DNA of 64,000 nt, taken from NCBI RefSeq assembly GCF_002214185.1, contig NZ_CP022161.1:9059486-9123485 (forward strand), in the 5' to 3' direction. The notes under the pieces were generated by a model. That model worked only from the letters and a program-made list of their open reading frames with translations, was not told where the DNA came from and made no database searches. This document shows, in pieces, positions 1 to 64,000 of this stretch. The position numbers and the translations under genes were made by a program. This DNA is from Streptomyces capitiformicae. GTDB lineage: Bacteria > Actinomycetota > Actinomycetes > Streptomycetales > Streptomycetaceae. Every line of letters starts with the position of its first letter. Position 1 is the first letter of the stretch.

Positions 1-2052
1 CGGAGCCCCGTACCCGCCGGGGGTGCCCGAGGGGGGAGCCGAGCCGCCGCCCGACGTGTCGACGATCGCGTCGATCTTCCAGTGCACGTTGAACTGCTCG
101 GCCAGCGCCGCCCGCAGTACGTCCTCACTGCCGCTGCTCGCGAAGTTGTCGCGCGCGCCCGCGTTGACGAAGCCGATCTGCAGGGTCGTGCCGTCGAAAC
201 CGGCCACATGGGCGTTCTGGCTGAGCAGGATCCAGGTGAACCGGCGACGGTTCTTCACCGCCTCCAGGACGTTCGGCCACAACACACGCGGGTCGAGTCC
301 ACCGGGGGCGGGGGTGTGGGCGGCGGGGGCGGACGACGACGCCGGAGGACCGGGCTGGGCGGCGTGCGCGGCCGGGGCCGCCGGCGCGGAGGTGCCCGGG
401 CCGCCGGGCGCGGATCCACCACCGGCGGGCGCGGCCGTCGGCCATCCGCCGGGGCGCCGACCACTGCCGGCGGCAGCCGTGGTGGGCCAGGAGCCAGGGG
501 CGGCGGGAGGAGCAGAGGCCGAAGTGTCGGCGTTGGGGCTGGTCTGCGCGGGTGTGGGCGCGGGCGCGGCGGCAGGGGCCACCGGAGGCGCGTCGTGCGA
601 ACCGGCCCCGGGTGGAGCCGCCCCGGCGGGGCCGGCCTCTTCGCCACCGGCGCCCCCGGCACCGTACGCATCCGGACCCGGCGCGTATCCGCCACCGGCA
701 CCCGGCGTCCCCGCGGCCGGAGCCCCAGGCGCTCCCGGACCTCCGGCTCCACGGACCGCGGCCCGAGCCGCCGCGGGCCCGCCCCCCGGCGGAACAGCCA
801 TTCCCGTGGGAGCAGCCGCTCCCCCATGTGCCCCGTGGGCGTCAGGCGCGGGCATGTACCCCATCGCGGGCGCGGCCCCGCCCCCGGAGAAGTTCACCCC
901 CCGCTCCAGGCGGTCCAGGCGGGCCATGACGGACCGCTCGTCGCCGTAGGTCGCGGGCAGGAGGACGCGCGCGCAGATCAGTTCGAGCTGGAGGCGGGGC
1001 GAATTGGCCCCCCGCATCTCCGTCAGCCCCTCGTTGACGAGGTCGGCGGCCCGGCTGAGCTCGGCGGCACCGAAGACGCCGGCCTGTGCCTGCATACGCT
1101 CGACGACGTCGGCGGGCGCGTCGAACAGCCCCTTCTCGACGGCGTCGGGCACCGCGGCGAGGATCACGAGGTCCCGTAGCCGCTCCAGCAGATCGGCGAC
1201 GAACCGCCGCGGGTCGTTGCCGCCCTCGATGACCCGGTCCACGACCTCGAAGGCCGCGGCCCCGTCGCCGGCGGCGAAGGCCTCGACGACGGAGTCGAGC
1301 AACGACCCGTCCGTATAACCGAGCAGGGACGTGGCCATGGCATACGTCACACCGTCCGAGGTCGCGCCGGCCAGCAGCTGGTCCATGACGGACATCGAGT
1401 CACGCACGGAGCCGGCCCCGGCGCGCACGACCAGCGGCAGAACTCCCTCCTCGACGGGGATGTTCTCCTTGCCGCAGACCTCGCCCAGATAGTCGCGAAG
1501 CGTGCCGGGCGGCACGAGCCGGAACGGATAATGATGTGTACGCGACCGAATGGTCCCGATGACTTTCTCGGGCTCCGTCGTCGCGAAGATGAACTTGAGG
1601 TGCTCCGGCGGCTCCTCGACGACCTTCAGCAGGGCGTTGAACCCGGCCGACGTGACCATGTGGGCCTCGTCGATGATGTAGATCTTGTACCGACTGCCCG
1701 CAGGCCCGAAGAAGGCCTTCTCCCGCAGCTCACGGGCGTCGTCCACACCACCGTGCGAAGCGGCGTCGATCTCGATGACGTCGATGGACCCCGGCCCGTT
1801 CCGCGCGAGGTCCTGACAGGACTGGCACTCCCCGCACGGCGTCGGCGTAGGACCCTGCTCGCAGTTCAGACACCTGGCGAGAATCCGCGCGCTGGTCGTC
1901 TTGCCACATCCACGCGGGCCGCTGAACAGGTACGCGTGATTGACCCGGTTGTTCCGCAGCGCCTGCTGCAGCGGGTCGGTGACATGCTCCTGCCCGATGA
2001 CCTCGGCGAACGACTCCGGGCGATAGCGGCGGTACAGCGCGAGAGACGACAC
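1..2052 (-). CDS. dnaX: DNA polymerase III subunit gamma/tau (C-terminus beyond the window)
   Basis: Clamp-loader ATPase of the replicative polymerase. The visible 684 codons begin at a GTG and start MSSLALYRRYRPESFAE. The Walker A motif GPRGCGKT is at residues 45-52. The zinc-module cysteines are at 64, 73, 76 and 79 (CLNC, CGEC, SCQ). The Walker B motif IYIIDEAHM is at 125-133. A long Ala/Pro/Gly-rich linker follows from about residue 400, then a more conserved tau-like segment (LWPNVLEAVKNRRRFTWILL). No stop is reached at base 1. No Shine-Dalgarno precedes the GTG, but a TATAAC hexamer lies a few bases upstream, so a short or absent leader is likely. The SRP RNA and tRNA-Ser follow upstream of it, a common Streptomyces neighbourhood. 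Confidence 0.97.
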   Translation of the reverse strand, partial: MSSLALYRRYRPESFAEVIGQEHVTDPLQQALRNNRVNHAYLFSGPRGCGKTTSARILARCLNCEQGPTPTPCGECQSCQDLARNGPGSIDVIEIDAASHGGVDDARELREKAFFGPAGSRYKIYIIDEAHMVTSAGFNALLKVVEEPPEHLKFIFATTEPEKVIGTIRSRTHHYPFRLVPPGTLRDYLGEVCGKENIPVEEGVLPLVVRAGAGSVRDSMSVMDQLLAGATSDGVTYAMATSLLGYTDGSLLDSVVEAFAAGDGAAAFEVVDRVIEGGNDPRRFVADLLERLRDLVILAAVPDAVEKGLFDAPADVVERMQAQAGVFGAAELSRAADLVNEGLTEMRGANSPRLQLELICARVLLPATYGDERSVMARLDRLERGVNFSGGGAAPAMGYMPAPDAHGAHGGAAAPTGMAVPPGGGPAAARAAVRGAGGPGAPGAPAAGTPGAGGGYAPGPDAYGAGGAGGEEAGPAGAAPPGAGSHDAPPVAPAAAPAPTPAQTSPNADTSASAPPAAPGSWPTTAAAGSGRRPGGWPTAAPAGGGSAPGGPGTSAPAAPAAHAAQPGPPASSSAPAAHTPAPGGLDPRVLWPNVLEAVKNRRRFTWILLSQNAHVAGFDGTTLQIGFVNAGARDNFASSGSEDVLRAALAEQFNVHWKIDAIVDTSGGGSAPPSGTPGGYGAP

Positions 2053-2136
2053 GCATACGAGGTTATAGCCGCCCACTGACAACAGGGACCGCCGAGCGAC
2101 CGCCCCCGCCGTGCCTCTGAAAGCCCCCGGGAACGC

Positions 2137-2232
2137 ACAAGACCCCCCACGCACCCGCCAGAGCCGACCTACCCTTGCTGCCTTCCGGCCCTGGGGGAGT
2201 TCAGTCAGATAGCGCCGCGTGAGGGGCTGCCC
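2137..2232 (-). ncRNA. ffs: Small signal recognition particle RNA (4.5S type)
   Basis: Read on the minus strand, the region has the universal SRP apical signature GGCCGGAAGGCAGCAAGG followed by GUAGGUCGG. Outer strands CCCCUCACGC and GCGUGGGGGG pair to close one long hairpin, as in the roughly 95-nt bacterial SRP RNA. It pairs with Ffh in co-translational targeting. It sits just upstream of dnaX in the same direction. The exact ends are estimated from the base-paired stem. Confidence 0.92.
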
Positions 2233-2350
2233 CCAGCCTACCCGATCCCCCGGGGACCTCCGCCCGCCTCCCCGACCTCCTCTCCCACCCTGATCCCCCG
2301 CCCTCGAACGAGTTCGCAAGCACCCTCCGCCGTCATGTAATGTTTCCGGC

Positions 2351-2438
2351 GGAGGATTCGCCTAGAGGCCTAGGGCGCACGCTTGGAAAGCGTGTTGGGG
2401 GCAACCCCTCACGAGTTCGAATCTCGTATCCTCCGCCA
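2351..2438 (+). tRNA. tRNA-Ser (anticodon GGA)
   Basis: The acceptor arms GGAGGAT (2351-2357) and ATCCTCC (2428-2434) pair. The anticodon loop in CTTGGAAAG gives GGA. A long variable arm of the class II type is present, the T arm contains GTTCGAATC, and an encoded CCA ends at 2438. A short inverted repeat (GTGCC and GGCAC, 2439-2454) follows directly and may be the remains of its terminator. The 3' end is only five bases from the stop codon of the truncated polyketide synthase on the opposite strand. Confidence 0.97.
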
Positions 2439-2443
2439 GTGCC

Positions 2444-4528
<2,085 letters not shown>

Positions 4529-4638
4529 GCTCGGCTGTCCTTTCCACGCCGATTTCCCTACGGGTGCAATTAACGGTCTGTGCGGCTGAATCCGGGACAT
4601 GGACCGGGAGCCGCTCTCCGGTTCGCTTCGTCGCGGTG

Positions 4639-5178
4639 TCAGGCGGAGTGCGGGACGGCGCGCCGGAAGCCGCCGCGGAAGAACAGCAGCCCGTCCCGGG
4701 CGCCGCCGTGGCTCGCTCCGACCACCTCGCCGATGAAGATCGAGTGGGTCCCGAAGTCGTAGGCGGTGGACAGTTCGCACTCCAGCCAGGCCAGCGAGCC
4801 CGACAGCAGCGGCGCGCCGGTACGCGGCCCCGGGGACCAGTCGACGTCGGCGAACTGCCCGGGCCCCAGCGGGCGTTTCTTGTCCGCGAAGAAACGGACC
4901 AGGCCTTCCTGGCCGGCCTCCATGATGGACACCCCGAAATGCCCCGCGGTCTTGATGGCCTTGTGCATCACAGCGCTCCGGTCGACACAGCACAGCACGG
5001 ACGGCGGGTCGAGCGAGACAGAGGTGAACGCGTTCGCGGTCATTCCGTGGATGTGTTCTCCGCCGGTGGACAGAACCGTCACACCGGTGGCGAATCGCGC
5101 CATCACCTCCCGCAGCGAAGCGGGCACCCCGTCCGTGGCCCGGTGCGCGGTGGGTTCGTCGGTGGACAGAGAGTTCAT
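4639..5178 (-). CDS. Flavin reductase family protein (HpaC-like)
   Basis: A 179-residue NAD(P)H:flavin oxidoreductase of the short flavin reductase family, which supplies reduced FMN or FAD to partner monooxygenases in the cytoplasm. Typical motifs are RFATGVTVLST near residue 33, GMTANAFTSVSLDPPSVL, and a C-terminal stretch with LECEL and HSIFIGEV. The ATG has GGGGAGTGAC just before it. It ends 110 bases upstream of the polyketide synthase remnant in the same direction, so it probably served a tailoring oxygenase of the lost cluster. It looks intact, but its partner is not in this window. The substrate flavin cannot be told from sequence. Confidence 0.86.
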   Translation of the reverse strand: MNSLSTDEPTAHRATDGVPASLREVMARFATGVTVLSTGGEHIHGMTANAFTSVSLDPPSVLCCVDRSAVMHKAIKTAGHFGVSIMEAGQEGLVRFFADKKRPLGPGQFADVDWSPGPRTGAPLLSGSLAWLECELSTAYDFGTHSIFIGEVVGASHGGARDGLLFFRGGFRRAVPHSA

Positions 5179-5444
5179 GTCACTCCCCTCGGGTATCCCA
5201 TGGATGTGGAACCTACGGGGCGCGCAGAACGACCTGGGCATCGTGCGGTAATTGGTCGCTCGCAGGCATCGAGGCCGGTAACTGGCGAGTCTCGGAGCGG
5301 AAATCCGCAGAATGCGATCGGTCGCGGGTGTGGTTGGCCTCTGTCCGTGGCGGTTCGGCGATCGCGCCCTGACGACGTGCCCTTGCGAAAGGTGCGGGTG
5401 CGATAGCCGGTGCCGTCGGAGCCGTTCATTCCGTACGGAGGAAC

Positions 5445-5590
5445 GTGCGCAAGGTGTTGATTGCCAACCGTGGCGAAATCGCTGCCCTCGTGGCCCGGGC
5501 GTGCCGGGATGCGGGAATCGCGGGCGTGTGCCCATCATGAGCCCGATGGCCGTCTACGCCGGCCCGGACCGGGACGACCTGCCGGAGTGG
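5445..5590 (+). pseudogene. 5' fragment of a biotin carboxylase (acyl-CoA carboxylase alpha) gene
   Basis: A GTG with GGAGG five bases upstream opens a reading frame beginning MRKVLIANRGEIAALVAR, the classic N-terminus of acetyl/propionyl-CoA carboxylase biotin-carboxylase subunits. The frame closes at a TGA at 5538-5540. The next conserved block (AVYAGPDRDDL, expected AVYADPDRDAL) resumes in another frame from 5546, after a small insertion, and similarity ends near 5590. Only about 50 of some 590 codons remain. Such genes often accompany polyketide clusters to supply malonyl or methylmalonyl units, which fits the neighbouring KSQ-AT remnant. Confidence 0.8.
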
Positions 5591-5642
5591 TGCACCGGAG
5601 GGCCGAGGGTTGTGGACTTGGCGTCGGGCCGGGAGGGCGGGC

Positions 5643-6077
5643 ATGGGCGTTTCCCACAGCAGCGACAACGGTGGGTATTCCGGCACGCCGCTCGCGAGGA
5701 AGATCGGTGTCAAGGCCGGCCACCGGGTGCGGCTGCGGCACGCGCCCGAGGGCTGGGGCATCCCGGCGCTCCCCGCCGGCTGCGACCTCGCCGCCGGTGG
5801 CCCGCGCGGGGCAGACGTCGCCGTCGCCTTCTATCGGATGCGGACGGATCTGACCGCAGAGGCGCCGGTGCCGGCCCGTGAGCTCGCCGACGACGCCATG
5901 CCCTGGATCGCCTGGCCCCGCATGGCCGCCGGGCACGTCAGCGAAATCACCGAGAACGACCTCCGTGATCAGTTCCTCCCGCTCGGGCTCGTCGACGTGA
6001 AGGTTGCCGCGCTGGGGGAGGACTGGTCGGGGCTGAAGTTCGTACGCCGCAGGGAGCACCGCACGCGGCAACGGTGA
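5643..6077 (+). CDS. DUF3052 family protein
   Basis: 144 residues. GGYSGTPLARKIGVK opens the protein, and WIAWPRMAAG, ITENDLRDQFLPLGLVDVKV and WSGLKFVRR follow. These are the conserved blocks of DUF3052, a family widespread in actinobacteria with no settled biochemical role. The ATG lies after GGGAGGGCGG. The gene appears intact although its neighbours on both sides are broken, so it may be a survivor or a later arrival in this damaged zone. Confidence 0.85.
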   Translation: MGVSHSSDNGGYSGTPLARKIGVKAGHRVRLRHAPEGWGIPALPAGCDLAAGGPRGADVAVAFYRMRTDLTAEAPVPARELADDAMPWIAWPRMAAGHVSEITENDLRDQFLPLGLVDVKVAALGEDWSGLKFVRRREHRTRQR

Positions 6078-6208
6078 GCCAGCGCCGCGCGGTGACCGCA
6101 ACAAGAACCGGTGACGAACCCGTGCACCTTCCCGCGCCCGCCTCTGCCCGCCAATTGACGTAATCAATCCGCCAACCGCCAGGCGTACGGTGTGGCGGGC
6201 GGGTCCGC

Positions 6209-7160
6209 TCAGGTGAGGAGTTTCGCGAGCTGGGCCATCTCGGTGGGCGGGTCGATCACCGGCTGGATGAGGAGTTCGTCGATGCCGGCCTGTTCCAGGG
6301 TGGCGATGCGGGCGAGGAGGTCGTCGCGGGTGCCGACCAGGGCCAGGGTGTTCATCAGCGAGGGCAGAACCAGGTCCCGGTCCTGTGGTGCGATGCGTCC
6401 GAGGTAGTTGGGATAGAGCTTGGTGTGCCGGTCCGGTGCGGTGGCGGTGGTGCCTCACCGGTCGAGGAGCCGCCGCACCGCCTCGCGTTCCTCAGGGCTG
6501 AGTTGCTCGGCGAATGTGGGTCTTTCGGCGGCCGTGTCGGCGGCGAAGGCCAGCAGCGACAGAACGAGGTGGCCGGTCGCGTCCAGGGTCGCGTCGCCGT
6601 GGGGGTCGTCGTCCTCGTCGAGTATGTGGAGCGAGGTGACCAGGTAGGAGTCCCTGTGGGAGTCGGGGGGCGCGGGGTGTGTCCTGGGCGGCGTGGCGGC
6701 GGGCGTCGTGCAGCGCGTGCCAGGCGGTGGGGTCCAGCAGGCCGAAGGAGATGAGGCCGGTGCCGCGGCGGCCGGCGACGGCGGCGGCCTGCGGCCCGAG
6801 CGCGGCCACGACGAACTCGATCGGGTCGGCGGTGTTCACGTGTGCCCCGGTGTGCAGGAACCGGATGTCGCGGACCCGGTCACCTTCGCGGTACTCGGTC
6901 GAGCGTCCGGCGCACAGGTCCTGCAGTGCGGCGATGAAGTTCTCCAGCCTGGCCGCCGTGGTCGGCCGCATGCCCAGGGTGCGCCGGGCGGTGTTTCCGG
7001 TGCCGACGCCGCAGATGATCCGGCCCGGTGCCAGGGCGGCTGGCGAGATGTGGGCCACCGCCGCAACTGCACGAACGTCGAGCGGCTCGGCGTAGGCGCG
7101 GTCCATCGCATCACGGGCGCGAAGCAGGCGCCGGTTCAGATCCTCGACCTCTCGGCTCAC
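6209..7160 (-). pseudogene. Chimeric pseudogene: AraC regulator N-terminus fused to a broken LLM-class F420-type oxidoreductase
   Basis: It starts at a GTG preceded at six bases by TAGCAT, a leaderless arrangement. The first 41 residues (MSREVEDLNRRLLRARDAMD, then AHISPA) match the start of AraC-type regulators. Without a break the frame then continues as the middle of a luciferase-like monooxygenase (APGRIICGVGTGN, TLGMRPTTAARLENF, EFVVAALGPQA). Near 6670 the oxidoreductase frame slips at a C-run. The proper continuation (DSYLVTSLHILDED, then SPEEREAVRRLLDR) lies in the next frame and meets a TGA near 6459. The true C-terminus (LYPNYLGRIAP to MAQLAKLLT) reads on to 6209. This implies one deletion fusing two genes plus a frameshift and a nonsense codon, so it is not functional. 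Confidence 0.82.
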
Positions 7161-7555
7161 ACAGCAATGCTATGGACATCCCGACGAGGGTGCGGCGCCC
7201 GAGAGTGGCGGTGGCGCGACCGGCACCGCGCCGCGATCCGTTCAGCGATCTCGGACTCCACCATGAACCGGATGGTAGGTCGCACGCGCACAGCGGAGCG
7301 GAGGAACCGGGGAAACCGCCCGTCAGACGATCGAGACGGCAGACTCCAGCCCACCACCAACACGAGCACGGTCAAGGACCGTCACGCCAGCCCTTCCGGC
7401 CAGCACGTCAGGTCGGCGCGCCCACCGGGGGAGGGAGCGACGAAGCGGAGCGCGTTTCATTCTCCCCGGATTCTCCCCAGCGCCCTCAGGGGCGTTCGAC
7501 GCGCCCATGATCGGAGGTCTCCGAGCTGCCGAGTGGCGGCTCAGCCGGTGATTAC
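7161..7555. other. 395-base stretch without a convincing gene
   Basis: It lies between the broken oxidoreductase and corA. Short open frames exist on both strands but have no recognisable motif, start signal or codon pattern. It may hold promoter sequence for the AraC-type start at 7160 and decayed coding sequence, and it forms the edge of the damaged zone that begins at tRNA-Ser. Confidence 0.5.
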
Positions 7556-8716
7556 TCAGAGCCAATCCCGCCGCTTGAAGATGACGTACAAACTGGTACA
7601 CACGGCAGCCATCAGGGCGATCGAAAGGGGGTATCCGAATACCCAGTGCAACTCCGGCATGTGCTCGAAGTTCATCCCGTAGACCGTCCCGACCAGCGTC
7701 GGCGCGAAGAGGATGGCCGCCCAAGAGGAAATCTTCTTGATCTCCTCGTTCTGCTCGAAGCCCGCCTCCGCCAGTGCCCGCATCTCGGCGTTCTGCTGCT
7801 GGGTGACGAGGGTGGCGTTGACCGTGAGGATGTCGGTGAGGGCCTGACGGAAGCCGTCGACCCGTTCGCTGGTGTGGGTGACGTGGTCGGCGACGTCGCG
7901 GAGGTAGCGCTGGAGTTCCTCGTCCGTCCCGTACTTGGTGAAACCGGCCATGAGGCCGTGGAGCATGCCGACGAGGGGGCGGGTGGCGCGCTGGAACTCG
8001 ACCATCTCGCGGGAGAGTTCGTAGATGCGGCGGGAGACCTCGGGGTCGCCGCGGAACACTTCCGTCTCGATCTCGTCGATGTCGTTCTGGACACCGGCGA
8101 CGACCGGCAGGTAGCCGTCGACCACGGCGTCGAGGATGGCGTAGAGGACCGCCTCAGGGCCGAGCTTCAGCAGTTCCGGCGTCTCCTCCATACGGTGGCG
8201 GACTGCCGAGAGGTCCGGGGCCGCGCCGTGCCGGACCGTGATCACGAAGTCCGGGCCCACGAAGACGTGCAGCTCGCCGAAGTCGACCTCCTCGGGGGCG
8301 TCGAGGTAGCGGGCGGCGCGCAGGACGACGAAGAGGGTGTCACCGTAGCGCTCCAGCTTGGGGCGCTGATGGGCCTCCATCGCGTCCTCGACGGCGAGCG
8401 GGTGGAGGTCGAACTCGGCGGCCAGGGACAGGAGTTCACCCTCGGTCGGACGGGCCAGACCGATCCACGCCATGCCGGACGGCGCCTCGCGCAGCTCGCG
8501 GTACGTGTCCGCGAGCGTGTCGGGGGAGGAGACACGTACACCGTCCTGGTACAGGGCCGCCTGCACCACGCTCGCCCGCTCGGGCGCCGTCGGCTCCGGC
8601 GTTTCCGGGTCCGGTGCCGCCGGTTCGACGGGCGATGCCGTCGGCGGGGTCAGGGCGCGGCGCCAGACGGATTTCCTGGCGTTCTTCGAGTCCGGGCGAC
8701 CGCGTCGATCGGCCAT
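7556..8716 (-). CDS. corA: CorA-type magnesium/cobalt transporter
   Basis: A 386-residue membrane channel for Mg2+ and related divalent ions. A long cytoplasmic N-terminal domain (VFVGPDFVITVRHG) leads into a stalk helix. The family signature YGMNFEHMPELHW sits between two C-terminal membrane segments (WAAILFAPTLVGTVYGMN and YPLSIALMAAVCTSLYVIF), and the protein ends with the basic KRRDWL. The ATG at 8716 has GGGAGG nine bases upstream. The first 50 residues are Pro/Ala-rich and not part of the core fold. It is divergent from the gene at 8894. Confidence 0.93.
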   Translation of the reverse strand: MADRRGRPDSKNARKSVWRRALTPPTASPVEPAAPDPETPEPTAPERASVVQAALYQDGVRVSSPDTLADTYRELREAPSGMAWIGLARPTEGELLSLAAEFDLHPLAVEDAMEAHQRPKLERYGDTLFVVLRAARYLDAPEEVDFGELHVFVGPDFVITVRHGAAPDLSAVRHRMEETPELLKLGPEAVLYAILDAVVDGYLPVVAGVQNDIDEIETEVFRGDPEVSRRIYELSREMVEFQRATRPLVGMLHGLMAGFTKYGTDEELQRYLRDVADHVTHTSERVDGFRQALTDILTVNATLVTQQQNAEMRALAEAGFEQNEEIKKISSWAAILFAPTLVGTVYGMNFEHMPELHWVFGYPLSIALMAAVCTSLYVIFKRRDWL

Positions 8717-8893
8717 CGCGGATGCCTCCCGAGGTGCGCGTACGACTGTGTGATCACCGAAACAGGACGTGAACAGGACGCGAGCAGGATATACGGGGCA
8801 AACGCCGCGAGGGTGGGGAGGGGGCGTGGGAAGGCGCCTGTTGCGGACCGAAGCGGACAGTATCTGTCCTCTTTGCCCGCTAGCGTGCGAGGT

Positions 8894-10036
8894 ATGACGA
8901 ACAAGGCCACCCGCACGGCACCGGCACCCCGGCTCGGCCCTCGAGCCCTCAACCGCGCCACCCTGGCCCGCCAGTTCCTCCTGCACCGAGCGCCCGCCAC
9001 ATCAGCAGCGCCCGCCACGCCCGCCACCTCCGCGTACGACGCCGTCCAGTACCTCCTCGGGCTGCAGGCGCAGAACGTCAAACCGCCGTACTACGCCCTC
9101 GCCGCCCGCCTGGAGGGCTTCGCGCCCGAGCAGCTGTCGACGCTCATGGCCGACCGTGCCGTCGTACGCATCGTCACCCTGCGCTCCACGATCCACACGC
9201 ACACCGCGGAGGACTGCCTGACCCTGCGGCCCCTGGTGCAGCCGGCCCGGGAGAGGGAGCTGAACCAGTTCCGCAGGGGGCTCGTCGGCGTCGACCTCGA
9301 CCGGCTCGCGGCGCTCGCGCGGGAGCTGGTCGAGGCCGAGCCGCGCACCCTGAAGCAGTTGCGCGAGGCCCTCCTCGTCGAGTGGCCGGACGCCGACCCG
9401 TTCGCCCTCGGTCTCGCCGCCCGCTGCCGGCTGCCGCTCGTCCAGGTCACCCCGCGCGGTCTGTGGGGGCGGAGCGGACAGGTCGCGCTGACCACCGCCG
9501 AGCACTGGCTCGGCCGCCCCGCCGAACCGGCCCCCGCGCCGGAGACCGTGGTCCGGCGCTATCTCGCCGCCTTCGGGCCCGCCTCCGTCAAGGACATGCA
9601 GACCTGGGCCGGACTGACCCGGCTGCGCGAGACCTTCGAGCGGCTGCGCCCGGAGCTGCTCACCTTCCGCGACGACAGCGGCGTCGAACTCTTCGACCTC
9701 CCCGACGCTCCCCGCCCCGACCCGGACACCCCGGCCCCGCCCCGCCTGCTGCCCGAGTTCGACAACCTGCTTCTCTCCCACGCCGACCGCACACGGGTGG
9801 TGTCGCCGGAGACCAAGGGCCGTACCTGGCGGGGCAATCAGGCCTACCGTTCCTTCCTCGTCGACGGCTTCCTGGCGGGCCTCTGGAAGCTTGACGACGA
9901 CGTCCTCACCCTCGAGCCGTTCGGACGGCTCACCAGGGGACAGCGGGAGGAGCTCGTCGAGGAGGCCGGACGCACCCTCACCGTCCTGCACGGCGACGGC
10001 ACGTACGACATCCGCTTCGGCACCGTCGCCCAGTAA
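8894..10036 (+). CDS. Winged-helix DNA-binding protein of the AlkZ/YcaQ (HTH_42) family
   Basis: 380 residues. Repeated winged-helix segments typical of the family are visible (RIVTLRSTIHTHT, LPLVQVTPRGLWGRSGQ, LLPEFDNLLLSHADR). The family includes AlkZ, a DNA glycosylase that unhooks interstrand crosslinks and protects the azinomycin B producer, and E. coli YcaQ. Near the N-terminus YLLGLQAQN contains a Q-x-Q triad, like the catalytic QxQ of AlkZ rather than the QxD of YcaQ-type enzymes. A repair or self-resistance role is therefore reasonable, but no crosslinker cluster is nearby. A perfect hairpin follows the stop. Confidence 0.8.
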   Translation: MTNKATRTAPAPRLGPRALNRATLARQFLLHRAPATSAAPATPATSAYDAVQYLLGLQAQNVKPPYYALAARLEGFAPEQLSTLMADRAVVRIVTLRSTIHTHTAEDCLTLRPLVQPARERELNQFRRGLVGVDLDRLAALARELVEAEPRTLKQLREALLVEWPDADPFALGLAARCRLPLVQVTPRGLWGRSGQVALTTAEHWLGRPAEPAPAPETVVRRYLAAFGPASVKDMQTWAGLTRLRETFERLRPELLTFRDDSGVELFDLPDAPRPDPDTPAPPRLLPEFDNLLLSHADRTRVVSPETKGRTWRGNQAYRSFLVDGFLAGLWKLDDDVLTLEPFGRLTRGQREELVEEAGRTLTVLHGDGTYDIRFGTVAQ

Positions 10037-10066
10037 CACACCATGGCCCGTGCGGGCGCATTGGAA

Positions 10067-10108
10067 GGGGGCGCTGCGAACCGCTCGTGGCAGGTTCGCA
10101 ACGCCCCC
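10067..10108. terminator. Bidirectional hairpin terminator
   Basis: Arms GGGGGCG-CT-GCGAACC and GGTTCGC-AA-CGCCCCC form a long stem around a ten-base loop. It lies between the convergent genes ending at 10036 (+) and 10183 (-), so it can serve both. Confidence 0.75.
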
Positions 10109-10182
10109 TGGTATCACCTGAGGATGTGCCTCAGGAGCCCGTGGCCCGGCCTATCCCGGCATCTCCCGGAACCGGTTGTCGG

Positions 10183-10980
10183 TTACGAGTTGACCTGCGC
10201 GGCCACCGCGCTGGAGAAGGTGGTCAGCCGGGCATAGATGCCGGGGTACTTCGCGTCGGCGCAGCCGTAACCCCAGGAAGTAATACCTGCCAGGACGCCC
10301 CCGATCATCAGGGGACCGCCGCTGTCGCCCTGGCAGGTGTCCACGCCGCCGGAGGTGTAACCGGCGCACACCATGTCGCTCGCGATGAACTCGGAGCCGT
10401 AGGAGCTGGAGCCGCCGCAGACCGAGTTGGCGACGATCGGCACGGTCGCGGTGCGCAGTTGGTTGGAGGAGGAGCCGCCGGAGGAGGTGGTGCCCCAGCC
10501 GAGGATGCGGGCGGTGGTGCCGGCCGCGTAGACGCTGGTCTGCGACGAGGTCACGTACGAGACCGGGGTGTACGGCATCGACGTCGACAGCGTCAGCACG
10601 GCCACGTCGCTGCCCTGCTGGGCGGACGTGTAGTCGGGGTGGATCCAGATGCGGCTGACCTGGCTGACGGTGCCGTTGGTGCCGTTGCGGTACGTACGGC
10701 CGCCCACCACACGAGTGTTGGAGGTCGTTCTGCCGACGACACAGTGCGCCGCCGTGATCACCTTGGTCGCGGAGACCAGCGTGCCGCCGCAGAACTGGCT
10801 CTGCGAGGCGTTCGTGATCTGCATGACGTACGGGTACGCGCTCGCGGTCGTGGTCGTACCGCCGACGATGGGCTGGGGAGCGGCGACGGCGCCGGGGGCG
10901 GCAAGAAGCGCGGCCGCGGAGGCGGCGGCGGTCGCCGCGGCGGCGACCAGCGTCTTCTTCGCACGGTTGAACCCGAACAT
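10183..10980 (-). CDS. Secreted trypsin-like serine protease (S1 family)
   Basis: 265 residues. A signal peptide (residues 1-33, MFGFNRAKK then an Ala-rich core ending AVAA) is followed by a very short propeptide and the mature start IVGG at 38. The catalytic triad is His79 (TAAHC), Asp125 (GSDVAVL) and Ser220 (GDSGGP). Asp214, six residues before the serine, gives trypsin-type cleavage after Lys or Arg. The protein resembles the extracellular Streptomyces trypsins that are often made late in growth. The ATG has GAGGAGAACC before it. Confidence 0.93.
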   Translation of the reverse strand: MFGFNRAKKTLVAAAATAAASAAALLAAPGAVAAPQPIVGGTTTTASAYPYVMQITNASQSQFCGGTLVSATKVITAAHCVVGRTTSNTRVVGGRTYRNGTNGTVSQVSRIWIHPDYTSAQQGSDVAVLTLSTSMPYTPVSYVTSSQTSVYAAGTTARILGWGTTSSGGSSSNQLRTATVPIVANSVCGGSSSYGSEFIASDMVCAGYTSGGVDTCQGDSGGPLMIGGVLAGITSWGYGCADAKYPGIYARLTTFSSAVAAQVNS

Positions 10981-11046
10981 GGTTCTCCTCATGGGGGATG
11001 CCGGTGGGGGACGCGCGGGTGGGGGGTGGTGCACAGACCCTGCGGT

Positions 11047-11079
11047 ACCGCCCCGCTCGGGGGAGCCGAGCGGGGCGGT
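11047..11079. terminator. Strong hairpin upstream of the protease gene
   Basis: Fourteen-base perfect arms (ACCGCCCCGCTCGG and its complement) close a five-base loop. It lies after the LAL regulator (stop 11335, minus strand) and 67 bases upstream of the protease start, so it probably ends LAL transcription before it enters the protease gene. The rest of 10981-11334 holds only the protease promoter region and a 25-bp duplication. Confidence 0.7.
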
Positions 11080-11293
11080 GGGCCGGTCCGTGTGCCCTGG
11101 CGTGCGGCACGGCACAAAAACTAAGAGCGGGAGTGATCCCGTCCCAATGGGGGATCCCCCTAGGGGAGTTGGGGAGGGAAAACCCTCGATGACCCGGTCG
11201 GCGGTTTGAGCCTAGGCTGGAGCTGCAAGGTCGCTTCGCGTGCGCCGGCCCTCATGGGAGGGGGCGCGCCGGTCCCCGGGAGGGGTTCGAAAC

Positions 11294-11343
11294 GCCGGTC
11301 CCGGGGAGGTCAGTTCGTGCCGGTCCCGGAAAGGTCAGTTCGT
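11294..11343. repeat. 25-bp tandem duplication at the LAL regulator stop codon
   Basis: Two adjacent 25-base units, each reading GCCGGTCCCGG, two variable bases, then AGGTCAGTTCGT, differ at two positions. The second unit covers the last codons and stop of the regulator, so the end of the gene has been copied once just downstream. Confidence 0.8.
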
Positions 11344-14190
11344 ACGGTGTCCCGCCGCCAGACGCACGATGTCCACACGCGACCGGATTCCCAGCTTCCG
11401 GTAGACCCGTGTGAGCGTCGCCTCGACCGTCTTCACGCTGATGTAGAGCCGACCGGCGATCTCCCGGTTGGTCGCCCCCTCCATGACCAGCTCGGCGACC
11501 TGACGCTCCGTCGTCGCGAGCACGGCGAGGGCGTCGAGGGCCGACGGGGCGAGGACCACCTGCTGCGGGGGCGCCGGGGCGACCGTGGCCTGCTCCGCCT
11601 GCCGCAGCCACGGCAGGGCGCGGCAGCGGCGGAACAGCCGGGCCGCCTCCTCGTACGACGTCGGCGTGGGCGCGGACGTCCCCCCTGGCCGGGCGCCGAA
11701 GGCCTGCGGAAGGGTGCGCAGGGAAGCGAGGGCGTACGCGGCCCGGGCCTCCTCCAGGCCATAGCCCAGCTTGGCCAGCCGGTCCTGCGCCGAGGTCAAC
11801 TGACGTACCGCCGCGTCCTGCTCACCGCGCGCCGCGCGCACCAACGCCTCCGCCCGGTCGAGGACGGCGAGCACGCTCTCGCGGCCGAGCCGCAGCGCCT
11901 GCTGCCGGGTGACGTCGATGACGTCCTGCGCCTCGGCCGACTCCCCGACCCGGACCAGGGCTTCGGCGAGATCGCCGTGCCAGCGCCCGCGCGCGGGGTC
12001 GGTGACCCCGAGCCCCTCCTCCAACTCCCGTACCCGGCGCAGCGACTGCACGGTGCCGGGCGCGTCCCCCGCCACCAGCTGGGCGTGCCCGAGGGCGCCC
12101 AGGGCGCGGGAGAGGTACATCAGGTCGCCGTCCTGCTCCGCGTGCTCGGCAGCCTCGCGGGCGAGGGCCTGGGCCCGCTCCACATCGCCGCCGGCGGCCT
12201 CCGCGAGCGAGGTGAACATGGCGGAGGCACCTTCGCCGATACCGGAGTCCTGAGCCAGCCGCCGACCCTCGCGGGCGAGGTCGAGGGCGCGGCCGCAGTG
12301 CCCGGCGCGCAACTCGGTCTCGGCGAGGAAGCGTACGTAGTGCACCTCGCTCTCGACCATGCCGCGCTGACGCACCTCACGCAGCAGCGAGGTGATCGTC
12401 GCCCGGGCCTCGCCGAGTTGGTCGCTCATCATCAGCCAGCGGAACCGGGTCGCGCCCGCCCCGTTGTGGTGGCACGCGAGCTGCGGGTCCTGCGGCTCCT
12501 TGAGCGCGCGTTTGATGGTCGCCGGCGCGTCCGGGTGCCCCATCAGGGTCTCGGCCTGTGCCTGGAAGGCGAGCGCGAGCAGTTCGGTGCGCCGGTCGGC
12601 GGCCCGCGCGGCCAGTTCCGCGGCGCGTGCGGCCTCCTCGCGGCCCTCGGCGAAGTCACCGTCGAGGACCAGCGCGCGCCAGGCGAGCTGGTAGCGGACC
12701 AGGGCGAGCAGCCGCGGGTCGTCGCCCGCGTCGGCGAGGACCTGCGGATAGACGGCGTCGACCTCGGTGAGGGACTGCCCGGCCGCGTCGATCACCACCA
12801 TCCAGGCCCGCACGCGTTCGGCGGGCTCGGTGGCCCGGCTCAGCACCTCGCGGGCGATGTCCCGCCCGAGGTCGTTCTCCCCGGCGGTCAGCGCGTCCTC
12901 GGCGGCCTGCAGCCGCCGCTCGTCCGGGCCGGGCGACACGCCCGCCGGGGTGTGCCGGGCCGAGAGCAGCCCCAGCTCGGCGGCGACCGAGGGCGCGCCC
13001 CGGTCCCGGGCCACAGCGGCGGCCTCACCGAGCCGGGCGGCGACCTCCGGGTCGGCGCCGGTGGTGGACAAAGCCAGATGCCGGGCCCGCTCGATGGGGT
13101 CGCCGGCGGCGGTGGACAGCGCGGCGTGGGCCGCCCGCCGCTCCTGGGCGGTGGCCTCGGCGTACAGCGCGGCCGACACCAGGGGGTGCGCGAACCGCAC
13201 GCCCGGGCCCTCCCGCTCCGGCGCCAGCAGCCCGAGCGCGGCGGCCTGCGCCGTCTCCGCCTCGGCGTTCTCCCGTCCGGCGGCGTGCAGCAGGGCCAGC
13301 GTGGGCCGGGCACCGGCGCTGGCGACGAGCAGGGTGCGGCGGGCCTCCGCCGAGAGCATGTCCAGCCGGTTCAGGACCAGGGTCCGCAGCGAGGTCGGCA
13401 CCGGCAGCGGCTCCCCCGGCCGCGGCGGGGTCGGGCTGTCGGCCAGGGCACGGCCCAGCTCCAGCGCGAACAGCGGGTTGCCGCCGCTGGTGCGGTGGAT
13501 GTCCCGCACGGTCGAGCGGGGCAGACCGGTGTAACCACGGTTCTCGAGCAGCTCGGCGACATGCGTCCGGGACAGCGGAGCGACTCTGAGGGCAAGAGTG
13601 CCGGGAGGGGACGCGCGTAGATATCGGTCCTGCTCATGGCCGTGCGGATCGGTGGACGTACGTACGGCGCACAGCATGCGCACCGGCATCTCCCCGAGCC
13701 GCCGCGCGGCGAACCCGAGCAGCTCGACACTGGCCGGATCCAGCCACTGGAGGTCGTCCGCGACGATCAGCACCGGACCCTTGGCGGCAAGGGTCCGCAG
13801 GGTCGACAGCACCGCGAGCCGCAGGGCGAGTCCGTCCCGCTGAAGGGTCGACTCACCGCGACCGGTGAGCGCGGACTCCAGAGCCGTGCGCTGCGGGGCG
13901 GGCAACTGATCGGACACCTCGTCCACGACCAGCCCGAGCAGGTCGGTCAGCGCGAGGAACGGCAAGTGGGACTCGGACTCGGTGGCCGAACAGCGCAGCA
14001 CGGTGCGGGCCGTTTCCCCGTACTCCGCGGCCAGAGCGCGCAGCACGGTCGATTTACCGATCCCGGCGGAACCGTGCACCAGCACGCTCCCACCACGCGC
14101 AAGCTGCTCACGCGCTGCCGTGAACAGCTCCTCCCTGCCTATGACCAGGTCGGGGCGGGGTCTCCCAGGCTCCATGAAGTCCCGTCGCAC
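11335..14190 (-). CDS. LAL-family (large ATP-binding) LuxR transcriptional regulator
   Basis: 951 residues from a GTG at 14190 with GGGGAG ten bases upstream; an internal ATG at 14175 has a weaker site. A Walker A motif (GSAGIGKST, about 40-48) and Walker B (VLIVADDLQWLD) form an N-terminal AAA-type ATPase. Several hundred residues of TPR-like helices follow. A C-terminal LuxR helix-turn-helix contains TERQVAELVMEGATNREIA and VKTVEATLTRVYRKLGI. LAL proteins are usually pathway activators of secondary metabolism or sugar use. None of the adjacent genes clearly identifies its target; the nearest candidates are the protease downstream and the GAF-LuxR gene upstream. Confidence 0.93.
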   Translation of the reverse strand: MRRDFMEPGRPRPDLVIGREELFTAAREQLARGGSVLVHGSAGIGKSTVLRALAAEYGETARTVLRCSATESESHLPFLALTDLLGLVVDEVSDQLPAPQRTALESALTGRGESTLQRDGLALRLAVLSTLRTLAAKGPVLIVADDLQWLDPASVELLGFAARRLGEMPVRMLCAVRTSTDPHGHEQDRYLRASPPGTLALRVAPLSRTHVAELLENRGYTGLPRSTVRDIHRTSGGNPLFALELGRALADSPTPPRPGEPLPVPTSLRTLVLNRLDMLSAEARRTLLVASAGARPTLALLHAAGRENAEAETAQAAALGLLAPEREGPGVRFAHPLVSAALYAEATAQERRAAHAALSTAAGDPIERARHLALSTTGADPEVAARLGEAAAVARDRGAPSVAAELGLLSARHTPAGVSPGPDERRLQAAEDALTAGENDLGRDIAREVLSRATEPAERVRAWMVVIDAAGQSLTEVDAVYPQVLADAGDDPRLLALVRYQLAWRALVLDGDFAEGREEAARAAELAARAADRRTELLALAFQAQAETLMGHPDAPATIKRALKEPQDPQLACHHNGAGATRFRWLMMSDQLGEARATITSLLREVRQRGMVESEVHYVRFLAETELRAGHCGRALDLAREGRRLAQDSGIGEGASAMFTSLAEAAGGDVERAQALAREAAEHAEQDGDLMYLSRALGALGHAQLVAGDAPGTVQSLRRVRELEEGLGVTDPARGRWHGDLAEALVRVGESAEAQDVIDVTRQQALRLGRESVLAVLDRAEALVRAARGEQDAAVRQLTSAQDRLAKLGYGLEEARAAYALASLRTLPQAFGARPGGTSAPTPTSYEEAARLFRRCRALPWLRQAEQATVAPAPPQQVVLAPSALDALAVLATTERQVAELVMEGATNREIAGRLYISVKTVEATLTRVYRKLGIRSRVDIVRLAAGHRTN

Positions 14191-14344
14191 GGGCCACCGC
14201 TCCCCTCTGTGTCGTGTCCTGGCCAATATTAGGCATCCAGCCTTTGAATTCCGGAACGGAACCCTGGTGAACCAAATAACAGGAAGAGTACGGCATAGGA
14301 AATTTCACATGCGCGTTACATGAATGACCTGGGAGGCCTGCACC

Positions 14345-14440
14345 GCGCCCCGTAAGGAGCGCGGGGCTCTGACATATGCGGCTCCGCCGGGTGGGCGCGA
14401 CCAGCCATGACGAACCGGCACTCCGGAACGAACCTGGTAT
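14345..14440 (+). repeat. Dispersed Streptomyces intergenic repeat, copy 1
   Basis: It opens with a hairpin (GCGCCCC-GTAA-GGAGCGC, one mismatch), then GCGGGGCT, and continues with GCGGCTCCGCC and GGGCGCGACCAGCCA. A closely related copy on the opposite strand lies at 48490-48571. Elements of this kind recur between genes in Streptomyces genomes and often overlap terminators. This copy lies downstream of the GAF-LuxR gene that ends at 14475. Confidence 0.7.
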
Positions 14441-14474
14441 CCCAACGGCGCGACCCGGCTCAACCAGCGGAGCG

Positions 14475-15335
14475 CTACGGCAACAATCCCGCCCGACGCG
14501 CAGCCACCACCGCTTCCAGCCGCGTGTGAGCCCCAAGCTTCCGCATGGCCGACCGCAGATACGCCTTCACGGTCTCCGGACGCAGCCCCAGCCGTTCCGC
14601 GGCCACCGCATTGGTCGCCCCCGTAGCGACACAGGCCAGCACATCCACCTCGCGCGGGGTCAACACGGCCGACCCCCCACCACCGCCGGAGGCCGTCGCA
14701 CCGGCAAGGCGCCCGCACACCCGCAACAGCTCCTCCCGCAACCCCGGGTCCTCGATCCGCGGCGCCAGCGCGCGCAGCGCCCCGTGTGCCTCCCGGACCT
14801 CCTCCCATGCCCCCGGCGCCCCGTCCTCCGGCGCGCGGGTCGCGGCCAGCAGACTGCGCGCCTCGTCGCGTACGACCAGCGCCTGCTCCACGTCGCGCGC
14901 GGCCTCCAGAGCGGCGCCCACCGTGCGGTCGCCCAGCGGCCGCGCCGTACGCAGAGCGCCGTAGAGCACACCGCGCACCCGCCGCCGTACGACGACGGGG
15001 ACGGCGAGCACGGAGCGGATGCCCTCGGCGGCGACCGCGGCGTCGTACTCGTGGCTGATCTGGCGCGAGGACGAGTAGTCGGTGACCCAGCACGGCCGGG
15101 CGAGGGCCACCGTCTTGCCGCCGAGGCCGTTCCCGGAGTGCACGGCCAGACCGCTGAGCGAGGTGGTCCTGTTGCCCTGGAGTTCGCTGATGCGCAGTTG
15201 CCCGGGATCCGACTCGACCAGTCCGGCGAAGGCGAGCGGCAGCCCGGTCGACTGGCGCAGTCGTATCAGCGCACCGCGCATGTCCGCCGTACCGCCTAAA
15301 ACCGTGTCGACGGAACTCAAGGGGTCCAATGCCAC
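14475..15335 (-). CDS. GAF-domain LuxR-type transcriptional regulator
   Basis: 286 residues from a GTG preceded by GGAAGGGACGAG. Residues about 20-160 form a GAF-like sensor (LPLAFAGLV, GLGGKTVALARPCWVTDY, IRSVLAVPVVVRRRVRGVLYG). The C-terminal 60 residues are a LuxR helix-turn-helix (LTPREVDVLACVATGATNAV, ETVKAYLRSAMRKLGAHTRLE). It is divergent from the acyl-CoA ligase pair at 15437, with a six-base inverted repeat in the shared region, so it probably controls those genes in response to a small molecule. Related regulators sit beside acyl-CoA ligases in other streptomycetes. Confidence 0.87.
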   Translation of the reverse strand: MALDPLSSVDTVLGGTADMRGALIRLRQSTGLPLAFAGLVESDPGQLRISELQGNRTTSLSGLAVHSGNGLGGKTVALARPCWVTDYSSSRQISHEYDAAVAAEGIRSVLAVPVVVRRRVRGVLYGALRTARPLGDRTVGAALEAARDVEQALVVRDEARSLLAATRAPEDGAPGAWEEVREAHGALRALAPRIEDPGLREELLRVCGRLAGATASGGGGGSAVLTPREVDVLACVATGATNAVAAERLGLRPETVKAYLRSAMRKLGAHTRLEAVVAARRAGLLP

Positions 15336-15382
15336 GAACTCGTCCCTTCCGCGCGGCGCACCCCCGTTCGGGGGTGGTGAGA

Positions 15383-15402
15383 CGTGTATCACGCATTACA
15401 CG
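15383..15402. promoter_or_regulatory. Inverted repeat between divergent regulator and acyl-CoA ligases
   Basis: CGTGTA and TACACG flank an eight-base spacer, 35 bases upstream of the ligase start. The placement and symmetry suit an operator for the divergent LuxR-type regulator. A small hairpin (CCCCC-GTTC-GGGGG) lies next to it at 15361-15374. Confidence 0.45.
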
Positions 15403-15436
15403 ATGTCAGGCAACGGTCCGGCAATGAGGAGGACAC

Positions 15437-17116
15437 ATGTCGGCGAGGACGAGCGGCACGGACGAGTTCCGGGCGGCCCGGGACTTCCTGTTGGAACACC
15501 GTGAGGACTACGACACGGCGTACAGGGGCTTCACCTGGCCGCGCCCCGAGTACTTCAACTGGGCGCTCGACTGGTTCGACGTCATCGCACGTGGGAACGA
15601 CCGCACGGCCCTGCACATCGTCGAGGAGGACGGCACCGAGGCCAGGCTCTCCTTCGCCGAGATGTCCGAACGCTCGGCCCGGGCGGCGAACTGGCTGCGG
15701 GACCGGGGCGTCCGCGCCGACGACCGCATCCTCGTCATGCTCGGCAACCAGGCGGAGCTGTGGGAGACGGCCCTCGCCGCGATGAAGCTGCGCGCCGTCG
15801 TCATCCCCGCCACCCCGCTGCTCGGCCCCGCCGATCTGCGCGACCGCGTCGAACGGGGCCGCGTGCGGCATGTGATCGCACGGGCCGAGGACGCCTCCAA
15901 GTTCGACGAGGTGCCCGGCCGCTACACCCGGATCGCGGTCGGCGACGCGGTGGACGGCTGGAAGTCGTACGGGGAGGCCTACGCGGCTCCGGCCGGCTTC
16001 CAGCCGAACGGCAGGACCAACGCCACCGATCCGCTGATGCTGTACTTCACCTCGGGTACGACCGCCCGGCCCAAACTCGTCGAGCACACCCATGTGTCGT
16101 ACCCCGTCGGCCACCTGGCGACGATGTACTGGATCGGTCTGAAGCCCGGCGACGTCCACCTCAACATCTCCTCGCCCGGCTGGGCCAAGCACGCGTGGTC
16201 CAATCTCTTCGCCCCGTGGAACGCGGAGGCGACCGTCTTCATCCACAACTACTCCCGCTTCGACGCGGACCGCCTGCTCGCGGAGATGGAACGCGCGGGC
16301 GTCACCAGCTTCTGCGCCCCGCCCACCGTGTGGCGCATGCTGATCCAGTCCGACCTCGGCCGGCTGAGCACCCCGCCACGCGAGGTCGTCGCCGCCGGCG
16401 AGCCGCTGAACCCCGAGGTCATCGAACAGGTGCGGCGCGCCTGGGGCGTCACCATCCGCGACGGATTCGGGCAGACCGAGACGGCCGTCCAGGTCTCCAA
16501 CAGCCCCGGCCAGGAGCTGAAGACCGGCTCGATGGGCAGGCCCGGCCCCGGCTTCAAGGTCGTCCTGCTCGACCCCGTGACCGGCGCGCCCGACGCCGAC
16601 GAGGGCGAGATCGCGCTCGACCTGTCCAACCGCCCCGTCGGCCTGATGACCGGCTACCACGGTGACCCCGACCGCACGGCGGAGGCCATGGCCGGCGGCT
16701 ACTACCGCACCGGCGACATCGGCTCGCGGGACGAGGACGGCTACATCACGTACGTGGGGCGCGCGGACGACGTCTTCAAGGCGAGCGACTACAAGATCAG
16801 CCCGTTCGAGCTGGAGAGTTCCCTCTTGGAGCACGAGGCGGTGGCCGAGGCGGCCGTCGTGCCCGCGCCGGACGAGGTCCGGCTCGCCGTGCCGAAGGCG
16901 TACATCGTGCTGGCGGCGGGCTGGGAGCCGGGGCCGGACACCGCGAAGGTGCTCTTCGAACACTCCCGGACCGTGCTCGCCCCCTACAAGCGCGTCCGCC
17001 GCCTGGAGTTCGCCGACCTGCCGAAGACCGTGTCGGGCAAGATCCGCCGCATCGAGCTCCGGGAGGCCACGGCTGAGGGCTCGGACGCCGAGTACCGCGA
17101 GGAGGACTTCCGGTGA
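15437..17116 (+). CDS. AMP-forming acyl-CoA synthetase (medium-chain/ACSM-like)
   Basis: 559 residues. It activates a carboxylic acid to the acyl-AMP and then the CoA thioester. The P-loop-like motif [11 protein letters not shown] is near residue 195. [30 protein letters not shown] and the C-terminal KTVSGKIRR with the catalytic Lys are all present. Motifs such as [20 protein letters not shown] resemble the medium-chain and branched-chain acid ligases. A strong GAGGAGGACAC site precedes the ATG. The stop overlaps the next gene by four bases (GTGA), so the two ligases are translated together. The substrate acid is unknown. Confidence 0.9.
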
Positions 17117-18711
17117 CGGCGACCTCAGCACTGTCGTACACCCATGGGACGAGCGACACGGTTCTGCTCGGCGACACGATCGGGGCCAACCTGGACCGGG
17201 CGGTCGCCGCCTGGCCGGACCGGGAGGCGCTGGTCGACGTGGATTCGGGGCGGCGCTGGACGTACGCCCAGTTCGCCGCCGACGTCGACGAGTTGGCGTA
17301 CGCGCTGCTCGCGAGCGGCGTCGCCAAGGGTGACCGGGTGGGCATCTGGGCGATCAACTGTCCCGAGTGGGTCCTGGTCCAGTACGCCACGGCCCGCATC
17401 GGCGCGATCATGGTGAACATCAATCCGGCCTACCGCACCCACGAGGTCGAGTACGTCCTCAACCAGGCCGGGATCTCGTTGTTGTTCGCCTCCCTCAGTC
17501 ACAAGACGAGTGACTACCGGGCGATGGTCGATCAAGTGCGGGGCAAGTGCCCGCAGTTGAGGGAGACCGTGTTCATCGGGGACCCCAGCTGGGAGGCGCT
17601 GATCGCACGGGGAACGCCGGTGCCGTACGAGGAGCTGTCCTGCGACGACCCGATCAACATCCAGTACACGTCGGGTACGACGGGCTTCCCCAAGGGGGCC
17701 ACCCTCTCCCACCACAACATTCTCAACAACGGTTATTTCGTAGGGGAGTTGATCGCCTACAGCGAGCAGGACCGGGTGTGCGTCCCCGTGCCCTTCTACC
17801 ACTGCTTCGGCATGGTCATGGGCAACCTCGCCGCCACCTCCCACGGCGCCTGCATGGTGATCCCGGCCCCCTCCTTCGACCCGGCGGCCACCCTGCGGGC
17901 GGTCCAGCAGGAGCGCTGCACCTCCCTCTACGGCGTCCCCACCATGTTCATCGCGGAGTTGAACCTCCCCGACTTCGCCTCGTACGACCTCTCCTCCCTG
18001 CGGACCGGCATCATGGCGGGCTCGCCCTGCCCGGTGGAGGTGATGAAACGGGTGGTCGGCGAGATGCACATGGCGGAGGTCTCGATCTGCTACGGCATGA
18101 CGGAGACCTCACCCGTCTCGACGCAGACCCGCCGCGACGACGACCTGGAGCACCGCACCGGCACCGTCGGCCGCGTCCTGCCGCACATCGAGGTCAAGGT
18201 CGTCGACCCGGCCACCGGGGTGACCCAACCCCGCGGCACAGCAGGCGAGTTGTGCACCCGCGGCTACAGCGTGATGCTCGGCTACTGGAACGAGCCCGAG
18301 AAGACCGCCGAGGCCGTCGACGCCGGGCGGTGGATGCACACCGGTGATCTGGCGACGATGCGCGAGGACGGGTACGTCGAGATCGTCGGCCGGATCAAGG
18401 ACATGATCATCCGCGGGGGCGAGAACATCTACCCGCGCGAGATCGAGGAGTTCCTGTACGGGCACGCGAAGATCGCCGACGTCCAGGTGGTGGGCGTACC
18501 GCACGAGCGGTACGGCGAGGAGGTCCTCGCCTGCGTCATCCCGCGCGACCCGGCCGATCCGCTCACGCTGGAGGAGCTACGGGCCTTCTGCGACGGGCGG
18601 TTGGCGCACTACAAGATCCCGAGCGCGCTGCGGATCCTGGACGCCTTCCCGATGACGGTGTCGGGGAAGGTGCGCAAGATCGAGCTGCGGGAGCGGTACG
18701 CCGGACAGTAG
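17113..18711 (+). CDS. AMP-binding fatty acyl-CoA ligase (FadD-like)
   Basis: 532 residues, starting at a GTG inside the stop of the previous ligase. The adenylation motifs are [66 protein letters not shown] and [13 protein letters not shown]. The set is typical of long- or medium-chain acyl-CoA synthetases used in fatty acid uptake and degradation. Having two ligases with different signatures in one transcript suggests use of a family of related acids. No beta-oxidation gene is adjacent. It converges on the zinc-ribbon gene downstream. Confidence 0.92.
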
Positions 18712-18762
18712 GGGGTGCTGTGCGGGACTTTCACGACAGCCCCTGGCCGGCCGGTGGTGGTC

Positions 18763-19473
18763 TCAGGCCCCCGAACCGGCCGCGGCCAGCTCGGTCGCGG
18801 CGCCGTTCACCGGCTGCGGGGTGCCCGTGAGGTCCAGGACGAACAGGGAGACGCCCAGGCCGTCGGCGCGGTCGCGGGCGTTGTCCGTGTATCCGGCGAG
18901 GGAGAAGTAGACACAGCCGGTGGACTCCGTCATGGCGGTCAGCCACAGGCACTCGACATCGCGCAGTGAGGCCGGGCTGACCGACGGGTCCACCTGGGCC
19001 AGGACGCCCCGTGCGGCCAGCCCGATCCCGTTGGGCTGGCGCTGGTCGGCCCGGCGTATGTCCCGGTAGCCCAGCCAGCGCAGATAGAGGGCGACGGCGG
19101 TGACCGCGTCGTGGGCGGTGCGGATGGTGACGGGCCGGAAGGTGGCGCGGGGGTTCGCGGGCGGCTCGGCCGTCTCCGCGCCGTCCTCGCCCAGCGGCCC
19201 CGGCGCACCGGCCACGGGGACGCGCAGCACGGTCCCGCACGAACAGTCCAGCTCCGGGTGCGGCCACTGGTCGGCACGGCCACAGCTCCCGCAGCGGACG
19301 GTGACCCAGTCCTCGTCCCAGGTGCGGTGGGTGACGGATACGGCGGCGGCGCGACGGTCCAGGGGCGGGGCGACCGGGGTGCCGCACGCGCAGGGGTAGG
19401 CGGGGGCGGCGTACTGGTGTTCCCGCCCGCAGGCCGGGCACCGCACCGCCATGCTCTCGCTCATGCCTCTCAT
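18763..19473 (-). CDS. Hypothetical protein with two zinc-ribbon-like motifs
   Basis: 236 residues from an ATG with GGAG four bases upstream; ATGs at codons 4 and 8 are alternatives. The N-terminal 90 residues carry paired cysteines (CPACGRE, CACGTP, CGSCGRA, CSCGT), which suggest two zinc ribbons. The rest contains TIRTAHDAVTAVALYLRWLGY, CVYFSLAGYTDNARDRAD and LFVLDLTGTPQPVN, resembling restriction-endonuclease-like or Mrr-like modules only loosely. I do not recognise the family. It converges with the ligase operon and is divergent from the Hsp90 group. Confidence 0.65.
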   Translation of the reverse strand: MRGMSESMAVRCPACGREHQYAAPAYPCACGTPVAPPLDRRAAAVSVTHRTWDEDWVTVRCGSCGRADQWPHPELDCSCGTVLRVPVAGAPGPLGEDGAETAEPPANPRATFRPVTIRTAHDAVTAVALYLRWLGYRDIRRADQRQPNGIGLAARGVLAQVDPSVSPASLRDVECLWLTAMTESTGCVYFSLAGYTDNARDRADGLGVSLFVLDLTGTPQPVNGAATELAAAGSGA

Positions 19474-19720
19474 CGTGCTCCAACCAGGGCCGCTCCGGCA
19501 GGGAAACGACCCGATGGGGCCAGGGTGGATTCCGCTGCCGGCGCCCTTGACGCTCCCCGCCCCGCTCCCTACAACTGCCGCTGTCTCTCGGGGCTGTCAA
19601 GAGGGCTCGGTGGAAGTGGGTGAGGCGACGAAACCGCGCTGGGAAAACCCATCGGAAATCTGTCGGTGGGGCCGCTTATGCTGCACCGGACGATCACGCG
19701 GGACCAGGGGAGGGCGCGGC

Positions 19721-20707
19721 ATGTTCGGCAAGCTGTTCGGCAGGGGTGCGGAGAGACCGGTGGCAGATCCGCACGCCCTTCCCGCCCAGCACAGACACAA
19801 GAACGGGATGTACACGCTGCGCGCGCTCGGGGACACGCGGGTGCTCGCGCTGGTGGAGGCGGCCGACGCGGGTGACTGGGAGGCGGTCAAGGCGGCGCTG
19901 GCCCCCTTCGACCTCGGCCGTGACCATCGGGTCCTGGACGAAATCGCCGATCTGGACGGTGTGCAGGACTGGATCGGCCGGGCTGTCGAGGAGGACAAGG
20001 AGCACCGGGCGACGGCCCTGCTCATATCCGGGACGCGTCAGATCAGCTGGGGCTGGGAGGCACGCACCGCTGAGCGTGCCGTGAACGTCACGCAGAACCA
20101 GTGGCGGCTCTTCCACGAGCGGCTCCGCATCGCCGAGGAGCAGTTGTTCGAGGCCGCCGAGTTGCGGCCGGAGTGGGTCACGCCGTGGCGCCGCCTCCTC
20201 ACCTCCGGTCGCGGCATGTCGCTGGGGCCCGCCGTCAACGAGACCCGACGCGACGCCGCCCTGCGCCGCGACCCGCTGGACCTGGAGACCCATCTGGAGT
20301 GGGTGTCGCAGTTGCAGCCGCGTTGGGGCGGCGAGCCGGGGCAGGCCCTGGCATTCGCCCAGGACGCGGCCGCCCGCGCCCCGGAGGGACAGCGCCTCGG
20401 CTGTGTGATCGCGATGGCGTACATCGAGGAGTGGGTCGAGTCGGAGCGCGGGGACTACCTCGAAACCCACGAGATCCAGGCCCAGTTGCGGGAGGCGGCG
20501 GACCACAGCATCCTCCACCCCGCCTACGTGCGGCGGCCGGGCTGGCAGCAGGACTTCAACACGTTCGCCATGGCTTTGTCGCTGGCCGACGAGCGCCACA
20601 CGGTCCGGCGCGTCTTCCAGGCGCTGGACGGCGCCTACACCAAGTGGCCCTGGACCTACTTCGCGGAACCCGAGAAGCAGTTCGCGCGCGGGCACCGCCG
20701 CGCCTGA
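19721..20707 (+). CDS. Helical hypothetical protein, first gene of the Hsp90/TPR group
   Basis: 328 residues, mostly predicted helical, starting MFGKLFGRGAE after AGGGGAGGGCGC. It has repeated Trp- and Leu-rich helices (VEAADAGDWEAVKAALAPF, AEEQLFEAAELRPEWVTPW, RRVFQALDGAYTKWPWTYF) that recall TPR or ankyrin-like solenoids. No catalytic motif and no signal peptide are visible, so it should be cytoplasmic. The Hsp90 gene follows 101 bases downstream in the same direction, so it may be a partner or client adaptor of that chaperone. Confidence 0.75.
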   Translation: MFGKLFGRGAERPVADPHALPAQHRHKNGMYTLRALGDTRVLALVEAADAGDWEAVKAALAPFDLGRDHRVLDEIADLDGVQDWIGRAVEEDKEHRATALLISGTRQISWGWEARTAERAVNVTQNQWRLFHERLRIAEEQLFEAAELRPEWVTPWRRLLTSGRGMSLGPAVNETRRDAALRRDPLDLETHLEWVSQLQPRWGGEPGQALAFAQDAAARAPEGQRLGCVIAMAYIEEWVESERGDYLETHEIQAQLREAADHSILHPAYVRRPGWQQDFNTFAMALSLADERHTVRRVFQALDGAYTKWPWTYFAEPEKQFARGHRRA

Positions 20708-20808
20708 GCCCGCCCCCTGAGCGCACGCCGCCCTCCGGTCCCGATCGCCACCCGCCACCCGCCACCCGTGACCTGCCACCTGTCACCCCTCCCATCCCGG
20801 ACTGCCCG

Positions 20809-22698
20809 ATGACTCTGCCCGACACCGCCGCGAACCCGGCCGCCGCCGACCGCACCTTCCAGGTCGATCTGCGCGGCCTCGTCGATCTCCTCTCCCACCA
20901 CCTCTACTCCAGCCCCCGCGTCTATCTGCGCGAACTCATGCAGAACGCGGTGGACGCCCTGACCGCCCGGCACGCCCTCGAACAGGCCGCGCCCGCCGCT
21001 GCCCCCGCCTTCGGCGTCCGCCTGTACGCCGACGGTTTTGTCGTACGCGTCGAGGACGACGGCGTCGGTCTCACCGAGGCCGACGTACACAGCTTCCTCG
21101 CGACCATCGGCCGCAGCAGCAAGCGCGCCGACAGGATCGCCGAGCAACGCGGCGACTTCATCGGCCAGTTCGGCATCGGCCTGCTCTCCTGCTTCCTGGT
21201 CGCGGACGAGATCCACGTCCTGAGCCGCTCCGCCCGCACCCCCGACGCACCCGCCGTCGAGTGGCGGGGACGCGGCGACGGCAGCTACACCGTCCGCACC
21301 CTGCCCGCCTCCGCCCGCCCCCGGCCCGGCACCACCGTCACGCTGACACCGCGCGCCGACGCGGGCGAATGGACGCGCCCGGCGCAGGTGCACGCCCTGG
21401 CCCGCCACTTCGGCTCCCTGCTGCGCCACCCGCTGACCTTCGACGACGGCACAGGCAGCACGAACGGCACAGACGGCACAGGCAGCACCGGAGGTACGGG
21501 CGTATCCGTCAACCCCGAGCCCGCCCCCTGGGCGCGTACGTACCCCACACCGGGAGCCCGGTCCCGCGCCCTGGCCGCGTACGGCGAGGAGGTCTTCGGG
21601 TTCAAGCCGCTGGACACCATCGAACTGGACCTGCCGGCCGTAGGCCTGAAGGGCATCGCCTGCGTGCTGCCCGAGACGGTGCCGGCCGGGCGCCGCCACG
21701 GCCACCGCGTGCACGTCAAGGGCATGCTGCTGTCCGAGCAGGCCGAGGAGATCCTGCCCGAGTGGGCGTTCTTCGTCCGCTGCGTCGTCGACGCCGAGAG
21801 CCTGCGCCCCACGGCGTCCCGCGAGTCCCTGTACGAGGACGACACCCTCGCCGCCGTCCGCGACGCCCTCGCCGAGCGGCTGCGCGCCTGGATCGCCCGG
21901 GCGGCGGCCAGTGACCCGGACCTCCTTGCCCGCTTCCTCCAGGCCCACCACCTGGCCGTGAAGTCGCTCGCCGTGCACGACGACGAGATCCTGCGGATGC
22001 TGCTGCCCTGGCTGCCGTTCGAGACCACCGACGGACACACCACCCTCGACGAGTTCGCGCGCACCCACCGCACGGTGCTCGTGACGTCGAGCGTGGAGGA
22101 GTTCCGGCAGGTCGCGGCGATCGCGTCGGCCGCCGGGCTCGGCGTCGTCAACGGCGGCTACACCTACGACCGTGAACTGGTCCACCGGCTGCCCGAGATC
22201 AGGCCCGAGGCCACCGTCGCCGACCTCGACCCGGAGACCCTCACCGCCCACCTCGACCCCGTCGACCGGGAGACGGAACTCGCCGCCGCGGCCTACCTCG
22301 CCCAGGCCCGCGACGCCCTCGCCGTCTTCGACTGCGATGTCGCGCTGCGCGCCTTCCAGCCGGCCTCCGCCCCCGCCCTCCTCGTCGACAGCCGCGAGGC
22401 CCGGCACGAGCGCACCCGCTCCCAGCTCGCCCGCGAGCAGGAGGGCGGCCTGTGGGGCGACATCCTCGGCGCCCTGCGCCAGGAGGCCCCGAGGGCCCAG
22501 CTGATCCTCAACCAGCTCAACCCGCTGGTCCGCACCGCCGTCACCATCGACGAGCCCGAGCTGGCCCGCACCAGCGCCGAAGCCCTCTACGGGCAGGCCG
22601 CGATGCTGTCCCGGCGCCCGCTCAGGCCCGCCGAATCGAGTCTCATCAACCGCTCCTTCCTCGACCTCCTCGCCCACGCCCTCCGCAAGGACAGCTGA
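20809..22698 (+). CDS. Hsp90-family chaperone ATPase (HtpG-related)
   Basis: 629 residues, near the 624 of E. coli HtpG. The GHKL ATP-binding motifs are in order: Glu42 and Asn46 (YLRELMQNAVDAL), VEDDGVGLTE (81-90), ATIGRSSK, and GQFGIGLLSCFLVAD (119-133). The middle domain carries HVKGMLLSEQ and EWAFFVRCVVDAESLRPTAS, the counterpart of the HtpG segment ending in NVSRE. The C-terminal third is divergent, and a Gly/Thr-rich insertion lies near residue 220. Two bases separate it from the TPR-like gene, a coupled arrangement. It is probably a specialised Hsp90 rather than the housekeeping one. Confidence 0.9.
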   Translation: MTLPDTAANPAAADRTFQVDLRGLVDLLSHHLYSSPRVYLRELMQNAVDALTARHALEQAAPAAAPAFGVRLYADGFVVRVEDDGVGLTEADVHSFLATIGRSSKRADRIAEQRGDFIGQFGIGLLSCFLVADEIHVLSRSARTPDAPAVEWRGRGDGSYTVRTLPASARPRPGTTVTLTPRADAGEWTRPAQVHALARHFGSLLRHPLTFDDGTGSTNGTDGTGSTGGTGVSVNPEPAPWARTYPTPGARSRALAAYGEEVFGFKPLDTIELDLPAVGLKGIACVLPETVPAGRRHGHRVHVKGMLLSEQAEEILPEWAFFVRCVVDAESLRPTASRESLYEDDTLAAVRDALAERLRAWIARAAASDPDLLARFLQAHHLAVKSLAVHDDEILRMLLPWLPFETTDGHTTLDEFARTHRTVLVTSSVEEFRQVAAIASAAGLGVVNGGYTYDRELVHRLPEIRPEATVADLDPETLTAHLDPVDRETELAAAAYLAQARDALAVFDCDVALRAFQPASAPALLVDSREARHERTRSQLAREQEGGLWGDILGALRQEAPRAQLILNQLNPLVRTAVTIDEPELARTSAEALYGQAAMLSRRPLRPAESSLINRSFLDLLAHALRKDS

Positions 22699-22700
22699 CG

Positions 22701-25640
22701 ATGCCCACCGCACCCCATCCCCAGAACACGGACGAGCTGTACCAGGCGCTCCAGGAGAACGACCAGCGTCCCTACGGCCGCGCCCGCACCGTCACCGCCG
22801 AGGAACTCGTCGACGCCGCCGAGCAGTTCGCGGAGCCCGTTCCGCTCGTCCGCGCCCTCCTCGAACTCCAGGAGGCGTACACCTACGGCTCCGAACCCCG
22901 GAAGTCGCCCGTCGTCTTCGCCCGCCTGCTCACCCTCTTCGACGAGCAGCCCGACATCTTCGACGAGCGTCTGCGCCACATGCTGTTCTGGCGGTTCAAA
23001 TGGGTGTCCAACGCCCTGCGCCAGCTGCCCGAGATACCGCTGGCCAGCATGCGCCAGTGGCTGACGGAGATGCGCGACCGGTACGAGAAGGCCGGCCTCG
23101 GCCTCCAGCCCTACTACGGGCAGGCGTACCAGCTCGCCGCCCATGTGGGCGAGGACATCACCCCCGCCTACGAGCTGTGGGCGGGCCGCGCCCGCACCAG
23201 GCTCAGCGACTGCGAGGCCTGCGAGATCTGCGAGCGCGCCCTCTACCACCTCACCGCGGGCGACGACGAGCGGGCGCTGCGCACCTGGGAGCCCGTCCTG
23301 GCCGGGAAGGAGTCCTGCCAGGAGGAGCCGGCCCGCTCCCTCTCGTACGCGCTGCTGCCCCTGCTGCGCACCGGCCGCCCCGACCGGGCACGCGACGTGC
23401 ACCTCGCCGGCTACCGCGGCTGCCGCCGCAACCCCTCGATGCCCGGGGAGGTCGGCCGCCACCTGGAGTTCTGCGCGCTGACCGGCAACGAGGCACGCGG
23501 CCTGGAACTGCTCGCCGAGAACCGGAGCCTGTTCGACGAGGTGGACTCGCCGCTGGGCCTGCTCGACTTCCTCACCGGCGTGGAGGTCCTCCTCCAGCGT
23601 GTCGAGTCCCTCGGCCACGGCGAACTGCCCGCCGCCGGATACGCGGGCCGCACCTGGACGGCGGTCGGCCTGCGCGCCGAGGTGGGGGGCCGCGCCGACG
23701 ACCTCGCCGCCCGCTTCGACGCCCGCAACGGCACCACGGCCCACACCGACCGCCGCAGGGCCCGCCTCGACCGGGAGCCGCTCCTGGACGCGCTGGAACT
23801 GACCCTGCGCCCCCGCAGCCTCGACGACGTGGCCCCGGCCGCTCCGGTTGCCGCACCCGCATCCCGTACGGCCGCCACCGTCCCCGACGCCCTGCCCGAA
23901 CTCATACTCCAGGCACGGGAGTTGGAGGAGCAGGGGCACCCGGACGCACCGGCCTGCTGGGCGCGGCTGCGCACACTCGCCGCCGCCCGCGACTACACCC
24001 ACCCCGACGACTCGGCAGTGGGCCCGCTCGTCCAGCTGCGCGCGGACCTGCTGGCCGACGAGGCGGGCCGGGCGGGCCAGAGGGACGAGTTCGCCGACGC
24101 CGCGGCCCTCCACGAGGAGGCGGCGGGCCTGTACGAGGACGCCGGCATGCCGGGTGACGCGGCGCTCGCCCGCGCCTGCGCGCTGCTCGCCGCCGCCGAG
24201 ATCCCCGCGGACGGCGCGGACGGAGCCGAGGCGAAGGCCGCCGTGCTGACCGCCACCCACGCGTCCATGGTCCGCCTGCAGGAGCAGACGCCCGGCCTCG
24301 CTCCGTACCAGGAGGCCCGCCTGCTGCGGCTGCGGGCGACCGCGCTCGGCCTGCGCCTGCAGACGACGGGGAGCGAGGAGCACGTCGCGCCCGTCTTCGC
24401 GGAGGTGGACCTGCTGCACGCGTTCGCCACCCGGCACGACGTCGTCGGGCAGATCTCCGGCGCCCTGCAGCTGCGGGCCAGCACCTACGCCATCTCCGGC
24501 GACCTGCCCGCCGCGGTCGCCGAGATCGACGCCCTCCTCGACCGGCTGACGGCGCACGGCCCCGCCTGGCACCTGCCCCGCACGCTCGGACTGCGTGGCC
24601 GGCTCCGGCTCGGCCTCCAGGACGCGCAGGCCGCCCACGCGGACCTCACCGAGGGCCTGCGCCTGGCCGCCGACTGGCCGGCCGACGCGGTCGACACCAG
24701 CCGCCTCCACGGTGATCTGGCCCAGGCCTGCATGCACCTGGGCCGCCCCGACGAAGCACTGCGGCACCTCACGCGCTCGGCGGAGCTGGAGCTTCGCCGC
24801 GGCAGCCGGATCGACGCGTTCTGCACGTACAGCAACGCGGCCCAGCTCAGCCTCGACCTCGGCCGCGTGGAGGACTGCATCGCCCTGCTCGACTCCCTGC
24901 TGGCTGAACCGGACGTCGCCGCCGGAGAGCTGGACGACCGGCTCGCCGCCCAGCTGCGCCTGACCCGCGCCCGCGCGCTGCACGCGGGGGAGGACCTCAA
25001 GGCCGCCACGGCGGAGTTCGTCGCCCTCGCCGCCGAGTCGGCTGGCTGGGACGACGACCCGGGCAGCCACGCCATGATCGCCGCGGAGACGGCCGTACTC
25101 CTCGGTGAGTCCGGCGAGTTCGGCCGGGCCCGCGAGGTGGCGGACCAGGCACTCGCCGCCCACGCCCGGGCCCCGCGCTACGAGCTGCTCAGCAGCTGCC
25201 TGCGCGAACTCGCCCGGCTCCAGGCCCAGCAGCAGGGCCGCGACGGCCTGGCCGACGCCCGCGCCTTCCTCGCCGACGCCGCCCGGATCGCCGACGAGGC
25301 CCGCGCCGCCGCATACGAGGCCCAAGGCCGGCCCCTGGACTCCGCCCTGGCCTACGAACACGGCCGGGTCAACGCCTACGCGGGCGAGTACGAGGACGCC
25401 CTGGCCGCGCTGGACAAGGCCCTCGCCCTGCTCGGCGAGCCGGGGCCGGACGCGGACCACGCCGGCGAGTGGGCCGAGAGCGTCCGCCTCGCGGGCGCCG
25501 TCGAGGGCATCTACCTGGAACGCCCCGCCCCCGCCCTCACCCGCCTCGACACGGCGATCACCCGCCTGACCGCCTTGGGCCACACCGAGGAGACCAAGCC
25601 ACTGACCTCCCTGGCGGCCCAGCTGCGCGACGAGGAGTGA
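22701..25640 (+). CDS. Large TPR-like repeat protein, likely Hsp90 partner
   Basis: 979 residues, ATG two bases after the Hsp90 stop. The N-terminal part is helical with several Cys (CEACEICERALYHL). From about residue 400 onward many 34-residue-like helical pairs follow, with the usual small/Ala spacing (AYEHGRVNAYAGEYEDALAAL, LHGDLAQACMHLGRPDEALRHL, AADFALHEEAAGLYEDAGMP-like pairs). There is no membrane segment or signal. Eukaryotic Hsp90 is served by TPR co-chaperones. The tight coupling here suggests a similar scaffold, though this is inference and the protein does not end the Hsp90 with a visible MEEVD motif. Confidence 0.8.
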   Translation: MPTAPHPQNTDELYQALQENDQRPYGRARTVTAEELVDAAEQFAEPVPLVRALLELQEAYTYGSEPRKSPVVFARLLTLFDEQPDIFDERLRHMLFWRFKWVSNALRQLPEIPLASMRQWLTEMRDRYEKAGLGLQPYYGQAYQLAAHVGEDITPAYELWAGRARTRLSDCEACEICERALYHLTAGDDERALRTWEPVLAGKESCQEEPARSLSYALLPLLRTGRPDRARDVHLAGYRGCRRNPSMPGEVGRHLEFCALTGNEARGLELLAENRSLFDEVDSPLGLLDFLTGVEVLLQRVESLGHGELPAAGYAGRTWTAVGLRAEVGGRADDLAARFDARNGTTAHTDRRRARLDREPLLDALELTLRPRSLDDVAPAAPVAAPASRTAATVPDALPELILQARELEEQGHPDAPACWARLRTLAAARDYTHPDDSAVGPLVQLRADLLADEAGRAGQRDEFADAAALHEEAAGLYEDAGMPGDAALARACALLAAAEIPADGADGAEAKAAVLTATHASMVRLQEQTPGLAPYQEARLLRLRATALGLRLQTTGSEEHVAPVFAEVDLLHAFATRHDVVGQISGALQLRASTYAISGDLPAAVAEIDALLDRLTAHGPAWHLPRTLGLRGRLRLGLQDAQAAHADLTEGLRLAADWPADAVDTSRLHGDLAQACMHLGRPDEALRHLTRSAELELRRGSRIDAFCTYSNAAQLSLDLGRVEDCIALLDSLLAEPDVAAGELDDRLAAQLRLTRARALHAGEDLKAATAEFVALAAESAGWDDDPGSHAMIAAETAVLLGESGEFGRAREVADQALAAHARAPRYELLSSCLRELARLQAQQQGRDGLADARAFLADAARIADEARAAAYEAQGRPLDSALAYEHGRVNAYAGEYEDALAALDKALALLGEPGPDADHAGEWAESVRLAGAVEGIYLERPAPALTRLDTAITRLTALGHTEETKPLTSLAAQLRDEE

Positions 25641-25646
25641 CGCGGC

Positions 25647-26117
25647 GTGGAGTCGACGGCCATGGCTACGGGCGATGCTCTCTGGCTCAGCCTCGCGCTG
25701 TACGGCGACAACGACATTCCTGCGGCGTATTTCGACGCGGCCTGCGCTGTGGTGGAGACGGCCCATGACGACTCGATGTGGCGCGTCTGGTGGTCGCACG
25801 CCGAGCAGCACGACCTGGTCATCGAGATCGCATACACCTTGCGGGCGGAGCGCAGTCGCGTCACTGCCCGACAGGGACGGGCCTGGGTCTCGTTCCGCAG
25901 GAACGGCTCGCGCTTTCGAAGGTTGAACAAGGGCGGTCTCGCCCATCTTGCTGCCACTGATCTGGAAGCAGTCCTCACCCTCGTATCCACGTCTCTGAAC
26001 CTGCCCACGCCACCCCGAGTACCTCGTGCGGCACATGCGACCTCGCCGACGGAGCGAGAGGAGGCGGCTCGCGCAAGGCTGGAGGTACTGCGACAACGGC
26101 ACCGCAAGCGCCCCTGA
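25647..26117 (+). CDS. Small hypothetical protein, last gene of the Hsp90/TPR group
   Basis: 156 residues from a GTG six bases after the TPR gene stop, with GAGGAG seven to eight bases upstream inside that gene's end. It contains ALWLSLALYGDNDIPAAYF, DDSMWRVWWSHAEQHDLVIE and a basic C-terminus (RARLEVLRQRHRKRP). I do not recognise it. GC content and codon bias are lower than in the three genes before it. It ends just before the 21-bp repeat at the edge of the insertion. Confidence 0.65.
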   Translation: MESTAMATGDALWLSLALYGDNDIPAAYFDAACAVVETAHDDSMWRVWWSHAEQHDLVIEIAYTLRAERSRVTARQGRAWVSFRRNGSRFRRLNKGGLAHLAATDLEAVLTLVSTSLNLPTPPRVPRAAHATSPTEREEAARARLEVLRQRHRKRP

Positions 26118-26137
26118 AACTCGGTTAGGGTCGCGTC

Positions 26138-26158
26138 GTGCGATTGAGGGTGGAGTTC
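26138..26158 (+). repeat. Left copy of the 21-bp repeat (candidate attL)
   Basis: GTGCGATTGAGGGTGGAGTT plus C; it differs from the right copy only at base 12 (G instead of A). It begins at a GTG and reads MRLRVEF before leaving the target gene. Confidence 0.8.
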
Positions 26159-26723
26159 TGTGGCGCGGCCCTGGCCTGGGGAACGCGCGCCAATCCGCGC
26201 TGACCTGCAGAAATGACCCTCACCTGTTCTCATCGCTTCGCGGTGTTTTCCGGGTGTGTGTGCCCTGGACGTGCCCTGCGAGGAGGCGGGTGAGGGGTGC
26301 TTTGCGGTCGATGCGGCATGGGTGTCTGCGGGTGGTGTCCTCTTTGTCGGCGCGGCGCTTCCGCTGGGCCGTGAGTTGCCGAGCGGTACGTGCCGCTCGA
26401 TATGTTCCAGAGCCCGCATGTTCGCCGCCCGGGGCGTCACCCTCGGCTACTTGTCACTTCGTGGCAGACCCCTATGGCCTACTGGTCCCCCAGGCGCGGG
26501 TATTCCCCGTGGTGAGGGCTGTCCGCGCACGCGAGGCGGGAGGGGCAGGGCTGACTGCTCCCGCGGGTGGGAGAGCGGGTGAAGGCTGCCAAGTGCTGTG
26601 CTATAGGGGTGAGTTAGGGGAGTTGCCTGCCTCGTGATGCGGGGTAGCTTCGGGCGACAGGACTGTGCCGGCATCTGGGCGCGTTCTGTATCCGCTCTGT
26701 GCCCCACGAAGGTGAAGGTCGAG
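26159..26723. other. Left arm of the element, no confident gene
   Basis: This 565-base stretch precedes the acylase. Open frames exist in all phases but none has a start signal or a recognisable motif. The last 100 bases include the acylase promoter region and GAAGGTGAAGG, which serves as its ribosome site. The first part probably held other element genes, now decayed. Confidence 0.5.
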
Positions 26724-29102
26724 ATGAGAGCGCGCATAAAAGTACTGCTGACCGCGACCGCCGTCTCGGTACCCATAGTGGTGCCGATGCCGGCCACGGC
26801 GGAGAACCCGGAGAATTCCTACGCGGTACCGGGTCTCGAGAGGCCGGTCTCCATGACGATCGACAAATGGGGTGTGCCCCACATCTCCGCGTCCAGTACC
26901 GGTGACCTCTTCCAGGCGCAGGGCTTCAGCGCCGCGCGGGACCGGCTCTTCCAGATGGACACCTGGCGCCGGAGCGGGCTCGGTGAGCTCAGCGAGGTGC
27001 TCGGCAAGAGCTACGTGGAACAGGACCGTGCCTCGCGGCTGTTCCTCTACCGCGGCGATATGAGCAAGGAGTGGGCGAGCTACGGCCCGCAGGCCAAGGA
27101 GGCGGCGACCCGCTTCGCAGCCGGTATCAACGCCTACGTCGACTGGCTGGAGAAGCACCCGGACTCCATGCCGGAGGAGTTCCGCAAGCTCGGCTACAAG
27201 CCCGCGCGCTGGAAGCCGCAGGACCTGGTGCGGATCCGCGCCCATGGCCTCGTCAGCAATCTCACCAAGGAGGTCAGCCGGGCGAAGCTCATGTGCCTCG
27301 GGGGACCGGACGCGAGCAAGTACCTGTCGAAGCTGGAGCCGAAGCACGAGCCCGAGGTGCCGGACGGCCTTGACCTGTGCTCGCTCCCGGACGACGTCCT
27401 GGACACCTATAACCTTGCTACGGCGACAGTCACCTTCAGCAACGGCAAGATGGAGAAGGAGCCGGAGGGGGTCCAGGCGCTGCGAGAGGCCACAGGCGGC
27501 AGCAACGCCTGGGTCGTTTCGCCGGAGCGCACCTCAACCGGCAGGCCCATCCTCGCGGGTGACCCGCACCGGGTGAACTACTCGTTGCCAGGGAACCGGT
27601 ACATCACCCACCTCGCCGCCCCCGGTCTGAACATCATCGGCGCGGGTGAGCCGTGGAACCCCGGCGTCAGCATGGGGCACAACGGGAACGTCTCGTTCGC
27701 TCTGACCAACCTGGCCGCCGACCAGTCGGACCTCTACGTATACGACCTGAAGCCGGGTGACCCCACCAAGTACCGCTACCGCGGCGGCTGGGTCTCGATG
27801 AAGACCATCGAGGAAGACATTCCGGTGGCTGGCGAAGGCGCGCGGACGTCGTTGCTCTCCTTCACCAACCACGGTCCGGTCATCAAGGTGGACAAGGCGA
27901 AGAACAAGGCGTACGCGGTGCGCACGGTCTGGACGCAGCCGGGCACCTCAGCCTATCTGGGCAGCCTCAACTTCCAGCAGGCCGAAAGCTTTGACGAGTT
28001 CTCCGCGGCCATGCGCAAGTGGAAGGCTCCGGGATCCAACCTCCTCTACGCGGACAAGAAGGGGGATATCGGCTGGGTGCCCGGCGCACTCTCGCCGAAG
28101 CGCGAGGGCAAGGGCTACGACGGACTGCTCCCCGTGCCCGGCGACGGACGCTATGAGTGGAGCGGCTTCAGCAACAGCGGTGACTTCCCCAGCGTGCTCA
28201 ATCCGAAGGCCGGTTTCGTCGCCACCGCCAACGAGTACAACTTCCCGGCCGGTTACAAGGCTCCCGGGTTCGAGTGGGCGGAGCGCTACCGCAAGGACCG
28301 GATCGACGACGTGCTGTCCAAGCAGTCGGGTACGTCCATCAAGGACACCACGGATCTGCAGAACGATGTGAAGTCGCTGGCGGTCACAGAGATCCTGCCG
28401 TATCTGAAGGGCCTGGAATCCTCGGACCCGACGACGAGGAAGGCGCTGGACCTGCTGCGCGGCTACGACGGTGTCGCGAGCAAGGACTCCGCGGAGGCTG
28501 TCCTTTTCGAGACCTGGATCATTAACGTGCTCTACCCGGCGTGGGCTGAGGTGATGCTGCCGAAGGAGGCCGCAGAGTATCTGACCCAGGGCAGGCTCAT
28601 CGAGGACTTCCGCGTCGTGACCGACTCCTTCGCCGAGCCCGAGGAGTGGTTCGGCAAGGGCGGTGCCCAAGCGAGGGACAAGCTGATCCTCGATACCCTG
28701 CCCAAGGCGTATGACGAGGTGAGCGGGTTCCTCGGCACCGACCCGGGCAGGTGGAGCTGGGGCGCGGCGCAGATCCACTTTTTCCAGCACCCGCTCGGCG
28801 GCCCGAACGTCGGTCCCATCCCGATGGACGGCACCTACCACACGGTCCGCCTGTCGGTGTACTTTCCGAGCGTCTTCCCCCGGATCCAGGTCGTGGGGCC
28901 GACCTTCAAGATGGCGCTCGATGTCGGCTCCTGGGACAACTCGCGCGCCATCAACGCGCCAGGCCAGTCCGGGGACGAGCACAGCCCGCACTACGACGAC
29001 CTCGCGGAGAAGTGGGGCGCGGGTGAGTACTTCCCACTGCTCTACAGCGAGTCGGCGATCGATAAGAACGCGGAAACCAAGTTCACTCTCGACCCGGCGT
29101 AA
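26724..29102 (+). CDS. Secreted penicillin/acyl-homoserine-lactone acylase family protein (Ntn hydrolase)
   Basis: 792 residues. A Sec-type signal peptide (MRARIKVLLTATAVSV to PATA, residues 1-26) leads to an alpha-subunit region with the usual start WGVPHISASSTGDLFQAQGF. Self-cleavage is expected at Gly259-Ser260 (TGGSNAWVV), which exposes the catalytic Ser of the beta subunit. MGHNGNVSFALTN and DPHRVNY are conserved beta-chain motifs. The length matches aculeacin A acylase and the Streptomyces AhlM-type acylases, which cleave side-chain amides of echinocandins, penicillin V or acyl-homoserine lactones. The substrate cannot be chosen from sequence. It sits inside a mobile element and stands out by lower GC. 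Confidence 0.9.
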   Translation: MRARIKVLLTATAVSVPIVVPMPATAENPENSYAVPGLERPVSMTIDKWGVPHISASSTGDLFQAQGFSAARDRLFQMDTWRRSGLGELSEVLGKSYVEQDRASRLFLYRGDMSKEWASYGPQAKEAATRFAAGINAYVDWLEKHPDSMPEEFRKLGYKPARWKPQDLVRIRAHGLVSNLTKEVSRAKLMCLGGPDASKYLSKLEPKHEPEVPDGLDLCSLPDDVLDTYNLATATVTFSNGKMEKEPEGVQALREATGGSNAWVVSPERTSTGRPILAGDPHRVNYSLPGNRYITHLAAPGLNIIGAGEPWNPGVSMGHNGNVSFALTNLAADQSDLYVYDLKPGDPTKYRYRGGWVSMKTIEEDIPVAGEGARTSLLSFTNHGPVIKVDKAKNKAYAVRTVWTQPGTSAYLGSLNFQQAESFDEFSAAMRKWKAPGSNLLYADKKGDIGWVPGALSPKREGKGYDGLLPVPGDGRYEWSGFSNSGDFPSVLNPKAGFVATANEYNFPAGYKAPGFEWAERYRKDRIDDVLSKQSGTSIKDTTDLQNDVKSLAVTEILPYLKGLESSDPTTRKALDLLRGYDGVASKDSAEAVLFETWIINVLYPAWAEVMLPKEAAEYLTQGRLIEDFRVVTDSFAEPEEWFGKGGAQARDKLILDTLPKAYDEVSGFLGTDPGRWSWGAAQIHFFQHPLGGPNVGPIPMDGTYHTVRLSVYFPSVFPRIQVVGPTFKMALDVGSWDNSRAINAPGQSGDEHSPHYDDLAEKWGAGEYFPLLYSESAIDKNAETKFTLDPA

Positions 29103-29431
29103 GAGGGCGTCTGATCGATGCGGTTGGTAGTCCGGGTGATTTTGTGACTGCTGGTGTCCGCGGTCATTGGGCGGGGTGTGAGCGCTCGTCGTCGCGCTGC
29201 CGTGCGGCGCACCCTGGGGCGCTGCCGCCGCGTGGACAAGCCAAGAGGGCATCTCCTTTGGCTCGGCAGGTGCTCGTATCCGTTGCCGTAACGGATCTTG
29301 ATCTTCTTCTCGGAGAAAATCACTTCCTCTATATCGGTCAACTCGACCGATATGGACAACCCGCCGGGTCCGCCTTGAAGTTGCACCGAGCTCATCGCCA
29401 TGGCAGAGGAATCTGGGGTGACTCTACGCAT
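29042..29431 (-). CDS. Small DUF5988-like protein, tail probably degraded
   Basis: The first 60 residues (VQLQGGPGGLSISV and EKKIKIRYGNGYEHL) resemble DUF5988, a small family found around actinobacterial regulators and biosynthetic clusters. GGAGG lies three bases before the ATG. After residue 60 the frame runs on into an Arg-rich stretch with poor codon bias and overlaps the acylase end by 61 bases. The genuine protein is therefore probably shorter and the 3' end lost. The function of the family is unknown. Confidence 0.5.
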   Translation of the reverse strand: MRRVTPDSSAMAMSSVQLQGGPGGLSISVELTDIEEVIFSEKKIKIRYGNGYEHLPSQRRCPLGLSTRRQRPRVRRTAARRRALTPRPMTADTSSHKITRTTNRIDQTPSYAGSRVNLVSAFLSIADSL

Positions 29432-29823
29432 GGGCCTCCTCTCGTCTCGCCAAGATCCTTCTTCGGTGCAGCTCTTTCGGAAACCCCTCAATTCCCCTTA
29501 TGGCTGGGTACGCGCATGAGGGGTTGGTAGGGGTACACCCGCGTGAACCACCTGTTTATCGTCAGAGGAATGCGGAAGCTTGCCGGAAGAAGTCGCCCGG
29601 CCCTGTCTGGCGCCGAATGATAGAGGAATCGCTGCCCGCGTTGGTGGCCGTCGCCGAGGCTTTCGGCGACCCCGCAGTCCCGCCCGTGCTGTTCGCCGAG
29701 GAGGCGGCAACGTGGCCCGTTCGGTGCTGGCACGGCAGGCGGAGTTCCGTACGGTACGGGCCTGTGCCCGTGAGGCGCTCGGACAGCTCGGAGTGGGGCC
29801 AGTGCCGATCCTGCCGGGAACCC

Positions 29824-30008
29824 GTGGCGCTGGTTAAGGTCGTGTCGGAGCGACTGGGGCACACTACAGTAACGCCGCGATGACCTTGAACGTCTACAGT
29901 CATCTCTTCCCCGAGTCGGAGGAGCGGACGAGGGTGGCGGTGGACCGGGCTCTCCGTTCGACTGCGGGAGAATGTGCCCCCGATGTGCCCTCTCAATCGG
30001 AGGGTTGA
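29824..30008 (+). pseudogene. C-terminal remnant of a tyrosine recombinase (phage-type integrase)
   Basis: VKVVSERLGHTTVT is the box II histidine region (LGH) of tyrosine integrases. In another frame, five bases on, it continues as MTLNVYSHLFPESEERTRVA, which holds the catalytic Tyr region, and ends 42 codons later at a TGA. The five extra bases (CCGCG, before 29880) break the frame. No N-terminal or core-binding domain is recognisable upstream: 29432-29823 has only unclear coding sequence (for example a stretch with IEESLPALVAVAEAFGDPA). Its place beside the right repeat fits an int-att arrangement. Confidence 0.82.
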
Positions 30009-30046
30009 GGGAACGTGCAGGTCAGAGTGATTGCCTTGGGGGCACA

Positions 30047-30067
30047 GTGCGATTGAGAGTGGAGTTC
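30047..30067 (+). repeat. Right copy of the 21-bp repeat (candidate attR)
   Basis: GTGCGATTGAGAGTGGAGTT plus C, forming the first seven codons of the gene it lies in. The upstream side (GCCTTGGGGGCACA) belongs to the element and shows no shared sequence with the left flank. Confidence 0.8.
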
Positions 30068-30298
30068 ACGACCGAGCCCTTCGACCTCGACGAGCCCCCG
30101 GCGCACGCGCTCGTGGCTCGCGGGGTCATGGAGGCGGCCGAGCTGGACGCGGTGGACGTCGGCCCGTTCGGCAACACGGTGGAGGGTGGTGCCGACGCCG
30201 TGCTCACCGCCGTGGACGCCCTGCTGCGCGAGACCCTGGAGTCCGGCGCCACCCGTATCTCGCTCCAGGTCAATGTGATCGGGGAGGGTGGCGAGTGA
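30047..30298 (+). CDS. MTH1187/UPF0045-like (thiamine-binding) family protein
   Basis: 83 residues: RVEFTTEPFDL, VGPFGNTVEG, DALLRETLESGATRISLQVNVIGE. This resembles the small ferredoxin-like MTH1187/YkoF family, some members of which bind thiamine. The role in purine breakdown is unknown, but in streptomycetes a similar gene precedes uricase-type loci. Its GTG is part of the 21-bp repeat, so integration has replaced its promoter with element sequence. A weak or altered expression level is likely. The stop overlaps the next start by four bases. Confidence 0.6.
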   Translation: MRLRVEFTTEPFDLDEPPAHALVARGVMEAAELDAVDVGPFGNTVEGGADAVLTAVDALLRETLESGATRISLQVNVIGEGGE

Positions 30299-30672
30299 CC
30301 GGCACCGGCGACGACCCCTTCGTCGCGGCCGTCAAGCCGCTGGTCGACGCCATGGGCGGGGTCATGCTGCCGCCGGACGAGGCCGGCCCCGACGACGTCG
30401 TGCTCTCCTGGGAGGGCACCGACGTCGTCGCCGTACGTCTGCCGCAGCTCGCCGAGTCGCTGGACCACATCCTCGTCGCGCTGGAACGCAAGCACGGCAA
30501 GCCCCTCGCCGACCTCGACCGCAAGGCCAAGCAGGAGGTCGTACGGATGCTGGAGGCGCGCGGCGCCTTCTCGGTACGGCATGGTGTGGAGACCGTCGCG
30601 AGCGCGCTCGGCGTCAGCCGCTTCACCGTCTACAACTACCTGAACAGGGAAAACGCGGCCAAGGGTAATTGA
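30295..30672 (+). CDS. Helix-turn-helix protein of the uricase locus
   Basis: 125 residues, start GTG inside the stop of the previous gene. A C-terminal helix-turn-helix (VETVASALGVSRFTVYNYLN) follows an N-terminal domain with LPQLAESLDHILVALERKHGKPLADLDRKA. It resembles small actinobacterial regulators beside urate-degradation genes. It may act with an IclR-type repressor at the palindrome at 30719-30733, but the window has no such IclR gene, so this remains inference. Confidence 0.7.
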   Translation: MTGTGDDPFVAAVKPLVDAMGGVMLPPDEAGPDDVVLSWEGTDVVAVRLPQLAESLDHILVALERKHGKPLADLDRKAKQEVVRMLEARGAFSVRHGVETVASALGVSRFTVYNYLNRENAAKGN

Positions 30673-30718
30673 ACGGCCGGTGTCGCCGGGCCGGGCGGGT
30701 CGCCGTAACCGCGATTTT

Positions 30719-30733
30719 TCAACAAACTGTTGA
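30719..30733. promoter_or_regulatory. Palindromic operator overlapping the urate operon promoter
   Basis: TCAACA-AAC-TGTTGA is a perfect six-base inverted repeat and runs into TTGACG (30730-30735), a good -35. TTAGCT follows after 18 bases, and the OHCU decarboxylase GTG lies six bases later, so the message is probably leaderless. The symmetry resembles IclR/AllR-type sites that control purine catabolism in Streptomyces. Confidence 0.65.
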
Positions 30734-30765
30734 CGTGATGTTGTCGTAGGGCGTTAGCTGGTCCC

Positions 30766-31284
30766 GTGACTTCGAGTTTCCCGACGCCGGGCCTCGCCCG
30801 GTTCAACGCCCTGGAGGAACGTGCGGGCGTCGCGGCGCTCCACGAGGTGTGCGCCTCCGTGGAGTGGGGGCGCAGGCTGCTCGCGGGACGGCCGTACGCC
30901 ACGGTCGACGACCTCCTCGCCGCCAGTGACGCCGCCATGGCCGGGCTGACCGCGGGCGACCTGGAGGAGGCCATGGCGGCGCACCCGCCGATCGGCCGCC
31001 CGAAGTCCGGCGATCCGACGTCGGCCCGGGAGCAGCGGGGCATGGCGGACGCCTCCGAGGAGCTCAGGGCCGAGATGCTCGAACTCAACCTGGCCTACCA
31101 GGAGAAGTTCGGCCACGTCTTCCTGATCTGCGCCACCGGCCGCTCCGGCGAGCAGATGCGCGACGCGATCGAGGAACGGATCGGCAACCCGCCCGAGCGG
31201 GAACGCGAGATCGTGCGGACCGAGCTGGGAAAGATCAACCGCATCCGGCTCACCCGACTCCTCGGACAGGACACACCCGTATGA
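30766..31284 (+). CDS. 2-oxo-4-hydroxy-4-carboxy-5-ureidoimidazoline (OHCU) decarboxylase
   Basis: 172 residues. It catalyses the third step of urate to (S)-allantoin conversion, stereospecific decarboxylation of OHCU. Family blocks are FNALEERAGVAALHEVCASVEW, the HPPIGRPKSGDP loop with the catalytic His, SREQRG-type region, NLAYQEKFGHVFLICATGRS, and ERIGNPPEREREIVRTEL. There is no ribosome site before the GTG, in line with a leaderless start behind the operator. It overlaps the HIU hydrolase gene by four bases. Confidence 0.93.
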   Translation: MTSSFPTPGLARFNALEERAGVAALHEVCASVEWGRRLLAGRPYATVDDLLAASDAAMAGLTAGDLEEAMAAHPPIGRPKSGDPTSAREQRGMADASEELRAEMLELNLAYQEKFGHVFLICATGRSGEQMRDAIEERIGNPPEREREIVRTELGKINRIRLTRLLGQDTPV

Positions 31285-31631
31285 GCACCAGCAGCACCGC
31301 CTCCGTGTCCACACACATCCTGGACACCAGCATCGGCCGCCCGGCCCCGGGCGTGCCCGTCTCGCTGTCGGCACGCGGAGGCGCCGGGTGGACGGAACTC
31401 GGCACCTCCGCCACGGACACCGACGGACGCTGCAAGGACCTCCCGGCGCTGCCGGAGGGGACCACCCACGTACGGCTCGGCTTCGACACCGAGGCGTACC
31501 TCTCCGCGCACCGCGACAGCGGAGCGTTCTTCCCGGAGGTGACGGTCACCTTCGCCGTCGTACCGGGCGAGCACTATCACGTACCGCTGCTGCTCAACCC
31601 GTTCGGCTACTCCGTATACCGAGGGAGCTAG
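31281..31631 (+). CDS. 5-Hydroxyisourate hydrolase (transthyretin-like)
   Basis: 116 residues, second enzyme after uricase: hydrolyses 5-hydroxyisourate to OHCU. Family signatures are STHILDTSIGRPAPGVPVSL (N-terminal His), SATDTDGRC, and the C-terminal YHVPLLLNPFGYSVYRGS that ends with the diagnostic YRGS. ATG overlaps the previous stop. Two bases separate it from the uricase gene, so the enzymes are made together. Confidence 0.95.
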   Translation: MSTSSTASVSTHILDTSIGRPAPGVPVSLSARGGAGWTELGTSATDTDGRCKDLPALPEGTTHVRLGFDTEAYLSAHRDSGAFFPEVTVTFAVVPGEHYHVPLLLNPFGYSVYRGS

Positions 31632-31633
31632 CA

Positions 31634-32527
31634 ATGCCCGTCCTTGGACCGAACCAGTACGGCAAGGCCGAGAACCGCGTCGTCCGGATCACGCGCGACG
31701 GCGCCACCCACCACATCAAGGACCTGAATGTGTCCGTGTCGCTCTCCGGCGACATGGACGAGGTCCACTACTCCGGCTCGAACGCGAACGTCCTGCCGAC
31801 GGACACCACCAAGAACACGGTGTACGCCTTCGCCAAGGAGAAGGGCATCGAGTCCGCCGAGCAGTTCGGCATCCACCTCGCCCGCCACTTCGTGACCTCG
31901 CAGGAGCCCATCCACCGGGCCCGCATCCGGATCGAGGAGTACGCCTGGGAGCGCATCGAGCACGCAGGCGAGGGCGAGCACTCCTTCGTCCGCAAGGGCC
32001 AGGAGACCCGGCTCGCCCAGATCACGTACGACGGCTCGTCGTGGGAGGTCGTCTCCGGCCTCAAGGACCTCACCGTCATGAACTCGACCAACTCCGAGTT
32101 CTGGGGCTACGTCAAGGACAAGTACACGACCCTCCCCGAGGCGTACGACCGCATCCTCGCCACCGAGGTCTCCGGCCGCTGGCGCTTCAACTGGACCGAC
32201 GACGAGCAGGCGATGCCCGACTGGGAGGCGTCCTACGCACAGGTGAGGAAGCACATGCTCGCCGCCTTCACGGAGACGTACTCGCTGTCGCTCCAGCAGA
32301 CCCTCTACGCCATGGGCGCACGGATCATCGACAACAGCGGCGAGATCGACGAGGTCCGCTTCTCGCTCCCGAACAAGCACCACTTCCTGGTGGACCTCGC
32401 CTCGTTCGGCCTCAAGAACGACAACGAGGTGTACTTCGCCGCCGACCGCCCCTACGGCCTGATCGAGGCCACCGTCCTGCGGGACGGGTGCGAAGCGAAG
32501 ATCCCGGGTGACCTCACCAACCTCTGA
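31634..32527 (+). CDS. Urate oxidase (uricase)
   Basis: 297 residues. Converts urate, O2 and water to 5-hydroxyisourate and H2O2 without a cofactor. Motifs are GPNQYGKAENRVVRI, the catalytic Lys-Thr pair in LPTDTTKNTVYAFAKEKGI, the LKDLTVMNSTNSEFWGYVKDKYTTL substrate region and the C-terminal SLPNKHHFLVDLASFGLKN. Ten bases separate its stop from the deaminase gene. The peroxide formed may be relevant to other oxidative enzymes, but no catalase is in the operon. Confidence 0.97.
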   Translation: MPVLGPNQYGKAENRVVRITRDGATHHIKDLNVSVSLSGDMDEVHYSGSNANVLPTDTTKNTVYAFAKEKGIESAEQFGIHLARHFVTSQEPIHRARIRIEEYAWERIEHAGEGEHSFVRKGQETRLAQITYDGSSWEVVSGLKDLTVMNSTNSEFWGYVKDKYTTLPEAYDRILATEVSGRWRFNWTDDEQAMPDWEASYAQVRKHMLAAFTETYSLSLQQTLYAMGARIIDNSGEIDEVRFSLPNKHHFLVDLASFGLKNDNEVYFAADRPYGLIEATVLRDGCEAKIPGDLTNL

Positions 32528-32537
32528 AGGACGAACC

Positions 32538-33917
32538 ATGGCAGCAACCCAGCGCATCGTCATCGAGAACGCGGCGATCGCGACCGTGGACGCGAAGGAC
32601 ACCGAGTACGCCTCGGGCCACGTGGTCGTCGCTGACCATGTGATCGAGTCGGTCGGAGAGGGCAAGGCCCCCGAGGGCCTGACGGACGTCGTACGCCGCA
32701 TCGACGCGACCGGACATCTGGTGACCCCCGGCCTGGTCAACACCCACCACCACTTCTACCAGTGGATCACCCGCGGCCTCGCCACGGACCACAACCTCTT
32801 CAACTGGCTCGTCGCCCTCTACCCGACCTGGGCGCGCATCGACGAGCGCATGACGTACGCGGCGGCCCAGGGCTCGCTCGGCATGATGGCCCGCGGCGGC
32901 GTGACGACCGCGATGGACCACCACTACGTCTTCCCGGAGGGCTCCGGCGACCTGTCGGGCTCGATCATCCGGGCGGCGCGCGAGATGGGCGTCCGCTTCA
33001 CCCTCGCCCGCGGCTCCATGGACCGCAGCGAGAAGGACGGCGGTCTGCCGCCGGACTTCGCCGTCGAGACCCTCGACGGCGCGCTCGCCGCCACCGAGGC
33101 GACCGTCCGCGAACACCACGACGCCTCCTTCGGCGCGATGACCCAGGTGGCCGTGGCCCCCTGTTCCCCGTTCTCCGTCTCCACCGAACTCCTGCGTGAG
33201 GGTGCCGAGTTGGCCCGCCGCCTCGGCGTACGGCTGCACACCCACGGCTCGGAGACGGTCGAGGAGGAGAAGTTCTGCCACGAGCTGTTCGGCATGGGCC
33301 CGACCGACTACTTCGAGTCGACCGGTTGGCTCGGCGAGGACGTGTGGATGGCGCACTGCGTCCACATGAACGACTCCGACATCGACGCCTTCGCCCGTAC
33401 GAGAACGGGGGTCGCCCACTGCCCGTCCTCCAACGCCCGTCTGGCGGCCGGTATCGCCCGCGTCCCGGACATGCTGGCGGCCGGCGTCCCGGTCGGCCTC
33501 GGCGTCGACGGCACCGCGTCGAACGAGTCGGGCGAACTCCACACCGAGCTGCGCAACGCGCTGCTCATCAACCGCCTCGGCGCCCACCGCGAAGCGGCCC
33601 TGGGCGCCCGCCAGGCGCTGCGCCTCGGCACCTACGGCGGCGCCCAGGTCCTGGGCCGGGCAGGCGAGATCGGCTCCCTGGAACCGGGCAAGCTCGCCGA
33701 CCTGGTGCTCTGGAAGCTCGACACCCTCGCCCACGCCTCCATCGCCGACCCGGTGACCGCCCTGGTCTTCGGCGCGGCGGCCCCCGTCACCGCCTCCTTC
33801 GTGAATGGTCGTCAGATCGTCGAGAACAACCGCCTGCTGCACGCCGACGAGGACGCGATCGCCCGCTCCACGCGGGACGAGGCCCGGCGTCTGGCGAGGA
33901 TCGCCGCCGAGGCCTGA
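32538..33917 (+). CDS. 8-Oxoguanine deaminase / amidohydrolase of purine catabolism
   Basis: 459 residues of the cytosine-deaminase-like amidohydrolase superfamily. Metal-binding HxH is in GLVNTHHHFYQW, further ligands in RLHTHGSE and MAHCVH, and the catalytic Asp in GLGVDGTASNE. Family members at urate loci remove the amino group of guanine or 8-oxoguanine and feed the product to xanthine dehydrogenase or uricase. AAGGAC precedes the ATG at about seven bases. It closes the operon. A modest hairpin lies 19 bases downstream. Confidence 0.88.
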   Translation: MAATQRIVIENAAIATVDAKDTEYASGHVVVADHVIESVGEGKAPEGLTDVVRRIDATGHLVTPGLVNTHHHFYQWITRGLATDHNLFNWLVALYPTWARIDERMTYAAAQGSLGMMARGGVTTAMDHHYVFPEGSGDLSGSIIRAAREMGVRFTLARGSMDRSEKDGGLPPDFAVETLDGALAATEATVREHHDASFGAMTQVAVAPCSPFSVSTELLREGAELARRLGVRLHTHGSETVEEEKFCHELFGMGPTDYFESTGWLGEDVWMAHCVHMNDSDIDAFARTRTGVAHCPSSNARLAAGIARVPDMLAAGVPVGLGVDGTASNESGELHTELRNALLINRLGAHREAALGARQALRLGTYGGAQVLGRAGEIGSLEPGKLADLVLWKLDTLAHASIADPVTALVFGAAAPVTASFVNGRQIVENNRLLHADEDAIARSTRDEARRLARIAAEA

Positions 33918-33935
33918 CCCGGTGAAGAGGCGTGT

Positions 33936-33957
33936 GCCCCCCTCCTCGGCCGGGGGC
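33936..33957. terminator. Probable hairpin terminator of the urate operon
   Basis: GCCCCC and GGGGGC pair over a ten-base loop just after the deaminase stop. No T-run follows, as is common in this group. The rest of the 188-base gap to the GH89 gene shows nothing further. Confidence 0.45.
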
Positions 33958-34105
33958 GTAACTGTCCCCGCACACCTGCCGGTTGAGCGGCCGGCAGAAG
34001 CCGATGATGCCGCCGGTGCAGCCCCGGCCGTCGCCGATGGTAGTTGAGGTCCGCGCGTCCGACTTGGAAATCCGTGAGGGTGCGGTCGCAGCCCGCTGTG
34101 ATCCC

Positions 34106-36325
34106 TCAGGAGAGAGCTGTGAGCCGGTCCCTGACCTGGGTGGCGACTGCGTACGTGTCCCCCCTCGGCTCGGTCGCGAGCCGTCCCGGGTTGCGCGTCC
34201 AGCGGTCCTCCAGCGCGAACCAGTCGATCTTCTTCGGTGCCCGGCCCTCCCGCAGCGCGGCCCGCAACTCCTCGAAGTACGTCGACCAGCGCAGCCGGTA
34301 CAGGCCGCCGACCAGTCCCGCCCACTCCCGGTTGGCGTAGTCCCGCAGCCCCGCGTCCGCGCCCTCCCGCGTCCCCCACACGGTCAGCAGCGACAGATTG
34401 TCATACGCCAACTGCTCCCGCTCGGTCTCGTCGGCACCCCAAGCCCGCGCCTGCGCGACCCAACGCCCCAACAGATGCCCGGAGTCGGTGGCCAGCAACT
34501 CGTCGAGCAGATCCATCAACGACAGCCAGGTCCCGGTCAGCTCGTCGAACCGGCCGGTGTCACGGGCGTCGTACGCCTCCTTGATCCGGGGCAGCAGCCG
34601 CCGACTGCGGTTGGAGAGCGTCTGCCGGGCCACGTCGAGCAGGTCCCGGCGATACGCGGACGACTCCCGCAACTCCGCCCGTACGCCGAGCAGCTCACCA
34701 AGCGCGGGCTCGAACTCGGCGGCGTCGTACCGGAGTCGCTTCGGCGACCAGCGGGCGGCCCGTACGGCGTTCAGTGCGGGCCGGGAGCCGAAGAGGCCGT
34801 CGGCGCCCTCGCTCCAGCTGTCGGCGCGGGTGGTGCCGTAGGCGGTGCGGCGCAGGATGTCCCAGGCGGCCTCGGCATGCGGATCAGGGGCGCCGTAGCG
34901 GGTGTGCGCCCACTCCGCGAACCATGCCTTGAGGTCCAACGCGCCCTCGCGCCAGGCGAGTTCGGAGAACAGGGCGAAGGCGGCCGGATTGTTGTCCGCG
35001 GCCTCGGGCATGAGGGCGATCCCGCGCAGCTTGCTGCCGACCTTCGTCCGCCAATTCTCGTACAGCTCCGCCCAGTCGGGGGTGTTGGCACCGAGGGTGG
35101 TGTGGCCGCCGAAGTTCCAGATGGAGCCGAAGGCATACGGGGTGTCGTTCCAGTCGGCCTCGCGCTCGGTGACCGTGGGGAAGCGGTCGGAGAGGCCGTC
35201 GACGACGAGCATGCGCTCCTTGTCGACGGCGTCCACGATCGCGCGCGGGGGGTTGTGCTGCCAGCCGAGGATCACCCAGGTGGCGTCCGGGTGGGCCCGC
35301 CGCAGCGCTCGCTCGACGCCCTTCGCCGCGTCGGCGACGGGCACGTCACCCGGGTCGCCGCCCTCGTGCAGGAGATCCATCTTGTACAGGGTCGACGCGT
35401 CGCCGAACATCTCGTCCTGCGTGCGGTAGAAAGCCGCCGCCACCTGGACGAACCGGTCCGTGCGCGGATCCAGCCAGTCGGGGCGCGCGAAGCCCATCCA
35501 GTCGCCCTGCGGCACGGTACGCGCCCCCGGATTACGCTCGGTGAAATCAGTCGGAACCGTACCGAAATAGCCCGGGAACACCGGGGTCATGCCCAGCTCA
35601 CGCACTCGGTCGACGATCCTGCGGCCCAGGGCCGCGCGGGCGTCGAGAAGCTGCCGGGAGACCGGGGAGGGGAACGCGGACAGGTTCTGCAACAGCCACC
35701 ACGGCTGATGCGCGGGCCCCGCGATCCACTTCCGCAGCTCCTCGTCCCCGTACCCGAACTCCTGGAACACCCGATGGTAGAGCGCGTCCGCGCCCGCGTA
35801 GACAAGCACCTCGTTGTAGCCGTGCAGCGCCAGCACGTCCAGCTCGCGTTCCCAGTACGTCCAGTCGTGGTACGCGCCCGTGTAGCCGTCGTTCGTGTCG
35901 TTGAGCGCGAAGCGGTGGGGGACGTTCGCGCGGCGGGTGATGGTGCCGTCGAGGCCGGGGAGGTCGCGGGGGAGGAGGCCGGTCTGCTCGCCGGCCCAGT
36001 TGATCTCGGCCCGCGCGACGTGGTTCAAGTACCGGTTCAGACCGGTGAGTTGGGTGGCCGGGGTGTCGCCGGTGACGGTGATGCGCCCGGTGCGCCCCGA
36101 GACCCTGAAGGTGTCTCGGGGCGCACCCTTCACGAAGGCGATCTGCCGCCAGTGGTCCGGCAACAGCCGCCGGGCCGCCTTCGCGGCCGCGTTCCCCGGC
36201 CGGTCCGCGTCGCCCGAGCGGTCCGCCCTCGGCGCGTCGTCCGAGGGGATCGCGCGGGCCGAGGTGCAGGCGACCGCCGAACTGGCGGCCAGAGCGACAA
36301 GCAGGGCACGGCGGGCGAGCGGCAT
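34106..36325 (-). CDS. Alpha-N-acetylglucosaminidase (GH89), lipoprotein
   Basis: 739 residues. The N-terminus MPLARRALLVALAASSAVAC is a lipoprotein signal with the lipobox Cys20. The GH89 catalytic part follows: LNRYLNHVARAEINW, HDWTYWERELDVLALHGYNE, YFGTVPTDF, WIAGPAHQPWWL, ATWVILGWQHNPP, LPEAADNNPAAFALFSELAWRE. The family cleaves terminal alpha-GlcNAc, as in human NAGLU or gastric mucin glycans, at the outer surface. ATG has GGAG five bases upstream. A perfect 15-base inverted repeat lies within the coding sequence at 36089-36127. It is probably monocistronic. Confidence 0.93.
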   Translation of the reverse strand: MPLARRALLVALAASSAVACTSARAIPSDDAPRADRSGDADRPGNAAAKAARRLLPDHWRQIAFVKGAPRDTFRVSGRTGRITVTGDTPATQLTGLNRYLNHVARAEINWAGEQTGLLPRDLPGLDGTITRRANVPHRFALNDTNDGYTGAYHDWTYWERELDVLALHGYNEVLVYAGADALYHRVFQEFGYGDEELRKWIAGPAHQPWWLLQNLSAFPSPVSRQLLDARAALGRRIVDRVRELGMTPVFPGYFGTVPTDFTERNPGARTVPQGDWMGFARPDWLDPRTDRFVQVAAAFYRTQDEMFGDASTLYKMDLLHEGGDPGDVPVADAAKGVERALRRAHPDATWVILGWQHNPPRAIVDAVDKERMLVVDGLSDRFPTVTEREADWNDTPYAFGSIWNFGGHTTLGANTPDWAELYENWRTKVGSKLRGIALMPEAADNNPAAFALFSELAWREGALDLKAWFAEWAHTRYGAPDPHAEAAWDILRRTAYGTTRADSWSEGADGLFGSRPALNAVRAARWSPKRLRYDAAEFEPALGELLGVRAELRESSAYRRDLLDVARQTLSNRSRRLLPRIKEAYDARDTGRFDELTGTWLSLMDLLDELLATDSGHLLGRWVAQARAWGADETEREQLAYDNLSLLTVWGTREGADAGLRDYANREWAGLVGGLYRLRWSTYFEELRAALREGRAPKKIDWFALEDRWTRNPGRLATEPRGDTYAVATQVRDRLTALS
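36089..36127. repeat. Perfect inverted repeat inside the GH89 gene
   Basis: GGTGCGCCCCGAGAC and its exact complement, nine bases apart, form a 15-bp stem. The codons cover the segment KGAPRDTFRVSGRTGR near residue 70. A stem this strong in coding RNA could slow translation or transcription; it may also be coincidence in high-GC sequence. Confidence 0.6.
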
Positions 36326-36446
36326 GGTGTCTCCGGGATGCGGGTGGGGGTGCGCCGTGGGCAGGAATACCCGCCGATACCTCACTTGTGCGCAGACACG
36401 CGGCCACAAGGGGGAGAACCCGACGTGAACGGCTTCTTCTGCCGGG

Positions 36447-37064
36447 TCAGCCCACCCGCGGGCTCGCCCCTTCGGCGCTGCCGTCCCACGTCATCAGATT
36501 CGCCAGCAGCTCTGCCTGCTCGATGGCGTCGTCGAGGGCATGGTGGGTGTGCCGCCGGCGGGAGAGCAGATGGCGCGGCATGGACCCCTTGGCGACCGAC
36601 CGCAAGGGAACTCCTGCCTTCGTCGCGTAGAGCGTCTTCATGTCCAGGCATCCGGAGTGTCCAAAGGGGCTCTCGCCGGTGAAACGGATCAGATACCAGT
36701 ACAGGAACGTCCAGTCGTACGACGCCGGATAGCCGCACATCACGGGCTGCGCGTCCCCGCTCACGCGCACCACCCATTGGCTGAACTCCCGCAGCGCTAC
36801 CCCTGGTTCGGCACCCTTCTCCGTCAGCTGCGCCCGGTCGAGCCCGCTCACGGCCAGCGCCTTCGGGTCGAACTCCTCGCTGATCGGCCGTAGTTCGCGG
36901 TAGAACGTGCGGTGCAGGTGATCGGCCGCCGTGAACCCGTCCGCGTCCTGTCGTCCGGCGACACAGGCGCCGAGGCTGATCATCGAGTAGGGGCCGGGTA
37001 TCGGGCCATCGGCCTCGATGTCGACGGAGATGTACATACTGGGCTTGATCTTGCGTGCTGCCAT
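36447..37064 (-). CDS. DEDDh-type 3'-5' exonuclease family protein
   Basis: 205 residues. YISVDIEADGP holds the first Asp-Glu pair, MCGYPASYDWTFLYW the middle Asp, and RHTHHALDDAIEQAELL the catalytic His and last Asp of the RNase T/epsilon-type exonuclease fold. The ATG at 37064 has no strong ribosome site; an internal ATG 27 bases downstream is possible. Related proteins are common single-copy genes in streptomycetes, with unproven roles in RNA or DNA end trimming. Confidence 0.84.
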   Translation of the reverse strand: MAARKIKPSMYISVDIEADGPIPGPYSMISLGACVAGRQDADGFTAADHLHRTFYRELRPISEEFDPKALAVSGLDRAQLTEKGAEPGVALREFSQWVVRVSGDAQPVMCGYPASYDWTFLYWYLIRFTGESPFGHSGCLDMKTLYATKAGVPLRSVAKGSMPRHLLSRRRHTHHALDDAIEQAELLANLMTWDGSAEGASPRVG

Positions 37065-37119
37065 GCGCCGAGGATGACGGGCGCGACGCGTGCCACGCAT
37101 CCGGATTTCGGGCGCGGGT

Positions 37120-37872
37120 TCAGGGCCGGGTGAACGCCTGACAGGGCTGGGCTGCCGGCAGCCGGCCGGTGAAGTACGACGTCGGGGGTACACCCATCAG
37201 GGTGCGGAAGTCGGCGGTCATGTGCGACTGGTCGTAGTACCCGGTGGCGGCGGCGACCTCCGCCCACGGGACGGCGGGGGAGCGGTGCGCCAGGATGTGC
37301 CGCACCCGGGCGATGCGCGCGTAGTGCTTCGGGGAGACCCCGACACCCTCCGCGAAGAGATTGCGCAACTGCCGCTCACTGACGGCCAGACGACGTGCCA
37401 ACTCCCGTACGCCGCCAGGGAGGTGCCCCGTACCGGTCGACAGTGCACGGACCGCCGCTCGCAGCAGTGCGGTGCGGTCGTCGACAGCGGGGGTGAGGTG
37501 CGCGGGCAACACCTCGGCCAGTCGCAACGCGATCGACTCCGGCTCCACCGACCGGAGTTCGTCTGCGAGACGGTGCGCGACAGGGGTGGAGAAGTCGTCG
37601 AGCAGGATCGCTCGGCCCACCAGGTCGAGCGCCGGGGTCCCCAACAGGGGGCGGGTGAGTCCCGGTCGAAGGCGTAGCTCCACGCAGGACACCGGCCGCT
37701 TGCTCGCGTGGTACGACGCCCGGGTACGCGGGCCGATCACCATGGCCACCCGGTCACCGCCCTCTGCGATGCGTACCACCAACTTGGTCGCCGAGTCAGG
37801 GAGTTGGACGTGCGGCTCCCTCGACTCCGTCCTGCTCGCGTGCGTCCTCGTGCTTGTCACCCGTGTCACCAC
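37120..37872 (-). CDS. AraC-family transcriptional regulator
   Basis: 250 residues with a cupin-like N-terminal domain (VRIAEGGDRVAMVIGPRT, SCVELRLRPG) and a C-terminal double helix-turn-helix (VRELARRLAVSERQLRNLFAEGVGVSP, then ATGYYDQSHMTADFRTLMGVPPTSYF). It starts at a GTG with no clear Shine-Dalgarno. It is divergent from the NmrA-like gene across 95 bases, the usual arrangement for a regulator and its target. Confidence 0.87.
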   Translation of the reverse strand: MVTRVTSTRTHASRTESREPHVQLPDSATKLVVRIAEGGDRVAMVIGPRTRASYHASKRPVSCVELRLRPGLTRPLLGTPALDLVGRAILLDDFSTPVAHRLADELRSVEPESIALRLAEVLPAHLTPAVDDRTALLRAAVRALSTGTGHLPGGVRELARRLAVSERQLRNLFAEGVGVSPKHYARIARVRHILAHRSPAVPWAEVAAATGYYDQSHMTADFRTLMGVPPTSYFTGRLPAAQPCQAFTRP

Positions 37873-37967
37873 CCGTCCACCGTAGACGTGCCGCAGTCAC
37901 GAAGGGGCCGCTCAACCGTGCCGGAATTTCCTATAGGGCGGAGGCCGGGGCCCGGCAGTTTGGTCGC

Positions 37968-38840
37968 ATGATCCTGATCACGGGTGCCACCGGCACCATC
38001 GGCGGTGAAGTCGTACGACAGCTCGCGGCGCGCGGGGAGAAGGTGCGCGCGCTGACGCGGGACCCGGCCCGGGCGCGGGTGCCCGAGGGAGTGGAGGTGG
38101 CGTGTGCGGACTACCTCGCCCCGGAGACCGTCGAGGCCGCGATGGCCGGGGTCTCGGCCCTGTTCGCGGTGTCGGTGTTCGGGCCCGGGGACGCCGAGGC
38201 GGACGCGGCGCTGGTCGGCATGGCGCGTGCGGCGGGCGTACGGCGCATCGTGAAGCTCTCCGCCATCGGCACCGGCGACCCGGCGTCCGGGCCCGGAGGG
38301 AACTGGCATCTTCCCGGTGAACAGGCCGTCCGGGCCAGTGGGTTGGAGTGGACGGTGCTGCGGCCCTCGTTCTTCGCGTCCAACACGCTGAGCTGGGCGG
38401 ACGCTATCCACGCAGGTGGGCCCGTGCCCAACATGACGGGGACCGGTGTCCAGGGAGTCGTCGACCCGCGCGATGTGTCGGAGGTCGCCGTACGGGCGCT
38501 GCTGGAGCCCCGGCACGCGGGGCGGACGTACACCCTCACCGGTCCGGAGGCGATCGGTACCGGCGACCAGGCCGCCGTGCTCGCTTCCGTCCTCGGCCGG
38601 CCGGTCCGCACGGTCGACCTCTCGCCGGACGGGACACGGGAGTTTCTGACGGCCGCCGGGCTGGGGGACGTGTATGTGGAGGGCGTGGGGGCGGGGACCG
38701 CGTATGTGCGGGAGGGCGGCGGGGCCCAGGTCGCGGAAGATGTGCCTGAGGTGCTGGGGCGCCGGGCGCGAACGTACCGGACGTGGGCCGAGGACCATCG
38801 GGCGGTGTTCGCCCGGGACAGTCGTCGTACATCAAGGTGA
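37968..38840 (+). CDS. NmrA-like NAD(P)-binding protein
   Basis: 290 residues. The Rossmann start MILITGATGTIGGEVVRQLAARG (GxxGxxG) is followed by the atypical short-chain reductase pattern of the NmrA/QOR2 group: DYLAPETVEAAMAGVSALFAVS, KLSAIGTG, and LEWTVLRPSFFASN. The catalytic Tyr-x-x-x-Lys is missing, so it may sense redox cofactors or act as a quinone or aldehyde reductase. The ATG lacks a ribosome site, pointing to a leaderless message. Probably controlled by the divergent AraC protein. Confidence 0.85.
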   Translation: MILITGATGTIGGEVVRQLAARGEKVRALTRDPARARVPEGVEVACADYLAPETVEAAMAGVSALFAVSVFGPGDAEADAALVGMARAAGVRRIVKLSAIGTGDPASGPGGNWHLPGEQAVRASGLEWTVLRPSFFASNTLSWADAIHAGGPVPNMTGTGVQGVVDPRDVSEVAVRALLEPRHAGRTYTLTGPEAIGTGDQAAVLASVLGRPVRTVDLSPDGTREFLTAAGLGDVYVEGVGAGTAYVREGGGAQVAEDVPEVLGRRARTYRTWAEDHRAVFARDSRRTSR

Positions 38841-39004
38841 GTAGATGTCCTGGTTCGGGAAACTCCTCGACTTGGGTGACGCGTTGTCGGTAAACAGTGA
38901 TTCATCCGAATGGTCACTCTGCGCCCAGTGGGGGCCGGGGAGCCCGGTAGGAACCGGTACATCCGGTTGTGGCTGGGGCGCAGGGTGTGGGGGAAAGAAC
39001 GGGG

Positions 39005-40690
39005 ATGTTCATGGTGCATCGACACCATCGCGAGACCTACTACGTCGTCAACGAGGGTCGGATCCTGGAGTTCGAGAAGGGGGACGCGGTCGCACGCGTA
39101 CCGAGCGCGACCGAGCAGCAGATGGCCTTCCGCTTCTCCAGGTTCGGGGAGAAGGGAGTCCAGCTCGACGAGACACTGCGTGGCAAACTCGCCGAGGCCA
39201 TGACCACGGGCACGGGCGGCGGCGACCCCGACTCGGGGGAGCCCGGGACGGCGATCCCGGCGGGGTTCACGTACCTCGGGCAGTTCGTCGACCACGATCT
39301 GACCCTGGACCGCACCCAGGTGGGGCTGGGGGAGCCGGTCCCGGTCGAGGACCTGGTGCAGGGCCGCAGTCCCGCCCTCGACCTCGACTCGCTCTACGGG
39401 CTCGGCCCGCACCACTCCAGCAGCGCCCGCTTCTACGAGACGGAAGCCCGCCTCAAGATGGGTACGACGCTCGGCGTGCCCTTCCCGCCCGAGTTCCCAC
39501 CCGCCAACATCGACCAGGAGGGCTTCGACCTCCCGAGGGCCGGCGAGACGGCCGGCGGCACCCGGGCCAACCAGCGCGCCGCGCTCATCCCGGACGCGCG
39601 CAACGACGAGAACCTGGCTGTCGCCCAGCTCCATCTGGCGTTCATCCGTTTCCACAACCGCGTCGTCGACCACCTCGTCGAGCGCGGAGTGCCCGAGCAC
39701 CGGTTGCTCAAGGCGGCCCGGGACATCGTCGTGAAGCACTACCAGTGGATGCTGCGCACCGACTTCCTGCCGCGCATCGTCGACCCGGACATCGTCGAGC
39801 GGGTCTTCACCCGCGGGCGCCGGCACTTCGAGGTGCCGGGCTACATACGCCCCGGCGACCTGCCGACGATGCCCATCGAGTTCTCCGTCGCCGCCTACCG
39901 GCTCGGGCACAGCATGGTCCGCGGGGCCTACCAGTGGAACGCCGTCTTCCGCGCGGGCGGATCCGGCCCGATCGCCTCGCTGGACCTGCTGTTCCGGTTC
40001 AGTGGCACGGCGGGCAACCTCAACCCGGACGGCGAACTGGACGACCCGAACTCGGGGGTGGGCCTGCGGCTGCCGAGCAACTGGATCGCCGACTTCCGCA
40101 GGCTGTTCGACTTCGGCGAGGCGGGCCGCGACGACCTGGTCGTGCCCGCGGCCGAGTTCAACGTCGCCAAACGGCTCGACACCCTGCTCGTCGACCCGCT
40201 GGCCGCGCTTCCGCTCGGCACCTTCGGCGGCCGAGGGCTCCCGGAGCCGCCGCCGATCCAGCGCAACCTCGCGTTCCGCAACCTCACGCGGGCCGCGATG
40301 GTCGAGCTGGCCACCGGGCCACAGCTGGCCGCCCAGATGGGCTTCAAGCCGCTGACGGAGGACCAGATCCTCCGGGGCAACGGCGGCGCCGTCCTGGAGG
40401 GTCTGTCCGACACCGAGCGCGCGCAGTTGGTGGAGCACACCCCGCTGTGGTTCTACGTCCTGCGCGAGGCCGAGGTGAACGAGGCGCGCCCCGGCAGCCT
40501 CACCGGCGTCGGCGGCACGCTCGTCGCCGAGGTCTTCCATCGCGCGATGGAGGGCAGCCGGAGGTCGATCGTGAAGCACCCGGGCTGGCGCCCGAGCCTC
40601 CCGGCCCACCAGAAGGGCAAGTTCACGATGACGGACCTGCTCCTGTTCGCCTTCGAGAACGACGCGAAGCTGCTGAACCCGCTGGGCTAG
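39005..40690 (+). CDS. Animal-type heme peroxidase family protein
   Basis: 561 residues of the peroxidase-cyclooxygenase superfamily. The distal His97 is in YLGQFVDHDLTLD, which also carries the calcium- and heme-linked Asp. RNDENLAVAQLHLAFIRFHNRVVDHL and VAAYRLGHSMVRGAY (proximal His) follow, and LPSNWIADFRRLFDF lies further on. There is no signal peptide, so it should be intracellular. GGGGGAAAGAACGG precedes the ATG; a second ATG is two codons on. Bacterial members oxidise halides or aromatic substrates with H2O2; this one's substrate is unknown. Confidence 0.9.
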   Translation: MFMVHRHHRETYYVVNEGRILEFEKGDAVARVPSATEQQMAFRFSRFGEKGVQLDETLRGKLAEAMTTGTGGGDPDSGEPGTAIPAGFTYLGQFVDHDLTLDRTQVGLGEPVPVEDLVQGRSPALDLDSLYGLGPHHSSSARFYETEARLKMGTTLGVPFPPEFPPANIDQEGFDLPRAGETAGGTRANQRAALIPDARNDENLAVAQLHLAFIRFHNRVVDHLVERGVPEHRLLKAARDIVVKHYQWMLRTDFLPRIVDPDIVERVFTRGRRHFEVPGYIRPGDLPTMPIEFSVAAYRLGHSMVRGAYQWNAVFRAGGSGPIASLDLLFRFSGTAGNLNPDGELDDPNSGVGLRLPSNWIADFRRLFDFGEAGRDDLVVPAAEFNVAKRLDTLLVDPLAALPLGTFGGRGLPEPPPIQRNLAFRNLTRAAMVELATGPQLAAQMGFKPLTEDQILRGNGGAVLEGLSDTERAQLVEHTPLWFYVLREAEVNEARPGSLTGVGGTLVAEVFHRAMEGSRRSIVKHPGWRPSLPAHQKGKFTMTDLLLFAFENDAKLLNPLG

Positions 40691-40788
40691 CCCGCGTCAC
40701 CGCTGCCGCTGGATGAGCCGGCGGCAGCACGCCCGCCGCTGGTTCACCCGGCGGTGTCACTCCCGTCGTTCGGGCTGTGGGCCGGTGC

Positions 40789-41211
40789 TCACATTCCGAA
40801 CGGCGTGGGGTCCGAGGCCAGCGCCCGGAAGTACGCCCGGGGGTCGGCCACCAGCTTGCGGGCACCGAGGTCCAACAGCCCGGCGACGGCGGTGATCTCG
40901 GCGGCAACCGTGCCGTCGGTCTTGCGGATCGTCTGCTCGACCCGGAACGTCCTGCCCTCGCCCCAGAGGAACGAGCACGTCACCTCGATCTCGTCACCGG
41001 CGTGCAGTTCTCGCCGGTAACGGATCGTCGTCTCCAGGGTCACCGGGCCGACGCCCTTCGCCATCAGATCGGCCTGACGTACACCGGCCGCCTGGAGCAG
41101 CGACCAGCGCGCGTGTTCCCCGTACTGGAGATACACGCTCTGGTTGAGGTGTCCCTGCACGTCGGTCTCGTATCCCCGCACGGTGACGGGTACGGAAAAC
41201 GACTCGGCCAC
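40789..41211 (-). CDS. Acyl-CoA thioesterase (4HBT hot-dog family)
   Basis: 140 residues from a GTG with GGAGGAGGGCAA upstream. The 4HBT signature DVQGHLNQSVYLQYGEHARW carries the catalytic Asp, and IEVTCSFLWGEGRTFRVEQTI and VAAEITAVAGLLDL complete a single hot-dog domain. It hydrolyses an acyl- or aroyl-CoA in the cytosol. A perfect 7-4-7 palindrome lies 32 bases upstream. No aromatic-acid genes are next to it, so the substrate is open. Confidence 0.88.
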   Translation of the reverse strand: MAESFSVPVTVRGYETDVQGHLNQSVYLQYGEHARWSLLQAAGVRQADLMAKGVGPVTLETTIRYRRELHAGDEIEVTCSFLWGEGRTFRVEQTIRKTDGTVAAEITAVAGLLDLGARKLVADPRAYFRALASDPTPFGM

Positions 41212-41242
41212 GACTTGCCCTCCTCCGAAGATCCCCACTGTT

Positions 41243-41260
41243 ACTGAGCGCTTGCTCAGT
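41243..41260. promoter_or_regulatory. Palindromic operator (TetR-type) upstream of the thioesterase
   Basis: ACTGAGC-GCTT-GCTCAGT is a perfect 18-base palindrome, 32 bases upstream of the thioesterase start and just beyond the end of the next gene. Arms of this size and spacing suit TetR-family repressors of fatty or aromatic acyl-CoA genes. No TetR gene is in the window. Confidence 0.6.
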
Positions 41261-41263
41261 CCA

Positions 41264-41920
41264 TCACGCTCGTCGTGGGGAAGCCAGCAGATACCGCTGC
41301 CGCGTACGGGGATCCGTGTGCTCGCCCGCCTGCCAGCCCGCCTTCTCCAGCGTCGCCGCGCAGGACCGCAGGGCCTCGGGGTCCGGCTCGTGCACGGCGA
41401 CGGCCTCCGGCTGGGGAGTCGCCCGCACCCGGTAGCCGCCGTCCCGCGCGTCCGCCCCGGCAGGACGATGGCCCGCGGCCTCCAGGGCGAGCGCGGCCGC
41501 CTGCACCAGATGCGTCCGCTCCCAGCCGCACGGGCGATCCGTGACACCGCCCGGACTGGTCATCCGGCGCAGCTCCAGGAGCCCCTGCCAGGCACTGTGC
41601 ACCTCACGTACGCGCGCGGGCCCGGCCGCGGCGGCCTCCTCACCGCCGACCCGCGCCGCGAACACCCCGGCCTCTGCGGGGGCACGGGCCGGGGCGGGCG
41701 TATCGGCAGCCGGAGCGTCCTCGGGCAGCAGGGCGGCGGTCTCCCGTATGCGATGGCCCGCCGGTGTCAGGAAGTGGTCGTGCGGCGGGCGCGGATGCCG
41801 GAACGCCAGCCCTCGCTTCACCAACGCGGCGAGCTGGGTCTCCGTACCCGCCAGCCGCCCGGTCACCGGCTCGGCGGCCTCGATGATCCGCCGCTGGGCA
41901 GCGGTCGGCGGTCGTGTCAC
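41264..41920 (-). CDS. Hypothetical protein with winged-helix-like N-terminus
   Basis: 218 residues from a GTG with AAGGAAGG upstream. The first 60 residues (AAQRRIIEAAEP, LAALVKRGLAFRHPRP, FLTPAGHRIRE) look like a winged helix with a wing. The middle is Ala/Pro-rich, and the C-terminus has GYRVRATPQPEAVAV and AATLEKAGWQAGEHTD. I do not recognise a named family. It is the last of four to five genes read in this direction. Confidence 0.65.
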   Translation of the reverse strand: MTRPPTAAQRRIIEAAEPVTGRLAGTETQLAALVKRGLAFRHPRPPHDHFLTPAGHRIRETAALLPEDAPAADTPAPARAPAEAGVFAARVGGEEAAAAGPARVREVHSAWQGLLELRRMTSPGGVTDRPCGWERTHLVQAAALALEAAGHRPAGADARDGGYRVRATPQPEAVAVHEPDPEALRSCAATLEKAGWQAGEHTDPRTRQRYLLASPRRA

Positions 41921-41984
41921 GGCACCTTCCTTCCCCGGGGAGCGTCATCTCATGGGCGTCCCTGGGCGGTCTCATGGACGTCCG

Positions 41985-42611
41985 TCAACCCACTCGAAGA
42001 CTACGAGGAGGGTCTGACAAGGGCCTGATGTTCCACCCGGCGATGACCGGACGGCCGTGCTCGGTGCCGAGCCGGCAGACCGTCCCCGTGGCCAGCTGGA
42101 ACAGCGCCCCGCCCGACGCCGGCAGCCCGAGCCAGCGGGCGGTGAGGACGCGCAGGAAGTGCCCGTGCGCCACCAGCACCACACACCCCTCGGTGTTCGC
42201 CAGCGCGGCGTGCGCCTTCGCGACCATCCGGTCGGCGCGCGCCCCGACCTCCTCCGGGCTCTCCCCGGGATGCTCGGCCGGTCCCGGCGCGACCCCGTCC
42301 GTGAACAGGAACCAGTCCGGCCGGGTGCGATGGATCTCGACGGTCGTGACCCCCTCGTACCCGCCGTAGTCCCACTCGGAGAGATCCGCGTCGACCCGCG
42401 CCCCGGCGAGACCGGCCAACTCGGCCGTCTCCCGGGCGCGCTTCAGCGGACTGACGAACACGGCGCCGATGTGGTGCGAGTTGAGCAGCGGGGCGAGGCC
42501 GCGTGCCTGCGCCCGCCCGTTGTCCGTCAGCGGGATGTCGGTCCAGCTGGTGTGCTGCCCGGACACCGACCACTCGGTCTCACCGTGCCGCACGAGAAAG
42601 AGATCACCCAT
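41985..42611 (-). CDS. Histidine phosphatase family protein
   Basis: 208 residues of the phosphoglycerate-mutase-like superfamily. LFLVRHGETEWS has the catalytic RHG, SPLKRARETAELAG the second Arg, DLSEWDYGGYEG the acid region, and VVLVAHGHFLRVLTARWLGLP the second His. The set suits a broad phosphatase such as a glucosyl-3-phosphoglycerate or alpha-ribazole-type phosphatase, not a mutase. ATG lies three bases after the HAD-like gene stop, so both are likely co-translated. Confidence 0.9.
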   Translation of the reverse strand: MGDLFLVRHGETEWSVSGQHTSWTDIPLTDNGRAQARGLAPLLNSHHIGAVFVSPLKRARETAELAGLAGARVDADLSEWDYGGYEGVTTVEIHRTRPDWFLFTDGVAPGPAEHPGESPEEVGARADRMVAKAHAALANTEGCVVLVAHGHFLRVLTARWLGLPASGGALFQLATGTVCRLGTEHGRPVIAGWNIRPLSDPPRSLRVG

Positions 42612-42614
42612 GCC

Positions 42615-43148
42615 TCACAGGCTACGAGCCCAGCGTTCCAGCTCCGCGAACTCCGGCTCCCGCAGCCCCTTGCGCGGGTCGATCCGGAGCAGGAGCGCCG
42701 CCCCCTCGTGGTACTTCGCCACATGCCGTACGTCGAGATCGGTGATCATGTCGTCGACCCAGACGAACGGCCGCCCCGCCGCCCACTCCACGACCCGCCG
42801 CGTCTTCCAGTACAGCCCTTCCGGGTCCTTGGCGAACAGGTTCGTGAACTCGATGACCGGCAGATCGCGCGGCAACCCGATCACCGGCCCGATCATCTCG
42901 TTGGCCTCATGCATCCACGTCGTGGCCCACGCCAGCTCGTACGGCAGCGCGAGCAACCGTGCGCCATGCGCCGGGTTCAGCCGAATCCGCAGCCCCCGGC
43001 GCAACCGCCGGGACCCCGGCTTCTGCCGCGCCGACCAGTTGGACGGGTGCACCCGGCGGGTCACATAACCACGGGGTCGCCACAAGCGGGCGCCGAAGGG
43101 GTTGAGGGGGCCGTCCACGTCGAGGAGGAGCAGCGGTCGGTCGGTCAT
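42615..43148 (-). CDS. HAD-like hydrolase domain protein
   Basis: 177 residues. LLLLDVDGPLNPF resembles HAD motif I (DxDG), and RPFVWVDDMITDLD near residue 130 resembles motif III-IV acids. The region between (AWATTWMHEANEMIGPVIGLP) has the WATTW block common in this actinobacterial group. It is probably a small phosphatase acting with the phosphatase gene downstream. The substrate is unknown. Confidence 0.75.
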   Translation of the reverse strand: MTDRPLLLLDVDGPLNPFGARLWRPRGYVTRRVHPSNWSARQKPGSRRLRRGLRIRLNPAHGARLLALPYELAWATTWMHEANEMIGPVIGLPRDLPVIEFTNLFAKDPEGLYWKTRRVVEWAAGRPFVWVDDMITDLDVRHVAKYHEGAALLLRIDPRKGLREPEFAELERWARSL

Positions 43149-43210
43149 GGGGAAGGGCTACCCATCCCGGCGCGCGCACACCTCACGGTCACTGCGGGCC
43201 GCGCTCGCCG

Positions 43211-44419
43211 CTACTGCCGGTACCCGCTCAGGAACCGTCCGATCCGGCCGATCGCCGCCTCCAGGTCCTCCGCGTGGGGGAGGGTCAGGATGCGGAAGTG
43301 GTCGGGGGTGGGCCAGTTGAAGCCGGTGCCCTGGACCACCTGGATCTTCTCGCGCAGGAGCAGGTCCAGGACGAACTTCTCGTCGTCGTGGATCTTGTGG
43401 ACCTTGGGGTCCAGACGAGGGAACGCGTACAGCGAGCCCTTCGGCTTCACGCACGACACACCGGGGATCTCATTGAGCTTCTCCCAGGCCACGTTCCGCT
43501 GTTCGTGCAGCCGGCCGCCCGGCGCGGTCAGTTCATTGATGGACTGGCGGCCCCCCAGCGCGGCCTGGATGGCGTACTGCGCGGGCGCGTTGGCGCACAG
43601 CCGCATGGAGGCCAGCATGGTCAGGCCCTCCAGGTAGTTCCTGGCGTGCTGCTTGGGGCCGGTGACGACCAGCCAGCCCGAGCGGAAGCCGGCCACCCGG
43701 TACGTCTTCGACAGACCGCAGAAGGTGAGGACGACGAGGTCGGGGGCGAGAGCCGCGGCCGAGTGGTGCACGGCGTCGTCGTACAGGATCTGGTCGTAGA
43801 TCTCGTCGGCGAAGACCATCAGGCCGTGGCGGCGGGCGAGGTCGAGGATGCCCTCGATGATCTCCTTCGGGTAGACCGCGCCGGTGGGGTTGTTCGGGTT
43901 GATGATGACGACGGCCTTCGTACGGTCCGTGATCTTCGACGCCATGTCGTCCAGGTCCGGGTACCAGTCGGCCTGTTCGTCGCAGAGGTAGTGGACCGCC
44001 TTGCCGCCCGCGAGTGTCGTGACGGCCGTCCAGAGCGGGAAGTCGGGGGCGGGGATGAGTACTTCGTCGCCGTCCTCGACCAGCGCGGTCACGGCCATCG
44101 AGATCAGCTCGGAGATGCCGTTGCCGAGGAAGACGTCGTCGACGTCGACGGTCAGGCCCAGGTTCTGGTAGCGCCCGGCGACGGCCCGGCGGGCCGAGAG
44201 GACGCCCCGGGAGTCCGTGTAGCCGTGCGCCTGCGGGAGCATCCGGATCATGTCCTGGAGGATCTCCTCGGGCGCCTCGAAGCCGAACAGCGCGGGGTTG
44301 CCGGTGTTCAGGCGCAGCACGCTGTGGCCGGCCTTCTCCAGCGCGTCCGCGTGCTCGATCACGGGGCCGCGGATCTCGTAACAGACCTCGCTGAGCTTGT
44401 TCGACTGCCGGAACTCCAT
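43211..44419 (-). CDS. Pyridoxal-phosphate aminotransferase (AlaA-type, alanine/pyruvate)
   Basis: 402 residues of class I aminotransferases. VCYEIRGPVIEHADALEKAGHSV-type N-terminus, GYTDSRGVLSARRAV, NPNNPTGAVYP, FADEIYDQILYDD and the Schiff-base Lys in FCGLSKTYRVAGFRSGW are all present. The N-terminus and length match AlaA, which makes alanine from pyruvate and glutamate. GGAGGGC lies some ten bases before the ATG. It is divergent from the HxlR regulator with two inverted repeats between them, so it is likely under that regulator. Confidence 0.9.
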   Translation of the reverse strand: MEFRQSNKLSEVCYEIRGPVIEHADALEKAGHSVLRLNTGNPALFGFEAPEEILQDMIRMLPQAHGYTDSRGVLSARRAVAGRYQNLGLTVDVDDVFLGNGISELISMAVTALVEDGDEVLIPAPDFPLWTAVTTLAGGKAVHYLCDEQADWYPDLDDMASKITDRTKAVVIINPNNPTGAVYPKEIIEGILDLARRHGLMVFADEIYDQILYDDAVHHSAAALAPDLVVLTFCGLSKTYRVAGFRSGWLVVTGPKQHARNYLEGLTMLASMRLCANAPAQYAIQAALGGRQSINELTAPGGRLHEQRNVAWEKLNEIPGVSCVKPKGSLYAFPRLDPKVHKIHDDEKFVLDLLLREKIQVVQGTGFNWPTPDHFRILTLPHAEDLEAAIGRIGRFLSGYRQ

Positions 44420-44447
44420 GCGCCTAGCCCTCCGGTTCGTTGTGTTG

Positions 44448-44482
44448 CTTGGTTTTACCAAGTAGGTGCTTGGAAAGTCCAA
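44448..44482. promoter_or_regulatory. Paired inverted repeats between alaA-like and HxlR genes
   Basis: CTTGG-TTTTA-CCAAG (44448-44462) and TTGG-AAAGT-CCAA (44470-44482) share the same half-site; the CTTGG starts are 21 bases apart, two helical turns. The second overlaps a promoter for the regulator (TTGGAA at 44470, 16-base gap, TAGACT at 44492). HxlR proteins bind such repeats, often repressing themselves and their neighbour. Confidence 0.75.
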
Positions 44483-44504
44483 CGACATGTCTAGACTGCG
44501 TCGC

Positions 44505-45137
44505 ATGTCACCTCGCCGAAGCTACGACCAGTACTGTTCCGCCGCCCGGGCGCTCGACCTCGTCGGCGACCGCTGGACCCTGCTGATCGTGCGCGAACTG
44601 CTGGCCGGACCGCGTCGGTACACCGACCTCCACGCGGACCTCCCGGGAGTCAGCACCGACGTTCTCGCCTCCCGGCTGAAGGACATGGAACGGGACGGGC
44701 TGACGACGCGGCGCCGACTTCCCCCACCGGGTGCCGCGTACGTCTACGAACTCACCGGGCGGGGGCGCGAGTTGCTGCCCGTGCTACAGGCGCTCGGGGC
44801 GTGGGGTTCGTCCGCGCTGGGCGAGCGCCGGGCCACCGACGCCGTACGCGCGCACTGGTTCGCCCTGCCGCTGCTGCGTGGGCTCGACGGGTGTGCCGCC
44901 GGGCTCGTCGAAGTGGGGCTGGAGGAGGGGCGGTTCCATGTGTGGGTCGGTGCGGAGGACGGGCCGGTCTACGGGGAGGGGGCCGCGCCCGAGTCACCGG
45001 ACGTCCGGTTGTCGATCGACGCGGCGACCTGCGGTGCGCTCGGCCGGGGGGAGTTGAGCCTGCGGGACGCCGTACGGCAGAGGCGGGTCGAGGTGGAAGG
45101 CGACGGAGCCTTGGCGAAGGAGTTGCGGGAGGGGTGA
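44505..45137 (+). CDS. HxlR-family transcriptional regulator
   Basis: 210 residues. The winged helix ALDLVGDRWTLLIVRELLAGPRRYTDLHADLPGVSTDVLASRL defines the family; only the motif parts ALDLVGDRWTLLIVREL and VSTDVLASRLKDMERDGL are quoted here for the HTH and wing. A C-terminal SCP2-like half follows. ATG at 44505 lies seven bases after TAGACT, a leaderless start; an earlier ATG at 44487 would overlap that -10 box. It probably represses itself and the divergent aminotransferase. Confidence 0.9.
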   Translation: MSPRRSYDQYCSAARALDLVGDRWTLLIVRELLAGPRRYTDLHADLPGVSTDVLASRLKDMERDGLTTRRRLPPPGAAYVYELTGRGRELLPVLQALGAWGSSALGERRATDAVRAHWFALPLLRGLDGCAAGLVEVGLEEGRFHVWVGAEDGPVYGEGAAPESPDVRLSIDAATCGALGRGELSLRDAVRQRRVEVEGDGALAKELREG

Positions 45138-45178
45138 GTCAGGGCGAGTCGGGGGCCTTGGGGGTGCTCCGCGGCTGA

Positions 45179-45234
45179 CGGCTTCGGCCCCGCACCCGGT
45201 CCAGCCGTAGCTGTGGGGTGCGGGGCCGAAGCCG
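45179..45234. terminator. Strong bidirectional terminator
   Basis: Nineteen-base perfect arms (CGGCTTCGGCCCCGCACCC and complement) around an 18-base loop, between the convergent HxlR gene and the surface-protein gene. Confidence 0.85.
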
Positions 45235-45285
45235 TTGCGAGAGCGCTGTCGTCGCTCCTGCTCCTGGCTGCTCCTGACTTCCTGA

Positions 45286-47625
45286 CTACTCCTGGTCGGC
45301 GGTGCGGCGGCGCTTCCACCACACCAGTCCGCCACCGACGGCGGCCAGGGCCGCGGCGAGTCCGGCGATCAGGCCCACCGGGGTGCCGGTACCGGTGTCG
45401 GCAAGGTCGCCGTCCGGGTCCTGCTCGTACTTGCCGCCGCTGCCGCCGCTGCTGCCGCCGCTGGCCGGGGGCGTCGCGGGGGCGGAGGGTTTGTCCGTCG
45501 GATCGTCCGGATCGGTCGGTGTCGGAGTCGGCTCGGGAGTCGGGTCCGGGCCCGGGTCGGGGGTGTCGTCGCCGGAGACATCGGAGGTGACGGTGTTGCC
45601 GCCCAGGAGCAGCAGGTTCGCGTCACCGTCCTTGGTGTTGTCCGCCAGCGTGCGCACCGATGCCTTCGTCTCGCGCGGCAGATGGCGGTGCTCGGTGTCG
45701 AAGCGGAGCTTGGACATGTTCCGCTTGGGCTGCTTGGAGAAGTCCACCCCGCCCACGCTCATGGTGTACGGACCGCCGCCGGCGTCGTGCTCCCACTGTT
45801 CCTCGCCCTCACGCAGCGACTTCAGATATGCCTGGTAGACGCTCTCCCGCGTCCAGTCCTTGTTCTCACCGCGCAGCGGCCACGAGGAGGCGTCGTTGCT
45901 GTTGATGACCTTGTGGTAGTCGGTGGGGGACGCGGCGTCCTGCTGGCGGATGAACTCCGCCGCCACCCGGGCCGTGTAGACGCGGCGCAGATCGGCGTAG
46001 CGCGGGTCGGTGTTCACCCGCCGCTCGACCTCGGGCATGATCAGCCGGTTCATACGGTCCTCGGTGGCCTTCTTCTCGGCCTCGTCGAACTCGCACAGAT
46101 ACGGGTCGCCCGGCATGTTGTCGATCTTCAGGTACTGGGCCTGGACCTTCAGCGGTGTGTCCAGGATGTGGATGCCGCCGTTCTCCTCGCGGACGACCGC
46201 GGTGTCCGGCTCGATCCAGTTGCGGACCTGGAACCAGCAAGGGACGCCGTCGGAGTTGCGGGGCAGCGACTTCCAGTACTGGTCGGCCTCCGGGCGCTTG
46301 TTCGGGTTCATCGCATCGGCGAAGTCCTTCTTCAGCTCCAGATCGGCTTCCAGCAGGACCCGTCCGGCGTCGGTCTTCCCGAACGCGCTGTCCATGATCT
46401 TGTCGGGCTGGTCCGGGTTGAGATTGACCCAGAACTTCTCCGGGGTCAGGGCGAGCCAGGTGAAGAACGCGTCATTGATGAGCTGCGCCTTCTCCTTTCC
46501 TCCCCAGCCGGCGGTGTCCTCGGGAACCTCCTTCGCGGAGAAGCTGTAGTCGACGCCCTTGCCCTTGACCGGCTTGCCGATGTACCGCAGCTCCAGCGTG
46601 GAGAAGTCCACCCCGCCGGGGCCCTTGGGCTGGAGCCGGTAGGGGTCGGCCGCGTTCTTGCGGTCCAGGAACTCCTTCATGGCCTTCGGGTTCGGGCGCG
46701 ACTCGCGGATCAGATCCTGCGCACCGCCGCCGGTGACACCCTTGGAACCCGGGGGCTGCAATGTGGTCGTCTTGTCCCGCACACCGCCGCCCGGGGCCAA
46801 CTCGACCTTCCTGGAACGGTAGTTGTACTCGGTGACCTTGCCCGGGGCGTTCTTCTTCAGCTCGTTCAGGTGGTCCCTGGCAGCCTTGTCCTGCGGCTCG
46901 GCGAAGACGTACTTCAGGGACTTGACCGGGCTGTCCTTCTGCTTGGACCAGGCGATGTCGCCGGGCTTCTGCCTGGTGTCCGGGCTCCCGTTGGACTTGA
47001 TCTCCAGGCCCTTTCCGGTGCGCTGGTTCCAGGCGTCCAACTTGCGCCGGTGGGTCTCGCCGGTGTCGGGGTCGACGAAGTCGAACTCCTTCTGACAGAT
47101 CCAGTCGTCGCCGACGAGCCCGTGGTCCTTGATGATCTTCTTCTCGAACGCCTTGCCGCGGGGGTCGTTTCCGGTGTTCTTGATCTGGATGTTGTCGCGC
47201 CAGTGGGTGAAGTCACCGAAGGCGTTAGGGTTCTTCTCCCTGGCCTTGATCCACCTCCACCAGATCCGGTCGACCGGCCGGGACTTCGGCGGTACCTTGG
47301 CCTCCTTCTGCAGCCGCTTGATGTCGTCCTCGGACGGCGCGCCGAGACCGTCATACTTCTTGCCCGGGTTCACGTACTCATACGTGTCCCACTGCGACTT
47401 GGCCCGCGAGGCGTCCCCCTCGGGCAGCTCCACGATGGCCTGGAGATCCTCCGCCAGGTCGAAGTAGTCCCGGCACGGCATGCCCGGGTTCGGCGGTTTC
47501 TTGCCCGGCGCGGCATCCGCGCTGAGGGTGAGGCCCGGCAGGCCGGTGAGAGCGAGGGTCGCCGCGGCGGCGACCGCGACAGCGGATGCCAGACACGCCC
47601 TCACGCGTTGACGTATGGATTTCAA
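45286..47625 (-). CDS. LAxTG-anchored surface protein with a probable PD-(D/E)XK nuclease-like domain
   Basis: 779 residues from a TTG with AAGGGAC upstream; a GTG at codon 8 is an alternative. A signal peptide (to about residue 38) opens it, and the end has LADTG, a hydrophobic helix and KRRR, a sortase substrate. Residues 155-230 carry acids in the order of PD-(D/E)XK nucleases: Glu161 (GKAFEKKIIKDHG), Glu180, Asp197 (RRKLDAW), Glu208-x-Lys210 (GLEIKSN) and Gln229. The middle and C-terminal parts contain DFSTLELRYIG and GIHILDTPLKVQAQYL, seen in other large streptomycete exported proteins. A Pro/Asp/Thr-rich wall spacer precedes the anchor. The function is not known. Confidence 0.85.
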   Translation of the reverse strand: MKSIRQRVRACLASAVAVAAAATLALTGLPGLTLSADAAPGKKPPNPGMPCRDYFDLAEDLQAIVELPEGDASRAKSQWDTYEYVNPGKKYDGLGAPSEDDIKRLQKEAKVPPKSRPVDRIWWRWIKAREKNPNAFGDFTHWRDNIQIKNTGNDPRGKAFEKKIIKDHGLVGDDWICQKEFDFVDPDTGETHRRKLDAWNQRTGKGLEIKSNGSPDTRQKPGDIAWSKQKDSPVKSLKYVFAEPQDKAARDHLNELKKNAPGKVTEYNYRSRKVELAPGGGVRDKTTTLQPPGSKGVTGGGAQDLIRESRPNPKAMKEFLDRKNAADPYRLQPKGPGGVDFSTLELRYIGKPVKGKGVDYSFSAKEVPEDTAGWGGKEKAQLINDAFFTWLALTPEKFWVNLNPDQPDKIMDSAFGKTDAGRVLLEADLELKKDFADAMNPNKRPEADQYWKSLPRNSDGVPCWFQVRNWIEPDTAVVREENGGIHILDTPLKVQAQYLKIDNMPGDPYLCEFDEAEKKATEDRMNRLIMPEVERRVNTDPRYADLRRVYTARVAAEFIRQQDAASPTDYHKVINSNDASSWPLRGENKDWTRESVYQAYLKSLREGEEQWEHDAGGGPYTMSVGGVDFSKQPKRNMSKLRFDTEHRHLPRETKASVRTLADNTKDGDANLLLLGGNTVTSDVSGDDTPDPGPDPTPEPTPTPTDPDDPTDKPSAPATPPASGGSSGGSGGKYEQDPDGDLADTGTGTPVGLIAGLAAALAAVGGGLVWWKRRRTADQE

Positions 47626-47805
47626 CTCTTTTGTCCCTTACCTGTGGGGGCTTGGGGGACGCGTGAGAGCGGTGTGAGCCCCCGTGACATGACACCGCCA
47701 ATGACGGGCAGTCTGTACCTCAACTCTTTGTGAATGCAACCTGGTTGGCGTTACGACACGCCGTCTCCGCCGTATCGGCACAGTCGCCGGGTAGGGTCGG
47801 GCGGT

Positions 47806-48309
47806 ATGGAGATCACCGAGGAGGAGTACCGGGAACTGGCCGAACTGGACCGGATCCGCTCCAACAATCCCGTCCTGGACGCCTGGCTCCAGGGCCGGCG
47901 GCAGGAGTTCCCCGCATGGGCCCGGCAGCACGACGGGGACTGGGACTTCACCCCGGGCTCCCTCGACCGCCTGGAGGCGCTCGTTCGCTCCCGCTACGCA
48001 GGCAGTGACCAGGCATGGGAGGAACGCGGCAGCGATTTCCTCCAGACGGCCGCCTGGTACGTCGGAGAGGTCCACAACCGGGCCTGCGGCACCCAGTGGC
48101 AGTACCACCCCGACTCCGTCTCCGTCGACCCCACCATGGCGCCGTTCGTCATCCTGCCGTTCGACCGGCTCTTCGACTTCGAGGACGAGGACGGCATCGA
48201 CTCCGACGCCAGGCCCTCGTACACACCGGTCAACCGCCTGTGCGGAATCCTCGACGCGGACGGCGGAAGCCTCGTCGGCGACCTCGACATCTACTCGCCG
48301 GAGGATTAG
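47806..48309 (+). CDS. Small acidic protein divergent from the surface protein
   Basis: 167 residues, strongly acidic (LFDFEDEDGIDSD, EITEEEYRELAELD). Motifs such as FPAWARQHDGDWDFTPGSLDRLEALV and QTAAWYVGEVHNRACGTQWQY are seen in uncharacterised actinobacterial proteins. It has no signal peptide. Its acidity, size and position next to a gene with a nuclease-like domain would suit an inhibitor or immunity role, but nothing in it proves this. Confidence 0.7.
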   Translation: MEITEEEYRELAELDRIRSNNPVLDAWLQGRRQEFPAWARQHDGDWDFTPGSLDRLEALVRSRYAGSDQAWEERGSDFLQTAAWYVGEVHNRACGTQWQYHPDSVSVDPTMAPFVILPFDRLFDFEDEDGIDSDARPSYTPVNRLCGILDADGGSLVGDLDIYSPED

Positions 48310-48489
48310 TAGTGCTTCGTTAGGTTGTGGGCTGTCTGCGGCTGCTCCGAGGGCTGGGCAGGGGGTGTCCGCAGGTGGTGCAGGTACCACCTACAATCAC
48401 CACCGCGGACACACCGCTCTGAAAGGCCAACCACCCGCCAGCCGCGTCCCCAACCTCTCAGGGCAATACAGTTAGCGCTCTGCCGGTGG

Positions 48490-48571
48490 AACTGCGCGGG
48501 TCCGTCGTGGCTGGTCGCGCCCACGCGGCGGAGCCGCAAATCAATACAGCCCCGCGCCCCTTACGGGGCGC
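48490..48571 (-). repeat. Dispersed Streptomyces intergenic repeat, copy 2
   Basis: The complement of copy 1 at 14345-14440: GGGGCGCGGGGCT, then GCGGCTCCGCC, GGGCGCGACCAGCCA and CGACGGA. It lies in the 261-base gap between the acidic protein and the PL26-like gene. The other part of that gap (48310-48480) has TAGTGCTTCGTTAGG and a GGTGG/CCACC-rich palindrome that may derive from a vanished insertion element. Confidence 0.7.
48554..48571. terminator. Hairpin at the PL26-like gene stop
   Basis: GCGCCCC-TTAC-GGGGCGC, a perfect seven-base stem starting at the last base of the stop codon (minus strand). It forms the first part of the dispersed repeat. Confidence 0.65.
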
Positions 48572-51315
48572 TACGGCATCTTGTCTCCTACCAGGGCGAG
48601 GTTCTGAATAGCCGCCAGCCCATAAAGCGCCGTCGCGTTGGTCGACACCCACGCCGCCTCGCTGCCCGGCACCAGGGCCGTCGGCCCCTCGATCTTCTTC
48701 GTGGACCAGTCGGTCGACTCCTTGTAGTCCCAGGTGTCGGCGCTGTTGTAGAACTGCCGCCACGCACGCGCGGCCAACTTGTCGTCCTTCAACTGCACGG
48801 CGGCGTACGCGTCCTGGCGCGAGTGCCCCTGGAAGAGCAGCAGGGTGCCGAAGTGGGAGCCGTAGCGGGCGGTCTGCTCGGCCCTCGTGGCGTTGAAGTA
48901 ACGGCAGTAGTCGAGCCACGCCTCCTTGAACTTCGGCATGTCGATCTGGTCGATGAGCTCCGCGCACATCTCGACGAGGCCGAACATCGCCGACAGATGC
49001 GAGACCCCGACCACGGGCTTGTCCGCGACGGCGAACTTCCCGGTGTCCAGGTCGTACAGCCCGTTGCCCTGGACGAAGCCGTTGGGCTGGGCGGCGATCG
49101 TCTCCATGGTCGACAGGACGCGCGCCCTGGCCTTCTCCCACTTGGGGCCGCGCCGCTCCCACTCGGTGAGCCAGGCCGACACGAGGCCGGACCAGTCGGT
49201 GCCGAAGCCGATGGACAGGGCGTTGCGGTCGGGGGTGTAGGGCTCGGTGCGGATCTTGCGGATGGGGTCGAGGACGAGAAACGTCTCGTCGGAGTCGACG
49301 TTGGCGTGCATGAGGTCGCCGACGCGTTCGTCGGCGGTGAGGAAGTAGTAGTAGCGGCGGTAGGTGGTGTTGGCGATGCGCTGCTGCTTGGCGCTGTCGG
49401 CGTAGTGCTGGACGCCGTGGCGGGTGCCGAGGCCGGCCCACTTGCCGAGGTGGTAGACGTCGACCTCGCCGGTGTGCCGGGTCATGGCCTCGGCGAAGCG
49501 GAAGATGTCGGCGCGGCCGGAGCGCATGTACGCGAACCAGAGCCACAGGTCGGGCGAGAGTTCGGAGTTGTCCCAGGCATAGCCGCCGACGTCGTAGCAC
49601 CACTGGTGGCGGCTGGGGTCGTAGCTGTGCATGATGTCGCCGTAGTCCCAGAAGCCGTACCAACGGCGCATCTCCACCTGGTCCTTGTAGTAGGTGAAGA
49701 GGAAGTCGAGGTGGTCCTCGATCTTCGCCTTGGCGGCGGTGGAGCGGTCCGGCTCGGAGAACAGCTTGCCGAAGACGCCGGCCTTGATGAGCTGCTTGGG
49801 CGGGGCGGCGAGCTGTGCCGGGGTGCGGACGGCCTCGACCTGCTTGGCCATGTCCTCGGCGCTGGGTGTGGACTCGTGGGCCCAGAAGAGGAGTTCGCTG
49901 GTGCGGGCGATGCCGTAGGGAGTGCCGAAGCCGGGCTCGTAGTCCTCGTAGGTGATGTTGAGGCCTTCGAGCTGTTCGGGGTAGGTGTCCTGGCCCATGC
50001 CGTCGTGGTAGAAGCGCAGGTCCATGGGTTGTGCCTCGGGCGACCAGAGCCAGAGGGTGACCTCGGCCTCGGCTGTCTGGGCGTCACGGATGTCGAGCTG
50101 GGCGGGGAACTTCTCCCAGAAGTCCCTGAGGCCGAAGGCGAATCCGCCGCTCGCGCCGCCGACGTACCCGAAGCCGCTGGCCCGTCGGCCGCCGCCGGCC
50201 GGGATCCAGCCGTGGCCCTTCTTGGTGCGCTTGCGGACGCCGAACCCATCGGCGGAGAGCTGGGAGAGGGTGTAGTCGCCCCATTCGGGGATGTACTGGA
50301 GACGGGTGGTGACCCGCTGGTCCCAGGTGGACGGATCGGGCAGCTTCTTGCCCTCGAACTGGGCGGTGCGGACGGCGGCCCCCGGGTCGCGGCGCAGCCC
50401 GGTGACGCCCTTGACGGCCTCGCGCAGCAGACCGGTGCCCTCACCGCCGATACGGATGTGCCGGTCGTACGCGGCGTCGCGCATCGGGACCTTGAAGCGG
50501 ACGCCGATGCCGCGGACGAAGTCGCCGCTGGCCTTGCCCGGTTCCTGGGTGCCGTCGAAGGTGATGGTGTGCACCATGCGGAACGATTCCGCGCCCGCGT
50601 AGAAGTAGAGCCGGATGGAGAACGGCAGCCAACTCCTGCTGCCCTTACGGTGCTTGCCGGCGATACGGACCACGGCGCGCACCGGGCCCTCCTGCTCGAC
50701 CTCGACCTCGCCGATGACGCTCTCGAACCGCTCGTACTTGGCCGTACCCTGGTCGCCGTCCTCGATCTCGGGCTGGCGCAGCAGCACGAGACGGCCGGTG
50801 TGGGCGACCTCGGTGGAGCCGCGCAGCACCGACTTCACGAGCGTCGAGCCGCTCTTGCCGATCTTCGCGGTGATGACGCCGGTCGACACGTCGATGGTGC
50901 CGCCGCTCCTGTCGACGGTGACCTTCTTCTCCGGCGCGGCGGGGGTGCCGGCGGCGAGGGTGAGCTTGCCGGAGCCGGCGCCCGCACCGACCGCGTGCGC
51001 GGTCCACTTCACCGAGCCGTCGGGCCAGTAGCCGATGGGCCAGGACTGGACCGGCACGGACTTGCCGTCCGCGTCCGTCAAGGAGAACGACTGTTCCTTC
51101 TCGTACGCGCCCTTCGGCCACGGCACGCCCACGGTGGAGCCGGGGGCGGCGCCGAGTCCGCCGCCCTCCAGCCAGTCCAGGGTCACCGGGTCCGCCTCCG
51201 TGGCCTCGGCTCTGGGTGCGGCCTGCGCGTTCGAGCCGAGTGCCCAGCTGAACTGAGTGGCGACTCCGGCGACGGCGGCCGCCTTGAGGAGGGACCTGCG
51301 GTCGATGGGGGACAT
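48571..51315 (-). CDS. Tat-exported exo-rhamnogalacturonan lyase-like protein (PL26/YetA family)
   Basis: 914 residues. MSPIDRRSLLKAAAVAG is a twin-arginine signal (cleavage near AQAAP, residue 33). Domains resemble the PcRGLX/YetA family: an N-terminal RIFT-type barrel (TLDWLEGGG, VPWPKGAYEKEQ), a central part (WLPFSIRLYFYAGAESFRM) and an alpha/alpha barrel (WYGFWDYGDIMHSYDPSRH, GTDWSGLVSAWLTEWE). Such enzymes release unsaturated galacturonosyl-rhamnose units from rhamnogalacturonan I. GGAAAGG lies near the ATG. It closes a run that starts with a sugar ABC transporter, as with yesO-Q and yetA in Bacillus. Activity is inferred from family only. Confidence 0.78.
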   Translation of the reverse strand: MSPIDRRSLLKAAAVAGVATQFSWALGSNAQAAPRAEATEADPVTLDWLEGGGLGAAPGSTVGVPWPKGAYEKEQSFSLTDADGKSVPVQSWPIGYWPDGSVKWTAHAVGAGAGSGKLTLAAGTPAAPEKKVTVDRSGGTIDVSTGVITAKIGKSGSTLVKSVLRGSTEVAHTGRLVLLRQPEIEDGDQGTAKYERFESVIGEVEVEQEGPVRAVVRIAGKHRKGSRSWLPFSIRLYFYAGAESFRMVHTITFDGTQEPGKASGDFVRGIGVRFKVPMRDAAYDRHIRIGGEGTGLLREAVKGVTGLRRDPGAAVRTAQFEGKKLPDPSTWDQRVTTRLQYIPEWGDYTLSQLSADGFGVRKRTKKGHGWIPAGGGRRASGFGYVGGASGGFAFGLRDFWEKFPAQLDIRDAQTAEAEVTLWLWSPEAQPMDLRFYHDGMGQDTYPEQLEGLNITYEDYEPGFGTPYGIARTSELLFWAHESTPSAEDMAKQVEAVRTPAQLAAPPKQLIKAGVFGKLFSEPDRSTAAKAKIEDHLDFLFTYYKDQVEMRRWYGFWDYGDIMHSYDPSRHQWCYDVGGYAWDNSELSPDLWLWFAYMRSGRADIFRFAEAMTRHTGEVDVYHLGKWAGLGTRHGVQHYADSAKQQRIANTTYRRYYYFLTADERVGDLMHANVDSDETFLVLDPIRKIRTEPYTPDRNALSIGFGTDWSGLVSAWLTEWERRGPKWEKARARVLSTMETIAAQPNGFVQGNGLYDLDTGKFAVADKPVVGVSHLSAMFGLVEMCAELIDQIDMPKFKEAWLDYCRYFNATRAEQTARYGSHFGTLLLFQGHSRQDAYAAVQLKDDKLAARAWRQFYNSADTWDYKESTDWSTKKIEGPTALVPGSEAAWVSTNATALYGLAAIQNLALVGDKMP

Positions 51316-51446
51316 GACCTTTCCTTTCCGTACGGGAGTCTTGCGTGCGGGGGTGATAGTCAGGGGCATGACAGAGAGAAGTACGACCCCCAGGGCGCCG
51401 ACCTTGCGTCGCGGGCACCGCTGCCCCGTGCGAAGGGCACCTCCGG

Positions 51447-52048
51447 TCAGCGGCGCCGGTGCCGTTCCTCCACGGCGACGGCCGCCGCCGCGACGGCCCC
51501 GAGCACCGGCACCGCCAGCGGCGCGACGAACCAGGCGGAACAGGCCACCACGGCCAGTCCGCCGACGAGCAGGAAGGACCCGGCGGGGTCGAGCACCGTC
51601 CGCCGTCCGGCCGCGCCGAGCAGGGTCCGCCAACCGGTGCCGGGTTCCCAGACGGCCGCCGCGCGCAGCCCTGCCACGGCGGCGCCGATCAGCGCGAGGA
51701 TCCCGACGGCGCCGACGAACGGCCCGCCGGGGATCCCGGCCGTACGGCCTGGACGTCCACCCATACCGCCGCGAGCGCCGCCCACCCGGCGAGCCCGACG
51801 AGCCACCCGCCACGCACCGCCGTCCGGAAGTCGGCGGCGAACTCCCGCCAGCCGCCGCCCACATGCGCCGTACGGCGCCTCAGATGCCGGGAGCCGGCGG
51901 CGAACGCGGCGGGGTACGTCACCAGCGGCAGCGAGGCCACCGCGATCCACACCCCGGTGAGCAGGCATTCGGCGAACAGCGCGAACCGCTCGGCGAGCGG
52001 AGACTCACCGCGTCCCCTGGTGGCGGCCTTCGCACGGGCCTGGGCCAT
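51447..52048 (-). pseudogene. YesL/DUF624 family membrane protein, frameshifted
   Basis: The first half (ESPLAERFALFAECLLTGVW, PLVTYPAAFAAGSRHLR) reads from 52048 and shows two membrane segments. Near 51740 the homologous second half (GGPFVGAVGILALIGAAVAGL, then SFLLVGGLAVVACSAWFVAP) continues in a different frame to 51447 with three more segments. One base change between them would restore about 200 residues. YesL accompanies rhamnogalacturonan transporters in Bacillus and Streptomyces. It could be a real mutation or a sequencing error in a CCCC/GGGG context. Confidence 0.72.
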
Positions 52049-52060
52049 GGTCAGCTCACC

Positions 52061-52954
52061 TCAGCCCTTCAGGCCCGACGTGGCCATACCGTCGATCAGA
52101 TACCGCTGGAAGGCCAGGAAGAAGGCCAGCACCGGCAGCAGAGCCACCAGCGACATCGCGATCATTCCGCCGTAGTTGGCCACGGCGTCCTGGTCCACGA
52201 ACATCTTCAGGCCGAGCGAGACCGTGTACTTGTCGGGCGTATTCACATAGATCAGCGGGCCCATGAAGTCGTTCCAGGCGTTGATGAAGGTGAAGATCGC
52301 GCTGGTGATGAGCGCGGGCCGGCACAACGGCAGCACAATCGACCAGTAGATCCGGAAGTGGCCGCAGCCGTCGAGCCGGGCCGCCTCGTCGAGTTCCTTG
52401 GGCAGGTTCCGCATGAACTGCACCATCAGGAAGACGAAGAACGCCTCCGTGGCCAGGTATTTCGGGAGCAGGAGTGGGGTGTAGGTGTCGATCGCGTCCA
52501 TGTTGCGGAACAGCACGTACTGCGGGATCAGCAGCACGTGGTATGGCAACAGGAGGGTGCCGATCATCAGGGTGAAGAGCAGGTTGCGGCCCGCGAACCT
52601 GATCTTCGCGAAGGCGTACGCGGTCAGCGAGCAGGAGACCAGGATCCCGATCACCGAACCGACGGCGAGCGTGAGCGAGTTGAGGAAGAAGGTGGAGATC
52701 GGGATATCGGCGATGCCGTCGGAGAGTCCCTTGTAGTTCGAGATGATCGGGTCGCCCGGGAAGAGGTCCAGGCTGCCGACGATGTCCTCGCTCTTCTTGA
52801 ACGAGCCGCCGACAACCCAGATCACCGGGTAGAGGATCACTGCGAGGATCAACAGGGAGCCGATGTGCCAGGCGAGGGAACCTGGCAGTTTTCGCCGGAG
52901 AGCACCGGCCTTCGCGGACGGAGGCGGGGCGATCTCGGTGACCTGTGCGCTCAT
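52061..52954 (-). CDS. Carbohydrate ABC transporter permease (MalG/YesQ type)
   Basis: 297 residues, six membrane segments. LAWHIGSLLILAVILYPVIW starts the core, and the EAA loop ELDEAARLDGCGHFRIYWSIVLPL binds the ATPase. The C-terminus SGLKG is typical for MalG partners. ATG overlaps the stop of the other permease by one base (TGATG). No ATPase gene is present; the shared MsiK-type ATPase elsewhere usually powers such importers in Streptomyces. Confidence 0.93.
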   Translation of the reverse strand: MSAQVTEIAPPPSAKAGALRRKLPGSLAWHIGSLLILAVILYPVIWVVGGSFKKSEDIVGSLDLFPGDPIISNYKGLSDGIADIPISTFFLNSLTLAVGSVIGILVSCSLTAYAFAKIRFAGRNLLFTLMIGTLLLPYHVLLIPQYVLFRNMDAIDTYTPLLLPKYLATEAFFVFLMVQFMRNLPKELDEAARLDGCGHFRIYWSIVLPLCRPALITSAIFTFINAWNDFMGPLIYVNTPDKYTVSLGLKMFVDQDAVANYGGMIAMSLVALLPVLAFFLAFQRYLIDGMATSGLKG

Positions 52955-53958
52955 CAGGCACCCTCCTCGTAGTGCACCCAGCGTTTCTGGGACCAGAACA
53001 GCACCGCCGTCACCAGGGCAACCGCGATCAGCAACAGCCAGGCCATCGCGGAGGCAAGACCCATGCGGCTGTTCTCGAAGCCCTGGACGTAGAGATAGCA
53101 GGTGTAGACCATCGAACCGTCCGCCGGACCACAGGCGTTGCCTCCGGCGCCGCCGCCGACGATGTACGCCGAGCTGAAGATCTGGAAGGAGTGGATGGTC
53201 TCCAGCAGAACGTTGAAGAAGAGAACTGGGGAAATCATCGGCAGGGTGATGTTCCAGAACCGCCGCCACTTGCCCGCCCCGTCGACCTCGGCCGCCTCGT
53301 ACAGCTCACGCGGGACCTGCTTGAGACCGGCGAGGAAGATGACCATGGGGGCGCCGAACTGCCAGACGGTCAGCGCCACCAGGCTGTAGATGATCATGTC
53401 GGGGTCGCCGCTCCAACCACCGACGTCGACCCCGAAGAGCTGCTGTGTCCTGTCGACGATGGCGTCGTCCGAGAAGATCGCCTTCCACACGATCGCGATG
53501 GAGACGCTCGCTCCGATCAACGACGGCGCGTAGAAGGCGGCCCGGTAGAAGGCCTGCCCGCGCCGCTTCTGGGCCAGCAGCAGCGCCACCCCGAGGGCGG
53601 CGAGCAGCTTGAGCGGCGTACCGATCACGACGTACCACAACGTCACCTGTACGGAGTGGCGCCAGCGCGGATCGGCGAACATCTCGGAGAAGTTGTCGAG
53701 GCCGATCCACTTGGGCGCGTCGTACAGGTTGTAGTCGGTGAAGGCGTAGTAGAGCGAGGCGACCATCGGCCCCGCTGTCAGCAGCAGGAATCCGGCGATC
53801 CACGGGGACATGAAGAGATAGCCGGCCAGGTTCTCCCGACGGCCCCGCCGCTTGAGAGCGGCGGGGCGCGAGGAGTTCACCGGACCGTGCCGCGACTCGG
53901 AGCGCTTGTCCTTGGACAGGCCCTCCGCGGCGGGGGCGTGTGTCACGGTGGTTCCCAT
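52954..53958 (-). CDS. Carbohydrate ABC transporter permease (MalF/YesP type)
   Basis: 334 residues. After a basic N-terminus, GYLFMSPWIAGFLLLTAGPM is the first membrane segment. The EAA loop is ELYEAAEVDGAGKWRRFWNI. A Cys-containing periplasmic-facing loop near residue 280 (NACGPADGSMVYTC) is unusual and may form a disulfide. ATG overlaps the preceding stop of the solute-binding gene by one base. Partner of the permease at 52061. Confidence 0.93.
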   Translation of the reverse strand: MGTTVTHAPAAEGLSKDKRSESRHGPVNSSRPAALKRRGRRENLAGYLFMSPWIAGFLLLTAGPMVASLYYAFTDYNLYDAPKWIGLDNFSEMFADPRWRHSVQVTLWYVVIGTPLKLLAALGVALLLAQKRRGQAFYRAAFYAPSLIGASVSIAIVWKAIFSDDAIVDRTQQLFGVDVGGWSGDPDMIIYSLVALTVWQFGAPMVIFLAGLKQVPRELYEAAEVDGAGKWRRFWNITLPMISPVLFFNVLLETIHSFQIFSSAYIVGGGAGGNACGPADGSMVYTCYLYVQGFENSRMGLASAMAWLLLIAVALVTAVLFWSQKRWVHYEEGA

Positions 53959-55247
53959 CAGGTGGCGAGAGCCGTCTTCGACTCGGTGAAGAACTGCTTG
54001 ACGGCGTCGTCCACCGGGCGCTTGCCCAGACCCACTTCCTCACCGATACGCAGGAAGGCGGCCTCACAGACGTCCGCGCCGTTCGGGTGCGGGGTGATGG
54101 GCTCCAGAACACCCGCGTCGACGAGGGACTGCTCGTACTCGGCGATCGCCTTGTTGACCGGATCGGTCGGCTTGAACGCGTCGTACTGGGCCTGCGTCGC
54201 GGGAACACCGCGGTCGTAGCCCATGATCTCGGCGACCTCGGGCTCGTGCACCATGAAGTTGATGAACTGGGCGACTTCCTTGGGGTGCTGGGTGCGCTTG
54301 GACGCGCTGAGCATGAGGGAGCCGAGGTACTGGCCGGTCTTCTTACCGTCTGTCGTCGGGATGGGAGCCAGGCCGTACTCGCTCTTGCCCTCGGAGGTGT
54401 AGCGGATGGTGAAGTTGTCCCAGGTGAACTCGCCTGCGGCGATTTCCCCGGAGACCGCCGACTTGGGCTTGATCTGGGCGACCTTCTTCTGGTCCGCGTA
54501 GAGGCCCTCCTCGACCGCCTTCTCGGCCTTCGCCCACCAGGCCTTCAGGTCCGCCTCGGCGAAGCCGAGCCCGTCCTCGGTGAAGAACGCCTTGCCGTTC
54601 TGGCGGAGGTAGAGGTCGTAGAGGTACATGACGTTGTACGGGCCGGTGTCGCCGGCGCGTCCCGCCTTGTCGCGGATCTTCTTCATCGCCGCGTCGTAGT
54701 CGTCCCAGGTCCAGCCCTGCTCCGGCTTGACGCCGGCCTTGGTGTAGACGTGCTTGTCGATCACCAGGGCCATGGAGTTGGAGCCGACCGGAACGCCGAG
54801 GAGTTTGCCGTCGATCTCGCCGAACTTCTCGAGGCCCGCTCTGAAGCCGTCCATCGAGAGATTGCCCGCCTCGACCTGTGCGCTGAGATCGAGCAGCACA
54901 TTCCTCGCATCGTATTTGCGCAGGAATCCGACGGCATTCTGGAAGACATCCGGCGGATTTCCACCGGAGGCCTGAGTGTTGAACTTCTTCCAGAAGTCGG
55001 TGTAGGGCTGGAAGTCCGTCTTCACCTTGATCTTCGGATACTTCTTCTCAAAAAGCGCGATGCTCTTCTTGATGCGCTCCGCCCGGTCCTCGGCACCCCA
55101 CCAGGAGTAACGGATCGTCACCGTCCCGTCCCCCGAACCGCTGTCGCCACCGCAGGCCGTGGCCGTCGCCCCCAGCCCCGCGACGGCCAGTGAGGCTCCG
55201 GCCACCTTGAGGATCGCCCGCCTCTCAACGTTCCTGTCTCGCTGCAT
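53958..55247 (-). CDS. Sugar-binding lipoprotein of the ABC importer
   Basis: 429 residues. A twin-Arg-like N-terminus (VERRAILKVAGASLAV) and the lipobox TACGG give Cys32. The family 1 solute-binding fold follows: YSWWGAEDRAERIKKSIALFEKKYP, GNPPDVFQNAVGFL, FTWDNFTIRYTSEGKSEYGLAPIP, and the C-terminal VKQFFTESKTAL. It is the first gene of the operon, 47 bases after a LacI-type operator. Context (YesL and PL26-like lyase) suggests rhamnogalacturonan oligosaccharides as ligand. Confidence 0.93.
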   Translation of the reverse strand: MQRDRNVERRAILKVAGASLAVAGLGATATACGGDSGSGDGTVTIRYSWWGAEDRAERIKKSIALFEKKYPKIKVKTDFQPYTDFWKKFNTQASGGNPPDVFQNAVGFLRKYDARNVLLDLSAQVEAGNLSMDGFRAGLEKFGEIDGKLLGVPVGSNSMALVIDKHVYTKAGVKPEQGWTWDDYDAAMKKIRDKAGRAGDTGPYNVMYLYDLYLRQNGKAFFTEDGLGFAEADLKAWWAKAEKAVEEGLYADQKKVAQIKPKSAVSGEIAAGEFTWDNFTIRYTSEGKSEYGLAPIPTTDGKKTGQYLGSLMLSASKRTQHPKEVAQFINFMVHEPEVAEIMGYDRGVPATQAQYDAFKPTDPVNKAIAEYEQSLVDAGVLEPITPHPNGADVCEAAFLRIGEEVGLGKRPVDDAVKQFFTESKTALAT

Positions 55248-55293
55248 GGTTGAGCCTCCCCGCGACGCTGCTTCCGCCTCATGAATCGTTTCA

Positions 55294-55307
55294 AGTAAGC
55301 GCTTGCT
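55294..55307. promoter_or_regulatory. LacI-type operator upstream of the sugar importer
   Basis: AGTAAGC-GCTTGCT, a CG-centred palindrome with one mismatch, 47 bases upstream of the solute-binding gene. Such sites are bound by LacI-family repressors of sugar use. The regulator gene is not in the window. Confidence 0.6.
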
Positions 55308-55713
55308 GGCACAAGCTACGTAGCCCCTCAGGAGACGTCAATGATTCGGACAGGAATTGATGGAAAGCGGAGGGGGCGCCGCGCGGGGCCGCGAGGCCCG
55401 TGTGGTGATGGGTCGTCAAGTGAACGCGCAGGTCGGAGAGTTGCAGACGGCGGGTCGACCGCGCTGTGGGCCGCCGGACGGAGTTGAAGCACGGCCGAAA
55501 GGAGTCAGCGGCGGCGCGGCGAACCCTCGCGAACGGCGCTCGGAGCGCGGCGATCCCGGCGAGCGTGAGACCGAGCGCGGGACCGGAGAGGACGGCCGAC
55601 GGGGTCGGGCCCGTCGGGGTGGGTCACGGCCGACGGCCGCTCGCCACCGTGCCGTGTTCAGTGGGTCCGGCTCGAGGGAACCGGCGGCCCGAAGGTCGGT
55701 TCGTGTAACGAAA
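55308..55713. other. 406-base stretch without a convincing gene
   Basis: Long open frames occur on both strands but they are Arg/Gly/Pro-rich, lack start signals and match no family known to me. Their length is the usual effect of high GC. The stretch holds the importer promoter at its left edge and ends at the tRNA terminator. Confidence 0.5.
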
Positions 55714-55750
55714 AGCGACCCGGTCCACGGAATCCGTGGACCGGGTCGCT
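55714..55750 (-). terminator. Intrinsic terminator of tRNA-Val(CAC)
   Basis: AGCGACCCGGTCCACGGA and its complement form an 18-base stem with a minimal loop. On the minus strand it is followed by TTTTCGTTA, a true U-tract, which is rare in this window. Confidence 0.88.
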
Positions 55751-55759
55751 GTCGGCCGG

Positions 55760-55831
55760 TGGGCGATACTGGGTTCGAACCAGTGACCTCTTCGGTGTGA
55801 ACGAAGCGCTCTCCCACTGAGCTAATCGCCC
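55760..55831 (-). tRNA. tRNA-Val (anticodon CAC)
   Basis: 72 nt. Acceptor arms GGGCGAT and ATCGCCC pair. The anticodon loop TTCACAC gives CAC. The T arm has GTTCGAACC. CCA is not encoded. The body closely resembles the three tRNA-Val(GAC) genes at 62713-62994. Confidence 0.96.
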
Positions 55832-55910
55832 GGACGCAGGAAGAACATTACCCCATGTCAGGGGGTGCCTCCGACCACGTTCAGCATGCCCAGCGCCACC
55901 CCGCCCGGGA

Positions 55911-56390
55911 TCACTGGTCCTTGATGTTCCAGGGCATCTCGAAGCCGAACTTCCAGACATAGATGCCGACGAGGACGGTCACGATCACCAAGCCGATCGA
56001 CGTCAGAATGATGTTGCGGCGCCGGACCTTCGGGTCGAGGGCACGCTGGGTGGCTTCGGTGACCTTCCGCTTGGTCCAGCGGAGCACCAGCTGGGCCCAG
56101 ACGAATTCGGTCGCCCAGATCGCCATGCCACCGAAGATCACGACCCAGCCGGGCCCGGGCAGCGGCAACATGATCACGCCCGCGACGACCACCGCGAGCC
56201 CGATGATGAAAACGGCCACCTGCCAGCTCAGGTGCAGCATCCGGCGCGCCTTGACGAATTCCGGCGCACGAGACCCGAGCGGCGCTTCACTCTCCGCCAC
56301 CTCGGCCTCACTGTTCGTTACGTTGGTCTCGCTCTTCGCTCCGTCGGCCGCCACGGCGACCTCCCCCGTTCCGTCACTCCGCGTGCCCAT
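55911..56390 (-). CDS. TIGR02611 family (PGPGW) membrane protein
   Basis: 159 residues. Two membrane segments near the middle are joined by the signature LPLPGPGWVVIFGGMAIWATEF, quoted here only as PGPGWVVIFGGMAIW, and a third lies near the C-terminus (RNIILTSIGLVIVTVLVGIYV). The N-terminal 50 residues are polar and acidic. The function is unknown. Conserved next to ssgB in streptomycetes, and it is divergent from that gene. Confidence 0.85.
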   Translation of the reverse strand: MGTRSDGTGEVAVAADGAKSETNVTNSEAEVAESEAPLGSRAPEFVKARRMLHLSWQVAVFIIGLAVVVAGVIMLPLPGPGWVVIFGGMAIWATEFVWAQLVLRWTKRKVTEATQRALDPKVRRRNIILTSIGLVIVTVLVGIYVWKFGFEMPWNIKDQ

Positions 56391-56581
56391 ACGGCCAAAC
56401 CCTACCGGAGAGAAACCCGTCACCGGAATGGTCGTACCCTCCGAAGTCGGCCTCGGCCGGATGAGCTACCAAAAGCGACGCAAAACCCTCAGAGGGGTTT
56501 ACAACGGCACCGTAGGTGGCATGTCGATTTCGCCGACGTGCGAATCCCCGAGCGCACACTGAGCGAAAGGCCTTGGCGCTT

Positions 56582-56995
56582 ATGAACACCACGGTCAGCT
56601 GCGAGCTGCACCTGCGCCTCGTTGTGTCGAGCGAGTCCTCACTGCCTGTACCCGCGGGACTGCGGTATGACACGGCCGATCCCTACGCCGTGCACGCCAC
56701 CTTCCACACCGGAGCGGAGGAAACGGTCGAGTGGGTGTTCGCCCGTGACCTCCTGGCCGAGGGCCTGCACCGGCCCACCGGCACCGGCGACGTCCGTGTC
56801 TGGCCGTCGCGCAGCCATGGCCAGGGCGTCGTGTGCATCGCCCTGAGCTCTCCGGAGGGCGAAGCCCTGCTCGAGGCCCCGGCGCGGGCCCTGGAGTCCT
56901 TCCTGAAGCGCACAGACGCCGCCGTGCCGCCCGGCACGGAGCACCGGCACTTCGACCTCGATCAGGAGCTCTCGCACATCCTGGCGGAAAGCTAG
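56582..56995 (+). CDS. ssgB: Sporulation-specific cell division regulator SsgB
   Basis: 137 residues. The sequence reads as a near-perfect SsgB: MNTTVSCELHLRLVV, LPVPAGLRYDTADPYAVH, EWVFARDLLAEGLHRPTG and HFDLDQELSHILAES. SsgB recruits and tethers FtsZ at future septa in aerial hyphae with SsgA. S. coelicolor ssgB is known to depend on the stress sigma factor SigH. An AAACCC-TCAGAG-GGGTTT inverted repeat lies 82 bases upstream and a GTTT at its end could be part of such a promoter, but the -10 is not clear. A strong hairpin follows. Confidence 0.96.
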   Translation: MNTTVSCELHLRLVVSSESSLPVPAGLRYDTADPYAVHATFHTGAEETVEWVFARDLLAEGLHRPTGTGDVRVWPSRSHGQGVVCIALSSPEGEALLEAPARALESFLKRTDAAVPPGTEHRHFDLDQELSHILAES

Positions 56996-57082
56996 GGCGA
57001 GGGCCCACAGAGCCGCCCGGCGCCGTCCACTCGGGGAGACGGCTCGGGCCAAGACAACCCGATACGGCTCAGGCCGACCGAT

Positions 57083-57120
57083 CGACGCCGCCCCCGCGGA
57101 GTTCCGCGGGGGCGGCGTCG
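57083..57120. terminator. Hairpin terminator after ssgB
   Basis: Eighteen-base perfect arms (CGACGCCGCCCCCGCGGA and complement) with a two-base loop. It lies in the 363-base gap between ssgB and the CGNR gene. The rest of that gap shows no gene. Confidence 0.82.
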
Positions 57121-57358
57121 CCATACGGGCGGAATGGGGTGGGGCGGGGCGGGCGTCGCTTGTCCGTGCCCCGGGTAGGTGCTGGGCGGGAGGAGGTCCC
57201 GCCACTCGGCGGTTACGAGGTGCCGCCGCAGCGGCACGATTGCTCGCGGCTGCGTGCGGCTACGGCGGTCGGGACCGGTGCTCCCTTCGCGGGAGCCATT
57301 ACCATCGGCCTGCATCGGCGGGCATCCGCCCGACCGGCCGCAGGCCAGGGAGCGAAAC

Positions 57359-57919
57359 GTGCTGATCACCCACGACACCCGGTGTGCCCTCGACACCGTG
57401 GTGGATCTGGTGAACACCGCGCCGGAGAACGACACGGCGCCGGACGGGCTCACGGATGTCGCGTCGCTCGACGACTTCGTACGAAACCACGAGGTCAGCG
57501 ATGTCGGTGCGCTGTCGGAGTTCGATCTCGCGGCCGTGCGCAAGGTCCGCGGGCGGTTCGCCGAGGTCTTCGCGGCCCCCGACCCGGGCTCGGCCGCCGC
57601 GGTCATCAACGACCTGATCGCCGCCGCGGGCACCACGCCCCGGCTCACGAACCACGACGGCTACGACTGGCATGTGCACTACTTCGCGCCCGGCGCGTCC
57701 GTCGCCGACCATCTCGCGGCCGACTGCGGCATGGCGCTCGCCTTCTTCGTCGTCGCCGGGGAACAGGAGCGGCTGCGCCGCTGCGAGGCGCCCGACTGCC
57801 GACGTGCCTTCGTCGACCTCTCCCGCAACCGCTCGCGCCGCTACTGCGACAGCCGCACCTGCGGAAACCGCCTGCACGTTGCCGCCTACCGGGCACGCCG
57901 CAAGGAGGCGGCCGGCTGA
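57359..57919 (+). CDS. CGNR zinc-finger domain protein
   Basis: 186 residues from a GTG with GGGAG seven bases upstream. An N-terminal ABATE-like stress domain (DTRCALDTVVDLVNTAPEND) is followed by the C-terminal zinc finger CEAPDCRRAFVDLSR then RRYCDSRTCGNRLHVAAYRARR (quoted in parts: CEAPDCRRAF, YCDSRTCGNR). This family is common in actinobacteria and probably binds nucleic acid as a regulator. It is a conserved neighbour of ssgB. Confidence 0.87.
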   Translation: MLITHDTRCALDTVVDLVNTAPENDTAPDGLTDVASLDDFVRNHEVSDVGALSEFDLAAVRKVRGRFAEVFAAPDPGSAAAVINDLIAAAGTTPRLTNHDGYDWHVHYFAPGASVADHLAADCGMALAFFVVAGEQERLRRCEAPDCRRAFVDLSRNRSRRYCDSRTCGNRLHVAAYRARRKEAAG

Positions 57920-58047
57920 GGAATCGCCGGTCGAAGACGAAGACGAAGACGAACGACCGGGAGGGTTGAGGCGGAGATACGGGCGAGAACCCGCGCTCGG
58001 GGCTGACGGAGCCCTCGACGGGTGGCGTCAGGGGCTCCGTTTACGGC

Positions 58048-58200
58048 TCAGAGCATCAGCAGGTCGTGCAGTGACGCCATGAGCAGCAGGCAGCCGATCA
58101 CCGCAAGGAAGATCATCAGCGGTGGCTGGGAGAGCGCGAAGAGACAACCTCGCCGCTCCTCGGGCGGGGCGGCGGTGTCGCTCTGTGTTGTGTCCAGCAT
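58048..58200 (-). CDS. Small membrane protein, 50 residues
   Basis: ATG with GGCGAG upstream. A polar start (MLDTTQSDTAAPPEERRG) leads into one hydrophobic helix (PLMIFLAVIGCLLLMASLH) and ends DLLML. Codon bias is normal for the genome and the frame is well placed between genes, which supports a real short gene. The function is unknown. Confidence 0.65.
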   Translation of the reverse strand: MLDTTQSDTAAPPEERRGCLFALSQPPLMIFLAVIGCLLLMASLHDLLML

Positions 58201-58356
58201 CTCGCCGCGATGATGACGCAGCGGGCGCCCTCCGCGCGATCAACCCACCCCGAATGACGGGTAGTTCGCCAATATCCACAACGTCCGGAGCGAACGTGAT
58301 CACTTCGGCATCGCCGCCCGACCTACTGTGTCGTTTCAGTAGGTCATATGCCCGAC

Positions 58357-58396
58357 GGTCAGATGCCGTGCTTCTTGGTCAGATGCCGTGCTTCTT
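58357..58396. repeat. Perfect 20-bp tandem duplication at a gene end
   Basis: GGTCAGATGCCGTGCTTCTT occurs twice without a gap. The right copy contains the last codons and stop of the gene ending at 58379, so the end of the gene is copied once downstream. Confidence 0.85.
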
Positions 58397-58834
58397 CAGG
58401 ATCGCCTCGATGTCGCTGAAGTCGTCCGCGCCGGACTTCCCGGATTCCGTCGCCCGGGGTGCGGCAGCGGGGCGCGCCGCCGGTCGTGCGGTCCGGCCCA
58501 GCGAGGGCGCCGACGCCGCGGGGGCTATCGCCTCGGTGCGGGACGCCTCGCCCGCCTTGCGCTCCTTGCCGGTGATTCCGCGGCGCCGCTCCACGGCACG
58601 TGTGGTCATGAACAGGAACCAGGCGGCGCCGAGCACGCCGAATCCCGCCCAGGCGACCGGGCTGAAGGCGGTGTCGGCCAGCCATTCGACGACTCCGGTC
58701 ATCACCAGGCCGAGGGGCACGAGTGAGTAGGCGGCGATACGGGTCGCCCTCAGGAAGCGCTTCCGATACGCCGTGATCGCGGCGATGCCCAGGCCGGCCG
58801 CGGAGACGGCGGAACAGACTGTCTCGGCAATCAT
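58379..58834 (-). CDS. Hypothetical membrane protein with a conserved C-terminal tail
   Basis: 151 residues. Three membrane segments in the first 80 residues (TVCSAVSAAGLGIAAITAY, IAAYSLVPLGLVMTGVV, PVAWAGFGVLGAAWFLFM) are followed by a cytoplasmic Ala/Pro/Arg-rich stretch and the end DDFSDIEAILKKHGI, which recurs in related streptomycete proteins. ATG at 58834 has GGAGGACC upstream. No known function. The stop lies inside a 20-bp duplication. Confidence 0.75.
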   Translation of the reverse strand: MIAETVCSAVSAAGLGIAAITAYRKRFLRATRIAAYSLVPLGLVMTGVVEWLADTAFSPVAWAGFGVLGAAWFLFMTTRAVERRRGITGKERKAGEASRTEAIAPAASAPSLGRTARPAARPAAAPRATESGKSGADDFSDIEAILKKHGI

Positions 58835-58965
58835 CCGGTCCTCCAGGCAGTGCGCGGTCGGGCGGTGTCGGTCCGTCCCTTCCATCCTGCACCGCCGCGC
58901 GTCCGTTATGCCATGGCCGAGGGAGACCTCAGGGACATCTCCGGGTCGTCTCGGGGTCAGCCCCC

Positions 58966-59037
58966 ACTTCAGCGAACCCGGTCACTTCAGCGAACCCGGT
59001 CACCTCAGCGACCCCGGTCGCCTCAGCGACCCCGGCC
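58966..59037 (+). repeat. Four 18-bp tandem repeats upstream of the DsbA-like gene
   Basis: Units of the form ACTTCAGCGAACCCGGTC (variant ACCTCAGCGACCCCGGTC) occur four times. They lie in an open frame in phase with the gene at 59076, where they would encode HFSEPG, HFSEPG, HLSDPG and RLSDPG. Confidence 0.85.
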
Positions 59038-59075
59038 GTTCGGCGGGTGCGGCCCGGGCTGGGAGACTGATCCCC

Positions 59076-59594
59076 ATGAGCGACTCCTCCCCCGTACCGC
59101 CCGCCGTCGTCCTGGACGTCTGGTGCGAACTCCAGTGTCCCGACTGCCGCAGCGCCCTCGACGACATCCGCGCACTGCGGGCCCGCTACGGCGACCGGCT
59201 CGACGTACGGCTGCGGCACTTCCCGCTGGAGAAGCACAAGCACGCCTTCGCCGCCGCGCAGGCCGCCGAGGAGGCGACGGAACAGGGCATGGCGTGGCCG
59301 TACATCGAGGCCGTACTCGGCCGGGTGGAGGAGCTGGACCGGGCGGGCGAGCCGTTCCTGGTCGAGGTGGCGCGTGAACTGGGCCTGGACGCCGAGGAGT
59401 TCGACACCGCCCTGATCGACGGCCGGCACATCCTGATCGTCGACGCCGACCAGGCGGAGGGCAAGGCGATCGGCGTGACCGGCACCCCCACGTACGTCAT
59501 CGGCGGCGAGCACCTCGACGGCGGCAAGAGCCAGGCCGGACTGCGCGAGCGCGTCGAGGAGATCGCCGACCGTCTGCTGGCCGAGGGCGCCTGA
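59076..59594 (+). CDS. DsbA-family (FrnE-like) thiol oxidoreductase
   Basis: 172 residues of the thioredoxin fold with a helical insertion. The active site CPDC is in VWCELQCPDCRSALDDI, and the cis-Pro loop is VTGTPTYVIGG. LDVRLRHFPLEKHKHAFAAAQAAEEA is the FrnE-type region (quoted parts: RLRHFPLEKHKHAF). No signal peptide, so cytoplasmic. GGGAG precedes ATG 59076 by ten bases. An in-phase ATG at 58908 would add a 56-residue tail with the HFSEPG repeats; the shorter start is preferred. Confidence 0.85.
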   Translation: MSDSSPVPPAVVLDVWCELQCPDCRSALDDIRALRARYGDRLDVRLRHFPLEKHKHAFAAAQAAEEATEQGMAWPYIEAVLGRVEELDRAGEPFLVEVARELGLDAEEFDTALIDGRHILIVDADQAEGKAIGVTGTPTYVIGGEHLDGGKSQAGLRERVEEIADRLLAEGA

Positions 59595-59619
59595 CCCACG
59601 GGGCGCCTCTCGCAGGCCC

Positions 59620-60444
59620 TCAGATCAGTTGCTTGGACAGGTGATAGGCGGTCGTCCGGTAGCCGAGGGACTCATAGAGGCACTCGGCCCGGAAGTTTCC
59701 CGCGAAGACGTTGAGGGCGATGGCGGACTTGCCGGCCTCCACGGCCTGGGCCTCGGCCAGCAGCATGAGCGAACGACCGTGACCGCGGCCCCGGTGCGCG
59801 GCGTCCACCTCCACGTCGTACACGAAGGCGGTGTCGTCGGCCAGGGCCACCCACAGGGCGCCGACCCGGGTTCCCTCGTGTTCCAACACGCTGAACAGCA
59901 TGTTCTCGGTGGCGGACCCCTGCGGCAGCAGTCTCTCGTGGTCGCGCTCGGCCTTGGCGTACGCCTGGGCCTCGGGCACTCCGCGCGCGATCCAGTCCTG
60001 TGCGTAGCCCTCCCTGCTCGCCTCCTCCCACGGCCCGAACTCCGCCTCTGTCATGGGCCGCCCCCTGCTGCCTTCGGGCAGTTCGGGTGGGACGCCGGTC
60101 AGGGACTTGCTCATGCCGCGATTGCGCAGGACGTAACCGAGCACCTCGGTCAGTCGCAGGGCGGCCTGGGCGTCGGCCGGGACGGACGTCTCGATCCGCC
60201 GGCAGCCCCAGCCGCGCGCCACCTCCTCGGCGGCGAGTGCGGCCACGGTGCCCCGCCCTCGCCGCCGGTCCGGTTCCTCGATCCGCAGATCCAGGAGCCG
60301 GGCCACCGAATCCCCGAAGACGGGGTGCGTACCGAGGTGTATCGCGCCGACGGGACGGCTGTTCACGCACACCTGATAGCGGCGCGAACGCGTCCCGTCG
60401 GCGGCGTGCTGAAGCGGCTCGCTGGGCCGCAGGGTCGTGGTCAT
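59620..60444 (-). CDS. Protein with two GNAT acetyltransferase domains
   Basis: 274 residues. The N-terminal half has a GNAT-like core (RLLDLRIEEPDRRRGRGTVAAL) with a complete R-x-x-G-x-G acetyl-CoA loop (RRGRGT). The C-terminal half repeats it (AFVYDVEVDAAHRGRGHGRSLMLLAEAQA; loop RGRGHG) and ends with NFRAECLYESLGYRTTAYHL. The layout resembles mycothiol synthase-type tandem GNATs, but the sequence is not clearly MshD. Substrate unknown. Confidence 0.82.
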   Translation of the reverse strand: MTTTLRPSEPLQHAADGTRSRRYQVCVNSRPVGAIHLGTHPVFGDSVARLLDLRIEEPDRRRGRGTVAALAAEEVARGWGCRRIETSVPADAQAALRLTEVLGYVLRNRGMSKSLTGVPPELPEGSRGRPMTEAEFGPWEEASREGYAQDWIARGVPEAQAYAKAERDHERLLPQGSATENMLFSVLEHEGTRVGALWVALADDTAFVYDVEVDAAHRGRGHGRSLMLLAEAQAVEAGKSAIALNVFAGNFRAECLYESLGYRTTAYHLSKQLI

Positions 60445-60497
60445 CAGGGGTGTTCTACCCGCTGCGGACCGCCGGGTCAGCCCAATATCGGCGGCTT

Positions 60498-61319
60498 TTA
60501 CGGATCCAGGTCGTTCCCGGACCGCTCGTCGAACACCCGCATCGCCTTCGCCGTGACGGGGCCCGGCGTACCCCCGAGTTCGCGGGCGTCGACCCGGTGC
60601 ACGGCCTGCACGTCACGCAGGCTCGACGTGAGGAAGACCTCGTCGGCGCGTTCCAGGACGTCCAGCGGCAGGTCGGTCTCCCGGGCGCCCGTCCACTCGA
60701 CGACGAGCGCGCGGGTGATGCCCGCGAGACAGCCGGAGGCGACCGGCGGGGTGTGTATCTCGCCGTCGAGGACGACGAAGACGTTGGAGCCCGTGCCCTC
60801 GCACAGTTGGCCCACCGTGTTGGCGAAGAGGGCCTCGGTCGCGCCCTGTTCGTGGGCGCGGGCGAGGGCGACGACGTTCTCCGCGTACGAGGTGGTCTTC
60901 AGGCCGGTGAGGGCGCCGCGCTCGTTGCGGGTCCAGGGGACGGTGATCACGGCGGTGGAGTCCGCGCGCCGCTTGGTCGCGCCGAGGGCGACGACAAGGG
61001 TCGGACCGTGGTCGCCCCGGTCGGAGCCGAGCGGGGAGAGGCCGCCGGTGTACGTGATGCGCAGGCGGCCGAGCGCCATCGGGTTGGCGTCCAGAACGGC
61101 GGCGCAGGCACGGCGCACCTCGTCGAGATCGGGCTCGGGCAGTCCGAGACCGCGCGCCGAGCGGGCGAGCCGGTCGAGGTGGCGGGTCAGGGCGAACGCG
61201 CGCCCGTCGACCGCTTTGGCGGTCTCGAAGACTCCGTCGCCCACGGTCAGTCCGTGGTCGAGGACGGAGACACGGGCGGAGTCGATGTCCTGCAACCCGC
61301 CGTCGAGCCATATCTTCAC
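60498..61319 (-). CDS. pabC: 4-Amino-4-deoxychorismate lyase (PabC)
   Basis: 273 residues of class IV PLP enzymes. It turns aminodeoxychorismate to p-aminobenzoate and pyruvate for folate. LDHGLTVGDGVFET starts the fold, the Schiff-base Lys is in GLKTTSYAENVVALA, and EGTGSNVFVV and GCLAGITRALV follow. The GTG overlaps the stop of pabB by four bases (GTGA), the usual coupling of the two steps. Branched-chain aminotransferases share the fold, but the context argues for PabC. Confidence 0.9.
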   Translation of the reverse strand: MKIWLDGGLQDIDSARVSVLDHGLTVGDGVFETAKAVDGRAFALTRHLDRLARSARGLGLPEPDLDEVRRACAAVLDANPMALGRLRITYTGGLSPLGSDRGDHGPTLVVALGATKRRADSTAVITVPWTRNERGALTGLKTTSYAENVVALARAHEQGATEALFANTVGQLCEGTGSNVFVVLDGEIHTPPVASGCLAGITRALVVEWTGARETDLPLDVLERADEVFLTSSLRDVQAVHRVDARELGGTPGPVTAKAMRVFDERSGNDLDP

Positions 61320-62359
61320 TTGGGGGTCCTCCCAGTCGCCTCGTACGTTCCCGACGCTACCGCGAGCAGTCTGGCGGCCTTCAGCTCGGTCTCCCGCCAC
61401 TCCGCCTCGGGGTCCGACCCCCAGGTGATGCCCGCCCCCGTACCGAAGCGAAGCTCGCCCGCGGCCCGGTCGATCCAGAAGGTACGGATGCCGACGGCCA
61501 GCTCTCCGGTGCCCCGGTCGGCGTCGACCCAGCCGATGCCCCCGCAGTACGGGCCGCGCGGCGCGGTCTCCAGTTCGTCGATGATCCGCAGGGCGCTGGA
61601 CTTGGGGGCACCGGTGACGGAACCGGGCGGGAAGGCGGCGGTGAGCAGCTCCGGCCAGCCCGCGTCCTCGCGCAGTTCGCCGCGCACGGTGGAGACGAGG
61701 TGGACCAGCCCCGGGTGCTTCTCGACGACGCACAGGTCGGGCACGGTCACGGAGCCGGTGGCGCAGACCTGGCCGATGTCGTTGCGGACCAGGTCGACGA
61801 TCATCACGTTCTCGGCGTAGTCCTTCTCCAGGAGGTCTGCCTCGGTGCGTCCGGTGCCCTTGATCGGGCCGGACTCGACGACCCGGCCGGCGCGGCGAAG
61901 GAAGAGTTCGGGCGACGCGGTCGCGATCTCCACGCCGTGCCCCGGCAGGCGAATCGTTCCTGCGTACGGTGCCGGGTTGCCGCGCGCCAGCAGCGCGGTC
62001 AGCGCGTCCACGTCGGCGTCCGGTGCGACGGGCGCGGACAGCACCCGGCAGAGGTTCGCCTGGTAGACCTCGCCGGTGGCGATGTACTCGCGGATTCGGC
62101 GTACGCCCGCGGTGTACGCGGCGCGGTCGAGGGACGACGTCCAGTCGTCGGCGGCCGGCCCACGCCACTCCCCCGGCACCGGAGCGGGCGCCGGCTCGCG
62201 GCGTACGTCAGCGAAGCGCGCGCACACCAGACCGCCCTCGTAGTCGGCGCGGACGGCCCAGAAGCCCGACGAGTCCAGGGCGGCGGGATCGCTGGTCACA
62301 TCGGTGAGACCGGTGGCGACGAGGTCGCCGAAGCGGGCGAGAGGAGGGAGGTCGAGCAC
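61316..62359 (-). CDS. pabB: Aminodeoxychorismate synthase component I (PabB-type chorismate-binding enzyme)
   Basis: 347 residues. The chorismate-binding core is complete: YTAGVRRIREYIATGEVYQANLCR, SPELFLRR, IKGTGRTEADLLEKDYAENVMIVDLVRND (quoted parts: PIKGTGRTEADLL, MIVDLVRNDIGQV), SVTGAPKSSALRIIDELE and GIGWVDADRG. There is no glutaminase domain, so PabA must be elsewhere. A TAGACT hexamer lies seven bases before the GTG at 62359 with no ribosome site, so the message is probably leaderless. Confidence 0.9.
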   Translation of the reverse strand: MLDLPPLARFGDLVATGLTDVTSDPAALDSSGFWAVRADYEGGLVCARFADVRREPAPAPVPGEWRGPAADDWTSSLDRAAYTAGVRRIREYIATGEVYQANLCRVLSAPVAPDADVDALTALLARGNPAPYAGTIRLPGHGVEIATASPELFLRRAGRVVESGPIKGTGRTEADLLEKDYAENVMIVDLVRNDIGQVCATGSVTVPDLCVVEKHPGLVHLVSTVRGELREDAGWPELLTAAFPPGSVTGAPKSSALRIIDELETAPRGPYCGGIGWVDADRGTGELAVGIRTFWIDRAAGELRFGTGAGITWGSDPEAEWRETELKAARLLAVASGTYEATGRTPK

Positions 62360-62526
62360 GCAGTCGAGTCTAGGACGAGCTTCGGAAGGCGGTCCCGACC
62401 AGGTCCTGACCAGGTCCGGAAGTGGACGCACCGCAGCACGCTGCACAAACGCGTTTTTGTACTGGCCCCGGAATCCGCTAGAGTTCAACACGTCGCCGGA
62501 ACGCGGAAGCGGGCCGGAAACGACAA

Positions 62527-62599
62527 GCGGACGTAGCTCAGTTGGTAGAGCGCAACCTTGCCAAGGTTGAGGTCGCCAGTTCGAACCTGGTCGTCCGCT
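62527..62599 (+). tRNA. tRNA-Gly (anticodon GCC)
   Basis: 73 nt. Acceptor arms GCGGACG and CGTCCGC pair, loop CTTGCCA gives GCC, T arm GTTCGAACC. First gene of a five-tRNA cluster. Confidence 0.97.
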
Positions 62600-62637
62600 C
62601 GCAGGAAAGTGGGGGATCTTCCCGAACCCACACTCCT

Positions 62638-62711
62638 GGTGGAGTGGCCGAGAGGCGAGGCAACGGCCTGCAAAGCCGTCTACACGGGTTCAAATCCCGT
62701 CTCCACCTCCA
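62638..62711 (+). tRNA. tRNA-Cys (anticodon GCA)
   Basis: Acceptor arms GGTGGAG and CTCCACC pair, the loop CCTGCAAA gives GCA, and CCA is encoded at 62709-62711. Confidence 0.96.
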
Positions 62712-62712
62712 A

Positions 62713-62784
62713 GGACGATTAGCTCAGCGGGAGAGCGCTTCCCTGACACGGAAGAGGTCACTGGTTCAATCCCAGTATCGTCCA
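62713..62784 (+). tRNA. tRNA-Val (anticodon GAC), copy 1
   Basis: Acceptor arms GGACGAT and ATCGTCC pair. Anticodon loop CTGACAC gives GAC. It starts one base after tRNA-Cys. Confidence 0.96.
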
Positions 62785-62807
62785 CTGGAGCCTGAGGGCT
62801 TCACCCC

Positions 62808-62879
62808 GCGCGATTAGCTCAGCGGGAGAGCGCTTCCCTGACACGGAAGAGGTCACTGGTTCAATCCCAGTATCGCGCA
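62808..62879 (+). tRNA. tRNA-Val (anticodon GAC), copy 2 with a changed acceptor stem
   Basis: Same body as copies 1 and 3, but the acceptor arms are GCGCGAT and ATCGCGC. The changes at the second and third pairs are compensatory, so the tRNA should fold normally. Confidence 0.95.
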
Positions 62880-62922
62880 CGCAAGATCCACAATCTCCGG
62901 GCCTCCCGGGTTGTGATCCCGA

Positions 62923-62994
62923 GGACGATTAGCTCAGCGGGAGAGCGCTTCCCTGACACGGAAGAGGTCACTGGTTCAATCCCAGTATCGTCCA
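62923..62994 (+). tRNA. tRNA-Val (anticodon GAC), copy 3
   Basis: Identical to copy 1 over its 72 bases as far as I can compare. It ends ten bases before the cluster terminator. Confidence 0.96.
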
Positions 62995-63003
62995 CACACC
63001 GAT

Positions 63004-63032
63004 GCCCCCGGCCGTCTCGTACGGCCGGGGGC
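63004..63032 (+). terminator. Terminator of the tRNA cluster
   Basis: GCCCCCGGCCGT and its complement close a five-base loop just after the last tRNA-Val, followed by TTCGTCGT. Confidence 0.85.
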
Positions 63033-63072
63033 TTCGTCGTATGTGCGGCGCGGACGCGCCACACGCGCGGGC

Positions 63073-63384
63073 TCAGCTGGAGAAGAGCATGTGGCCGAAG
63101 CCGCGGTTGTGGTGACCGTGCCCGCCGTGGTGCCCTCCGTGGTGACCGCCGTGCGGGGCACCCCAGGCGGGAGCGCCGTGGCCGCCGCCCGACGGGTACT
63201 GCGGGGCGGCCGGCGGCGGAGGAACGGCCGGGCCGCCGCCCCACTGCGACTCCAGGCGGGTCAGTGCCTCCAGCTCGCCGTAGTCGAGGAAGATCCCGCG
63301 GCAGCCGCTGCACTGCTCGATCTGGACGCCATTGCGGTTGTAGGTGTGCATCGGCGCATGGCACTTCGGACACTGCATGTGCAT
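63073..63384 (-). CDS. zf-TFIIB-type zinc-ribbon protein with a His/Gly-rich tail
   Basis: 103 residues. The zinc ribbon is CPKCHAPM and CSGCRGIFLDYGELEAL. A Pro-rich hinge follows, then a tail of HGGHHGGHHGGHGHH repeats that could bind Ni, Zn or Cu. ATG 63384 lies 12-13 bases after GAGGAG; other starts at 63396 (TTG) and 63378 are possible. Role unknown; the His tail suggests metal handling. Confidence 0.8.
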   Translation of the reverse strand: MHMQCPKCHAPMHTYNRNGVQIEQCSGCRGIFLDYGELEALTRLESQWGGGPAVPPPPAAPQYPSGGGHGAPAWGAPHGGHHGGHHGGHGHHNRGFGHMLFSS

Positions 63385-63465
63385 GGTTCGGCTCAACTCC
63401 TCGCCGTTCGGTGCTGCTTCGCGTTACGCCAGGACAGACACTGCCCGGCTGCGGTCGGTTGCACC

Positions 63466-64000
63466 CTACTTCGGGAAAACGTTCGCCAACTCCGGCGGGA
63501 TGGTACTCATTCGGTCACATGCATCGATAACGGCCTGCTGCACGTCGTCAAGGGGGCGACCGGCCGCCGTCGACTTGGCGATCGCCAGGGCCGCCGTCTG
63601 CACGGTGAGTGCGCGGGCCGGTACGTCCAGTACGGGCCAGGGGTCGGCGTGCGCCGGGACCGCCGGGCCGCCCGCCTGCCGGTACGCGGTGAGGAAGCGG
63701 GTCCACTCGTCGGGCGGGAGGAGGCCGCAGGCGTACCACGCGGCCGGGCGGGCGAGGTCCCAGGCGGGGACGCCCACGCCGAGGTCGTCGACGTCTATCA
63801 GGCGCCAGGAGTCGGTGGTGGCCGGGTGGCGTACGAGCTGACCGAGGTGCAGGTCGCCGTGGCAGAGGGTGGTTGGGTCGGGCATGGGGGACTCGGCTCG
63901 GGCCCAGGCGGGGAGGGTGTGCCAGGCGCGGAGAACGGGGGCCGCGGCGGGGTGGTGCGGGGCGGTGGTGTGGAGGCGGGCGATGGCTTGGGCCGCCTTC
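63466..64000 (-). CDS. Aminoglycoside phosphotransferase (APH)-family protein, N-terminus beyond the window
   Basis: The visible 178 codons hold the kinase-like catalytic loop LCHGDLHLGQLV and the metal-binding LIDVDDLGVGVPAWDLARP. The family covers antibiotic kinases, choline and homoserine kinases and maltokinase-like enzymes. No substrate can be assigned. The reading frame is open at base 64000. Confidence 0.85.
   Translation of the reverse strand, partial: KAAQAIARLHTTAPHHPAAAPVLRAWHTLPAWARAESPMPDPTTLCHGDLHLGQLVRHPATTDSWRLIDVDDLGVGVPAWDLARPAAWYACGLLPPDEWTRFLTAYRQAGGPAVPAHADPWPVLDVPARALTVQTAALAIAKSTAAGRPLDDVQQAVIDACDRMSTIPPELANVFPK

Follow-up and report, generated by a model that had tools for sequence, protein, structure and literature searches.

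A non-canonical Hsp90 gene of Streptomyces capitiformicae belongs to a family closely linked, across bacterial phyla, to the gene for a helical-repeat protein

Eukaryotic Hsp90 has TPR co-chaperones, among them Hop/Sti1, Cpr6, FKBP51, PP5 and Tom70, and in Hsp90-client immune sensor systems, such as SGT1/RAR1 with NLRs, Hsp90 is also linked to repeat proteins. For the canonical bacterial Hsp90, HtpG, the reported partners are DnaK and, in M. tuberculosis, DnaJ2 (PMC7926864, PMC10269695), and a passage of a 2014 paper states that co-chaperones had not been identified up to then for E. (species name elided). Bacterial HtpG had already been divided into three lineages, HTPG groups A, B and C, with two S. 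coelicolor copies of 638 and 615 aa in different groups; the words operon and TPR are absent from the main text of that study (Chen et al., 2006; PMC1525184). We found no published description of an Hsp90 of the type considered here, together with its neighbor, as a two-part machine. In nearly every locus that we examined, in many phyla, this Hsp90 lies beside a helical-repeat protein, which suggests such a machine.

The window, a stretch of 64,000 nucleotides from Streptomyces capitiformicae (NZ_CP022161.1), contains the four same-direction ORFs of a first-pass annotation, all on the + strand. The first (19721..20707) encodes a 328-aa accessory protein, predicted with low confidence to be all-helical. 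The Hsp90 gene (20809..22698; 629 aa) follows, with an ATG start at 20809 that was chosen by eye, 101 bases past the 328-aa gene, and its end at 22698 leaves a two-base gap, as had been noted, before the gene for a 979-aa protein (22701..25640), which we call the partner. Last comes a small ORF of 156 aa with a GTG start (25647..26117).

The Hsp90 is of the NF010683/PRK14083 type ("HSP90 family protein"), which it matches with 815 bits against a cut-off of 455, over residues 13-628 and model positions 4-599 of 604. An identity as canonical HtpG was rejected, the NF003555 score of 182.8 bits being below the cut-off of 371, and the two types form separate clades in an 85-row tree (SH-like support 100). 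Among 121 Streptomyces genomes, 74 have an NF010683-type Hsp90; 30 have both types, 44 only this one, 22 only the canonical one and 25 neither, so that the two occur independently (Fisher p = 0.57). They nevertheless have the GHKL ATPase, the catalytic-Arg middle domain and C-terminal homology in common, the canonical form being NF003555/PRK05218. Hallmarks of the Hsp90 superfamily are a catalytic Glu, an Asn, a DxGxG motif and a middle-domain Arg. The ATPase motifs are complete, as first read: E42, N46, D83 and G85 are identical in all rows bearing a letter (159/159, from 160 aligned homologues), and Arg338 of the middle domain in 160/160. The C-terminal third had been called divergent, and it does differ from that of HtpG; it is still homologous by profile-profile alignment, in which hhalign pairs 547 columns with HtpG (100% probability, 21% identity) and continues through this third. 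On that alignment, the C-terminal (dimerisation) domain is homologous to that of the superfamily. A passage in PMC3603443 ascribes to the geldanamycin-insensitive HtpG of S. hygroscopicus changes equivalent to yeast E88G and N92L. By hand alignment, both equivalents are present in a canonical Streptomyces HtpG (L299), and not in the two Streptomyces lineages of the NF010683 type, A (D, L) and B (D, F; the lineage of the window's Hsp90), and we therefore did not apply the S. hygroscopicus data to this type.

The reading of the 979-residue protein as TPR-like was borne out by one Pfam TPR motif over the cut-off and by the predicted structure (mean pLDDT 91.7), which is helical nearly throughout and matches known TPR solenoids at residues ~390-780. 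The predicted solenoid (residues ~396-979; 23886..25637, +) is an actinobacterial extension. What is conserved in the partner is not this TPR array but the N-terminal ~340 residues, a domain that we term the partner domain, or PD (residues ~15-351; 22743..23753, +), recognized by profile matches and conserved across nine phyla. The PD is predicted to be helical with high pLDDT, except for two short strands, and the fold matches listed fall mostly in residues 390-782. We found no NCBIfam model for it and only weak Pfam TPR matches, such as TPR_8 in one Listeria member (26.1 against a cut-off of 25.7, barely over), and no relative by sequence in the PDB among the best 60 of 141 matches listed. 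Its conserved residues are K100, C171xxC174, C206, P210 and F339-D-x-R342-N343; Arg342 is invariant, and the CxxC and the third Cys are nearly so. Outside Actinobacteria the PD is usually the entire protein. Most Actinobacteria have a TPR solenoid behind it and one ruminococcal locus has DUF4026, with nothing following it in most of the partners fetched from other phyla.

Eukaryotic TPR co-chaperones resemble the partner in being helical-repeat proteins dedicated to Hsp90, and the actinobacterial form has a TPR solenoid. Unlike their Hsp90s, however, none of 163 Hsp90 tails of the NF010683 type is MEEVD-like, so the docking would not be of the classical TPR/MEEVD kind, and the conserved candidate contact is a different, N-terminal domain. 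The SGT1/RAR1-NLR systems likewise combine Hsp90 with repeat proteins; Pfam reports no NB-ARC/STAND domain in the 979-aa partner, and the likeness is an analogy only.

Conserved co-occurrence, which the first-pass annotation had proposed to look for, was near-universal in our samples. In Streptomyces, each of the 87 NF010683-type Hsp90 genes is directly followed by a relative of the 979-aa gene. In two other actinobacterial families, with loci picked by the Hsp90 alone, the partner is less than 3 kb away in 31/32 (33 matches, minus the partial G594, which was not fetched). Across nine phyla, again picked by the Hsp90 alone, it is within 3 kb in 75/80 loci. These 80 came top of 573 relatives when ordered by similarity to a Paenibacillus Hsp90, which makes the sample uneven; the partner is missing at L234, L261, L262, L284 and L239, the last at a contig end. 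A match of at least 50 bits is reached in 74 of the 80, the exception among the linked loci being L222, where a 34-bit stretch is cut by the contig end. The pooled figure, 155/162, includes loci selected by a TPR match (most of L093-L110), which the three separate counts do not, and there is minor overlap between the sets, L289 and L169 being near-identical in the tree. Five Hsp90 loci with enough room have no PD (L182, L234, L261, L262 and L284). The partner lies downstream on the same strand in 151 of the 155 linked loci, upstream in three (L192, L193 and L270) and on the opposite strand in one. Among the 163 Hsp90 genes that were called, 147 have the partner as the immediately following gene, 92 of them at a spacing of -4 to +2; gene calls outside high-GC genomes are approximate, by ORF length. 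The PD is absent from all 24 control loci of the other Hsp90 type (1.5-kb flanks), of which 20 have a sub-threshold NF010683 match and 4 exceed the HtpG cut-off (10 were placed in the tree). In the reverse direction, among 296 actinobacterial genomes with up to seven candidates scored in each, a PD was present in 10/10 with an NF010683-type Hsp90 and in 2/286 without (G171 and G204). An NF010683 match above the cut-off is also present in Corynebacterium glutamicum ATCC 13032.

In the samples taken, then, this type of Hsp90 is almost always linked to the partner, and the gene-level support for a dedicated repeat-protein partner is accordingly good. The four-gene actinobacterial linkage that had been proposed holds for the Hsp90/partner pair; the core is two genes, and it extends beyond Actinobacteria. 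The small downstream ORF drops out, relatives of the 156-aa protein being found at 1/300 fetched loci, the window's own copy. The upstream helical protein belongs in one Streptomyces sub-lineage, the window's, where its gene precedes 28/87 NF010683-type Hsp90 genes and occurs in three-gene cassettes at scattered sites, and not elsewhere; G325 has two relatives (71% identity) and no NF010683 Hsp90. We thus rejected a four-gene system. Some near relatives of the 328-aa protein are named 'DUF4034 domain-containing' in UniRef.

Linkage could also be a matter of inheritance only, with the two genes hitch-hiking in one operon and having no functional connection. Related genomes do have neighborhoods in common, and agreement between the Hsp90 and partner trees is partly expected from common descent: for 75 loci, 31 Hsp90 splits and 25 partner splits have SH-like support of 95 or more, and 23 of the 31 are found again in the partner tree, with no conflict at that level (when the threshold is lowered to 80, 17/50 Hsp90 splits contradict one of the partner tree), and the distances correlate with r = 0.92, again partly as descent would give. 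Against this, the lineage-B pair stays together while its flanks differ: among 14 lineage-B loci, 0/91 pairs have at least two flanking families in common and two have one, while for 14 lineage-A loci the figure is 91/91. Together with the spread over nine phyla, the three loci with the partner upstream, the genome-wide co-occurrence and the few sampled loci without a partner, this makes inheritance alone exceedingly improbable. The adjacency shows a functional association, not binding.

The scattered sites of the lineage-B cassettes, which two plasmid records also carry, might instead point to defence against phages or mobile elements, a role raised in the first-pass annotation, and in PADLOC-DB 2.0.0 the Hsp90 matches a REase_II model and, best of all, TmtA (E 2e-8, residues 19-140 of 629). 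Both matches are confined to the shared ATPase domain, with none beyond it for the Hsp90 and none whatever for the partner proteins; lineage A sits at one fixed place in the chromosome, with a RecG helicase on one side and a FakA-like gene on the other; and viral contigs hold seven weak relatives. Of 20 matching phage records, two span 80% or more of the query: a fecal 'Bacteriophage sp.' scaffold, unverified, with the whole pair (L209), and a 1.6-kb Listeria phage scaffold. Both may be bacterial DNA. Defence thus found little support, and we consider it very unlikely.

We lean, somewhat, toward the reading that the window holds one copy of a two-component Hsp90 machine in which the partner is a dedicated co-chaperone or adaptor of the non-canonical Hsp90. 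What was observed of the pair is its sequence families, its linkage and co-occurrence, the conserved residues, the predicted fold and the presence of two paralogous pairs in one genome: that of S. capitiformicae has lineage A as well as lineage B, and in each the Hsp90 has its own partner. The agreement of the two trees at high support also favors this reading; the conflicts at lower support, the five loci with room but no PD, the two genomes with a PD but no such Hsp90 and the absence of joint loss of the cysteines described below speak against it. In such a machine, the Hsp90, with its complete ATPase site, would be made together with the repeat protein; the PD would bind it and serve as co-chaperone or adaptor; and the module behind the PD, whether TPR solenoid, DUF4026 or none, would choose clients or keep hold of them. 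The third helical protein would be an addition made in the Streptomyces branch of the window, with the cassette at different genomic sites. Physical binding, an effect on the ATPase, the adaptor role, the identity of the clients and the cellular role are what we infer. Several PDs can lie beside one Hsp90 (two in Listeria, two in Deinococcales, two to four in Myroides), which, with the domain fusions of the PD, is consistent with an adaptor family.

The same Hsp90s with several PD proteins, and the varied C-termini fused to PDs, would equally suit an obligate client, a dedicated helical-repeat sensor or scaffold that does the actual work and that the Hsp90 folds or keeps competent; the partner is also seldom present in genomes without the NF010683-type Hsp90 (2/12 genomes). 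A subunit or co-chaperone is suggested more by the tight spacing of 92/147 adjacent pairs and by the many phyla in which the PD makes up the entire protein; two partner genes are also kept by genomes that have no Hsp90 of this type. None of these points is decisive, and we regard the client reading as rather doubtful.

The dedicated co-chaperone may have a further feature. Cysteines of the PD are highly conserved (C171 in 149/159, C174 in 146/162 and C206 in 148/162 domains, some losses being possibly alignment faults), as is Cys509 of the Hsp90 (148/160 homologues). The CxxC and third Cys could be a zinc site or a switchable disulphide, activating the complex under oxidative or thiol stress. 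However, no fourth ligand is as strongly conserved as the triad (H234 in 108/162), and co-loss of the triad and Cys509 was not seen (p = 0.58). A SigR-like promoter pattern occurs at 1/23 A loci (0.25 expected) and 4/20 B loci (0.55 expected), a slight excess on few cases on which we do not rely. Operators of the actinobacterial heat-shock regulons are HspR/HAIR and HrcA/CIRCE; upstream of 23 A and 20 B loci, the best matches to their consensus were no closer than in shuffled sequence. A redox or metal stress module is unlikely, and would refine the co-chaperone reading more than exclude it.

The chances seem to us about even that these genes represent a second bacterial Hsp90 machine, spread over nine or more phyla and made up of a non-canonical Hsp90 and a dedicated, hitherto undescribed PD co-chaperone that act together independently of MEEVD/TPR docking, with add-on TPR or other modules that broaden the range of clients. 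If true, this would provide a natural bacterial two-component system for studying Hsp90 regulation, and a handle on how co-chaperone control could arise without MEEVD. Among the bacteria that carry the family are antibiotic producers, myxobacteria, planctomycetes and gut Clostridia, and the PD with its invariant Arg342 offers a first handle on this large uncharacterised family.

The window spans 9.06-9.12 Mb of a single-contig genome of 10.99 Mb, and all four reading frames that the first-pass annotation assigned to a candidate Hsp90-TPR partner system are present in it as described. By NCBIfam score, the Hsp90 (20809-22698) belongs to NF010683/PRK14083 (815 bits; cut-off 455); it falls below the canonical HtpG model (183 bits, cut-off 371). 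NF010683 is a family already named in NCBIfam, and PMC1525184 already splits bacterial HtpG into lineages. In an 85-row tree, one branch with an SH-like support of 100 parts 10 HtpGs of the other type from 75 members of the NF010683 family. The catalytic set is complete, and the equivalents of E42, N46, D83, G85 and Arg338 are invariant across 160 homologues wherever a letter is present. The C-terminal third was correctly called divergent, though "unrelated" would be wrong, since it can still be aligned with HtpG by profile.

Of the four families whose conserved linkage the first-pass annotation named as a check, the Hsp90 and its TPR-type partner are linked at every Hsp90 match in the Streptomyces genomes sampled, and widely outside the genus. 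Among 121 Streptomyces genomes, NF010683 gave 87 matches in 74 genomes, and the 979-aa TPR-type partner was matched in 76. All 87 Hsp90 matches have a partner match directly downstream on the same strand, the two matched stretches being 2 to 89 bases apart; nine further partner matches, including several fragments, are not near any Hsp90 match. The two Hsp90 types are distributed independently (30 genomes with both, 44 with only NF010683, 22 with only the canonical type, 25 with neither; Fisher p = 0.57). Canonical htpG was not found in the window genome at E 1e-60. This genome has two pairs, the window pair (lineage B) and a lineage A pair near 1.09 Mb, whose partners are 34% identical.

Outside the genus, two samples, of 201 genomes centred on G235 and 80 on G257, gave 33 Hsp90 matches, and in 31 of the 32 loci fetched the partner domain (the N-terminal ~340 residues of the partner) lies at most 3 kb away. 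At the single exception, L182 in genome G500, a 297-aa gene of another kind (10476-11369), TPR-like by eye, follows Hsp90 at -4 and is possibly a partner replacement. A genome_contigs scan used an Hsp90-only query and found 573 loci; of the best 80, 75 have the partner domain, and one of those without it is at a contig end. These 80 span Bacillota, Planctomycetota, Acidobacteriota, Myxococcota, Bacteroidota, Pseudomonadota, Deinococcota, Desulfobacterota and Actinomycetota. Pooled, 155 of 162 Hsp90 loci, some of them picked by partner, have the domain, and the nearest copy follows Hsp90 on the same strand in 151, precedes it in three and is on the opposite strand in one. The module also occurs on plasmid-filed records of Listeria monocytogenes NCTC7974 and Paenibacillus cellulosilyticus. 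The Listeria records in PLSDB, NZ_CP030101.1 (2.9 Mb) and NZ_LR134399.1 (394 kb), seem to be chromosomal DNA deposited under a plasmid label, because the latter bears queG, trmL and fri among its genes.

Loci of the other Hsp90 type, taken as a control, gave no partner-domain matches (0/24; E 0.1, 1.5-kb flanks). In the reverse test, on 296 actinobacterial genomes, Hsp90 was over the cut-off in 10 and the partner domain was found in 12, namely all 10 plus G171 and G204; thus, the partner is present in 10/10 genomes with this Hsp90 vs 2/286 without. G171 and G204 have no NF010683 Hsp90 over the cut-off genome-wide. Their partner-domain genes (L131 in G171; G204:C1:2666064-2667095), and L208 on an Actinomyces oris plasmid, adjoin no such Hsp90 and are possible orphan or re-used partners.

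Several loci show variants of the module. Three Myroides loci (L266, L273, L285) represent an enlarged version of the module, in which an ~840-aa gene, bearing Sel1 repeats in L266, shares one base with the start of Hsp90, and Hsp90 is followed by between two and four genes with the partner domain. In ruminococcal and Oscillospiraceae bins (L254, L268, L272, L282), an extra partner domain lies on an ~740-780-aa protein, fused to DUF4026 in L254, the only one of the four scanned. The partner domains of L169, L171 and L289 are without all three conserved cysteines in this alignment and keep their Hsp90 linkage. This cysteine triad, a CxxC plus a third Cys, is a possible redox or metal switch, but co-loss with Cys509 of Hsp90 was not seen.

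The two Streptomyces lineages differ in setting. Lineage A is a fixed locus, with at least two flanking families common to 91/91 pairs of 14 loci; at L114, one flank encodes RecG helicase, a Cons_hypoth95 methyltransferase, a cytidylyltransferase-like protein and YceD, and the other a DAK2/FakA-like protein. Lineage B is a three-gene cassette at differing sites, consisting of P0001 (328 aa, predicted helical at low confidence), Hsp90 and partner; among 14 loci, two flanking families are shared by 0/91 pairs and one by 2/91, and among six loci of its sister group by 0/15 and 3/15. The three genes also occur on S. chartreusis and S. globosus plasmid records, where the P0001 relatives show 68% and 41% identity. 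Such relatives precede 28 of the 87 Hsp90 genes in the genus. Two P0001 relatives (L194 and L195; 71% identity) lie 0.40 and 7.88 Mb into an 8.42-Mb contig of genome G325, in which no NF010683 Hsp90 was found. Across 75 loci, Hsp90 and partner trees have 23 strongly supported splits in common and zero conflict at support 95; at support 80, 17 of 50 Hsp90 splits conflict. Distances correlate with r = 0.92, part of which comes from common descent alone.

Elsewhere, the window encodes a LAL-type regulator (11335-14190; a 951-aa AAA ATPase with a C-terminal LuxR (GerE) domain), a penicillin amidase family protein (26712-29102), a probable uric-acid catabolism operon (30295-33917; HTH_22 regulator, OHCU decarboxylase, HIUase, uricase, amidohydrolase) and an alpha-N-acetylglucosaminidase (NAGLU; 34106-35998).

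Searches of open-access literature gave no description of the Hsp90-linked partner domain, nor of a bacterial Hsp90 machine of this sort with a dedicated partner. Of 147 adjacent pairs, 92 have a gap of -4 to +2, a spacing fit for translational coupling. Given this spacing, a pair kept across phyla and two paralogous pairs in one genome, we propose from sequence that the partner domain most likely binds the NF010683-type Hsp90, serving as a co-chaperone or client adaptor. The main rival reading makes the partner an obligate Hsp90 client. An MEEVD-like tail is absent from these Hsp90s (0/163 sequences), so the partner would have to make contact in another way than eukaryotic co-chaperones do. 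In the co-chaperone or adaptor reading, the C-terminal module of the partner, a TPR solenoid in the window, would most likely bring the clients.
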